Virus record (IMG/VR): IMGVR_UViG_3300046167_000252
Location: 1 to 34,538 of that record
Source of the DNA: a virus
Reading direction: 5' to 3' (one strand)
Length of the DNA stretch: 34,538 nucleotides
In this document: positions 1 to 34,538 of the stretch, one piece after another
Position numbering within the stretch: position 1 is the stretch's first letter
Layout: every line of letters begins with the position of its first letter
Program-made: the position numbers and the translations under genes
Notes under the pieces: generated by a model
Databases searched by the model: none
Told to the model about the DNA's origin: nothing
What the model saw: the letters and a program-made list of their open reading frames with translations, nothing else

Positions 1-40
1 CTGCTTGAACCTTATGAGGGTTGAACCCTGTTACTGTCAT
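1..40 (-). CDS. terL: Terminase large subunit, 5' end (first 13 codons)
   Basis: The ATG at 38-40 begins the N-terminus MTVTGFNPHKVQA. The reading frame leaves the window at position 1 with one base of codon 14. Appending the bases read from 34538 downward completes that codon as GAA and stays in frame into the Walker A region of the large terminase at 33361-34538. The start codon overlaps the stop of the small terminase gene (37-39) as ATGA, the usual coupling in this genome. This segment and 33361-34538 are therefore one 405-residue gene split by where the circular contig was opened. Confidence 0.9.
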   Translation of the reverse strand, partial: MTVTGFNPHKVQA

Positions 41-342
41 TCGTCTCTTTCATTGATTGGTGTACCAAACTCAAACTTAATGTTCTTGAATAAGTCTTTA
101 CCATCTGCACCTGTAACCTCTTGCCTCGCAAGTTTAGGAATCATATACTCACTTAACTTGAGCATCAAGTCCATCGCTCTCTCTGGATTCTCTGCTGCAA
201 CTTGCACAAGCCACTCGGTCATATTAGTGAGGTTATCCTCTACTAACTTTTGGTATGCATCTCTGATCTCGGCAGTAGTCTTGTTGGGTTTACCCTTTGG
301 TCTACCCTTTGGATTACTTACCTCTCCTTTCTTGAATCCCAT
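37..342 (-). CDS. terS: Putative terminase small subunit
   Basis: 101 residues. The N-terminus carries NPKGRPKGKPNKTT, the basic motif seen in many phage small terminases and DUF5681-type proteins, followed by helical sequence and YMIPKLARQEV near residues 66-76. Family knowledge: small terminases bind the packaging site on phage DNA and hand it to the large subunit. Its position directly before terL (ATGA overlap across the circular junction) supports this role. The start at 342 follows an AT-rich leader about 30 nt after the previous stop. An unrelated basic DNA-binding protein is the main alternative. Confidence 0.75.
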   Translation of the reverse strand: MGFKKGEVSNPKGRPKGKPNKTTAEIRDAYQKLVEDNLTNMTEWLVQVAAENPERAMDLMLKLSEYMIPKLARQEVTGADGKDLFKNIKFEFGTPINERDE

Positions 343-371
343 TATAAATCGTTATTGTTTATAATGTTAAC

Positions 372-608
372 CTACTCTTCCTTCTTGCGTTTAGCCTCTT
401 CCCTAAATAGCTTCTTGATTGCTTGGGTGTTAGCTCTACGAGCCTGTCGGTTCTCTCTTGTAGGAGCATCTGGTAGTTCTATGAAGTTCTTAACGAAGGC
501 TTGTTCATCTCTTGATAGTTGCCCTCTTAAGTGTATCTGTACTAACAACTCAAAGAGGTTGTTTAGGTTGTTCCTATTGATTAGGACATTTGCACTTTTA
601 CTTTCCAT
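372..608 (-). CDS. Hypothetical protein, 78 aa
   Basis: The ATG at 608 starts MESKSANVLI and overlaps the stop of the upstream gene as TAATG. An upstream in-frame ATG at 695 would create a long overlap and is less likely. The product is soluble and charged, helical in the middle (LNNLFELLVQIHLRGQLS), and ends in a strongly basic tail (KKLFREEAKRKKEE). It is the last gene before the terminase small subunit and is presumably cotranscribed with it. No family is recognised. Confidence 0.7.
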   Translation of the reverse strand: MESKSANVLINRNNLNNLFELLVQIHLRGQLSRDEQAFVKNFIELPDAPTRENRQARRANTQAIKKLFREEAKRKKEE

Positions 609-802
609 TACATTCTTATTAGTCGTAGTCTTCTTTGGTATTTGCGTATGAGTAGAGCGTTGTTGGTAATCGTGTCTTGCAACTCCGTAGTCCAACCGAA
701 TCTACTTGCCTGTATAGACAGGTTCACATTGTCAATCATTAGCATCTCCAGAAACTTCTGTAGTTCTCTAATGTGTTTTCTTTTTCGTAGTATCGTCTTC
801 AT
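608..802 (-). CDS. Hypothetical small basic protein, 64 aa
   Basis: Begins MKTILRKRKHIRELQKF and is rich in Arg and Lys at both ends, with a predicted helical centre. It overlaps the 42-residue membrane ORF upstream by 35 nt in another frame, and its stop overlaps the next start (TAATG). Tight packing and coupling support a real gene. Function is not recognised. Confidence 0.6.
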   Translation of the reverse strand: MKTILRKRKHIRELQKFLEMLMIDNVNLSIQASRFGWTTELQDTITNNALLIRKYQRRLRLIRM

Positions 803-896
803 ATCTTTTCAGTATTTTCTCTAACGCTTGGCAGCGAAGGTATTCCCTGCGCAACATATATAGTACCATTATGGTAACAAGGATTAGACTAATCAT
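768..896 (-). CDS. Small single-span membrane protein, 42 aa
   Basis: ATG at 896, stop TAG at 768-770. The N-terminus MISLILVTIMVLYML is one hydrophobic span, followed by a basic, charged C-terminal half ending TKKKTH. It overlaps the 19-codon ORF before it and the 64-residue gene after it. The hydrophobic-then-basic design suggests a small inner-membrane protein with a cytoplasmic tail. No homologue is recognised. Confidence 0.55.
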   Translation of the reverse strand: MISLILVTIMVLYMLRREYLRCQALEKILKRYEDDTTKKKTH

Positions 897-948
897 TCTC
901 TATACCGTTATCATCTAAATCTCGTAGACATAAATCTGTTATACTCAT
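889..948 (-). CDS. Possible 19-codon leader peptide
   Basis: The ATG at 948 sits directly behind the shared leader CTTTAACACCAAAGAGAG, which also precedes the 73-residue gene at 1270 in variant form. The ORF encodes MSITDLCLRDLDDNGIEND and ends at a TAG overlapping the ATG at 896. It lies just after the terminator at 970-1043. It may exist mainly to couple translation into the following genes, and chance occurrence cannot be excluded at this length. Confidence 0.4.
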   Translation of the reverse strand: MSITDLCLRDLDDNGIEND

Positions 949-966
949 CTCTCTTTGGTGTTAAAG
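949..966 (-). promoter_or_regulatory. Shared translation leader CTTTAACACCAAAGAGAG
   Basis: Read on the minus strand, these bases lie immediately before the ATG at 948. A close variant (ATTAACAACAAAGAGAG) precedes the ATG at 1270, and CTTTAACACCAAATAAAA precedes the ATG at 1435. Conservation with fixed spacing to the start codon suggests a ribosome-recruiting leader or an operator. AGAGAG is only a weak Shine-Dalgarno-like element. Confidence 0.45.
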
Positions 967-969
967 GTT

Positions 970-1043
970 AAAAAAAGACCCCATTAACTGCGTGTACCTT
1001 GCAGAACCTATGCGCCTTGTTCTTATGGGTAAGGGGTGGGGTC
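970..1043 (-). terminator. Terminator or structured RNA after the 73-aa gene
   Basis: On the minus strand a 7-bp stem GACCCCA / TGGGGTC closes a loop of about 53 nt and is followed by seven T (forward A run 970-976). It lies directly behind the stop of the gene at 1049-1270. The loop is much longer than in the other terminators here and holds a possible inner CTGC/GCAG hairpin, so a stable small RNA 3' end is an alternative. Confidence 0.6.
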
Positions 1044-1048
1044 ATCTC

Positions 1049-1270
1049 TTAATTATTAAAGGTTTGGTCAAATATTATTTTGATTTTTGGGTAGTCAATT
1101 AGACAACTACCCACATATTCTTCAGCAAACTCACACATCACCTCTTTCTCTTTCTCAAGCATTGATTCTGCCAACGCAATTATCTTATCATTGTACATAA
1201 AAGGCATTGCCTCATCATCTTCTTGACGCTTCTTGATTATCTCAATCAACTCTTGCATTGCTGTTTTCAT
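1049..1270 (-). CDS. Hypothetical acidic protein, 73 aa
   Basis: The product is a mostly helical, acidic protein (MQELIEIIKKRQEDDE at the N-terminus, AESMLEKEKEVMCEFAEEYVG in the middle, FDQTF near the end). Small proteins with an EKEKE...FAEEY...F layout are common in early regions of Bacteroidetes phages, but I know no function. The start follows a copy of the shared AACAAAGAGAG leader, and the gene is followed by the terminator at 970-1043. Confidence 0.65.
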   Translation of the reverse strand: MKTAMQELIEIIKKRQEDDEAMPFMYNDKIIALAESMLEKEKEVMCEFAEEYVGSCLIDYPKIKIIFDQTFNN

Positions 1271-1309
1271 CTCTCTTTGTTGTTAATGTTCTATTAAAGA
1301 CACAAAACC

Positions 1310-1435
1310 CTATCGTTCTGTATCATCTTTGGTCTCTAATTTCTCAAGCGTGTCCTTCAGTATCACATTCCAAGCCCACTTATCCTTGTCAGCGTTCCAA
1401 AGTTTCTCATACATCTCAAGTAATATCTCTCTCAT
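1310..1435 (-). CDS. Hypothetical protein, 41 aa
   Basis: ATG at 1435 (MREILLEMYEKLWNADKDKW), stop TAG at 1310-1312. It has the charged, helical, Trp-containing composition of a small soluble protein. The start follows CTTTAACACCAAATAAAA, a member of the leader family used nearby, which is the best evidence that it is translated. Function unknown. Confidence 0.55.
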   Translation of the reverse strand: MREILLEMYEKLWNADKDKWAWNVILKDTLEKLETKDDTER

Positions 1436-1505
1436 TTTTATTTGGTGTTAAAGTTTGCGCCTATTTTTTTATGTGTGCGCCTATTTTTCGTTGGTGTTAA
1501 AGGTC
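1436..1505 (-). repeat. Short direct repeats in the leader of the 41-aa gene
   Basis: Within 70 bases, AAAATAGGCGCA occurs twice and CTTTAACACCAA occurs twice on the minus strand, in the order leader, GCGC unit, GCGC unit, leader. The upstream leader copy overlaps the stop of the 46-residue gene. This may be a duplicated regulatory site or replication slippage. Confidence 0.6.
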
Positions 1506-1637
1506 GTGTTCTATGTTCTGTCTCTCAATATACCTGCGCCACATATTAGCAGCCCAAGCCTTTCTCTGCATCTTGTTAGGATACACCTTTCTTAACCTCG
1601 CATTTGCTATGCGTAGGAATTGTTCCATCTTGTTCAT
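1497..1637 (-). CDS. Hypothetical basic protein, 46 aa
   Basis: The ATG at 1637 overlaps the stop of the HNH gene as ATGA, and the stop is TAA at 1497-1499. The product MNKMEQFLRIANARLRKVYP... is rich in Arg, Lys and Trp (KAWAANMWRRYIER), suggesting nucleic acid contact or a partner protein of the HNH enzyme. No family is recognised. Coupling to a confident gene supports it. Confidence 0.6.
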   Translation of the reverse strand: MNKMEQFLRIANARLRKVYPNKMQRKAWAANMWRRYIERQNIEHDL

Positions 1638-1879
1638 AGTAATTTGTTGTGAATGGTTTGTAACATCTCTTTGTACTGTGGGTAATCACCATACTTGATA
1701 TGGCAAGGGCGGCAGACCGCCATAAGATTCTCTATGTGATCCTTTGACTTACTGCCTCCACTACCTCTATTGTCTATGTGGTGAATGTCGTTGGCTCGTG
1801 TCCCACAAACCTCACATCCTATGAAGTCATCTAACACATAGCCGAAGTAGTCCATATATATCTTGGTGTGCTTTTTCAC
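1634..1879 (-). CDS. HNH endonuclease domain protein
   Basis: 81 residues with the full HNH layout: C22xxC25, the DIHHID core at 31-36, N51, and C56xxCH at 56-60. Family knowledge: this fold nicks or cuts DNA using a metal held by the second His, with the two Cys pairs binding structural zinc. It overlaps the RecE-like exonuclease gene by 4 nt. Phage HNH proteins may act in packaging, recombination or as free homing enzymes. Its location away from terL, among recombination genes, fits DNA processing best. Confidence 0.85.
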   Translation of the reverse strand: MKKHTKIYMDYFGYVLDDFIGCEVCGTRANDIHHIDNRGSGGSKSKDHIENLMAVCRPCHIKYGDYPQYKEMLQTIHNKLL

Positions 1880-2685
1880 AACTCTCCGCTAATGGTATAG
1901 TTGTTAATCATTTCTTGTATCTCCTCCAGAGGTCTATTCTCAAAGAAGTCGTGGTATTGATTTAAAGCAAACATTACCTTCTCCTCTCCCTTGTTGAAGA
2001 ACTCCTCACTAACGGAGTAGACACCTACATCACACGAGAGTTTGTCTATGACCAAGAACTTAAACTTGGTATAGTCTACATTGAATAGTCGGCAGTATAG
2101 ATACACCTGTACATCGTAGGAGTATTTGTGTCTTGCTGAATACACAAAGTTGCGTAGGTCACTTGTAGTCTTGAGGTCAATGATAGTACCATCGTTCTTT
2201 ATGATGTCAGCCTTACCTCTAAAGGGATAGCCCTCTACATAGTCTACGGCAGGTACTTCAAAGGTAGAGTCTCGTAGTAGCTCTACTGCTTGGTGATTCT
2301 TGAACAAGGCTTCAGTCATACGCTCTGCAAGTTTACGCTCCTTTGTAGTGTAGAGTAAGTGGTTGGGGTGAATCTCTTTCGCCTCTTTCCATATCTTGGT
2401 ATTCTTACTTGCTACATTTATGAAGGTCATCTCGTTGATCTTATGAGGTTCTAATACCATTGTATGTATTAGTCTACCATCTCGTAGAGCTTGGCTATTG
2501 GTCTCCTCACCATACTGCATTAGATTGTAGTAGGTTCTTGGAGAGTCCAGAAGTTTCTTTAGGTTAGATGAACTGAACGCTACCTTACCGAGATAACCAT
2601 AGTAGAAGTCATCTTCAATAGCTTGTTCTACAAGCCATTCTTGAGAGTGTTGCTCACCATTGAGCATTGTGATTTGTTTTGACAT
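1876..2685 (-). CDS. PD-(D/E)XK exonuclease, RecE/DUF3799-like
   Basis: 269 residues. The nuclease core is visible: GRLIH at 70-74, GKAD with D160, IIDLKT at 168-173 (D170, K172) and the QxxxY element QVYLY at 193-197. This order is typical of RecE-type and lambda Exo-like nucleases, which resect duplex 5' ends for single-strand annealing. I see no annealing protein of the RecT or Red-beta type nearby, so the partner may be the SSB-like protein at 6809-7300 or a host factor. The start at 2685 lies 11 nt after the previous stop. Confidence 0.8.
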   Translation of the reverse strand: MSKQITMLNGEQHSQEWLVEQAIEDDFYYGYLGKVAFSSSNLKKLLDSPRTYYNLMQYGEETNSQALRDGRLIHTMVLEPHKINEMTFINVASKNTKIWKEAKEIHPNHLLYTTKERKLAERMTEALFKNHQAVELLRDSTFEVPAVDYVEGYPFRGKADIIKNDGTIIDLKTTSDLRNFVYSARHKYSYDVQVYLYCRLFNVDYTKFKFLVIDKLSCDVGVYSVSEEFFNKGEEKVMFALNQYHDFFENRPLEEIQEMINNYTISGEL

Positions 2686-2696
2686 AGTGGTTTTAT

Positions 2697-2942
2697 TTAT
2701 CGGGTTAATCCCATTGCTTGAATAAAGCGTTGACCCTTATCATAGTCAATGCCTTTAATGAGTCGGTAGATAAAGGCGGATGCCCTCTTGATAGATTCCA
2801 TCTCTGCCTTACTTGTCTCCTCTCCTGTATTGGCATACATCTGTGCATCTATGTGCAAGAGTTTGTCAATGCATTCTTTGTCGCTTAACGCTTCCTCAAA
2901 TATGATTTGAGCATCTAATATAGCTTTGCTATGTGTCATCAT
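2697..2942 (-). CDS. Hypothetical protein, 81 aa
   Basis: Soluble, mostly helical protein starting MMTHSKAILDAQ. Two adjacent ATG codons are available and the first overlaps the upstream stop as ATGA. It lies between a cysteine-rich small protein and the exonuclease in one operon. No motif is recognised. Confidence 0.65.
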   Translation of the reverse strand: MMTHSKAILDAQIIFEEALSDKECIDKLLHIDAQMYANTGEETSKAEMESIKRASAFIYRLIKGIDYDKGQRFIQAMGLTR

Positions 2943-3121
2943 TTCTGGTAGTCTATTTGTCGTGTGATTATTTGCTCTTCGTCATCGCATACGCAACTCT
3001 CCTTCTCACAATCGTGGCAACAGTTACATACCCAACTATCGTCACAATACTCATAGCAGATGTCACATTGCCTTGCTTGATCCTCTTGGTACGAAGCTAA
3101 CTCTCTATCTAAATAGTACAT
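2939..3121 (-). CDS. Cysteine-rich putative zinc-binding protein, 60 aa
   Basis: Nine cysteines in 60 residues, arranged as CxxCxxxC, then CxCCxxC and CxC in the central segment (CDICYEYC, VCNCCHDC, ESCVC). The spacing suggests one or two zinc-binding knuckles. It follows the small membrane protein with a TAATG overlap. A role in protein or nucleic acid contact is plausible but not shown. Confidence 0.65.
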   Translation of the reverse strand: MYYLDRELASYQEDQARQCDICYEYCDDSWVCNCCHDCEKESCVCDDEEQIITRQIDYQK

Positions 3122-3240
3122 TATATTCTCTCTATTAGTTCGTAGATAAATAGAAAGAACGCTATGCCTATAGCAGAAGCGATGAATAGTGTGCCTCCGT
3201 ACAGGAGGTCTTCTTTAAGGGTGTAGATTTTCTTTGACAT
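3121..3240 (-). CDS. Small membrane protein, 39 aa
   Basis: ATG at 3240, stop TAA overlapping the next start. After a charged start (MSKKIYTLKED) there is one hydrophobic span, GTLFIASAIGIAFFLFIY, and a short polar end. It is the first gene behind the promoter motif at 3260-3282, which makes it likely that the message is translated from here. Function unknown; a superinfection or host-envelope role is only a guess. Confidence 0.6.
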   Translation of the reverse strand: MSKKIYTLKEDLLYGGTLFIASAIGIAFFLFIYELIERI

Positions 3241-3259
3241 AATAATTTTGGTTTCTGCT

Positions 3260-3282
3260 AATATACACAAATAAGTTAACAA
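3260..3282 (-). promoter_or_regulatory. Putative phage promoter P1
   Basis: Minus-strand elements TTGTTAA and TGTGTATATT lie at the ends of a 23-bp unit ending 19 nt before the ATG at 3240. The same unit recurs at 9356-9378 and 32625-32647 with the same distance to a first gene. It differs from the usual Bacteroidetes TAnnTTTG box, which suggests recognition by the phage sigma-like protein at 4376-4912. Confidence 0.65.
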
Positions 3283-3283
3283 T

Positions 3284-3814
3284 CTACATAGGGATAGAAA
3301 TTTCTTGAAAGATTATGTCTTGCACATCCTCTATCCTCAAGTATGTAAACACATCCTGCTTACCGAATCTACCTATCCATTTGTACAAACCCTGTGAAGG
3401 TTTCACCCTATTCTTTCTGGTAACATTCTCTTGGGCAAATTCATCACACAACTCTATAGCCTTCAACCTCAACTTGTCCTTCTCCATCACATAGAACCTA
3501 TCGGGAAACTGAAAGGCGATGTACTCTGCTTTAGAATCTTTAGCACACCATCCGTGATAGCCCCACACATTAAGAAACTCCAGAAGAATGAATCCGTGCT
3601 TATGCATCGGCTTGAGTCCCTTGACATCTACGAGCTTATCACCCCAATAGAAATCAATGTGCTTCTTGTCATCTTCAAGTTCGGACTTGACTGCTCCTGT
3701 AAGAGCCTTGAACAACTCCTCACCATCCTTACCTATAGATATGCAATGGTCAGTTCTTTCATCGGATTGATTCAATCCTTTCTTGAGATATGTGTTTAGG
3801 CTATCGGAACTCAT
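3284..3814 (-). CDS. Putative PD-(D/E)XK-type nuclease
   Basis: 176 residues. GKDGEELF at 29-35, then HIDFYWGDKLVDVKG at 52-66, give an acidic residue, D54 and D63-V-K65, the spacing of a PD-(D/E)XK core with strand-turn-strand geometry. Family knowledge: such proteins include restriction enzymes, resolvases and exonucleases. The basic C-terminal half (VTRKNRVKPSQGLYKWIGRFGKQ) could bind DNA. The gene ends the replication operon, just before promoter P1. The assignment rests on a short motif only. Confidence 0.5.
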   Translation of the reverse strand: MSSDSLNTYLKKGLNQSDERTDHCISIGKDGEELFKALTGAVKSELEDDKKHIDFYWGDKLVDVKGLKPMHKHGFILLEFLNVWGYHGWCAKDSKAEYIAFQFPDRFYVMEKDKLRLKAIELCDEFAQENVTRKNRVKPSQGLYKWIGRFGKQDVFTYLRIEDVQDIIFQEISIPM

Positions 3815-4034
3815 TAAGGTCTGTGTCTTTTAGTTTCTTGTCCCCATCATAGAATGAGAACCTGTTATGTGTATACTCTACACGAAAGCCTCCGTAAGAG
3901 CCACTAACATCAAACTTGTACTCGTCTTTACCGTGTAATGTTGTGATGCCTTCAGCCTCTTTGTATTCCTTGATCTTATGACCTTGAGTCCATAGGTATA
4001 CAAGTAGGAGTTTACTAACCTTCGTATTCTCCAT
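3801..4034 (-). CDS. Hypothetical protein, 77 aa
   Basis: The start MENTKVSKLLLVYLW at 4034 is preferred over the upstream ATGs at 4055 and 4069, which lengthen the overlap with the previous gene. The C-terminal half is rich in Tyr, Phe and Gly and looks like beta strands (YKFDVSGSYGGFRVEYTHNRFSFYDGDKK). No family is recognised. It overlaps both neighbours slightly, as expected for a coupled operon. Confidence 0.6.
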   Translation of the reverse strand: MENTKVSKLLLVYLWTQGHKIKEYKEAEGITTLHGKDEYKFDVSGSYGGFRVEYTHNRFSFYDGDKKLKDTDLNEFR

Positions 4035-4440
4035 ATATCTTCTTGAGGTCTGCAATATGTGTTGACCATTCTCTCGGATTACAAGAACAAGGAATGTAAT
4101 ACTTGTGTTGGAATACTCTTGAGTGTATCCTGCTCAATGGCTCTTGGTACATCTCTTTAACCTCTCTACCATTAAAGTCATTAAAGAACTGCTTAAGGGT
4201 CGTGTACTCACCTTCTTCCAGACACAATGGTTGTGTTCTTCTTGGGAACAACTTATTGAGCTTTGCCTTACGAGCATCACACCCACAATCAATTCCTGTA
4301 AGTTCAGCAAAGGTGTCTACTACTTTCTTAATTCCTGTAGCCTTTGTGATTTTCTCAATGTCATCTCCTAAACCTTTAGATTCTTTCGCTTTCACCGTTT
4401 TGGTAGTCTTCGTAGTCTTCGTTGATTTTTTCTTGGACAT
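4015..4440 (-). CDS. Conserved-type phage protein with DCGCDARK motif, 141 aa
   Basis: The start MSKKKSTKTT at 4440 gives a Lys/Thr-rich, low-complexity, basic N-terminus, then GLGDDIEKITKATGIKKVV and the motif GIDCGCDARKAKLNKLFP. I have a general memory of this GDxIEKxTKATGIK...DCGCxxRK layout in Bacteroidetes phages, but no function is known to me. Cysteines here and in IPCSCNPREW near the end could bind metal. It overlaps the sigma-like gene by 65 nt. Confidence 0.6.
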   Translation of the reverse strand: MSKKKSTKTTKTTKTVKAKESKGLGDDIEKITKATGIKKVVDTFAELTGIDCGCDARKAKLNKLFPRRTQPLCLEEGEYTTLKQFFNDFNGREVKEMYQEPLSRIHSRVFQHKYYIPCSCNPREWSTHIADLKKIYGEYEG

Positions 4441-4912
4441 ATTCTTTAGAGTTTTTAAGTGTATCAAATATGGAGAATAGGCTAATGCCTGTTTCCTTTT
4501 CTATGTCTCTCATTGACATATCGGTTTTGTGGTATACCTCAAACATCTTTTGGTCATACCAATGAAGGTCTTCCATAACCTCCCAAACCTTGTCTATTAA
4601 CTTCTCAAAGCCTTCTGCTTGTACTCGGTCAAACTCTTCCTCTGCAACATCGTACTCAACCATATCGCCTGTGTATACCATTAAGTCTTTCTTGTTCTGG
4701 AACTGCCTCGTCATATTACGAAGGGTTACCCACACAAAGAGCTTGTTGGGTTGGTTCTTGTACATAATGCGTTCTGGGTTCTCTACATACTTATTGAGTC
4801 GTATGTACATCTCTTGCACTATGTCTTCGGCATAGCTACCTGCACCGAACTTGTGAACCATCTTGATCCATTCCTTATGATGTCCTGCAAGAAGGTCTAA
4901 TACTGTTATCAT
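4376..4912 (-). CDS. Sigma-70-like RNA polymerase sigma factor
   Basis: 178 residues. The N-terminal part resembles sigma region 2 (HHKEWIKMVHKFG, then AEDIVQEMYIRLNKYV at 28-43). The C-terminal part holds a helix-turn-helix like region 4 (MFEVYHKTDMSMRDIEKETGISLFSIF, residues 123-149). The two-domain ECF-like size fits. Family knowledge: such factors bind host RNA polymerase and direct it to cognate promoters. The genome also carries three copies of a non-standard promoter-like motif, which makes this the obvious candidate reader. A purely DNA-binding regulator is the main alternative. Confidence 0.7.
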   Translation of the reverse strand: MITVLDLLAGHHKEWIKMVHKFGAGSYAEDIVQEMYIRLNKYVENPERIMYKNQPNKLFVWVTLRNMTRQFQNKKDLMVYTGDMVEYDVAEEEFDRVQAEGFEKLIDKVWEVMEDLHWYDQKMFEVYHKTDMSMRDIEKETGISLFSIFDTLKNSKEYVQEKINEDYEDYQNGESERI

Positions 4913-5070
4913 TGTTCAGTTGACCAAGTGACTACTAAAGCAAAAATCCCAAAGCACAACTGCAAAGAGTGGTACTTGGGATTCTCAAAGTCATCATTCA
5001 TAGTGGAGTCCCAATAGTTAACACCTATTAGAATCCCTGCAAGGGGTGCTATGTCAATCGCAAAGTTCAT
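4909..5070 (-). CDS. Small membrane protein, 53 aa
   Basis: ATG at 5070, stop TGA overlapping the sigma start as ATGA. Two hydrophobic stretches (FAIDIAPLAGILIGVNYW and LQLCFGIFALVVTW) are separated by an acidic loop, giving a hairpin topology. It overlaps the end of the DnaA-like gene by 17 nt, and it accounts for what would otherwise be an empty 140-bp gap. Function unknown. Confidence 0.6.
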   Translation of the reverse strand: MNFAIDIAPLAGILIGVNYWDSTMNDDFENPKYHSLQLCFGIFALVVTWSTEQ

Positions 5071-5494
5071 TTTGAGTAGCAAGTTTATTTAGTTCTTGCT
5101 CCATAATATACAACTTTTCACGAGTTATTGACAGTTCTTCACGAGTTTTTTGTAAACGCTCGGTTAGTAAGGCATTCTGCTTGGTCAGTCCCCAATCCAT
5201 TCCTTCCTCCTGTGAGCCTCGTAGCTTGTCCATAATCGTACAACATTGGTTGAAGAACTGCATATAGTCCCTATCAAACTTTAGGTTCATCTCGTGTCCT
5301 TTAGTTGCGTGTATGATAGTAGCGTGATTCTTCTTACATACTCGTGCGATCTCAAGTGTTGTGTACAAGTCTCTTGCTGCTACCATAAATGCAAACCTTG
5401 CCATAACATTCCTACGCTCTCTGGAGGGTGAGATTCTATGGTGTCCTGTATAGTTATCGTACTCCTCTTGTAATTGTAATATCGTTGCTCTCAT
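5054..5494 (-). CDS. DnaA domain IV-like DNA-binding protein
   Basis: 146 residues. SRERRNVMARFAFMVAARDLYTTLEIARVCKKNHATIIHATK (residues 24-65) matches the layout of the DnaA C-terminal DNA-binding domain: a basic helix, then the helix-turn-helix whose recognition helix carries NHATIIHA, compared with DHSTVxHA in DnaA. The AAA+ domain is missing. The C-terminal 50 residues form a probable coiled coil. Context (helicase and SSB-like genes just upstream) suggests an origin-binding or helicase-loading role. It could also bind host DnaA boxes as a regulator. Confidence 0.65.
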   Translation of the reverse strand: MRATILQLQEEYDNYTGHHRISPSRERRNVMARFAFMVAARDLYTTLEIARVCKKNHATIIHATKGHEMNLKFDRDYMQFFNQCCTIMDKLRGSQEEGMDWGLTKQNALLTERLQKTREELSITREKLYIMEQELNKLATQNELCD

Positions 5495-5829
5495 TTTAAG
5501 TGTTCGTTAAGGTTATCAAATCGTTCTTCGTAAGCGTTTATCTTTCTTGTTAGGTTTCGTATCGTTAGCTTGAGGTCAGCGTTCTTTGCTTCTGCCTCCC
5601 ATACCATCTGCTGAACATCCTCTACCATACCTATGGAGGCATCTATAGCAGAGTAGATACTAATGAGGTCAATGAATATATCCATCTCATACTCATTGCT
5701 TGGGTCTTGAGGTTTAAGAGCATTGGCAATCTGCATCAAGTCTTGATTCTTTTGTCTTAACCATAAGAGGGCTATGCTCTTGCTACCGCCTCTTACCCAT
5801 CCGTAATCTTCTTGTTTTAATTCATCCAT
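5491..5829 (-). CDS. Hypothetical coiled-coil protein, 112 aa
   Basis: Helical throughout. The last 40 residues (NADLKLTIRNLTRKINAYEERFDNLNEHLK) look like a coiled coil, as does the end of the next gene product. It sits between helicase and DnaA-like genes, 1 nt after the helicase stop and overlapping the next start. A role as helicase loader or adaptor is suggested by position only. No family is recognised. Confidence 0.6.
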   Translation of the reverse strand: MDELKQEDYGWVRGGSKSIALLWLRQKNQDLMQIANALKPQDPSNEYEMDIFIDLISIYSAIDASIGMVEDVQQMVWEAEAKNADLKLTIRNLTRKINAYEERFDNLNEHLK

Positions 5830-5830
5830 A

Positions 5831-6751
5831 TTAAAAAGGTAAATCGCTTTGTTTCTTTTCTTTCTTGGTGATTAGATTCTCACCGTGTATCTCAAAACCT
5901 ACATTGTTAGGTACACTTCTAAATCTTACAGGCTCATCTAATGGTGTAGGTCTTCCTCCTGTCTCCACCTCTTTCACCTTGCGTATGTGTACTTGGTTGT
6001 ACATCCATTCGGTAGGGTGTTGAATATAACGATGTATCACTACAAAGTCATCAGCCCTGTTAACGAACTTACCACCGCCCTCAATATCTGCTGCGCTTGG
6101 TGGCATAGGGTGACCTGCGTACTCGTGTCCTGCGGAGTGCTTCATTCTTAAAGCATTAGTTACTGCGTGAGCATTAAGCCAGATACTTACATCGTGTTGC
6201 TTTGCCCAATTCCTAAAGTGTGTACTTACCTCATAGTCGTACTCGTGACCGCCAAGTGTTTTAAACATCTCTTTGTCCTTCGTTAACGAGTTGTAAGGAT
6301 CAATCAAGAATCCATCAAAGCCTTCTTCGTGGTAGATGTCTGTAGCCTCCTCAATTAAATCCTTGTAGGTGTACATCTTCTTATCGGTGTCAATGATAAC
6401 AAAATATCTTTGAACTAAATCAAGAGCCATCTGGAACTCATCTTCATCTATCTTATTTATGGGTTTACCCAAGAAGAACTCCGAGAGCTTCTTTGCGATA
6501 GATACAGGTGTGTTCTCGGAACTGAATACAAGCCACTTAATATCGTTGACTATGGTTTGCAATAACATTAGGTACAACATCACGGAGGTCTTACCAACAT
6601 TTGCGTGTCCTAACACTACATTGAAATTACCTCGCTTGAAGCGGAGGTGGTCATCTAAATTCCATTGCCCGAACTTGAGACCTTCTTTAACTTTGCCCAT
6701 TCGGACATCGTCAAGTTTACCGAACACATCGGCATAAGATATTTTTGACAT
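5831..6751 (-). CDS. Replicative helicase-like RecA-fold ATPase (DnaB family)
   Basis: 306 residues from the ATG at 6751 (MSKISYADVF). The longer reading from 6781 would run through a terminator hairpin. Walker A GHANVGKTS is at 48-56, Walker B FLIDPYNSL at 148-156, and WLNAHAVTN follows, as in DnaB and T7 gp4-type motors. There is no N-terminal primase or DnaB N-domain, so this is a bare motor domain. The C-terminus ends KKQSDLPF, resembling the acidic-hydrophobic tip of SSB proteins, which is unusual for a helicase. The first gene after the terminator at 6767-6792, it heads the replication genes. Confidence 0.8.
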   Translation of the reverse strand: MSKISYADVFGKLDDVRMGKVKEGLKFGQWNLDDHLRFKRGNFNVVLGHANVGKTSVMLYLMLLQTIVNDIKWLVFSSENTPVSIAKKLSEFFLGKPINKIDEDEFQMALDLVQRYFVIIDTDKKMYTYKDLIEEATDIYHEEGFDGFLIDPYNSLTKDKEMFKTLGGHEYDYEVSTHFRNWAKQHDVSIWLNAHAVTNALRMKHSAGHEYAGHPMPPSAADIEGGGKFVNRADDFVVIHRYIQHPTEWMYNQVHIRKVKEVETGGRPTPLDEPVRFRSVPNNVGFEIHGENLITKKEKKQSDLPF

Positions 6752-6766
6752 AGTTGGTTTTAAGTT

Positions 6767-6792
6767 AAAAAGGGAGCGCAAGTGCGCCCCCC
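6767..6792 (-). terminator. Terminator after the SSB-like gene
   Basis: A 9-bp GC-rich stem (GGGGGCGCA / TGCGCTCCC on the minus strand, one G-T pair) with a 2-nt centre is followed by five T. It lies between the SSB-like stop at 6809 and the helicase start at 6751. It probably attenuates rather than blocks transcription, since no promoter motif copy follows it. Confidence 0.8.
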
Positions 6793-6808
6793 TAATATAG
6801 TTCTTTCT

Positions 6809-7300
6809 TTAGAATGGCAAACCATCCGCTACAGGTTGAGGTTCTTCTCTACCTTGAAAGTGTTGCTGATGAGTCGCTTGGGCTTGGGCTGCGCCCTTCT
6901 TCATAACCCAATCAGCAAAGAGTTGAGCATTCGCAATAACTACTTGCGGTGTTCCACCAATCTCGGCTGCTGCCTTGAGAGCCGTTTGGCGAATGATTGA
7001 TTCGTCTTTAGAGGTATGTGTACCACTTGGAGCAGATGTGCCAGAGGGTGCTACATTTGCGTATTGTGGGTTAACAGGCTTGACCGTGTAGTAGGTCTTA
7101 CCATTGTACTCTCTTGGGATGTAATCGTAAGTAGCCTCTTGTCCTACTGCAAACTTTGTTTGGTTCGGGTCTTTGGAGTTGTACTTACCATTATCTCCAT
7201 TTTCAAATGTTACATAGAACCCATAAAGTGTTCCATACTGACCGTTGTACGGCTCTCCTGCGGACTTAATGTCCTTGACAATAGATGTTTTAGTCATCAT
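6809..7300 (-). CDS. SSB-like single-stranded DNA-binding protein
   Basis: 163 residues. The N-terminal 85 residues look like an OB-fold beta barrel (GTLYGFYVTFENGDNGKYNS, then TYDYIPREYNGKTYYTVKPV). A Ser/Gly/Thr linker follows, then a helical segment and a Gln/His-rich tail ending in VADGLPF, like the C-terminal tip by which SSBs recruit partners. Family knowledge: such proteins coat single-stranded DNA at forks. The match to classic SSB is weak, so a gp2.5-type functional analogue is equally possible. It is followed by a terminator, consistent with high expression. Confidence 0.6.
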   Translation of the reverse strand: MMTKTSIVKDIKSAGEPYNGQYGTLYGFYVTFENGDNGKYNSKDPNQTKFAVGQEATYDYIPREYNGKTYYTVKPVNPQYANVAPSGTSAPSGTHTSKDESIIRQTALKAAAEIGGTPQVVIANAQLFADWVMKKGAAQAQATHQQHFQGREEPQPVADGLPF

Positions 7301-7338
7301 ATATAATTTAGTTAATGATTCAAAGTTAATAAAAATGT

Positions 7339-8469
7339 TTACTGCTCAAACATTGGATGTAGTTTTTCTGCTATCGCTTGTACTACATCAACAGTTACTG
7401 CGTTGCCACATTGCTTGTAGCGTTGGGTGTTGCTCATCTCCTTGATCTCTCCATCGTAAATACCTTTGGAGGTGTGGTTATCTGGAAATCCCTGTAGCCT
7501 CTCACACTCTATAGGAGTAAGCCTACGAATGCGGTAGTCTTGTATAGCTGCTTGATTGCAAGATGTCTCAAGTGTTTGAGCTTTAGCTTTCCCTACTCTT
7601 CCTCTACGAGTCTCGCTATTAGGATTGGATAGGTTTATGCTATCTCCTTCCGTAGCTTTCTCATATCCTGCTTTGGTAGCTGACTTTACTTTAATTACAG
7701 GTTGACCACTACCATCCTCTCTTGCTCGTGCAGGAATTGTAGGACAATCACCTCCTTTAACTTCCCTAAATCCTTGACCATCTTTATGAGTTCTCCAAGT
7801 ACCTATTTTGAATTTTTCCGCAGACTGTTTATTTGTAATAAGGAATGACCCGTTTGAGTCTGCTGTGTATCTACAAGTAAGGGTTTTACTGACTTGTCGC
7901 TGTATTCCATCATTCGGTTGATTGTCTTCTCGGATAGGTAATACTCCTCCTTCATTTCCTCTGGCTTCTGCAAGATATCCGACAAGGTATATCCGCTCTC
8001 TATTTTGGGGTAAAAACCAACTTGTATTAAGCAGTTGCCACTCAAGTCTATAACCCCCAATGTTGGCAAAGGCTTGGATAATTGCCCAAAAGTCTGCGCC
8101 ATTGTTTGAGGAGAATGTTCCTTTAACATTTTCCCAGATAAATACACGAGGTCTGCACTCGTGAATGAGTCTAATTGCTTCCGTGATAAGAGAACTTCTT
8201 TCTCCCCCCATCCCTTTTCTTTTTCCAGCCAATGAGAAATCTTGGCAAGGACTTCCGAAAGTGATGAGGTCAATTCTTGGGAGGTCTGCTCCCCGAACAT
8301 CTGTAACTGATCCGACATAGGTGCTATCTTTAAATTGGTGTTGGTATACCGCTACTGCGTGTTTATCTACTTCCGAGAAGTAACTGTTGACCTTAAACCC
8401 TGCTCTCTCAAATCCCAAATGGAATCCTCCAATACCAGAGAATAAGTCTAATTGGTTAATCTCTTTCAT
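7339..8469 (-). CDS. DNA (cytosine-5) methyltransferase
   Basis: 376 residues with all key m5C motifs in order: DLFSGIGGF (motif I, 8-16), GSPCQ with catalytic Cys75 (motif IV), ENV at 113-115 (motif VI), QNRERIY at 155-161 (motif VIII) and QCGNAV near 353-358 (motif X). The target recognition domain between VIII and IX is about 160 residues. No restriction partner lies nearby, so this is probably an orphan phage enzyme protecting DNA from host restriction. A 171-codon ORF in another frame overlaps residues 51-222 and is discussed as a finding. The recognition sequence cannot be read from the protein. Confidence 0.93.
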   Translation of the reverse strand: MKEINQLDLFSGIGGFHLGFERAGFKVNSYFSEVDKHAVAVYQHQFKDSTYVGSVTDVRGADLPRIDLITFGSPCQDFSLAGKRKGMGGERSSLITEAIRLIHECRPRVFIWENVKGTFSSNNGADFWAIIQAFANIGGYRLEWQLLNTSWFLPQNRERIYLVGYLAEARGNEGGVLPIREDNQPNDGIQRQVSKTLTCRYTADSNGSFLITNKQSAEKFKIGTWRTHKDGQGFREVKGGDCPTIPARAREDGSGQPVIKVKSATKAGYEKATEGDSINLSNPNSETRRGRVGKAKAQTLETSCNQAAIQDYRIRRLTPIECERLQGFPDNHTSKGIYDGEIKEMSNTQRYKQCGNAVTVDVVQAIAEKLHPMFEQ

Positions 8470-8822
8470 AACTTTAGTCTAACCTCAACTTCACAATAAT
8501 TCTTTTCAACGCTCTCGTCAAAAGTGATAGTGAGCCTGTGATAGTATTTAGGACTATCGTCTGCAATCCATCCGTTAGCAACGAGAGTATCAGCAGTAAA
8601 TTTTGAAACAAGAACAAGATTGTCCACATCGGCACGAGTATTGTACCTAATATGGATAGACATACTCTCTGCAAAATGGTGGTCATAACGAGCCAATTCT
8701 GCTTCAACGATTTTTTTATATTCATCTTTTGTTTTTTTTCTAAATGTCCAATGCTTACCTGCGTAGAGTGAGTTAAGACTTATCGTCTTCGGTAGCGTGA
8801 GGGAGAGCGTTAATTCGTTCAT
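8466..8822 (-). CDS. RusA-like Holliday junction resolvase
   Basis: 118 residues. An N-terminal LTLPKTISLNSLY segment, a basic FRKKTKDEYKK helix and the acidic core RADVDNL (65-69) with ADDS at 87-90 match the RusA layout, in which aspartates bind metal at the dimer interface and cut four-way junctions. Family knowledge: phage RusA proteins resolve recombination or replication intermediates before packaging. It overlaps the methyltransferase start as ATGA and the DUF3310-like gene by 50 nt. Confidence 0.7.
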   Translation of the reverse strand: MNELTLSLTLPKTISLNSLYAGKHWTFRKKTKDEYKKIVEAELARYDHHFAESMSIHIRYNTRADVDNLVLVSKFTADTLVANGWIADDSPKYYHRLTITFDESVEKNYCEVEVRLKL

Positions 8823-9042
8823 ATTCCAATTCTTTTTCTAAATGGTGAATAGCCTTTAAGATGTCTTGTGCTTTAGGATTGTCTTTCTTCTTACCTGCTC
8901 GTAGCAAGTAAGCGATAGCTACCCCCATATTGTAAGAGTCTCTTGCGAAGTCCATACACACATCAAAAGCCTCAATGCCTTTGTACTTACCTAAATAGTA
9001 ACTTGGTGTCAACCTCTGGCTTGTGGTACTTGGAGAGGGCAT
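8773..9042 (-). CDS. DUF3310-like protein
   Basis: The segment SYYLGKYKGIEAFDVCMDFARDS and then GVAIAYLLRAGKKKDNPKAQDILKAIHHLEKELE has the layout of DUF3310 phage proteins (Y..GIE.fDv, then YLLRAGKK...KA..hLek). Their function is uncertain; they are often annotated near nucleotide metabolism genes. The start is unclear. ATG at 9042 keeps the overlap with the previous gene to 56 nt, while ATGs at 9075 and 9132 overlap more and add low-complexity Ser/Thr sequence. A TTG at 9012 is also possible. Confidence 0.6.
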   Translation of the reverse strand: MPSPSTTSQRLTPSYYLGKYKGIEAFDVCMDFARDSYNMGVAIAYLLRAGKKKDNPKAQDILKAIHHLEKELEYERINALPHATEDDKS

Positions 9043-9178
9043 TGCCGTTGAATCGTTTGAAGAGTCTTCTGTCATCGGGAAATCCGAAGTGTAGGTAGAA
9101 GTGGTCTTGTAAGGTTTGTTCGTTGATTTCATATTGTTCTGGGTATTCAGTTTGCTTAATTTTTACTACGGTCTTCAT
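8987..9178 (-). CDS. Hypothetical protein, 63 aa
   Basis: The ATG at 9178 (MKTVVKIKQTEYPEQYEIN) gives a compact protein with likely beta strands, then a helix (LQDHFYLHFGF) and a basic end. It overlaps the 59-residue gene before it by 23 nt and the DUF3310-like gene after it in another frame. No family is recognised. Confidence 0.55.
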   Translation of the reverse strand: MKTVVKIKQTEYPEQYEINEQTLQDHFYLHFGFPDDRRLFKRFNGNALSKYHKPEVDTKLLFR

Positions 9179-9335
9179 TGATCTTGTATGCTTTAAACAT
9201 ATCCATAACGGTTTCTGCATTTATGCCCTTACGAGCATAGTCTCTAATGATAAACATTTTTAGGTGGTTCATCTCTTTGGTGAGAGCTTCAACTCGTGCC
9301 TCGCACAAGTTCAAGTATTGGTCTTTTATATCCAT
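9156..9335 (-). CDS. Hypothetical early protein, 59 aa
   Basis: ATG at 9335, 20 nt after promoter motif P2, stop TAA at 9156-9158. The product MDIKDQYLNLCEARVEALTKEM... is helical with a possible short coiled coil, then RDYARKGINAETVMDMFKAY. It is the first gene of the replication operon, so very early expression is likely. No homologue is recognised. Confidence 0.65.
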   Translation of the reverse strand: MDIKDQYLNLCEARVEALTKEMNHLKMFIIRDYARKGINAETVMDMFKAYKINEDRSKN

Positions 9336-9355
9336 AGTTGTTTTGATTTGTTACG

Positions 9356-9378
9356 AATGTACACAAATTTATTTACAA
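9356..9378 (-). promoter_or_regulatory. Putative phage promoter P2
   Basis: Second copy of the 23-bp unit, with TTGTAAA and TGTGTACATT as its conserved ends on the minus strand, 20 nt before the ATG at 9335. It also contains TAAATTTG, a match to the Bacteroidetes TAnnTTTG box, so host RNA polymerase might read this copy early. It lies between the terminator at 9393-9416 and the first replication-operon gene. Confidence 0.7.
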
Positions 9379-9392
9379 CCAACATAGAGAGC

Positions 9393-9416
9393 AAAAAAAA
9401 AGAGGCGGATGCCTCT
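9393..9416 (-). terminator. Terminator upstream of P2
   Basis: The minus-strand hairpin AGAGGCATCCGCCTCT (9401-9416) is followed by a run of nine T. It stops anything entering from the A/T spacer before promoter P2 starts the replication operon. Confidence 0.85.
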
Positions 9417-9536
9417 ATATATAAATATATCTATATCTCTATATATATATAATAAGAGACCTATAGGTCTCTATATATTACTATATATTATAACTACTAT
9501 ATATAATATCTCTATATATAATATATATATATATAT
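9417..9536. other. A/T spacer, possible origin region
   Basis: About 120 bases consist almost only of A and T, with scattered TCTC/GAGA and TATATA repeats. There is no coding potential. The spacer sits between the end of the lysis module and the start of the replication operon and is bracketed by terminators. An easily melted region beside replication genes is what a phage origin or unwinding element often looks like. No iterons or DnaA boxes could be recognised, so the role is unproven. Confidence 0.5.
9455..9472. repeat. Perfect 18-bp palindrome in the A/T spacer
   Basis: AGAGACCTATAGGTCTCT is a perfect inverted repeat with no loop in the middle of the A/T spacer. It may bind a dimeric protein or extrude as a cruciform. 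It has no adjacent T run, so it is not a standard terminator. Confidence 0.8.
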
Positions 9537-9565
9537 AAAAAAAAAGAAAGGTGGGATAACCCACC
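9537..9565 (-). terminator. Terminator of the lysis module
   Basis: The hairpin GGTGGGTTATCCCACC (9550-9565, 6-bp stem, 4-nt loop) is followed by TTTC and nine T on the minus strand, 29 nt after the holin-like stop. It is probably the end of the long late transcript. Confidence 0.9.
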
Positions 9566-9593
9566 AAACTTAAACACTATATGTTATCAACGA

Positions 9594-9959
9594 TTATTTA
9601 ACATTACCTCTCTTGTCAAGTGAGCGTACTGCGAAGTAACCTCCTACAACTGTTACACTTAACATATTCCATAGACTTATCCAAGCAGGGTCTACCTGTA
9701 GGTAGCCCAACCCATCAAAGAAAGTAGTAACTACCAGAAAGCTAATCACTACAATCAAGGTTAGTGGTCTTACATTCTTGCTTAACCAAGAGTCCGATGT
9801 CATATCGGATTTCCACCTACTGCTAATCTCGGACTCAATAGAAGCCTTTAGAGCGGCTTTCTCCTCTGGAGTTGATACATACCTATCTACGACATTAGAA
9901 ACGGCTTCTATCGTCTCCTGTGCGCTTTTTCCGAGTAGTTTTGTTATTAGTGGATTCAT
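9594..9959 (-). CDS. Holin-like protein (3TM phage holin type)
   Basis: 121 residues from the ATG at 9959 (MNPLITKLLGKS). The longer frame from 10028 overlaps the 41-residue gene and is unlikely. After a soluble helical half comes SWLSKNVRPLTLIVVISFLVVTTFF and then WISLWNMLSVTVVGGYFAVRSLDK. The RP-led first span and GGYFxxRSLDK end are typical of the 3TM holin family found in gene transfer agents and marine phages. Family knowledge: such proteins permeabilise the inner membrane to release endolysin. The position at the end of the lysis cluster supports this. Confidence 0.75.
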   Translation of the reverse strand: MNPLITKLLGKSAQETIEAVSNVVDRYVSTPEEKAALKASIESEISSRWKSDMTSDSWLSKNVRPLTLIVVISFLVVTTFFDGLGYLQVDPAWISLWNMLSVTVVGGYFAVRSLDKRGNVK

Positions 9960-10006
9960 TACAATTCTTTTTACAGGTACATTCCTTTGGTTGAGTAGAG
10001 CAATAC

Positions 10007-10132
10007 TTAACTGCCACAAGCCTCGCAATCTGGGTTATCAATGTTACAGGCTTTCTCGTTAGCCTTGTCATTAGTCATCTCATCTACAAAGTCCTCAAAG
10101 GAGTCTGCAAACCCGAAGTCGGTGTCGTTCAT
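10007..10132 (-). CDS. Hypothetical acidic protein, 41 aa
   Basis: ATG at 10132 overlapping the previous stop as TAATG, stop TAA at 10007-10009. Very acidic (MNDTDFGFADSFEDFVDEMTND) with three Cys near the end (ACNIDNPDCEACGS), perhaps for metal or disulfide. Exact fit between spanin-like and holin-like genes supports translation. Function unknown. Confidence 0.6.
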   Translation of the reverse strand: MNDTDFGFADSFEDFVDEMTNDKANEKACNIDNPDCEACGS

Positions 10133-10431
10133 TAACCTCTTTTTATTATATCAATTTCACGCTGCAAATATCTGTTCTCGGTCTCAAGCTCCGCTACCTT
10201 TTGCGTAAGTCTTAAGATTTCTCCTTGTGCAGTTTCAAGGCTTGTACTCATCTCATTCACTCGCTTCAGCAAGTCATCTCTAAACATAGTCTCTGGATTA
10301 TCGGCTCTCTCTTCCTTTCGCAACTCTCGTGCCGAATCCTTCTTGGTCTTAATGACCATCTCATAAAACTTAAATGCTGCTCCGCTACCCAAGATCGTAA
10401 CAAGTGCAATAATCAGCTCTTTGCTTTCCAT
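10132..10431 (-). CDS. Membrane-anchored coiled-coil protein, spanin-like
   Basis: 99 residues. One N-terminal span (LIIALVTILGSGAAFKFYEMV), then a charged linker and a long coiled coil (LLKRVNEMSTSLETAQGEILRL through ETENRYLQREIDIIKRG). An inner-membrane anchor with a periplasmic coiled coil is the design of i-spanins, but many phage lysis accessory proteins share it. I see no outer-membrane lipoprotein partner. It overlaps the four-span membrane gene and the 41-residue gene. Confidence 0.55.
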   Translation of the reverse strand: MESKELIIALVTILGSGAAFKFYEMVIKTKKDSARELRKEERADNPETMFRDDLLKRVNEMSTSLETAQGEILRLTQKVAELETENRYLQREIDIIKRG

Positions 10432-10796
10432 TGTTTAGTAACTCTTATTTGATTTATAACTGCTGCAAACGCAATGATTAACCAACCAAAGCGTGAAGGG
10501 GCTTCCCATAAAAGCCCTGTCATCATATACTGCTCAACCGTTAAGAAGGCTACAATCGTAGCTATAACTGTTGAATAGTATCTACATCGTAGGTCTCGCA
10601 TACCTACACTATAGAATTGAAATAATCCTCCGCCTATGGCTATAAAGATTATATGCCACTTAAACCCTATCTCTGCCCATACCGCAGCAGGTAAGAGTAA
10701 GGTGTGTAGCACCGCTATAAGTAACTCTAAAAACTCACTATCGGCAAAGCCTATAATAGTCTTGAGGTTCTTTTTGATTAGTTTAAAGTTTACCAT
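10413..10796 (-). CDS. Four-span membrane protein, possible holin
   Basis: 127 residues. Hydrophobic segments lie near 23-42, 47-64, 76-95 and 103-119, with basic ends (NFKLIKKNLKK and VTKQWKAKS) that would both face the cytoplasm. It lies directly after the endolysin gene (7-nt overlap). It may be a holin, an antiholin of the 3TM protein at 9594-9959, or an unrelated membrane protein. Confidence 0.55.
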   Translation of the reverse strand: MVNFKLIKKNLKTIIGFADSEFLELLIAVLHTLLLPAAVWAEIGFKWHIIFIAIGGGLFQFYSVGMRDLRCRYYSTVIATIVAFLTVEQYMMTGLLWEAPSRFGWLIIAFAAVINQIRVTKQWKAKS

Positions 10797-11245
10797 TTCG
10801 TGTATCGTGTCTTTCCGTTATCCTTATACGCTACGAGTACCTCGCCTCTATTACCCTCTTCTTTGTACGAACAATGTACCCAAGCATACTCACCCATATT
10901 ATCGGGGAACTCACCTATGAGTTGGTCAAAGGTTAAGTGATCTTTGATATACATAAAGAGTTCACGATTCGTGTACCCTCCTGTAGACTGCATATCCAAT
11001 GCTTCACCCTTTGAATGTTGTGAGTTGTTAGAACCTCCTATGGCTTTATTCAACTCCTTTGACCGATAGCCAGAGGTAACTCTTAAAGGCTTTCCAAAAT
11101 GTTCTCGGCAAGGCTGAAAGATATTGTTGGCTACTGCCTTCAAATTGATTAAGTGAGATACTGTTGGCTCGTTTGCAATCCCCTTGCGTAAAGCAGTCGC
11201 AGAGTATGTCACTTCTGCAAGGCTCAAATTCTCCGTTAGCTTCAT
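10790..11245 (-). CDS. Endolysin, peptidase M15 family
   Basis: 151 residues. The zinc-site motif SQHSKGEALDM (H77, D84) and the later WVHCSY (H124) match M15 D-Ala-D-Ala carboxypeptidases and endopeptidases, and VTSGYRSKELNKAIGG is the usual segment before it. Family knowledge: it would cut the peptide stems of host peptidoglycan. There is no signal peptide, so export needs a holin, and two candidates lie just downstream. Length is normal for a single-domain phage enzyme. Confidence 0.88.
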   Translation of the reverse strand: MKLTENLSLAEVTYSATALRKGIANEPTVSHLINLKAVANNIFQPCREHFGKPLRVTSGYRSKELNKAIGGSNNSQHSKGEALDMQSTGGYTNRELFMYIKDHLTFDQLIGEFPDNMGEYAWVHCSYKEEGNRGEVLVAYKDNGKTRYTKW

Positions 11246-11397
11246 TCTTCATCTGTCAAATAAACACTTCCTACACCTTGCGCTCTTACAGAGCCATCAC
11301 AACAGTCTATTGAGTATGTTGAAGTCTCCCAACATAGGCAACCTCGCCTCCCCCCTTTAGGGGAGGTACGAGAAGGTATGTAGTTAGGGTCTTGCAT
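11242..11397 (-). CDS. Cysteine-rich small protein, 51 aa
   Basis: ATG at 11397 (TAATG with the upstream stop), TGA overlapping the endolysin start as ATGA. MQDPNYIPSRTSPKGGRRGCLC then STYSIDCCDGSVRAQGVG. Four Cys and a Gly-rich centre. The fit between two confident genes and the composition make it a convincing small gene. Role unknown; it may be a minor virion protein, since similar short CLC...CC proteins sit beside phage fibre genes in my memory. Confidence 0.7.
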   Translation of the reverse strand: MQDPNYIPSRTSPKGGRRGCLCWETSTYSIDCCDGSVRAQGVGSVYLTDEE

Positions 11398-11783
11398 TAT
11401 GGCAAATCGTCTTCACTTGGTTCTGGGAAGTATTCTGGATGCAATTCCTTACAGGCTTCAGTCCATTCCGCAATAGCAGTAGATGAACCGAAAGTATGTA
11501 TGCCCATAGGCGCACACCATACCATAGCACTATCCCAAGACTCTAATGGCTCACCATCCCATAAAACATCTATATGGTAGGTAGAAGATAGTACAGGTGC
11601 GGTGAGTTCGTTTCCTTCATCATCGTATGTACCTTCAGTCTCTACGAGATTACCGAGATGTACGATAGCGTGAGGGTGGTTAGGTACAACATCTCCTTCG
11701 GGAGTTGTTTCAGTACCTAATGCGTTGATTTTAGTTGTTGCTGCTCCTTTAGAGCCGAATGAGTATTTTCTAAATGTTTTCAT
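11397..11783 (-). CDS. Hypothetical protein after the fibre genes, 128 aa
   Basis: Begins MKTFRKYSFGSKGAATTKIN and ends in an acidic tail (EPSEDDLP). The middle holds likely beta strands and Trp-rich stretches (VLWDGEPLESWDSAMVWCAPMGIHTFG). Its place between the fibres and the endolysin suggests a tail accessory or fibre-associated protein. The start is 3 nt after the fibre stop. No family is recognised. Confidence 0.65.
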   Translation of the reverse strand: MKTFRKYSFGSKGAATTKINALGTETTPEGDVVPNHPHAIVHLGNLVETEGTYDDEGNELTAPVLSSTYHIDVLWDGEPLESWDSAMVWCAPMGIHTFGSSTAIAEWTEACKELHPEYFPEPSEDDLP

Positions 11784-11785
11784 AG

Positions 11786-13519
11786 TTATAGTGTTGTTAG
11801 GTCAATCGCCTCTTGCGAACTCAATTTATTTGTAAAGAATAATATCCTTTCTATTCGGGTTTCTCTTTGTGTTCCAGATAAACCATTTTCAATTCGGTTT
11901 ATAGAAGGAACAATTCCAATAGTAGTAGAGTCAATTAAAGCACCATCACCATAGAAATCTACTCCATTAGAATCCCAACAAATACAATACTTCGTTTGGT
12001 CACTAAAAGTCAAAGAAGTATTGGCAGCATCCATATTTACCAATTGCAAGTAGTGATTAGTCTCTCCACCTCTAAATCTAAAATAACCGCCTCCGTAAGC
12101 AGTAATGTCTACAAACTGCATTCTATCAACAGGAGATGAATTTGAAACCCCATCAAACAAAGTGAACTCATCACCAAAGTCAAAGAATATAGAACCGCTA
12201 TTAGTACCAAATATGTTGTTTGCTTGATACCCATTATTATAAAAAGAATCTTGTACACGACTCACACTACTCCCATAGGTAGGTATGTAGGATGTTGCGT
12301 AGGATGCATTGTTCTCACATTGTGCGCCATAGATATATAATCCCGATGTTCCATCTCCTGCAAAGGATACATTACCATTATTGTCTTCAATGGCAATAGT
12401 CATATTGCTACCTGTACTGCCATCTAATACCAAATAACATCTATACCATCCGTTGCCATAATCTTCTATACCGCTATCCTCATAGTAAGTTCCACCACTT
12501 CCTACAATTTGACCTGTATTTAAATCAAAACTCGCATAGCCTAAACCACTTGAACTTGAATTAAATCTAAATCTTTTATATCCTGCTTGTTTTGCAAAAA
12601 CTGAATATACCGCTGTTCCCGAAGTACCATTATTTAAAATGTGAACTCCATTAGCAGTAGTGGGGATTATCTTATATGCGTTTTGAACCCCTTCTGGAGA
12701 TGTTGAGGAATTAGCCTCTAAAGTCATATTAGTAGTACCCCAACTTGCAGAGTTGAAATACTCGCTTGACTCTATAACATTCGTTCTTTGTGGCTCTAAC
12801 AATAGTGCAGGACACGAACTATCCGTATAGTCCAATCTTGGTACATTATCAGTAATACCTCCATATACGGCAGATGTAGTTGTTTCTATATAGTCTCTTG
12901 CTACAAGTCCATATTCTGCTTGTGCTTTATATAGGATGACACTTCCTGTTCCACCTAAATTAGTTGAATCCGCAGGATAAATTCTAAAATTGTTAGCTGC
13001 TGATACATTTCCTGTCAAAGTACATCTATACCAATCATTACCTACATCTGTTATGCTTACATCAATGTCATTACTATTAGAAAAATAAGAACCATCGGAC
13101 AAATTAAAAAATACCTGCGGTGAATTAGAAGCTATATCTATACGAAGTCTTACCCCTTCCCAATTTCCTGCTTTAGCATAAACACTAAATGTATGAACTC
13201 CTGAAAACCCACTAATAGATTGGTATATGAATCCAGAGCCTGTTATTTCATTTGCATTATTACCACCATCAAAATCCGCAGCAGCCGATGATGTTGCACT
13301 CGCCAAAGTCCATCCGCTACTCGCAAGGTTCTTTGAATAGGTCAACAGGTTACCTGTCTCCTTCTCTATATTACCATCTGCATTAACTCTCGTAGCAGCA
13401 CTTGCACGAGTGAAAGTAAAATCACCATCACCGCTTACAGGCTTTTGGCTAAACACTTTACCTGTCTTTGTTCCGCTTGGTATAAGTACCAAACTTGATT
13501 TATCGTATATATTACTCAT
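11786..13519 (-). CDS. Fibre-like structural protein B with carbohydrate-binding-type repeats
   Basis: 577 residues. It starts IYDKSSLVLIPSGTKTGKVFS, which parallels the N-terminus of the next protein and probably anchors it to the virion. Two related beta-sandwich units follow, each with an N..YS or ES..FNS opening, an SVYAKAG or SVFAKQAG strand, a GN(D/G)WYRC strand and an IE or IP-T end. A C-terminal LamG-like part covers residues 430-577. Such domains usually bind glycans. It is paralogous to 13523-15613 but lacks that protein's extra N-terminal domain. Receptor binding is inferred. Confidence 0.7.
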   Translation of the reverse strand: MSNIYDKSSLVLIPSGTKTGKVFSQKPVSGDGDFTFTRASAATRVNADGNIEKETGNLLTYSKNLASSGWTLASATSSAAADFDGGNNANEITGSGFIYQSISGFSGVHTFSVYAKAGNWEGVRLRIDIASNSPQVFFNLSDGSYFSNSNDIDVSITDVGNDWYRCTLTGNVSAANNFRIYPADSTNLGGTGSVILYKAQAEYGLVARDYIETTTSAVYGGITDNVPRLDYTDSSCPALLLEPQRTNVIESSEYFNSASWGTTNMTLEANSSTSPEGVQNAYKIIPTTANGVHILNNGTSGTAVYSVFAKQAGYKRFRFNSSSSGLGYASFDLNTGQIVGSGGTYYEDSGIEDYGNGWYRCYLVLDGSTGSNMTIAIEDNNGNVSFAGDGTSGLYIYGAQCENNASYATSYIPTYGSSVSRVQDSFYNNGYQANNIFGTNSGSIFFDFGDEFTLFDGVSNSSPVDRMQFVDITAYGGGYFRFRGGETNHYLQLVNMDAANTSLTFSDQTKYCICWDSNGVDFYGDGALIDSTTIGIVPSINRIENGLSGTQRETRIERILFFTNKLSSQEAIDLTTL

Positions 13520-13522
13520 ATC

Positions 13523-15613
13523 TTAAATCGTAGTTAGAGCGATACACTCGCTATCAGTTAATGCCGTAGGGAAGAATAACAATTGTTTTGAATCGTGAGA
13601 AGTTCCATTTCCTTTCATTACTATAAAATCAATGTTTTCGCTTGTGTTAGAATTAGTGAGCGTATTGTTTTGTTTTACCCCATTAGAGAAAACAACACCT
13701 AAGCCGCTACTCCATTGCACCGCAATTTTGTTTGTTCCCGATACTTCATTTGTTACTGATATGCTTCCGCTAAAGATTCCATTTCCTTGAACTGTAAATT
13801 GTGGGTTATTAGCCGAAGCACCTTTAATCCATATTTTATTAGATTGGTCTTTCCCAACTTCAGCAAATGGCGAAGAAGTTTGTCGCCCCGTAGTTGTATT
13901 AAACTCATAGTAAAAAGTGCAAGTGCTTGAATATCCTAAAGATTCAACAATAGAATAATCAAAAGACCTCGTAACCGCAGAACCCATAGTAGGTATGTAA
14001 CTTGTAGGGTAACTTGCATTTTGCTCCCATTGATAACCATAGATATATACATAGTCCCCAATGTTAGGAACTTTCCTGTTGAATCCTGCCGATACTTGAA
14101 ATTCAGCATTAGTCCCTGATGCTTGAGCATTAACTACGGCAATACATCTATACCAACCATTGCCCAAATCTTGAATATCTGCATCTACATAATTTGCATT
14201 ACCTGTTGGAGCAGATACTGAACCTGCTCCTAAATCGTAATTGAAGAACAAATCACCTGTACTTTGGTCATAATAAGTGATAGTGAAGTCATTAATGTTA
14301 CCTGCTTTAGCGTAAATGCTCAAGGCTTGTTTTTGATTGGGTTGTACTATATTATAGTACCTTGCCCATTGGCTATTTGGAGTAGCTACAAAAGCACCTA
14401 ATTTAGTAGCGTTGTTACCGCTATCAGGAGATATTGCTTCATTTGCCGACAAAGAAGCATTAACTGATGAAAGACCTTCTAAATACTCGGAATGAGGAAC
14501 ATTGTTAGTTCTTTGAGGCTCAAGTAAAAGAGAAGGACACGAAGCACCACCACTATAATCTAATCTCGGTAAGTCCTCTAATATACCTGCTTGTGCAGTA
14601 GATGCTCCTGTTTCAATGTAGTCAGTAGCAACCATTGATTTTTCCAATTGAGCGTCTTGGATGTAGATGGTTCCAGCGGTTGTTTGCCCAAAGTCGGGGT
14701 AAATAGTAACATTTGTGATTGTATTGCTAAATGTCATTTTTAATCTATACCATCCGCTCCCTATATCTTCGGAAGATGCTGAAATAACATTGTTACTACT
14801 TGTTAAAGAACCATCCGAAAGATTAAACTTCACATCGGGAATGTTTGAACTTGCTTGACCTCTAAAATATACCGATGTTAATGTTCCAGCTTTTGCATAA
14901 AAAGAAATAGTATTTACACCGCTTGAAGAAACATTACGAAGCACTTGGTCAAACGCACCACCGCTTTTTGTAATAAGCCACGCGTCCGAACTACCATCAT
15001 AACCGCTTTGACCACCTGTAGCAGTTGCGCCCGATTTTGTCCATTGACTAAAGTCATTAGAATACAGCAAGAGATTCTCTCTACCCTTCTCAATAAGACC
15101 ATTAACATCTACCCTTGTAGCAGCAAGATTTGAACCCCTACTAAATGTGAAGTCTCCACTTGGAGAAAGCACCTCTTTGACCGATACATTGTCTATTGAA
15201 CCAATAAAATTATTTGTAGAATAAAAATAAATAGAACCTGCGTTAGATATTGTTTCTACATCTACCTCATAACTGCCAATGCTATTTATATTAAGCAATT
15301 GAGTAAAAGTTGGTTTAGTTATAAATAATCTTACGCTTCCTTGCGTTATTGCGGTAACATTAAATTTTATTTTTAATGTGCCTGTTGGTATAGACAAACT
15401 TTGCCTTATATCATTATTTGATGTTCCATCAGAACTTGCAGCGCCACCACTTATAGACCAACCCGAGCCTTTGTCCCAATTGCTATCAGTAGCAAAATCA
15501 CCATTGGTAATCTCCTCTGCTCCATATTCGGGAATAGGGCGCATACTATACAACTTACCATCCTTCACCGCTGAAGGTATCATTACTAATGAGGCATCCT
15601 TATACAGACTCAT
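13523..15613 (-). CDS. Fibre-like structural protein A with carbohydrate-binding-type repeats
   Basis: 696 residues. The N-terminal YKDASLVMIPSAVKDGKLYSM is shared with protein B. Residues 35-145 form an extra domain opening EEITNGDFATDSNW that resembles a CBM4/9-type carbohydrate-binding module. Two GWYR-containing beta-sandwich units (near 200-335 and 370-560) and a C-terminal LamG-like region follow. The two genes are 3 nt apart and cotranscribed. They may form two fibre types or a heteromeric appendage. Which structure they attach to, head or tail, cannot be read from the sequence. Confidence 0.7.
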   Translation of the reverse strand: MSLYKDASLVMIPSAVKDGKLYSMRPIPEYGAEEITNGDFATDSNWDKGSGWSISGGAASSDGTSNNDIRQSLSIPTGTLKIKFNVTAITQGSVRLFITKPTFTQLLNINSIGSYEVDVETISNAGSIYFYSTNNFIGSIDNVSVKEVLSPSGDFTFSRGSNLAATRVDVNGLIEKGRENLLLYSNDFSQWTKSGATATGGQSGYDGSSDAWLITKSGGAFDQVLRNVSSSGVNTISFYAKAGTLTSVYFRGQASSNIPDVKFNLSDGSLTSSNNVISASSEDIGSGWYRLKMTFSNTITNVTIYPDFGQTTAGTIYIQDAQLEKSMVATDYIETGASTAQAGILEDLPRLDYSGGASCPSLLLEPQRTNNVPHSEYLEGLSSVNASLSANEAISPDSGNNATKLGAFVATPNSQWARYYNIVQPNQKQALSIYAKAGNINDFTITYYDQSTGDLFFNYDLGAGSVSAPTGNANYVDADIQDLGNGWYRCIAVVNAQASGTNAEFQVSAGFNRKVPNIGDYVYIYGYQWEQNASYPTSYIPTMGSAVTRSFDYSIVESLGYSSTCTFYYEFNTTTGRQTSSPFAEVGKDQSNKIWIKGASANNPQFTVQGNGIFSGSISVTNEVSGTNKIAVQWSSGLGVVFSNGVKQNNTLTNSNTSENIDFIVMKGNGTSHDSKQLLFFPTALTDSECIALTTI

Positions 15614-15924
15614 ATCAATTCGTTTAATTCGTTAATAGTACAGGTTCTCGCTTCTGTTGATCCTGCTGCTGCTTCTACCCTAACATCATAGGCATCCATT
15701 AATTGTCTGCCTCTATCCGCTTGTGGGAATCTTCTCAAAGATTTAGAAACACACTCAAAAGCCTCCATCGTAGCACCATCCGCTAATGCTCTTTGTTGGA
15801 ATTGTGCAGGGTCTAATATATAGAACATTGCACTCCCCCAACCTATTTGGTTAGTAAATGCATCACCACTACCCCACCAAGTAGAGCCGTAGATTGCTCC
15901 ATATCCTTTTTCATCACTTGCCAT
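15610..15924 (-). CDS. Hypothetical structural-region protein, 104 aa
   Basis: N-terminus MASDEKGYGAIYGSTWWGSG is Gly/Trp/aromatic-rich. The C-terminal half is helical and charged (ECVSKSLRRFPQADRGRQLMDAYDVRVEAA). It lies between the head-tail adaptor and the fibres, overlapping both a 35-codon ORF and the first fibre gene. The place suggests a fibre adaptor or chaperone. No family is recognised. Confidence 0.65.
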   Translation of the reverse strand: MASDEKGYGAIYGSTWWGSGDAFTNQIGWGSAMFYILDPAQFQQRALADGATMEAFECVSKSLRRFPQADRGRQLMDAYDVRVEAAAGSTEARTCTINELNELI

Positions 15925-16021
15925 TATTCTCTAATTTTTTTACGAGTTTCTGTAGCCTTTTTAGGTTAACCTCCTTTGGCTCGTAGCGTTTCTTACAACT
16001 GCCAACCGTTGAAGACCGCAT
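15914..16021 (-). CDS. Possible small basic protein, 35 aa
   Basis: ATG at 16021 within the end of the adaptor gene, stop TGA overlapping the next start region. The product MRSSTVGSCKKRYEPKEVNL then KRLQKLVKKLENNGK is highly basic and helical. It fills the 68-nt gap behind the adaptor. Short basic ORFs are easily produced by chance, so this remains tentative. Confidence 0.45.
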   Translation of the reverse strand: MRSSTVGSCKKRYEPKEVNLKRLQKLVKKLENNGK

Positions 16022-16493
16022 CTTTGTCTGGGTACATATCGTCATTCGTTGCTCCATTATATTCGGGATAGCTTGAGTTGTTAAAAGCCATAAAGTCAAT
16101 AAACCTACGAGTGTAGTGTTCAGCTATATCTCTGTGCTTATTCGTTAAGAAGTCCACCTCGTTCTTCTCCATCGCTATACTGTTCTCTGCCGTGTGCTTG
16201 TAAGCACCTCCATTACCTATCGTATAGGCAGCGTGAGGTAAATACTCTACCATAGCCCAATGGATCAACATAGGTTGAATATAGTCATCTAACAAAGTAG
16301 CATAAGCTACAGGTAGCGTATCTCCTATGATGTCATTACGCAACTTATCGTACAACTTACTACCCAAGTAGTTTTGAATGTGTATCTCCTGTGCAATCTC
16401 TATAAATTGCAAGAACTTATCGGAGTCTACATTTCCAGAGATTACGCTATTGCGTACTAAATCGTCTCTTTTTATGAATAAAACCTTTGCCAT
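15993..16493 (-). CDS. Head-tail connector/adaptor (DUF6712-like)
   Basis: 166 residues, mostly helical. LFIKRDDLVRNSVISGNVDSDKF then IQIAQEIHIQNYLGSKLYDKL and the long helix with MLIHWAMVEYLPHAAYTIGNGG fit the helical connector proteins that dock under the portal (gp6/gp15-type; in Bacteroidetes phages DUF6712). It follows the portal with a 1-nt overlap, the expected place. Its first 48 codons are repeated at 19359-19502 because the tandem duplication breaks inside it. The call rests on layout and place. Confidence 0.65.
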   Translation of the reverse strand: MAKVLFIKRDDLVRNSVISGNVDSDKFLQFIEIAQEIHIQNYLGSKLYDKLRNDIIGDTLPVAYATLLDDYIQPMLIHWAMVEYLPHAAYTIGNGGAYKHTAENSIAMEKNEVDFLTNKHRDIAEHYTRRFIDFMAFNNSSYPEYNGATNDDMYPDKDAVFNGWQL

Positions 16494-18370
16494 TATTTTC
16501 CGTAATTAGGGTGATGCCCTTGTCTTGGCATATCAATCGGTGCAGTAGCTACCTCTTTAGGGTTTTTAGGTAGTTTAAATCCTGCTCTTACCGCTTGGTT
16601 AACATTAACATATTTAGTTCCTCGTAGGGCATCGCCACCATAAGGTTCACCATTCTTCTTCATTTTCTTCTTGTAGATTCTACGCTCCCATCTATGGTAG
16701 CAGTTTACACCACCCTTGTACTTAAACAAAGAATAGTTTCTACCCTTGTGTCCAAAGCTCTTATTCACACCTCTTGCACTCATCATACCAATATCCTCTT
16801 TGCGGTACAATTTCTTTTGAGATAACATAGTCTTGCAGAAAGCACGAGAAGAGCCTTTAGAAGTCTTCTTTGTACCCTTCACATACTTGTATCTTACCTT
16901 GTATATCTCGGAGTCTTGGTTACTGTCTTGTGTAGCGGATAAGTTGACTAATCCATTGAGGTATTCTTCAGTATCAAACTCCTCTGGTTCATCGTCTCCT
17001 ACAATCTCTGCATCAATGAGTTCATAGCCCTCTGGCTCTTCCTCACCCAAGTCAGCCAATGCATCTAACATCTCGTGGGCTAACTCGTCATCAAGAAAAG
17101 GGCGGCTATCCTCGCTTAATTGTTCTATAGGTACGCAGTTCGGTACTTTTCTGCCGTTCTTCATCTTCATACCTACCATCTCATAACCCTCCGTACAAGG
17201 GTCATCAGCATCCTTCAACTCGTCTTTGCATCCGCAGTCGCTACTCAACTCCTCTTTTACTTCCTCCTCCATATCAATCTGCAACTCTAAAGGTTGTAGT
17301 GTCTTGAAGTATAAGTTAAGGCTCACCTCGTTCACTGCAAGGATGTCATCACAAGCATCCAAGATCAACTCTTGAATAGGTCTAACAACCGTGTTGTGGA
17401 ATAAGAGACTTGCAGTCTTCAACTCATCAGCATTGTTACCCAATCCTGTATTGTCTTTAATACCCATCAACATAGGAGAAGTAACCCTATGGGCTACCAT
17501 CAACTTTCGCATACTCTCGTCTGCCAAGAATTGGTACTGCTCACTTGCATCCGATAACTGTACAGGCTCAATACTTGCAGCCATCTCCTTGTTATCGTTA
17601 AATGCCAAGATGAACTTACCAGAATTAGATGAACCGCTAAACTTCTGTATGATTCGTCTCTCTATAAGCTCACGCTCTTCCTCCGTTGGTACACCATTGT
17701 TGAAGTTAATCAACATACTTGGCGATAAGCCGTTCTTAATGTTGTTGATGTGGTAGTTTGCTACCTCCTCTTCCAACTCTGCATAAGGCAATCCCCCTTG
17801 ATAGTCTACAGGTGAGTAGTAATAGAATCCACTACGATAAGGCTTGATACAATAAATCTCAAGACCCTCACCTTTCTCACCGTGACCGAACGCAGGGATG
17901 CGTACAGGCTCAAAGCCTTTCTTACGAATCTTTGTCCAATCTTTAGAGTAGTAGTAACCACATACATCACCATCCTCGTTCATCTTCTCAAAGCGTAAGG
18001 TCTCAATAGGCATATGCTCTACTTGTACGATCTTTGTCTTGTCTTTGTTGTAGATGACTTGGAATGCTGCTTGACCCATAGCCTTCAAATCAAAGGTCAC
18101 CTTCCTCATACAAGTGCGAGAGAACAGAGACTTCATCTGTGCATATTGGTCTGGCTTTCTTTGAGCATCGGTAGCGTATAGCCCCTTGCCGTAGATAAGC
18201 TCACTCATACCATTTATAATGGCATTGTTTGTAGCACTACCATTGTACCTGTCTATAAGGTATTGGAAGTAGTTATTGTCCTCGCCATATGCTACCCATT
18301 GCTTACGATTGTCTTCTACAACCTGTGGGGTAGTATGCGTTGCAAGGTTTACGATGCGTATATTGCTCAT
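16493..18370 (-). CDS. Portal protein, copy 1
   Basis: 625 residues. The first 400 look like a phage portal core (DNNYFQYLIDRYNGSATNNAI, FDLKAMGQAAFQVIYNKDK, MRKLMVAHRVTSPMLMGIK, with an acidic segment from about 375). The C-terminal 120 form a separate basic domain (FCKTMLSQKKLYRKEDIGMM, then YKGGVNCYHRWERRIYKKKM) seen attached to portal or minor head proteins in related phages. Family knowledge: twelve subunits form the DNA gate where the terminase docks. It differs from copy 2 by one residue (Thr for Ser in NKDKTKIVQ). This copy is joined to the intact adaptor gene. Confidence 0.85.
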   Translation of the reverse strand: MSNIRIVNLATHTTPQVVEDNRKQWVAYGEDNNYFQYLIDRYNGSATNNAIINGMSELIYGKGLYATDAQRKPDQYAQMKSLFSRTCMRKVTFDLKAMGQAAFQVIYNKDKTKIVQVEHMPIETLRFEKMNEDGDVCGYYYSKDWTKIRKKGFEPVRIPAFGHGEKGEGLEIYCIKPYRSGFYYYSPVDYQGGLPYAELEEEVANYHINNIKNGLSPSMLINFNNGVPTEEERELIERRIIQKFSGSSNSGKFILAFNDNKEMAASIEPVQLSDASEQYQFLADESMRKLMVAHRVTSPMLMGIKDNTGLGNNADELKTASLLFHNTVVRPIQELILDACDDILAVNEVSLNLYFKTLQPLELQIDMEEEVKEELSSDCGCKDELKDADDPCTEGYEMVGMKMKNGRKVPNCVPIEQLSEDSRPFLDDELAHEMLDALADLGEEEPEGYELIDAEIVGDDEPEEFDTEEYLNGLVNLSATQDSNQDSEIYKVRYKYVKGTKKTSKGSSRAFCKTMLSQKKLYRKEDIGMMSARGVNKSFGHKGRNYSLFKYKGGVNCYHRWERRIYKKKMKKNGEPYGGDALRGTKYVNVNQAVRAGFKLPKNPKEVATAPIDMPRQGHHPNYGK

Positions 18371-18699
18371 CGGTAAATGTATTGATTATCATTATCAGTG
18401 TCCTCGTAATAGGTGAACTCACCATTGTTGACACTAAACTTCTCAAGGTCGGTTTGATTCGTACAATAAACCTTACCTCTATATATCTCGTTAGAGCCTG
18501 TTATTCTTATGGTGTAATACTTACCCTCTACGAATGTATAAGAAGGTGTTATATGCAAGTAATTCGCCTCCTTCGTAGCCGTTAGAGACTCCGTAGCGGA
18601 CACATTGGTTTCCTCATCTGTAATCTTAACAGATACACTTGTATCAAACGCTCTTGGAACGAAATATATCTTCTTGTCTGTTGTAGTTACTATATGCAT
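18367..18699 (-). CDS. Small structural-region protein, 110 aa, copy 1
   Basis: Beta-rich throughout (KKIYFVPRAFDTSVSVKITD, YYTIRITGSNEIYRGKVYC) with an acidic end (EDTDNDNQ). It overlaps the portal start as ATGA. The start follows the element GGTTAACCTATTATG. It is identical in protein sequence to 21376-21708. An immunoglobulin-like or decoration fold is possible, but no family is recognised. Confidence 0.65.
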   Translation of the reverse strand: MHIVTTTDKKIYFVPRAFDTSVSVKITDEETNVSATESLTATKEANYLHITPSYTFVEGKYYTIRITGSNEIYRGKVYCTNQTDLEKFSVNNGEFTYYEDTDNDNQYIYR

Positions 18700-18711
18700 A
18701 ATAGGTTAACC
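18697..18711 (-). promoter_or_regulatory. GGTTAACCTATTATG start-site element, copy in block 1
   Basis: The 8-bp palindrome GGTTAACC lies 4 nt before the ATG at 18699. The identical 15 bases occur at 32318-32332 before an unrelated gene, each time downstream of a UUCG-loop terminator. It may be an operator or a translation element. Confidence 0.5.
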
Positions 18712-18735
18712 ACCAAGAGGTATAAGTGTTATATC

Positions 18736-18767
18736 AAAAAGAAAGGGCAACCCCGAAGAGCTGCCCT
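18736..18767 (-). terminator. UUCG-loop terminator after the 179-aa gene, copy 1
   Basis: Minus-strand stem AGGGCAGCTC, loop TTCG, stem GGGGTTGCCCT, then TTTCTTTTT. It lies 51 nt after the stop at 18818. A tetraloop of this type is very stable. Confidence 0.9.
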
Positions 18768-18817
18768 AACCAAACCAAAACACCTATGTCAAGTGCCGTT
18801 GCTAATATACTACTTTC

Positions 18818-19357
18818 TTACGAAGTAACAATAGTATCTGTAGCTGAACTCATTCCTGCGAATGGGTTGCCATCAGTTGCTCCTGCAATGAAGTTAGCAG
18901 CAGTTACTTCCATAGCATTGAAGGTAAGAGTGTAACCACTCATATCTCCCATAGCTGCTCCAGAGGCAATAGTACCACCTGTTACATCTGCTCCGTGTTC
19001 ACGACCTACCAAGTAAGCGTTGCCGTTGTAGTCCTCTACAACAATGTGAGGTCTGCCGTAAGACAATAACTTGATCTCGTTGTTATCCTCCTTGCTCAAT
19101 TGAGGCAAAGAAAGGCTAACCGCTTGGTCAAAGAATACTGTTCCGTTCTCACGAGAAGCGTTAATAGTTTGCTCTACTGAAGATGTGCCTTTCAGCTCAT
19201 ACTTGTAAGCAGAGAATGTTCCTGTCATATCAGTAACCTCATCGGATGTAACAGAGATAGTTCCTAAATCACCGAAGTTTACAAAGTAAACCGCTTTAAG
19301 ACCACCTACTGATTCACGACAAGGTAACGCACGACCTTTAGTTAAATCACAAGCCAT
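18818..19357 (-). CDS. Major structural protein candidate, 179 aa, copy 1
   Basis: Identical protein to 21827-22366. The open frame extends upstream to an ATG at 19405, but that part is the out-of-frame adaptor fragment created by the duplication, so the real start is 19357 (MACDLTKGRALPC). In this copy the native leader and the upstream terminator are missing, because the duplicated block begins exactly at this ATG. Expression would depend on read-through from copy 2. Function is described under copy 2. Confidence 0.7.
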   Translation of the reverse strand: MACDLTKGRALPCRESVGGLKAVYFVNFGDLGTISVTSDEVTDMTGTFSAYKYELKGTSSVEQTINASRENGTVFFDQAVSLSLPQLSKEDNNEIKLLSYGRPHIVVEDYNGNAYLVGREHGADVTGGTIASGAAMGDMSGYTLTFNAMEVTAANFIAGATDGNPFAGMSSATDTIVTS

Positions 19358-19502
19358 CGTACAACTTACTACCCAAGTAGTTTTGAATGTGTATCTCCTG
19401 TGCAATCTCTATAAATTGCAAGAACTTATCGGAGTCTACATTTCCAGAGATTACGCTATTGCGTACTAAATCGTCTCTTTTTATGAATAAAACCTTTGCC
19501 AT
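19347..19502 (-). pseudogene. Truncated 5' fragment of the adaptor gene
   Basis: The first 48 codons are the same as those of the adaptor at 15993-16493 (MAKVLFIKRDDLVRN to GSKLY). The reading frame then crosses the duplication junction and stops after D-G-L at a TGA. A 51-residue peptide could be made from it but would lack most of the protein. It is the scar of the tandem duplication. Confidence 0.9.
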
Positions 19503-21379
19503 TATTTTCCGTAATTAGGGTGATGCCCTTGTCTTGGCATATCAATCGGTGCAGTAGCTACCTCTTTAGGGTTTTTAGGTAGTTTAAATCCTGCTCTTAC
19601 CGCTTGGTTAACATTAACATATTTAGTTCCTCGTAGGGCATCGCCACCATAAGGTTCACCATTCTTCTTCATTTTCTTCTTGTAGATTCTACGCTCCCAT
19701 CTATGGTAGCAGTTTACACCACCCTTGTACTTAAACAAAGAATAGTTTCTACCCTTGTGTCCAAAGCTCTTATTCACACCTCTTGCACTCATCATACCAA
19801 TATCCTCTTTGCGGTACAATTTCTTTTGAGATAACATAGTCTTGCAGAAAGCACGAGAAGAGCCTTTAGAAGTCTTCTTTGTACCCTTCACATACTTGTA
19901 TCTTACCTTGTATATCTCGGAGTCTTGGTTACTGTCTTGTGTAGCGGATAAGTTGACTAATCCATTGAGGTATTCTTCAGTATCAAACTCCTCTGGTTCA
20001 TCGTCTCCTACAATCTCTGCATCAATGAGTTCATAGCCCTCTGGCTCTTCCTCACCCAAGTCAGCCAATGCATCTAACATCTCGTGGGCTAACTCGTCAT
20101 CAAGAAAAGGGCGGCTATCCTCGCTTAATTGTTCTATAGGTACGCAGTTCGGTACTTTTCTGCCGTTCTTCATCTTCATACCTACCATCTCATAACCCTC
20201 CGTACAAGGGTCATCAGCATCCTTCAACTCGTCTTTGCATCCGCAGTCGCTACTCAACTCCTCTTTTACTTCCTCCTCCATATCAATCTGCAACTCTAAA
20301 GGTTGTAGTGTCTTGAAGTATAAGTTAAGGCTCACCTCATTCACCGCAAGGATGTCATCACAAGCATCCAAGATCAACTCTTGAATAGGTCTAACAACCG
20401 TGTTGTGGAATAAGAGACTTGCAGTCTTCAACTCATCAGCATTGTTACCCAATCCTGTATTGTCTTTAATACCCATCAACATAGGAGAAGTAACCCTATG
20501 GGCTACCATCAACTTTCGCATACTCTCGTCTGCCAAGAATTGGTACTGCTCACTTGCATCCGATAACTGTACAGGCTCAATACTTGCAGCCATCTCCTTG
20601 TTATCGTTAAATGCCAAGATGAACTTACCAGAATTAGATGAACCGCTAAACTTCTGTATGATTCGTCTCTCTATAAGCTCACGCTCTTCCTCCGTTGGTA
20701 CACCATTGTTGAAGTTAATCAACATACTTGGCGATAAGCCGTTCTTAATGTTGTTGATGTGGTAGTTTGCTACCTCCTCTTCCAACTCTGCATAAGGCAA
20801 TCCCCCTTGATAGTCTACAGGTGAGTAGTAATAGAATCCACTACGATAAGGCTTGATACAATAAATCTCAAGACCCTCACCTTTCTCACCGTGACCAAAC
20901 GCAGGGATGCGTACAGGCTCAAAGCCTTTCTTACGAATCTTTGTCCAATCTTTAGAGTAGTAGTAACCACATACATCACCATCCTCGTTCATCTTCTCAA
21001 AGCGTAAGGTCTCAATAGGCATATGCTCTACTTGTACGATCTTACTTTTGTCTTTGTTGTAGATAACTTGGAATGCTGCTTGACCCATAGCCTTCAAATC
21101 AAAGGTCACCTTCCTCATACAAGTACGAGAGAACAGAGACTTCATCTGTGCATATTGGTCTGGCTTTCTTTGAGCATCGGTAGCGTATAGCCCCTTGCCG
21201 TAGATAAGCTCACTCATACCATTTATAATGGCATTGTTTGTAGCACTACCATTGTACCTGTCTATAAGGTATTGGAAGTAATTATTATCCTCGCCATAGG
21301 CTACCCACTGCTTACGATTGTCTTCTACAACCTGTGGGGTAGTATGCGTTGCAAGGTTTACGATGCGTATATTGCTCAT
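19502..21379 (-). CDS. Portal protein, copy 2
   Basis: 625 residues, the same layout as copy 1: a portal core followed by a basic C-terminal domain. Of the 12 base differences from copy 1, two change one codon (Thr to Ser) and the others are silent, so both copies appear under protein-level constraint or very young. A portal downstream of the major capsid gene and far from terL is an uncommon order. If the duplication is real, mixed dodecamers would form from nearly identical subunits. Confidence 0.85.
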   Translation of the reverse strand: MSNIRIVNLATHTTPQVVEDNRKQWVAYGEDNNYFQYLIDRYNGSATNNAIINGMSELIYGKGLYATDAQRKPDQYAQMKSLFSRTCMRKVTFDLKAMGQAAFQVIYNKDKSKIVQVEHMPIETLRFEKMNEDGDVCGYYYSKDWTKIRKKGFEPVRIPAFGHGEKGEGLEIYCIKPYRSGFYYYSPVDYQGGLPYAELEEEVANYHINNIKNGLSPSMLINFNNGVPTEEERELIERRIIQKFSGSSNSGKFILAFNDNKEMAASIEPVQLSDASEQYQFLADESMRKLMVAHRVTSPMLMGIKDNTGLGNNADELKTASLLFHNTVVRPIQELILDACDDILAVNEVSLNLYFKTLQPLELQIDMEEEVKEELSSDCGCKDELKDADDPCTEGYEMVGMKMKNGRKVPNCVPIEQLSEDSRPFLDDELAHEMLDALADLGEEEPEGYELIDAEIVGDDEPEEFDTEEYLNGLVNLSATQDSNQDSEIYKVRYKYVKGTKKTSKGSSRAFCKTMLSQKKLYRKEDIGMMSARGVNKSFGHKGRNYSLFKYKGGVNCYHRWERRIYKKKMKKNGEPYGGDALRGTKYVNVNQAVRAGFKLPKNPKEVATAPIDMPRQGHHPNYGK

Positions 21380-21708
21380 CGGTAAATGTATTGATTATCA
21401 TTATCAGTGTCCTCGTAATAGGTGAACTCACCATTGTTGACACTAAACTTCTCAAGGTCGGTTTGATTCGTACAATAAACCTTACCTCTATATATCTCGT
21501 TAGAGCCTGTTATTCTTATGGTGTAATACTTACCCTCTACGAATGTATAAGAAGGTGTTATATGCAAGTAATTCGCCTCCTTCGTAGCCGTTAGAGACTC
21601 CGTAGCGGACACATTGGTTTCCTCATCTGTAATCTTAACAGATACACTTGTATCAAACGCTCTTGGAACGAAATATATCTTCTTGTCTGTTGTAGTTACT
21701 ATATGCAT
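21376..21708 (-). CDS. Small structural-region protein, 110 aa, copy 2
   Basis: Same protein as 18367-18699. It lies between the probable tube/decoration gene and the portal, with an ATGA overlap to the portal. Beta-strand-rich sequence with Thr/Ser/Tyr suggests a virion component such as a minor head or neck protein. This is an inference from place only. Confidence 0.65.
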   Translation of the reverse strand: MHIVTTTDKKIYFVPRAFDTSVSVKITDEETNVSATESLTATKEANYLHITPSYTFVEGKYYTIRITGSNEIYRGKVYCTNQTDLEKFSVNNGEFTYYEDTDNDNQYIYR

Positions 21709-21720
21709 AATAGGTTAACC
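21706..21720 (-). promoter_or_regulatory. GGTTAACCTATTATG start-site element, copy in block 2
   Basis: Same 15 bases as at 18697-18711, directly at the start codon 21708. Its presence here follows from the duplication. The independent copy is at 32318-32332. Confidence 0.5.
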
Positions 21721-21744
21721 ACCAAGAGGTATAAGTGTTATATC

Positions 21745-21776
21745 AAAAAGAAAGGGCAACCCCGAAGAGCTGCCCT
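21745..21776 (-). terminator. UUCG-loop terminator after the 179-aa gene, copy 2
   Basis: Same hairpin and T-rich tail as at 18736-18767, 51 nt after the stop at 21827. Termination here would make the upstream structural gene more abundant than the portal, which fits the low copy number of portal subunits per virion. Confidence 0.9.
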
Positions 21777-21826
21777 AACCAAACCAAAACACCTATGTCA
21801 AGTGCCGTTGCTAATATACTACTTTC

Positions 21827-22366
21827 TTACGAAGTAACAATAGTATCTGTAGCTGAACTCATTCCTGCGAATGGGTTGCCATCAGTTGCTCCTGCAATGA
21901 AGTTAGCAGCAGTTACTTCCATAGCATTGAAGGTAAGAGTGTAACCACTCATATCTCCCATAGCTGCTCCAGAGGCAATAGTACCACCTGTTACATCTGC
22001 TCCGTGTTCACGACCTACCAAGTAAGCGTTGCCGTTGTAGTCCTCTACAACAATGTGAGGTCTGCCGTAAGACAATAACTTGATCTCGTTGTTATCCTCC
22101 TTGCTCAATTGAGGCAAAGAAAGGCTAACCGCTTGGTCAAAGAATACTGTTCCGTTCTCACGAGAAGCGTTAATAGTTTGCTCTACTGAAGATGTGCCTT
22201 TCAGCTCATACTTGTAAGCAGAGAATGTTCCTGTCATATCAGTAACCTCATCGGATGTAACAGAGATAGTTCCTAAATCACCGAAGTTTACAAAGTAAAC
22301 CGCTTTAAGACCACCTACTGATTCACGACAAGGTAACGCACGACCTTTAGTTAAATCACAAGCCAT
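21827..22366 (-). CDS. Major structural protein candidate (tail tube or capsid decoration), 179 aa, copy 2
   Basis: Begins MACDLTKGRALPCRESVGG. It is mostly beta strands with short turns, and its end MGDMSGYTLTFNAMEVTAANFI resembles the last strands of phage tail tube proteins. The gene has a terminator immediately upstream of its leader and another downstream. That arrangement, with a T-rich leader after the major capsid gene, points to an abundant virion protein. Tail tube is my first choice. A capsid decoration protein next to the major capsid gene is the alternative. No sheath gene is seen. Confidence 0.55.
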   Translation of the reverse strand: MACDLTKGRALPCRESVGGLKAVYFVNFGDLGTISVTSDEVTDMTGTFSAYKYELKGTSSVEQTINASRENGTVFFDQAVSLSLPQLSKEDNNEIKLLSYGRPHIVVEDYNGNAYLVGREHGADVTGGTIASGAAMGDMSGYTLTFNAMEVTAANFIAGATDGNPFAGMSSATDTIVTS

Positions 22367-22387
22367 AATTTCTTTTATTTTTTTTAT

Positions 22388-22421
22388 AAAAAAGGGCAGA
22401 CAAGCATATGCCTACCTGCCC
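22388..22421 (-). terminator. Terminator after the major capsid gene
   Basis: Minus-strand stem GGGCAG...CTGCCC with an inner GC(A)TATGC-type pairing, followed by six T and an A/T-rich stretch. It lies 26 nt after the capsid stop. Transcription must continue partly through it, because no promoter motif copy is seen before the next gene. Confidence 0.85.
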
Positions 22422-22446
22422 CTTTAATTATTAACTAAACTAACTC

Positions 22447-23367
22447 TTATGAGTATAGTACGATGTCAGCACCAATTCCGTATTGTACACCTGCGGTAAA
22501 ACGCATTACTACACGAACATTTTGAGAACCATCAAGGTCAGCCATATCAATTAGCTTCACTTCGTTGTGGTCAGCCAACAAGCCTGTACCGAAGAACAAG
22601 TTAGACTTCTGTGCTGCTACCATTGTATTGTCGCTCAAGCCAGAACAAACGAACAATTTAACACCATCAAAAGCAAGATCACCACCATTGAACCAAGTAG
22701 TACCTTCGTTGTTTACACCATTAGCACCCAAGCCTGAAGCACCGAATCCACCCAAAGCACGGATGTATGCACGAGCAACATTAGATGCTACATAGATGTA
22801 TAGGTCTTCTTTTCCGTATACTGCGGTAGAGATAGCATCAACTACTTTACCCAATTCAGTGATAACATTTGCAGCAGAAACAGTAGTACCTGTTACATCT
22901 ACAACTGTTGCATCAGCAGCCAATAGAGCTTCAAATCCGTTGAACTCACCTGCGTTAGCAGTTGCTCCTTGCCAAATGTTCTCTTCAGTCTTCTGTGCTA
23001 CTTTAGCAGCGATGTGACCGATTAAGAAATCAGCGAATGATGGAGGAAGGCTATCAAAAGCCGAGTAACCCATTTGGATTGCTTCCCAATCGTTGTGGAA
23101 ATCTTTCTTACATAATTCCAAGTTTACTTGGAACTCTTCTGGTTGTAGGATACGCTCTGCAAGAGTAACTGTGCTTTGGTCAGCGAAGTCACACGCAGCG
23201 TCTTTTACCAATGCGTTAGTAGAAAGAGTTTTCATTACCTCTTTGAACTTTACATTTGGTTTTACAGTAATACCGCCACCTTCAATAGTGTCGGCTGATA
23301 ACAATGCGGCAGAGATGTATTTTCCTGCAAACTCTCCAGCATATGTAGTTGTGATTGATGTAGCCAT
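22447..23367 (-). CDS. Major capsid protein, HK97-fold type
   Basis: 306 residues. The layout fits a short HK97-like capsid protein: N-arm with ITVKPNVKFKEVMKTLS, LERI-type segment TLAERILQPEEFQVNLELCKKDFHNDW, a long spine-helix region (FADFLIGHIAAKVAQKTEENIWQG), a Gly-rich loop (GGFGASGLGANGVNNEG) and a C-terminal strand (VRVVMRFTAGVQYGIGADIVLY). There is no large N-terminal delta domain, consistent with separate scaffold genes upstream. The gene lies directly after protease and scaffold genes and before a terminator, as expected for the most abundant late product. Confidence 0.85.
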   Translation of the reverse strand: MATSITTTYAGEFAGKYISAALLSADTIEGGGITVKPNVKFKEVMKTLSTNALVKDAACDFADQSTVTLAERILQPEEFQVNLELCKKDFHNDWEAIQMGYSAFDSLPPSFADFLIGHIAAKVAQKTEENIWQGATANAGEFNGFEALLAADATVVDVTGTTVSAANVITELGKVVDAISTAVYGKEDLYIYVASNVARAYIRALGGFGASGLGANGVNNEGTTWFNGGDLAFDGVKLFVCSGLSDNTMVAAQKSNLFFGTGLLADHNEVKLIDMADLDGSQNVRVVMRFTAGVQYGIGADIVLYS

Positions 23368-23403
23368 CTTTCTTTCTATTTAATTATTGATTGTTGTTAT
23401 TGT

Positions 23404-23781
23404 TTATACTTTACGAAGTAACTCATCTAAATCTTGAGTCACTTTGTAATAGTTATCTAAAATTGTTTGGTGTTTAGAAATGTTAATATCAACCCCTAAA
23501 TCACTTGCCATCTTTTCAGCATCATTTATTGCGGTCAATAGGTCTACTGATTGATTAACATTTCCTTTAACTCTTGCTTTTAATTTTTGAGCCGCCTCTT
23601 CAAACTGCATAATAGCACTTCTATGGTCAAAGGTAATTTCCTTTACATCTCCAGAAAGTCTATCTAAATCGTCCATTAAAGCAAGTTCAACCTTAACCTC
23701 TTCGGATAGTTCAGTAGACTCTTGAGCAACCTCTTGTGTTTTAGCAGATAACTCTGCCCAAATAGATTCTACTTTCTTCAT
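23404..23781 (-). CDS. Scaffold-region helical protein, paralogue 3
   Basis: 125 residues, nearly all helix. It contains KVKVELALMDDLDRL (about 29-42) and DLGVDINISKHQ near the end, matching the KVELA and ELGID elements of the proteins at 24385-24768 and 24770-25132. The segment before KVELA is longer here. Position between the acidic scaffold candidate and the major capsid gene suggests a role inside the prohead. TAATG overlap with the previous gene. Confidence 0.6.
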   Translation of the reverse strand: MKKVESIWAELSAKTQEVAQESTELSEEVKVELALMDDLDRLSGDVKEITFDHRSAIMQFEEAAQKLKARVKGNVNQSVDLLTAINDAEKMASDLGVDINISKHQTILDNYYKVTQDLDELLRKV

Positions 23782-24383
23782 TATCCGAGTTTGTTAAAGA
23801 TTCTTGATAGAGTGTCTCCCTTTGCTCCTTTAGAGAATTGGTGCATCTCTACAGGCTTCGTGTCTGGAGAGTGCTTGATAGGCTTGGCAGCAGGTTCGTC
23901 AGCAGACATCTCTACTTCCTCTTCCTTCACTTCTTCCTTAACCTCTTCAGCCATCTCTTCTTCTTTAGGAGACATCATTGCTTTGATCTCTTCAATCATA
24001 GCCTTCATCTCTTCTACTGCGGCAGATAACTCTTCTTTAGTAGCGTAGCTCATCTCTTTCTCTTCTTCTTCCTCGTTAGCCTCTACTTCTTCAGTTGCTT
24101 CCTCTTGAGCAGGTTCTTCAGCAGGTGCTTCTTCACCTCCATCACGCATCTCTGCAATGACACCTTCTTCTGCTACTACAAGGATGCGACCATCTTCCAA
24201 TGTGTACTCACCTACAGGTAGAGCGATACGCTCATCTTCAGTTACGATAAATACCTCTTGGTTAGCTTCAAAGGCTTCTGCTTCAATGACAGTGCCATTG
24301 TCTAACTTCATAGACTCTAACTTAATCTCGTCTTGGAGGTTAAGGAGTTCCATAATCTTGCTTAATGTTTCTTGTGACTTCAT
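23781..24383 (-). CDS. Acidic scaffold-like protein, 200 aa
   Basis: The first 80 residues may be folded (KLDNGTVIEAEAFEANQEVF, LPVGEYTLEDGRILVV). After that comes a long Glu/Ala-rich low-complexity stretch (80-165) with a Met/Lys helix, then a conserved-looking end (PIKHSPDTKPVEMHQFSKGA, SRIFNKLG). A charged, flexible middle and a folded C-terminal tail that contacts the capsid are typical of phage scaffolds. It lies between protease and major capsid genes. This is an inference from composition and place. Confidence 0.6.
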   Translation of the reverse strand: MKSQETLSKIMELLNLQDEIKLESMKLDNGTVIEAEAFEANQEVFIVTEDERIALPVGEYTLEDGRILVVAEEGVIAEMRDGGEEAPAEEPAQEEATEEVEANEEEEEKEMSYATKEELSAAVEEMKAMIEEIKAMMSPKEEEMAEEVKEEVKEEEVEMSADEPAAKPIKHSPDTKPVEMHQFSKGAKGDTLSRIFNKLG

Positions 24384-24384
24384 A

Positions 24385-24768
24385 TTATAGTTTATCTGCT
24401 TTATCTGCTAATACTTGTATGTCGGATATAAGACCATTCACATAGTCTTTTTCTTTGTTAAACTCCTTTATCTCTTTAAGGTCATTAGGGTCAATGCCTA
24501 ATTCTCTTGCTTGAGCAACCAACTCACGAATTATTGACTCTGTTGCCATAATCATATTGTCAGTTTTGTAGGTAAATTTAATAGCTTGGTCTGCACGAGT
24601 TTGAAGTTTACCCATCAATATAGCGAGTTCATCTTTCTCTTGATTCAAACGAATCTTTGCCGTATCCAATGCTTGAGTAACTTTATCAAGGTCTTTCATT
24701 GAAGCCAACTCCACCTTCTCGGTAGAGAGCTTTGCGAATACCGCCTTTTCAGTTTTTCCTTGTTTCAT
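24385..24768 (-). CDS. Scaffold-region helical protein, paralogue 2
   Basis: 127 residues, helical. An N-terminal helix (EKAVFAKLSTEKVELASMKD) carries the shared KVELA element at about 18-22, and ELVAQARELGIDPNDLKEI carries the shared LGID element. The remainder looks like a two-helix coiled coil. It is clearly related in layout to the genes on both sides of the scaffold candidate, so this is a local gene family. Confidence 0.6.
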   Translation of the reverse strand: MKQGKTEKAVFAKLSTEKVELASMKDLDKVTQALDTAKIRLNQEKDELAILMGKLQTRADQAIKFTYKTDNMIMATESIIRELVAQARELGIDPNDLKEIKEFNKEKDYVNGLISDIQVLADKADKL

Positions 24769-24769
24769 A

Positions 24770-25132
24770 TTATCTTCTTATTGAGAATCCTTGATATGCA
24801 TCTCTTATGCGCTTAACATCCATTTCAGTAGATTGCATAGCAGCACGGTTGAATTTCGCTTCAGCAGGTACATCAATTCCCAACTCTTTGAACTTCGCCT
24901 CTAACTCGTTGTGTAGTTTCTCTGCTCTCTGGAAGTCTTTTAATGATGCTTCAGCAGAATCTAATGCTTTTGACAAGAAACCCTTTGCAGCATCTGCCTC
25001 ATCAATGTAGCCTAAAGAATTTTGAATTGCTTTGTCTTGAACTTTCTTAAAGTCATCAACTAAAGCTAATTCAACCTTCTCTGGTTGCGAGGCTAATTTA
25101 GCCATCACCTTATGTAGCGATATTCTTTTCAT
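24770..25132 (-). CDS. Scaffold-region helical protein, paralogue 1
   Basis: 120 residues. Begins KRISLHKVMAKLASQPEKVELALVDDFKKV and later has KFKELGIDVPAEAKF. The N-terminal helix, KVELA element and LGID element align with paralogues 2 and 3. It follows the prohead protease by 30 nt. The protease itself holds ERVELKT near residues 39-45, so the element may mark a processing or docking site. Function is unproven. Confidence 0.6.
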   Translation of the reverse strand: MKRISLHKVMAKLASQPEKVELALVDDFKKVQDKAIQNSLGYIDEADAAKGFLSKALDSAEASLKDFQRAEKLHNELEAKFKELGIDVPAEAKFNRAAMQSTEMDVKRIRDAYQGFSIRR

Positions 25133-25161
25133 ATTATGTTAATTGTTTAAGTGTGTTTCTG

Positions 25162-26085
25162 TTAGATTTTGTCTAATGACTTCAGTTTGCTCTCTGCCCA
25201 TCTCTTGGCACTCTTGCCACCCCATAGTAGATAGCTAATATATCCGCAAGACTCTGTGTCACCTTCTTCATAGTATTCCTCTGCTCTACTCAAGTAGCTA
25301 TACATACGCTTAATAGTCTCAACACTTATAGCCTCGCCTTTCGCTAACTGCTGCGCTCTAACCTTTCCTACCTGTGTAGCACACTTGTTGTTAACCTTCT
25401 TGTTTAACTCTATACCCCTTTTTGCATTGTTGCGTACCGAAGTGGGGTAATCCTTGTATGTTTCAAGTTCAGTACGCTTACCCTTTTTTGTGCGGAGGTC
25501 TTTCTTAATGATTGCCTTGATAGCATTGAGTTGCTCCTCTGCTTTGTCCTCCTCTGGGTCTTGCTTACTTGCCTCAACCTTATCAACGAAGTAACCCTCA
25601 ATAGAGAAACCCTTAACCTTACCACTCTTCACATAGTCGTTCCAAATCTCATCGTTGTGAACCTTCATACTAACCATCCAAGTGCCTACAGGTAAGTCCA
25701 TACCATATAGCTTACTCTTGTCTTGCTCACCTTCAATAATCCAACTCTCTACAACACTCAAGCCTGTAATGTCTATTTGGTGTTCTAATGTGGCTTTGTT
25801 TTGGTTGCCATTGATGAAGAACAATTCACTTGCCTTTCTAACCGTGTCTTGCGAGAAGTAGATGTAATACTCATCTTCACCGCTTCTACGATAGATAGGT
25901 TTATTAGGTACAAGAGCTGCACCCAATAGAACACGCTTGTCCTCGTCAATGGTTTTTAATTCTACACGCTCCTCTTCCTTGAGGGCTACGAAGTCCTCCT
26001 CTATAGCAGGGGCTTCTACGATACTGATGGCTTGGATACCTGCTTGGAGGCTCTCCTCATCTAATAATAGTTCTACGATTCTCAT
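25162..26085 (-). CDS. Prohead protease, XkdF-like serine peptidase
   Basis: 307 residues. KATLEHQIDITGLSVVESWI (H102) and KGFSIEGYF (S161) match the His and Ser segments of XkdF-type phage prohead proteases (Peptidase U35-like), which mature the capsid by cutting scaffold and core proteins. From about 205 a second domain begins (YPTSVRNNAKRGIELNKKVN, through SCGYISYLLWGGKSAKRWAESKL), a C-terminal module common behind such proteases in Bacteroidetes phages. It starts with a TAATG overlap to the tape measure gene and stands upstream of scaffold and capsid genes. Confidence 0.8.
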   Translation of the reverse strand: MRIVELLLDEESLQAGIQAISIVEAPAIEEDFVALKEEERVELKTIDEDKRVLLGAALVPNKPIYRRSGEDEYYIYFSQDTVRKASELFFINGNQNKATLEHQIDITGLSVVESWIIEGEQDKSKLYGMDLPVGTWMVSMKVHNDEIWNDYVKSGKVKGFSIEGYFVDKVEASKQDPEEDKAEEQLNAIKAIIKKDLRTKKGKRTELETYKDYPTSVRNNAKRGIELNKKVNNKCATQVGKVRAQQLAKGEAISVETIKRMYSYLSRAEEYYEEGDTESCGYISYLLWGGKSAKRWAESKLKSLDKI

Positions 26086-27929
26086 TATGGGAATGATACT
26101 TGGTTAATTCTATTTCTATCTAATTCTTGTTGTGAGGTAACATCACTACCTACTACATATGCTCTTACAGGGTTCGCTTGTAGCGATTCCAATATAGCGT
26201 TTTGACCCGATGCCCCTACTATATTAAATTGGGGTGAGGTACTTGGTGAAGTAGGTGTGTCAATGTTTGTATCTACACTACCACTCGCTTGGAATTGTTG
26301 CCTTGCAATGGTAGCTATTTGTGCTGCACCTGTGGCTGCAACAATCGCTGCATTACCGAATCTCAAGGATTGTGTAGGTGTTGGGTCAGTAGTCTCTGCC
26401 AGAGCTTTAGAAATACCTTGAGCAGTACTTATAACCGCATTGGCTATACCTGCTGCCTTGTTGACCATAAATGCTTTCTTTGCATTCTTTTCACTATCAC
26501 CAAAAAAGGCTTGGGCAAGATCATTAAGTGCGCCTATGGCATCTTGTGACATCTGTACTTTTGAGTCTTGTACGGCTTGTTCTAAAGCAATTCTTTTTCT
26601 TGATTCTTCTTGTTGTGTTTGAAACCTTTCTGCATCTAATAAATCAAGAGCATTGATGGTTTCCTCATACGCAGTAGAGCCAACCTCCATCGTGTTTAAC
26701 TGATTCATCAATCGTTGTTGCTCTAACTCAAAAGACTTCTTGCTCAACTGCTCCTCAAGGTCTAATCGCTTACGCATTGTTGTAGCCTGTTCTATTGCTA
26801 CTTGACTTTGAAGCTCGTTTATTTCTTGTTCAGTCTCACTACGAGCATTTTCAATGTCTAACAACTCTCTCTGTAGAGACATCTCATTCATCAACTGCTC
26901 ACTACGAAATCCTGCTACTTGAGCCTCTACACCTATCAACTCATTTTGAGCAGCTATGTATTCCTTTTGGAACTCAATGTTATCCTTGTCAAGACTTAAC
27001 TGTCGTGCTTTAGCATTTAACACCGATTGAGCATTCTCAAGCATTACCTTCTCTTGCTCTTCAAGTACCTTTCCTAAATCCTCATTGGCTTTAATACGCT
27101 CATCCATAGACAAGCGTTCATCGTCTCTTACTTGTCTTAATTTCTCTGCTTGTAAGTCGTACTTCTCAATCAAGCCTTGCATACGAACCTCTGCAATCTC
27201 TGCTTGTTTGTTAGTCTCGGTCATTGCCGCACCTTGCTTAACTGTCTCTACCACATAGTTAGAGATAGCCTTTGCACCTTTGGTGATTAGCTCTTTACCC
27301 TTATCAAAAGAATTGTTGACACCTGTAAGTACATCTAAAGATTCCTTACCTGCGTTCTTCACATCTTTCATTGCCCCTGCAAAGTCACCGCTAAATACCT
27401 TCTTAACGGCACTTGCCAAGTATCCTAATGTATCAAGATAGGACTCAAAGCGTTCTTGGATGTTACGCTTGAACGCATCAGCAAAGTCTAATAAGGCTTG
27501 TTTAGGGTCTTCAAATATGGATTTGAAAAAGTTAACAATACTACTACCCCCACTACCACTAATCCATTTAGTAAAGTCGCTAAAAGCTACCTGTAGAGTG
27601 TTGAATGTAGTGTTGAAGAAGTCTACTGTCTTCTGGTTGTTATCAAACAACTCTTTAAGTATACCCATCGCTTGGAGTAAGATACCAATACCTGCTGCCT
27701 TAATAGCTACACCTAAACCCTTGAAGCCTGTACCAAGTCCCTTGATACCCTTTTGGCTATCTTTAGCACTCTCACCAATGTCTTTAGTAGTATCGGCAAT
27801 TGTGTTAATGCTATCAGCAGTCTTGTCTGCTTGAGTTTGGGAAGCCTTTAACGCATCAATGAGTTCGTCTAACTTCTGCTCAAGACCAGAAAGGTCTGCA
27901 CCTATAACTATGTTCTTCTCTATTGCCAT
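26085..27929 (-). CDS. Tape measure protein
   Basis: 614 residues. It opens with a coiled coil (LSGLEQKLDELIDALKASQ), a Gly-rich hydrophobic segment near 65-90 (GLGVAIKAAGIGILLQAMGIL), a long central coiled coil (about 230-460) and a second hydrophobic Ala/Gly-rich part (AGIANAVISTAQGISKAL and FGNAAIVAATGAAQIATIA) near the end. This is the usual layout of a tail length ruler. At roughly 1.5 Angstrom per residue it would predict a tail of about 90 nm. It follows the other tail genes and precedes the protease, an uncommon place. Confidence 0.85.
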   Translation of the reverse strand: MAIEKNIVIGADLSGLEQKLDELIDALKASQTQADKTADSINTIADTTKDIGESAKDSQKGIKGLGTGFKGLGVAIKAAGIGILLQAMGILKELFDNNQKTVDFFNTTFNTLQVAFSDFTKWISGSGGSSIVNFFKSIFEDPKQALLDFADAFKRNIQERFESYLDTLGYLASAVKKVFSGDFAGAMKDVKNAGKESLDVLTGVNNSFDKGKELITKGAKAISNYVVETVKQGAAMTETNKQAEIAEVRMQGLIEKYDLQAEKLRQVRDDERLSMDERIKANEDLGKVLEEQEKVMLENAQSVLNAKARQLSLDKDNIEFQKEYIAAQNELIGVEAQVAGFRSEQLMNEMSLQRELLDIENARSETEQEINELQSQVAIEQATTMRKRLDLEEQLSKKSFELEQQRLMNQLNTMEVGSTAYEETINALDLLDAERFQTQQEESRKRIALEQAVQDSKVQMSQDAIGALNDLAQAFFGDSEKNAKKAFMVNKAAGIANAVISTAQGISKALAETTDPTPTQSLRFGNAAIVAATGAAQIATIARQQFQASGSVDTNIDTPTSPSTSPQFNIVGASGQNAILESLQANPVRAYVVGSDVTSQQELDRNRINQVSFP

Positions 27930-28051
27930 TTGCCTAATGCTTCTATGAGAGTACGAGGGTATTGGTACTTGCCTTTGGCAATCCTTACATCCTCATTCTT
28001 CTCGTTAGTCTCCTTTAGAGCCTTTATAAGATAACCTAACTTGCTATACAT
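27920..28051 (-). CDS. Small protein before the tape measure, 43 aa
   Basis: ATG at 28051 overlaps the end of the 675-residue gene by 8 nt, and the TAG at 27920-27922 overlaps the tape measure start. MYSKLGYLIKALKETNEKNE then GKYQYPRTLIEALGKWQ. Helical and basic. It sits where tail assembly chaperone genes often lie, but it is too short to assign. Confidence 0.65.
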   Translation of the reverse strand: MYSKLGYLIKALKETNEKNEDVRIAKGKYQYPRTLIEALGKWQ

Positions 28052-30071
28052 CGTTGAGTAATTCCATTTGTGTCTCACCTGTAGATAGGTTTAACTTCAT
28101 TTGGTTGATAATGTAGTTTCTTTCACCTATCGTTAACTTGTCGTTGATCTTGAGAGCCAACATTAAACCAAGAGGTAGCTGACCACTATACATAAATGTT
28201 CTTCTACTCGTGTCGTACAAGTCCGTGATGTAGTCCTTCCAATAGGTGCTATACAACCCTTGACTAAATCCTTGCAGTAAATAAGGGTCTACCTCTGTGC
28301 CGAAGTTCAAGGTCTTGGTTACACTTGAGGCAACCGTGTCATTCACATTACTCACAAGGTGAAAGTCAGTCTTTGAGCTTTTAGCATCGTCCATAGCTAT
28401 ATAAGCAAAGGCACTCGTTCCTCGTATCTGCCCTGCTACATAAAAGATAAGTGGTGAGCCTATATACGGCTCAAGTTCTCTCGTGATACTCTTGCCTACA
28501 TTAATAGTAGTTAGTCCGTTGTTTAAATTGTCTAACCTTTCGTAGAGCATATGGTCAAAGCCAACTTCAACTTCAAACTCCTCGCCATCAAATGTGAAGT
28601 CGGCTCGTAAATCGCCATAGCCAATGTCATTCTGCAATCTATACTGCTCACCTAATATCGCTTCCGTTTCGTTGTACTTAAAATTGATTCTACGATAGAG
28701 TGATGGTTTACGGATAGTGATTTCTTCTGTATCAATGTATTCCGTAACATCTCTTGTAGTGCCTTCTGCATACCAATCGTCTAAAGGTTCTATATCGTAT
28801 TTATTATTAGCTACAGGAACTATAACCAAGTTGAAAGCCCTTACAAGGCTTCCTATGAAATCACTAATCTTCTGCTCTGGCATTTGGTCAGCAACTATTA
28901 GATTTTGTGATATGATTTGAGAAGCACTATTAGTCGCTTGTAGTATAGTTTGCGTTACGAAACTTTGACCACTCCTGCGTATTGTTTTGACAGTTAAAAA
29001 TGCAGATGTAATTGTAACAGTACCTGCAGCATCGGATGCAGAGGCTATTCTAATAGTGTACTTACCTGCGCTATTAATAGTGAAAATTGCACTGACCGTT
29101 GTACCTACATCAATACTTGATATTAACACACCATCACGAAATAATTGTACTTTTGCAGCCGTTGAAGTTGTACCACCTAAAGCTATTTCATTGTACCCTA
29201 AAGTCGGATTTATATCATTACTTAAAGTGTAAGTGTTTGTATTTAAGTTCCATTGACCTGCCGTATTATCTAATACAGTTGTATCAAACTCTACAGTCGT
29301 AGCACTTTGCCCAATAGGTTGGTCTTTGAACATATAACCTGCTCTCCTATGACACCACATAAATAACTTGCCGAAGTCAGCACTATCAAAGAAGTCACTT
29401 TGAAACTCTATACCATACTTCGTCTCTATCGCATCTATAATCTTCTGCAACTTAATGGCAGGTTTAAGGTCATAGTAGAATACTCCGTGTAAGTCGGATT
29501 GACTATGGTAGGCTATGTTGTTTGGTGCAGGTTGACTACCACTTGAGTTGTAGTACCAATTTGGTACAGGTGATATAAGAGGATAGATAATAGAACTATC
29601 TGTACCGCTTACATACCCATTCAAGCCTGTAACAATGTTCGTGTCATTGTAGGTGTGATCTTGTGCTGATAGGTCAAGGTCGTTAAGTTTATCCTCACCA
29701 AAGGTATCCTTCAAAGAAGTGACATTGCTATAGAACCCTACTTGATATGCATAGGGTTGGCTATCCTTGATTTGTACACTCTCCAACTCTAATACACCTG
29801 TTCTAAATAAGTTGTTGTTCACCTCTATGAAAGAGTCTACTCTCACATTAGCATTAAACCCACCATAGATGTCTACATTATAGTAGTGCTTAAAGATTGC
29901 ATTGTTCGTAGGAGATGCAGGAATAGTAAAGCTATTGGTGAAGTCACCAAAGACTTTAGAGATGTCCTTGATGTTTTGTACACTTAAGTTTATCTCTATA
30001 CTCTCCTCTTGGAATAGGTCACCTCTTTGACCATCAATGTAAAGGTCTACTCTATACATACCTTGTATCAA
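28044..30071 (-). CDS. Large tail or baseplate protein, 675 aa
   Basis: N-terminus YRVDLYIDGQRGDLFQEESI, then NIKDISKVFGDFTNSFTIPASP and FKHYYNVDIYGGFNANVRVD. The same kind of opening is common in large tail-tip proteins of Bacteroidetes phages. The middle contains a beta-sandwich-like region (NDINPTLGYNEIALGGTTST and SAGKYTIRIASASD). The end has TIGERNYIINQMKLNLSTGE, which resembles a receptor or hub closing segment. It lies upstream of the tape measure. No enzyme motif is seen. Confidence 0.6.
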   Translation of the reverse strand: MIQGMYRVDLYIDGQRGDLFQEESIEINLSVQNIKDISKVFGDFTNSFTIPASPTNNAIFKHYYNVDIYGGFNANVRVDSFIEVNNNLFRTGVLELESVQIKDSQPYAYQVGFYSNVTSLKDTFGEDKLNDLDLSAQDHTYNDTNIVTGLNGYVSGTDSSIIYPLISPVPNWYYNSSGSQPAPNNIAYHSQSDLHGVFYYDLKPAIKLQKIIDAIETKYGIEFQSDFFDSADFGKLFMWCHRRAGYMFKDQPIGQSATTVEFDTTVLDNTAGQWNLNTNTYTLSNDINPTLGYNEIALGGTTSTAAKVQLFRDGVLISSIDVGTTVSAIFTINSAGKYTIRIASASDAAGTVTITSAFLTVKTIRRSGQSFVTQTILQATNSASQIISQNLIVADQMPEQKISDFIGSLVRAFNLVIVPVANNKYDIEPLDDWYAEGTTRDVTEYIDTEEITIRKPSLYRRINFKYNETEAILGEQYRLQNDIGYGDLRADFTFDGEEFEVEVGFDHMLYERLDNLNNGLTTINVGKSITRELEPYIGSPLIFYVAGQIRGTSAFAYIAMDDAKSSKTDFHLVSNVNDTVASSVTKTLNFGTEVDPYLLQGFSQGLYSTYWKDYITDLYDTSRRTFMYSGQLPLGLMLALKINDKLTIGERNYIINQMKLNLSTGETQMELLNDV

Positions 30072-31302
30072 ATGCTTCTTCTACCTCAATGATGTAGTTA
30101 ATCATTCTATCGTTAACTGACTTCTGTAAGTTCAATGAGTTGGTAGTAACATTGACAGGTAGACCATCTAACATTACACGCTCACTCATTAACATCTGCT
30201 CCATAATAGTATCGTAGTCCTCACCTACCCAACCTGTGTTGAGGGTGAAGCGTTTTCTACCATTCGTGTTTATGCGTTGGTACTTATGAGCAGTCGTGTC
30301 GTAGGTGAATCCAGAAGAACCGCTACTACCTAAAGACTTTCTATACTCATTCGTAGTAGTGCTTATTGTAGAGTCACTTCTTTTAAAGAAGGTTACACTC
30401 TCCCATACACCATTCTTATTTACGAACTGCATAACGCTTGGTGAATACTTACTCTCACAAGTAGGATAGAATCTACGAGTGTCTAACACCGTACCATCCT
30501 TGTCCTTTAGATTTAGGTCGTAGTAACTTGTGTAGTTGAGTGACTCACCTTCGCTATCTAACCATTCAGTAAGGTTGTTGATTCCACAAGGCAGTAGCAT
30601 CACTCTCTCTTCAGCCTGTAGACCTTGTAGTTGTGCTTCAGTAATTAAGAAGTCTACATTCTCTCCACCATCGGAAAGGAACTCTACCTTATATAATCCG
30701 ATGTTAGCACAAGCACCGCCTCCCTCAATAGTACCACCATCTGCCAATACTCTATCCTTATAAGCCCAATAGATGTCATAGCCCTCACCCCATTTACCGA
30801 GATATACAGGCACAACCTCGTTGCCAGAGTCTTTAATGTATTTAACTGCATTGACACTTGCGAATCCTTTGTTCACCTCTTTGTTAGCCGCCTCAATAAA
30901 TATGTGGTATCCGTTAGAAGCCTCAAAGATTTCCGAGCTTCCTGTATCGTTAACCGTTACAGGTGGGTCTGCTTTGTTTTGATAATTGACCGTGTAATCT
31001 ATCTGCACCCATACTACGCTACCATCGGGTGCATAGGCTATACTTGTACCATCAAGGTTCTCGTAAGCATTGGATAGGTACTCTTGTACCATAGGAGCAA
31101 TATCAAAGGAGACATCAGTTCCTGCAAACACATCTCTAAATAAAGTGTATTGTGCTGATGCAGGTCTTGAAGACCTTGACCCCTGCCATATGTATACTTC
31201 AAACTCTACATCTGTTAGAGATGAAGAAAGGGCTGAATAGTTAGCCGTAACATATATTGGGCTTCTTGCTCCTACTAAACTTGTTGGTGTGATTATACTC
31301 AT
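30052..31302 (-). CDS. Tail structural protein, 416 aa
   Basis: Beta-rich from the N-terminus (RSPIYVTANYSALSSSLTDV, FEVYIWQGSRSSRPASAQYT), with several Tyr/Ser/Gly stretches. It ends with a helical segment containing MLMSERVMLDGLPVNVTTNS, then VNDRMINYIIEVEEAF. It overlaps the large tail gene by 20 nt and the HK97 gp10-like gene by 4 nt. A tail tip, distal tail or neck role fits the place. No family is recognised with confidence. Confidence 0.6.
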   Translation of the reverse strand: MSIITPTSLVGARSPIYVTANYSALSSSLTDVEFEVYIWQGSRSSRPASAQYTLFRDVFAGTDVSFDIAPMVQEYLSNAYENLDGTSIAYAPDGSVVWVQIDYTVNYQNKADPPVTVNDTGSSEIFEASNGYHIFIEAANKEVNKGFASVNAVKYIKDSGNEVVPVYLGKWGEGYDIYWAYKDRVLADGGTIEGGGACANIGLYKVEFLSDGGENVDFLITEAQLQGLQAEERVMLLPCGINNLTEWLDSEGESLNYTSYYDLNLKDKDGTVLDTRRFYPTCESKYSPSVMQFVNKNGVWESVTFFKRSDSTISTTTNEYRKSLGSSGSSGFTYDTTAHKYQRINTNGRKRFTLNTGWVGEDYDTIMEQMLMSERVMLDGLPVNVTTNSLNLQKSVNDRMINYIIEVEEAFDTRYV

Positions 31303-31865
31303 CGTTTGGTAAATTTCAAAAATTCATCTACATCCATAGAGACTGCTTTGAGTACCTCTTGAGGTAGCTTATCAAACTCTAATCTAAATGGTGCTTGGAA
31401 GAACTCGCTCTTGGGAATCCCTCGTTGCTTAATACTTCTTGATATTAGAAAGGCTGCCCTATCAAGGTTCGCCTCTGTCTGCTTAACAAAACTATTGGTC
31501 TTTAGGTCTCTTGCCTTTACTCTCTTTTGAGCCATCCAAGTTCTTATAGAACTCTTTGGAGGTTGCTTACCATCAAAACCAAATCTTGATCCATTAGGCA
31601 CTTTATACTTTGTACCATCTACCCCCTCATCAATGTACTTACCATAGTCCTCCATAGTGAAAGACATAAGTAAGTGTACACCTGTAGTGATTGAGTAGTC
31701 TAAACTATCCTTCAACTTACCAGAGCTTACTTGTCTTCGTCTCTTTTTCTTACCATCATTATAGGTAATAGTACGAGTAGCACCAAGATTTAGCTTCGCT
31801 GCCTTAATGACTCTCTCGGCAAACTGCCGTAAGACTCTCTCTGTATTTTGTGTTATTACGGACAA
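31299..31865 (-). CDS. HK97 gp10-like tail completion protein
   Basis: 188 residues. The central MEDYGKYIDEGVDGTKYKV and the later basic SSIRTWMAQKRVKARDLK followed by FLISRSIKQRGIPKSEFF fit the gp10-like layout (YGxYxDEG...I..W...k......iarsI...G....). Family knowledge: these proteins act at the head-tail interface. It overlaps the tail-terminator-like gene by 10 nt. The N-terminus is basic with KKKRRRQVSSGKLKDS. Confidence 0.7.
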   Translation of the reverse strand: MSVITQNTERVLRQFAERVIKAAKLNLGATRTITYNDGKKKRRRQVSSGKLKDSLDYSITTGVHLLMSFTMEDYGKYIDEGVDGTKYKVPNGSRFGFDGKQPPKSSIRTWMAQKRVKARDLKTNSFVKQTEANLDRAAFLISRSIKQRGIPKSEFFQAPFRLEFDKLPQEVLKAVSMDVDEFLKFTKR

Positions 31866-32320
31866 GTGGTTATTGTATTAGCAATGTCTATAGACAAGGT
31901 TAGATTCCAACCTACCAACAGGTTCTCAAACCTATCCTCAAAAGGCTCACAACTTGGTGTACCATTGAGTTGGTATTTATCCTGCATTAAGTTACCTCTC
32001 TTCAGTTGGCTTACTAAATCGTTAGCCGTTAGGAGTTGAGTGTTTAGAATGTCTTGTCTGTTATCTACCCCATAGAAGATTTCTGCTTCATCTCTTGGGT
32101 CTTCCTTACTCACATCAGCTACATCCATAAAGAGGATGCTCATAGAGTAGGTTATGCCCACATCATTGAAGGTCACACTATTTATCATAATATGTGACAA
32201 GGGGAATATAGTCTGCTTGTTGAGGTCTACCTCAAAGATGTCACCTTCTGTAACGGTGTTCACCTGCTTGTTAGCAATGAGGTGTTCTCTTATCTTGGTT
32301 GTTATATCGTAGAAACTCAT
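31856..32320 (-). CDS. Tail terminator-like protein, 154 aa
   Basis: VNTVTEGDIFEVDLNKQTIF, then PLSHIMINSVTF, ILFMDVADVSKED, and the end PFEDRFENLLVGWNLTLSID with a closing Cys-Pro. A helix-strand order and a place beside a gp10-like gene suggest the protein that closes the tail tube against the head. I recall this family as conserved in Bacteroidetes phages, without a firm function. The start codon carries the GGTTAACC element just upstream. Confidence 0.55.
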   Translation of the reverse strand: MSFYDITTKIREHLIANKQVNTVTEGDIFEVDLNKQTIFPLSHIMINSVTFNDVGITYSMSILFMDVADVSKEDPRDEAEIFYGVDNRQDILNTQLLTANDLVSQLKRGNLMQDKYQLNGTPSCEPFEDRFENLLVGWNLTLSIDIANTITTCP

Positions 32321-32332
32321 AATAGGTTAACC
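32318..32332 (-). promoter_or_regulatory. GGTTAACCTATTATG start-site element, independent copy
   Basis: The same 15 bases as at the 110-residue gene, positioned at a start codon and again preceded by a UUCG-loop terminator. Two unrelated genes with one element make chance unlikely. Confidence 0.5.
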
Positions 32333-32352
32333 TCTATGAGCAAAAGGTGTTT

Positions 32353-32379
32353 AAAAAGAAAAACCCCTCCGAAGAGGGG
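32353..32379 (-). terminator. UUCG-loop terminator after the 68-aa gene
   Basis: Minus-strand stem CCCCTC, loop TTCG, stem GAGGGG, then TTTTTCTTTTT. It lies 17 nt after the stop at 32396. Together with promoter P3 it makes the 68-codon gene a short transcription unit of its own. Confidence 0.92.
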
Positions 32380-32395
32380 CTTGTATTATTTAATT

Positions 32396-32602
32396 TTATA
32401 CATAAATAAGTTTTGCTCGTAAGGATTGGTGTTCCGCCAACGCTTTGTCGTAATCCCAATCTTTCTTGAGCATCCAACGCTTTTCTTCCAATGTCTTATC
32501 GCCTTCCTTTTCAGCGATGAATTTATCTAACACTTGCATTCTCGCAAGTATTTGATTTTTCGTTGTTAATGATTCCGTAGGGTAAGAATGTTTTTTCATC
32601 AT
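32396..32602 (-). CDS. Small helical protein with its own promoter, 68 aa
   Basis: The start is the double ATG at 32602 (MMKKHSYPTESLTTKNQ), 22 nt after motif P3. The longer frame to 32716 overlaps the promoter and the frameshifted gene and is unlikely. The product is helical and charged (LDKFIAEKEGDKTLEEKRWM). Promoter in front and a strong terminator behind suggest separate, possibly high or early, expression inside the late region. Function unknown. Confidence 0.7.
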   Translation of the reverse strand: MMKKHSYPTESLTTKNQILARMQVLDKFIAEKEGDKTLEEKRWMLKKDWDYDKALAEHQSLRAKLIYV

Positions 32603-32624
32603 ATTTGTGTTTTGATTATACCGC

Positions 32625-32647
32625 AATATACACATTATTTTTAACAA
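32625..32647 (-). promoter_or_regulatory. Putative phage promoter P3
   Basis: Third copy of the 23-bp unit (conserved ends TTGTTAA and TGTGTATATT). It starts 3 nt after the -1 frame stop at 32650 and lies 22 nt before the start at 32602, which also argues that coding ends at 32650 and not at 32778. Confidence 0.7.
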
Positions 32648-32649
32648 AC

Positions 32650-32895
32650 CTAATGCTTCAACATCTTCTTCTCTACATCTGCCTTCTCCTTGTCGTACAC
32701 AAGTTTGGTAAGGCATTGCCTCAAAGGTAGGTTCGTTATAGAATCATATCTTGATGCATCACCACCTGCTAAATGGTCTACCGATCCATACCATCCCCAC
32801 TTCCTTGAAAAGTTTGCGGAGGCTGAAAGGTCTGTGGTTTCTCCCCCTGTGAAGAGGTCGGGGTACTCTTCAATAACTTGTTGCTTAAACGATAA
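32650..32895 (-). CDS. -1 frame C-terminal extension of the gene after terL
   Basis: In the -1 frame after the T run there is an open stretch of 81 codons. It encodes LSFKQQVIEEYPDLFTGG, then FSRKWGWYGSVDHLAGGDAS, then LPLRQCLTKLVYDKEKADVE, and stops at 32650-32652. This reads like a folded domain, while the zero-frame end is Pro/Gln/Ser-rich filler. Fusion at the T run gives a 244-residue protein. It has no start codon of its own at the right place, so it is made by frameshifting, or the T run is one base short in this assembly. Confidence 0.7.
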   Translation of the reverse strand, partial: LSFKQQVIEEYPDLFTGGETTDLSASANFSRKWGWYGSVDHLAGGDASRYDSITNLPLRQCLTKLVYDKEKADVEKKMLKH

Positions 32896-33383
32896 AAAAA
32901 AAGCGTTGCACCTAATGCAACATCTAAAGGAAAGTCCGAATATCCATCCGTACCATTGTACGGCTCTACCTCATACAGGTCTCCCTTCTCTTTCGTTATG
33001 GGTCTATACAAGACCCCAATAGTCTTATGCAACATATCCATATCAGCAAGGTAGGTATCCAAGTCTATGTACTCACCGAAACTCATCTCCTCCAGATTAG
33101 GAACAAAGCCATACTCTCTGCCTCTAAAGGTTACCCTTCTTGTGAGTGGGTGTTTAGCACCTATCATTGTAAAGATGCTATTGCCAATATCCATTATATC
33201 GTCTGCCTTCATAGCATAGGCTACCTTGAGAGGTATGTTAGCGAATATCTCTAATGCCTTGAGCATTGTGAAGGTGTCATCTCCTTGAACCTTGAGGAAC
33301 TTTTGGTATTGCTCTATAGTAAGCTCTCTTGCGGTCTCTGGTAAGATTACCTTTACCTCTCTACCTAACTGCGTATGTTCCAT
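32778..33383 (-). CDS. Protein after terL, zero-frame product, 201 aa
   Basis: Starts MEHTQLGREVKVILPETARE with a 23-nt overlap to terL. Residues 20-150 look folded (LTIEQYQKFLKVQGDDTFTM, VTFRGREYGFVPNLEEMSFG, FPLDVALGATLFF). After the T run at codons 161-164 the zero frame becomes low-complexity (KSTPTSSQGEKPQTFQPPQT). Two products from one start with a shared N-terminal part recall lambda gpG and gpGT tail assembly chaperones. However, the gene is several genes away from the tape measure. Function is otherwise unknown. Confidence 0.65.
   Translation of the reverse strand: MEHTQLGREVKVILPETARELTIEQYQKFLKVQGDDTFTMLKALEIFANIPLKVAYAMKADDIMDIGNSIFTMIGAKHPLTRRVTFRGREYGFVPNLEEMSFGEYIDLDTYLADMDMLHKTIGVLYRPITKEKGDLYEVEPYNGTDGYSDFPLDVALGATLFFYRLSNKLLKSTPTSSQGEKPQTFQPPQTFQGSGDGMDR
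32894..32902 (-). promoter_or_regulatory. Slippery T9 run, putative -1 frameshift site
   Basis: Nine T in mRNA sense, read in frame as CTT TTT TTT TAT. Ribosomes can slip back one base on the U run. Nearby sequence downstream is GC-richer than average, but no clear pseudoknot was identified by eye. Confidence 0.55.
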
Positions 33384-34538
33384 ATGTCTTGTTCTTCTTT
33401 CTATTGTAGTTGCATAATGACAGGCTTATGACCGTGTCATCGTGTAGTCCTGTAGGGTGTCCGTATCTAATACTTCGTGTCTTTGGGCTATACTCGTATG
33501 TGAAGTAGCTTAACTCGTTGTATAAGGGACTGAATAATTCTTTTGATGGTATGTGTACACTCACCTCGTTAAAGTCCAATATAAGCCCCTCTATGATTTC
33601 GTTCTTGCTTTTGTTCGTAGTAACAAATGGATGGGTGTTTGCATACTGACTCTTTATCTGCTCAAAGATAGGGTCACCTACACCATTCACCTCAACCATC
33701 AAAGAGGCATTGTACTGCCTCACCCTCTTCACTACCTCTGCAATCATTACTGACCATTGGTTCTTATTGTCCCTATAGATGTCTACAACCCTACCTTTAG
33801 AATCCATTAGTGTAAGGACTGTGTAGTCCTCCTGCTTACCTATATCCAATCCTGCGAATACCCTACCTTGTGGTTTAGGGTAAGAAGGGAATGTGCATTG
33901 ATCTATGTTAGCGAAGACCTCGCCACCACCATCTATGAACTCTGCTAAATACTCTTGCTTGAATATGAGTTCTGGAACTGTTCTCTTGGCATCGTCTATC
34001 TCCTCCTGTGAGATAAAGGGTGTGTCGTATGAACTGCCCTTGTAGGATTTGTAGTTGGGGTAGTCTTCACTCTGCCCATATTGGAATAACTCGTAGAACC
34101 AATTCTTACCTTTAGGTGTAGAGATGAATAATACCTTCTTACCTCTTACAAGTAGGGTCGGCTTGATAGCCTCACTCCAAGCATCGTCTTTAATGAACGC
34201 TGCCTCATCTATGATGGCATAGTCCAAAGTCATACCCCTTATGTTATCGTATCTTTCTGCACTCCTAAAGTAGATGGTACTGCCATTCTTTAGTTCCAAC
34301 TCCGAAGAGGAGTAGTTATTAGACTTGACTATTCCAGAGGCTGCAATAGCAGACATCAACTCTTTCTGCACCTTGTTTGCTTGTGAGTATACAGGTGATA
34401 CCCATAGTATCTTACAGGGGCTATTGTTGAAGCCCCAATACAATGCAAGGTTCATACCCATCATAGACTTACCAAACTGCCTTCCTATAGAAGCTATGTG
34501 GTACTTCTCATTACCCCCTACAATAGATTGTAATAGTT
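33361..34538 (-). CDS. terL: Terminase large subunit, main part (open at the window edge)
   Basis: Joined with 1-40 this gives 405 residues. ATPase part: Walker A GRQFGKS at 32-38, Walker B AIIDEAAF at 121-128 and the coupling motif FISTPKG near 151-157. Nuclease part: FAGLDIGK with D245, LMVEVNG with E296 and HDDTV with D380/D381. This is the standard two-domain packaging motor that cuts phage DNA and pumps it through the portal. The first ATG inside this piece, at 34464, lies after Walker A, so it is not the true start. Gene order terS-terL is preserved across the circle junction. Confidence 0.95.
   Translation of the reverse strand, partial: LLQSIVGGNEKYHIASIGRQFGKSMMGMNLALYWGFNNSPCKILWVSPVYSQANKVQKELMSAIAASGIVKSNNYSSSELELKNGSTIYFRSAERYDNIRGMTLDYAIIDEAAFIKDDAWSEAIKPTLLVRGKKVLFISTPKGKNWFYELFQYGQSEDYPNYKSYKGSSYDTPFISQEEIDDAKRTVPELIFKQEYLAEFIDGGGEVFANIDQCTFPSYPKPQGRVFAGLDIGKQEDYTVLTLMDSKGRVVDIYRDNKNQWSVMIAEVVKRVRQYNASLMVEVNGVGDPIFEQIKSQYANTHPFVTTNKSKNEIIEGLILDFNEVSVHIPSKELFSPLYNELSYFTYEYSPKTRSIRYGHPTGLHDDTVISLSLCNYNRKKNKTYGTYAVR

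Follow-up and report, generated by a model that had tools for sequence, protein, structure and literature searches.

Phage-encoded sigma factors for late transcription are well known, with gp55 of T4 and gp28 and gp34 of SPO1 as examples. Transcription control in phages of Bacteroidota has apparently been little studied, and the literature searched contained no mapped promoters of phages infecting members of this phylum. On the host side, the sigma-A promoters of F. psychrophilum consist of a -33 element TTTG/TTG and a -7 element TAnnTTTG (SM1-SM3, SM5), with a variant TAnnTTGY represented by SM5 (PMC9723704).

The DNA analysed here (the window) is a single IMG/VR virus record, IMGVR_UViG_3300046167_000252, of 34,538 bp. 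The main genes are all encoded by the minus strand; the gene for the large terminase subunit is found at the right end and one resembling that for the small subunit at the left end, a gene order like that of circularly permuted tailed phages. The window is presumably a marine flavobacterial phage, and the group to which it is related consists of uncultured marine flavobacterial phages. The nearest isolates are the Nonlabens phages P12024S and P12024L (Inhavirus), with a major capsid protein (MCP) 35% identical; megablast against phage records and an Rfam search both returned no match. More than 150 related loci were gathered by MCP- and sigma-based searches and used for comparison.

A previous inspection of the window (the sequence-only reading) had described three 23-bp units sharing TTGTWAA and TGTGTAYATT at constant spacing, 19-22 nt before the first ATG of a gene unit. 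All three were recovered, all on the minus (coding) strand: TTGTTAACTTATTTGTGTATATT (3282-3260), TTGTAAATAAATTTGTGTACATT (9378-9356) and TTGTTAAAAATAATGTGTATATT (32647-32625). The ATGs at 3240, 9335 and 32602 follow at distances of 19, 20 and 22 nt, respectively. No further copy with up to three mismatches is present in the window (mean in dinucleotide shuffles, 0.03). The half-motif TGTGTAYATT with one mismatch occurs 11 times in the window against 7.7 expected, that is, at chance level, so that the signal resides in the two-part unit. The features around the three sites, referred to below as P1, P2 and P3, are as follows.

3258-3265, minus strand: putative -7 box of P1, TATATTAG, one mismatch to TAnnTTTG; L291 and L264 have a perfect TATATTTG there
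3260-3282, minus strand: P1, putative early-promoter core (spacer TTGTTAACTTATTTGTG plus TATATT), before the 39-aa ORF at 3240
3284-3288, minus strand: -33-like element of P1, TGTAG, overlapping the stop codon of the upstream ORF 3814-3284
9354-9361, minus strand: putative -7 box of P2, TACATTCG, one mismatch to TAnnTTTG, from the sequence
9356-9378, minus strand: P2, 23-nt putative early-promoter core, before the replication module (ORF 9335 onward, including the sigma-like gene)
9380-9384, minus strand: -33-like element of P2, TGTTG, from column counts over 59 distinct sites
9401-9416, minus strand: intrinsic terminator directly upstream of P2, AGAGGCATCCGCCTCT plus a T run
32364-32380, minus strand: terminator GCCCCTCTTCGGAGGGG-T ending the P3 cassette; an identical hairpin ends the cassettes of L125 and L262
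32396-32602, minus strand: P3 cassette gene, an ORF of 67-68 aa
32623-32630, minus strand: putative -7 box of P3, TATATTGC, fitting the TAnnTTGY variant (SM5 of PMC9723704)
32625-32647, minus strand: P3, 23-nt putative early-promoter core of an inserted gene cassette, from the sequence and from empty junctions in relatives

A matrix scan of the relatives gave 29 strong sites, and Markov controls gave none above an equal score. Over 817 kb of clade sequence, 87 copies were found in sense and none in antisense orientation (reversed-pattern control, 2), and for 78 of the 87 an ATG is no more than 40 nt away. The motif is followed by the start codon after 19-26 nt, consistent with short leaders. 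In dozens of contigs the P2 site precedes the sigma-like gene by 3.3-5.6 kb and the P1 site follows it by 1.3-1.8 kb; where different genes open a unit, the 23-bp site precedes those genes. In one relative (L106), a GCCCCTC..GAGGGG terminator replaces the upstream half of P2, and the -7 half remains. Among 299 genomes from the order presumed to include the host, only one contained the motif, at a phage-bearing contig end. The strand bias, the proximity to ATGs and the near-absence from host genomes thus bear out the earlier description of the motif as promoter-like, phage-specific and heading transcription units. One end of a Crocinitomicaceae MAG contig (L205, 1-170) is phage-like over about 150 nt, contains a P1 site and abuts a histidine-kinase gene. 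A host assignment from this contig was rejected, because a chimera and an integration junction are indistinguishable over an end of this length.

The sequence-only reading had taken the short distance between the two elements as a sign that the promoter is not of the sigma-70 type. The comparison of sites does not support this. In 59 distinct sites, with the TA set at -12, a TGT-G block lies directly upstream of the motif at -35 to -31 (T in 53, G in 50, T in 50 and G in 38 of the 59), and TTG proper is present in part of the sites. An exact TATATTTG occupies the -7 position in L264, L291, L295, L299, L300 and L332, of which L291 and L332 fit TTG-N17/18-TAnnTTTG completely, and sister phages with a 30-34% identical sigma have canonical TTG-N18/19-TAnnTTTG before unit-first genes. 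Because of this -33 block, the exact -7 boxes and the canonical forms of the sister phages, TTGTWAA is probably to be regarded as the spacer of a Bacteroidota-type promoter and not as its upstream box. The full early promoter looks like TGTTG/TTG near -33, 17-18 nt, and then TAYATTnG. Two of the three units had been said to lack TAnnTTTG; in fact, none of the three has an exact box, the sequences being TATATTAG, TACATTCG and TATATTGC, the first two each one base off. At the -33 position, P3 reads TTAGG. The classical sigma-70 arrangement (TTGACA/TATAAT, 16-18 nt apart) gave no hit at 3260 or 9356 in a scan of positions 1-20000, a range that covers P1 and P2 and contained 43 hits in total against 53.1 in shuffles.

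P2 would start a replication and regulation operon carrying an ECF-like sigma gene, and P1 a second early unit that encodes a RecE-like nuclease and an HNH protein besides small genes. P3 belongs to an inserted promoter-gene-terminator cassette: an extra block of this kind is present in the window, in L125 and in L262 between the 33383-32778 gene and the putative late promoter at 32351 (see below), and the junction is empty in at least seven relatives (L004, L025, L048, L119, L135, L285 and L315). The cassette gene had no family match at the thresholds used. In L127, three such promoters stand in tandem, with one small ORF each.

Three further observations concern the genes of these regions. 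A 146-aa ORF in the replication module (5054-5494) has a DnaA C-terminal-like HTH (Pfam Bac_DnaA_C, E 7e-6) and is a possible candidate initiator. Four imperfect copies of a 27-nt repeat (1429-1455, 1478-1504, 942-968 and 1264-1290), reading CTTTAACACCAAA..ATG on the minus strand, are located at or near the starts of small genes. A 201-aa ORF in the 33383-32650 region (minus strand) stops at 32778, and a conserved -1 frame continues (ending in WGWYGSVDHLAGGDASRYDSITNLPLRQCLTKLVYDKEKADVEKKMLKH and a stop). Extensions homologous to this frame beyond 32778 are present in most relatives, and a programmed -1 frameshift of the kind seen in genes for tail assembly chaperones is probable.

The spacer of the early promoter is more conserved than expected for the host enzyme. 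Its elements TGTWAA and TTTTGTK occur in none of 153 host TAnnTTTG sites; this and the single match among 299 genomes rule out a general host promoter, and sigma-A alone is therefore insufficient to explain the conservation. We infer a role in promoter strength or as an operator. As an operator, the 22 bp from -29 to -8 would be bound by a phage-made dimeric repressor or another regulator, which would shut off or tune early units and cassettes jointly. This is rather doubtful, although the spacer is common to all units of a genome, exceeds the needs of sigma-A and in P2 is dyad-symmetric about position 11.5, where 0.68 of the pairs are complementary (average over centres 0.31, sd 0.11). In P1 and P3 the value at centre 11.5 is 0.48 and is not the best one; a dyad operator for every site was rejected, only P2 being clearly symmetric, and the only clade-wide HTH proteins found are the sigma and the DnaA-C-like protein. 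An XRE protein was found only in G017 and no HigA-like protein in the phage loci, and a phage XRE/HigA repressor was rejected on these grounds. A DnaA box was also considered, given the resemblance of TGTGTATAT to TGTGNAWAA and the DnaA-C-like protein at 5054-5494, and was rejected, the required G being T in 21 of the 59 sites.

The phage pattern had 64 exact matches in the genome collection, most of which are a single host element before a HigA-like gene: a near-perfect palindrome, ATGTAAACAAATTTGTTTACAT, that overlaps a TAYATTTG box 3-4 nt before the gene. This operator-promoter is conserved in L161, L165, L158 and about 40 other Bacteroidota loci, and its layout suggests that the host HigA-like genes are leaderless and autoregulated, of antitoxin type. 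One idea is that the phage spacer is, or mimics, the operator of a host HigA-like XRE regulator, tying phage early transcription to an antitoxin-type repressor of the host; between the P2 site of L289 (ATGTAAACAATTTTGTGTACATTCG) and some of the host copies there are 2 differences in 25 positions. We consider this very unlikely: the phage pattern itself retrieved the host sites, so that the likeness is partly selected, and P1 sites fit the palindrome poorly.

The sigma-like gene of the P2 operon and the sites that we regard as its probable targets are listed here.

4376-4912, minus strand: predicted ECF-like sigma factor gene, 178 aa, from profile matches, an AlphaFold2 model and fold searches
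366-391, minus strand: putative late promoter, AACGC-N14-GGTTAAC, before the terminase small subunit (ORF 342-37)
15965-15990, minus strand: late-promoter-like AACGC-N14-GGTTAAC, before a 104-aa gene (15924), inside the end of the upstream ORF
18705-18730, minus strand: putative late promoter, AACAC-N14-GGTTAAC, duplicate copy within a 3,009-bp duplicated stretch
21714-21739, minus strand: putative late promoter, AACAC-N14-GGTTAAC, before a 110-aa gene (ORF 21708) adjoining the portal; kept in nearly all close relatives
32326-32351, minus strand: putative late promoter, AACAC-N14-GGTTAAC, before a 154-aa gene (ORF 32320)

The protein encoded at 4912-4376 matches Pfam Sigma70_r2 weakly, below the cut-off, and eight of nine family members do match this family. 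Its profile had the ECF factor SigL as best match in the PDB (E 0.014). The AlphaFold2 model (pLDDT 85.5, pTM 0.45) has two domains, and Foldseek placed ECF sigmas (SigL, sigma-E) at the top of its matches (E 2e-4). Region 4 superposes on region 4 of sigma-E bound to -35 DNA (2h27) with an rmsd of 1.9 angstrom over 69 residues; superposition of the whole structure is poor because the two domains float. As in ECF sigmas, sigma-70 regions 2 and 4 are the only ones found, region 2 being sub-threshold in Pfam. The protein is therefore likely a two-domain ECF-type sigma, with its function predicted from the model. A tblastn search with the protein against phage records gave no match, and in PHROG it matches a single family, to which no function is assigned.

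The sequence-only reading had described the 23-bp unit and missed a second motif, AACRC-N14-GGTTAAC. Five exact copies are present in the window, all on the coding strand at late genes, against 0.28 expected with one mismatch allowed; clade-wide, there are 58 sense and no antisense copies (control, 3). Of 49 distinct contexts, 22 have a distance of 16 nt from AAC to GGTTAAC, and no other spacing occurs more than three times. There is thus an AAC box at a fixed distance from a conserved downstream box, as in ECF-type promoters, whose geometry AAC-N18-TTAA presumably resembles. We consider this late motif a likelier target of the sigma-like protein than the 23-bp motif. The copy at 18705-18730 belongs to a tandem duplication of the portal and its neighbours (16347-19355 and 19356-22364). 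The near-identical relatives L118 and L130 have two late sites 2,740 bp apart and do not have the extra copy; the duplication is therefore likely an assembly artefact.

GGTTAAC might instead be a translation or mRNA element, the sigma-like protein having another role. Several copies stand 6 nt before an ATG, and Shine-Dalgarno sequences are reported not to be used in the Bacteroidota phylum (PMC6847099). Yet the distance from GGTTAAC to the ATG varies (6, 24 and about 41 nt) while that from AAC to GGTTAAC is fixed, so that a promoter fits better than a translation signal; in addition, some copies come after terminators, and the element varies between sigma clades. A translation element is accordingly unlikely.

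That variation follows the sigma. Each clade with a divergent sigma has its own pre-ATG element common to its late genes: GGGTTTTWTAATTA in G020, CGTTATTTA in G026, AGTTAYTTATATATG in G016, TTATTGTATATAT in G030 and CGTTAATA in P12024S. In this comparison of a handful of clades, the similarity of late elements is 10.9/14 within genomes and 7.3 between clades, the orthologous 110-aa gene included. Among the loci of the wide sigma search, AAC-N16-GGTTAAC appears only where the sigma is at least 58% identical. P12024S encodes a distant homologue (24%, E 9e-10), the sigma-region-2 gene gp33, and contains eight copies of AAAC-N17-SGTTAATA against 1.03 expected, most of them before annotated rightward genes; these sites are a candidate late regulon of gp33. 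Copies in this genome (L221) are located at 146-174, 2998-3026, 5379-5407, 23928-23956, 25168-25196 and 26769-26797.

A loose link between the 23-nt motif and the sigma clade may exist. The motif is mostly found in loci with a sigma at least 57% identical, and where the sigma is no more than 48% identical it is missing from the majority of loci; related sites are present in L317 (sigma 42%) and L332 (39%). The sequence-only reading had assigned the 23-bp units to a dedicated regulon of the sigma-like protein, with TTGTWAA as the upstream and TGTGTAYATT as the downstream box. Motif and sigma do co-occur in genomes, motif-bearing close relatives that hold the replication region have a sigma at least 73% identical, and the motif is still present in relatives with a sigma of 57-59%. 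Against this, the element centres are about 16 bp apart, short for a region 2/region 4 pair by general knowledge, forms with a perfect sigma-A -7 box exist, and L317 and L332 retain related sites in spite of their divergent sigmas. The motif would also drive the very operon that encodes the sigma, and the late motif is a better fit. This assignment appears quite improbable.

Since P2 would drive the operon holding the sigma-like gene, the host enzyme presumably has to be able to read P2. The motif heads this sigma-encoding replication unit, a second early unit and the cassettes, a distribution that points to an early promoter used by the host polymerase. In our preferred reading, to which we assign a probability of roughly 0.68, the 23-bp unit is an early promoter read by host sigma-A, and the phage sigma more likely serves the AACRC-N14-GGTTAAC late class; the early and late timing is a proposal. 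Host RNA polymerase with its primary sigma-A would read early promoters of the P1/P2 type, and the sigma made from the P2 operon would direct the polymerase to AACRC-N14-GGTTAAC before terminase, head and tail genes. Points against this reading are the imperfect -7 boxes of the window, the absence of the spacer elements from host sites, the possible loose link of the motif to the sigma clade, the position of the window sigma below the Pfam cut-off and the poor superposition of its whole structure.

More tentatively, a two-tier programme might operate throughout this widespread phage group. An early promoter with a phage-specific, operator-like spacer would be common to the core early units and to plug-in cassettes and would be under the control of a regulator, and an ECF-like sigma, with a co-diverged -10-like element, would turn on the late genes. 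From sequence alone, two promoter classes are obtained, together with a likely ECF-like late sigma role for an ORF to which its PHROG match assigns no function. The late element changes from one divergent-sigma clade to the next, which makes the group a natural test set for DNA recognition by ECF sigmas. The early promoters might supply parts for expression tools in flavobacteria.

Compared with Bacteroidota sigma-A promoters, the early sites have a -7 box with at most one mismatch in P1 and P2 and exact in some relatives, a -33-like TGTTG/TTG 17-18 nt off, and a distance to the start codon that fits short leaders; they differ in the strongly conserved spacer DTGTWAAnnAnTTTTGTK. With the HigA-like XRE operator-promoters they share ATGTAAAC..TTTGTTTAYATTTG overlapping the sigma-A -7 box in the same register, but the host palindrome is perfect and its leader 3-4 nt long, whereas the phage sites are imperfect and have leaders of 19-26 nt. 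The Nonlabens phages P12024S and P12024L resemble the window in their MCP (35% identity), in gp33 and in having their own repeated CGTTAATA before rightward genes; they differ in that no 23-nt motif was seen in them and that a leftward unit has the canonical sigma-A form, TTG-N18-TATATTTG.

The likeness to ECF (group IV) sigmas such as E. coli sigma-E and M. tuberculosis SigL lies in the two-domain fold, in a region 4 that superposes on 2h27, and in candidate promoters that combine an upstream AAC box with a short downstream box at a constant distance. Unlike these, the window protein falls below the Pfam cut-off, is phage-borne and has no anti-sigma found with it, and the downstream box GGTTAAC is unlike typical ECF boxes. 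As with T4 gp55 and SPO1 gp28/gp34, the sigma gene is in a presumed early operon and its candidate targets stand before late genes; in contrast to them, the predicted sigma is ECF-like, belongs to phages of Bacteroidota, and is accompanied by a promoter element that varies by phage clade.

Follow-up and report, generated by a model that had tools for sequence, protein, structure and literature searches.

Does a gene whose reading is broken at a run of nine T encode a single product or a short and a long one, and, if both, which machine changes the frame? The question is raised by a gene lying directly after terL in a viral sequence of 34,538 nt (IMG/VR record IMGVR_UViG_3300046167_000252, the whole of which we call the window).

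A gene divided between two reading frames

The gene and its upstream neighbour are on the minus strand. The neighbour is terL, the terminase large subunit (33361..34538, minus), whose 5′ end falls outside the window and which matches PF03237 (E 2.3e-19) and phrog_2 (E 3.6e-47); its end overlaps the gene by 23 nt. The zero frame (32778..33383, minus) starts at an ATG at 33383 and stops at 32778, and would give a short, G-like product of 201 aa. The candidate frame-switch site is a run of exactly nine T (32894..32902, minus) in the codons ACG CTT TTT TTT TAT; read from the sequence, it holds a zero-frame heptamer T_TTT_TTT (32895..32901, minus) that a ribosome could use. The −1 frame extension (32650..32901, minus), a candidate T-like domain, stays open for 81 codons beyond the FF encoded by the run and closes with a TAG at 32650-32652, so that the fusion of both frames computes to 244 aa. 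The third frame meets a stop three codons past the run.

An earlier, sequence-only reading of this DNA had described a gene after terL with a T9 run and a −1 frame open for 81 codons, and both coordinates and sequence agree with that description. The Pro/Gln/Ser-rich zero-frame tail that it reported is likewise present, but it is unconserved past about 14 codons and is predicted to be disordered. It had also placed a promoter motif 3 nt after the −1 stop. A sigma-70-like match (TTAAAA-18-TATAAT, 10/12; 32615..32644, minus) is indeed found there, but it begins 5 nt past the stop; it is a consensus match only, and the region contains eight matches of equal kind when shuffles predict 2.9.

Apart from T9, the window has just two A/T runs that reach nine or more, both of them A9 and on the plus strand (9393-9401 and 9537-9545). 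The window also contains a 3011-bp direct repeat in tandem (16347-19357 and 19356-22366; 99.6% identity, 12 mismatches), each copy of which carries a gene for a 625-aa portal protein and two smaller genes. This repeat is either a true duplication or an assembly artefact.

The −1 relation is invariant among related genes

First-round protein searches yielded 80 distinct related genes, all of them with T9 and with a C domain encoded in −1. Protein searches in total gave 303 distinct homologues, every one in the −1 arrangement (303/303), with T9 in 242 and T10 in 61. A scan at the DNA level was done with the motif F..KWGWY, which lies downstream of the run, the run itself being no part of the query. 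It returned 80 loci, again all in −1 (80/80), with T9 in 63 and T10 in 17. The combined set comprises 364 distinct genes from IMG/VR, from two Nonlabens isolates (P12024S and P12024L) and from Bacteroidota MAG contigs, and identity among the collected relatives reaches down to 27%. T9 is found in 293 of them and T10 in 71, and the C domain is always in −1. As for Bacteroidota genome contigs, no relatives were found there in the first scan, and four MAG contigs were found in the second.

All 364 members are one gene with a zero frame and a conserved −1 extension, the organization of a G/GT-type gene, and none of the 364 has both parts in a single frame. The layout put forward in the sequence-only reading, a −1 switch with 201- and 244-residue products that resembles lambda G/GT and sits beside terL, is thus conserved throughout the set. 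The search that it suggested, for homologues with a continuous frame or with a conserved run, gave a continuous frame in 0/364 and a run of at least nine T in 364/364.

Homopolymers are error-prone, and the gene could in principle be a plain continuous one whose ten T were sequenced or assembled as nine. The same arrangement is nevertheless shared by 364 distinct genes, which come from many samples and from two isolate genomes; the zero frame is still constrained past the run; and genes that do have ten T keep the −1 relation, their frame being compensated. This last point also removes the test by which ten T would have meant a continuous gene, as the 71 T10 genes are still in −1. With 293 T9 and 71 T10 genes sharing the −1 position of the C domain, a miscounted homopolymer is excluded as the source of the pattern, and we give an error of this kind a negligible probability. 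By this comparison the frame arrangement is neither chance nor miscount. It is almost certainly a conserved recoding that yields a short and a long form, and we infer that both proteins are made.

Homopolymers also mutate easily, and phase variation is known at such runs in bacteria (PMC3711429). In that case the length of the run would shift during replication and toggle the long form between phage particles. Yet 0/364 genes have both parts in one frame, and the tree shows few changes in run length, none of which breaks the −1 relation; this makes the explanation very improbable.

The −1 frame adds a predicted helical domain

In AlphaFold models, the N domain of the 201-aa product is folded to about residue 173 (pLDDT 83), with a last helix (153-173) that spans the run, and the zero-frame tail (178-201) is predicted to be disordered. 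The −1 domain is modelled as three helices (27-45, 49-56 and 60-82) at a pLDDT of about 90. Its folded helical core (model residues 27-82; 32656..32823, minus) bears the KWGWY motif.

Substitution counts divide the sequence past the run in a similar way. Roughly the first eight codons show near-zero substitution in both frames, and constraint in both frames extends over the first 14 codons 3′ of the run (32852..32893, minus), where one variable site leaves the zero-frame residue unchanged and alternates between V and I in −1. Past about 14 codons the coding pattern is retained by the −1 frame only, and the length of the zero-frame tail ranges from 24 to 67 codons across relatives. Taken with the models, the extension is folded and under selection and the zero-frame end is not, as in a gene of the G/GT type. 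Because AlphaFold models and substitution patterns agree, the short form looks real up to a few residues past the run, its end resembling filler, and the long form, on the same models and counts, is one that adds a genuine domain. The impression that the −1 frame reads like a folded domain is hence borne out, both by the helical model and by the conserved −1 coding pattern.

The conservation of the −1 codons right after the run also bears on another explanation, in which the two parts are separate proteins, the −1 domain being translated from an internal start without fusion, or in which the T9 run acts, together with a stem that precedes it, mainly as an internal transcription terminator. GenBank does annotate a distinct gp39 in Nonlabens phage P12024S, and a terminator-like match exists at 32922-32904. 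However, neither reading needs conserved −1 codons immediately after the run or an invariant run, the stem is limited to one clade, and some structure-library proteins match the N and C models as if these formed one chain. We judge these two possibilities, taken together, improbable.

A putative tail assembly chaperone

The N domain matches phrog_32199, a family of unknown function, with an E value of 1.4e-12, the match being found in all 40 aligned members. Among the families matching the window, the −1 domain has none of its own. No Pfam family matches the N domain, and fold and sequence searches gave no PDB match for it. Fold matches were to uncharacterised phage proteins, including a Nonlabens protein, with one weak match to an annotated tail assembly chaperone (E 0.03). 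Both models, N and C, are matched by several structure-library proteins of 226-267 aa, a sign that in some relatives the two domains may form a single chain.

In chaperones of the G/GT type, both forms bind the tape measure protein and the long form binds the tail tube protein. Very probably, the gene specifies a tail assembly chaperone of Bacteroidota phages in a short and a long form. The role is deduced from architecture because Pfam and the PDB gave no match to a characterised chaperone. As regards position, the gene directly follows terL instead of lying between those for the tail tube and the tape measure; partial tape-measure matches are found in a gene at 26085-27929.

In Flavobacterium phage 6H (region 9950-10927), gp10 (191 aa) may be related in fold to the N domain; it ends TGT TTT TTC TAT AGC ACC CGA TAA. 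We considered gp10 as a relative with a slip site of its own and rejected it, the −1 frame stopping immediately after T_TTT_TTC. Past gp10 there are about 300 unannotated bases, in which an open −1 frame begins only after a −1 stop.

The run never falls below nine T

The heptamer T_TTT_TTT is in frame in every one of the 364 genes, as expected of a ribosomal site, but its presence cannot discriminate between mechanisms because any T9 contains it. We therefore counted the T outside the heptamer. Given as (upstream, downstream), they are distributed as (1,1) in 287 genes, (1,2) in 53, (2,1) in 18, (2,0) in 4 and (0,2) in 2; their sum never drops below two, and the total is never below nine nor above ten. 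The two genes without an extra upstream T, which have AGT or GCT before the run, both have two downstream, and a clade with CTG after the run has no extra downstream T and two upstream. The chance of such balancing under independence is about 0.0014, a post hoc figure that uses the margins of the 364-gene counts and takes three lineages as independent. All three codon phases of the run occur, each with at least nine T. On the basis of these three lineages, this is the pattern expected of a slippage site, with at least nine A/T whatever the codon phase. Mapped on a tree of 111 representatives, the position just before the run has undergone at least 27 changes and the one just after it at least 15, against 6 changes in run length. 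In many bacteria, selection against slippage becomes visible once a run reaches nine A or T (PMC1088944).

These observations are suggestive of selection on run length itself, as expected for slippage by RNA polymerase. They are not conclusive because coding can account for most of the outer T: Leu, Val or Ile is usually encoded immediately 5′ of the run, and the next codon after it often has T as its first base. This is where programmed −1 ribosomal frameshifting has its strongest claim. As in lambda G/GT, the P- and A-site tRNA-Phe would slip back one base on T_TTT_TTT, and the outer T would be kept merely for the amino acids that they specify in both frames. The G/GT switch has been described as a ribosomal event (PMC5009743), and efficiencies of 6-7% measured for another chaperone cluster (PMC3711429) indicate that modest sites suffice. 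On the other hand, seven T would do for a ribosome, and runs of seven or eight are absent from the 364 genes, even where the flanks are Ser, Ala or CTG.

RNA structure around the run

In pseudoknot-free folding, downstream structure is absent among the 111 representatives: the mean z is about +0.1, compared with −0.26 in control windows. Upstream, the window and its clade have a stem, GTTGCA-TTAGG-TGCAAC (32905..32921, minus), which ends two bases before the run and forms with T9 the terminator-like match mentioned above. In this clade one stem pair switches from T-A to A-T by two synonymous changes; 30 genes have GTT..GCA, 35 have GTA..GCT and none is mixed, and the tree contains about five joint switches. 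A paired test of the switches had 4 independent pairs, all concordant and too few for significance. Four of the six stem pairs are invariant, and among 1491 column pairs nearby about a dozen show an association as strong as that of the stem pair; for these reasons the covariation amounts to moderate evidence for the stem. No excess of stems was seen outside the window's clade, and the 5′ stem was therefore rejected as a family-wide feature.

The geometry of the stem is also informative. With a ribosome placed at the slip codons the stem would sit within the ribosome, which speaks against ribosomal frameshifting in this clade, as does the missing downstream structure in the representatives at large. 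A polymerase that has reached the last T would have the stem at its RNA exit channel, and stimulation of slippage by a nascent stem upstream of the slip site has been described (PMC5009743).

Polymerase slippage and ribosomal frameshifting

We lean towards slippage because the run holds at least nine T in any codon phase, downstream structure is absent and one clade has a 5′ stem. In the reading that we prefer, standard decoding would produce the 201-residue short form. RNA polymerase would slip at T9 and leave some mRNAs with one extra U, ordinary translation of which would enter the −1 frame; a minority of products would then carry the −1 helical domain and constitute the 244-residue long form. 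In the window's clade, slippage would be aided by the stem that the nascent RNA could form just before the run.

That polymerase slippage operates here, whether in place of ribosomal frameshifting or alongside it, we consider moderately probable on the comparative sequence evidence, and RNA-polymerase slippage is, though unproven, somewhat more likely than ribosomal frameshifting. The complete proposal, a short and a long tail chaperone of the G/GT kind with RNA polymerase slipping at T9, is one that we hold with a slight inclination. The same slight inclination applies to its extension to the group, namely that these Bacteroidota phages make the long chaperone by programmed slippage at T9 or T10, aided by a stem in one clade, and not ribosomally. 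Programmed frameshifting by the ribosome is a serious possibility to which we give less than even credence. The sequence-only reading had taken ribosomal frameshifting as the default and transcriptional slippage as an alternative. Run length, the absence of structure and the clade's stem now tip this order towards slippage, without settling it.

Few recoding events in tailed phages are as widely conserved as the switch from G to GT. A search of the openly licensed literature, which may have missed prior work, shows this switch treated as a ribosomal event. If host RNA polymerase does reach the same outcome in a large phage group, this would suggest that selection keeps the ratio of the products and not the machine that makes them. 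Even isolate records list the two parts as hypothetical proteins with no link between them, and such chaperones are therefore overlooked. The slippage reading is directly testable with RNA reads from existing isolates.

Comparison with known systems

The closest parallel in architecture is lambda G/GT (PMC5009743). In both, one gene of the phage structural region encodes a short product and a −1 extended product, with an N domain common to the two and an extra domain in the long form only. The likeness is one of architecture, and there are differences: lambda has a mixed heptamer and here there is T9 or T10; the lambda gene lies just before the tape measure gene and this one directly after terL; and here the polymerase is possibly the switching machine. 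phrog_32199 differs from the gene as we describe it in that it covers no more than the zero-frame product.

The Nonlabens phages P12024S and P12024L (Inhavirus; gp38/gp39 and gp40/gp41), at about 27-30% identity to the window's gene, have the same gene after terL, with CTT TTT TTT TAT and the −1 domain. They differ in a shorter zero-frame tail (175 aa product), in that no 5′ stem is seen, and in being annotated as two unrelated hypothetical proteins. In both records the −1 domain is a hypothetical protein whose start falls inside the domain (3534-3701; 3528-3695), and the fusion was missed for this reason.

As to mechanism, slippage in Thermus dnaX and in IS elements (PMC1088944, PMC5009743) also relies on a conserved run of nine A/T that joins two frames within a coding region, whereas the present case is a putative phage tail chaperone gene in which slippage is proposed. 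The Roseiflexus IS element (Penno 2015), in the account given of it in PMC5009743, likewise has a terminator-like stem directly 5′ of its slip run. According to that account its run is T5C5 and a base is lost, whereas here the run is T9, one base would be gained or two lost, and the stem is weaker and belongs to one clade only.
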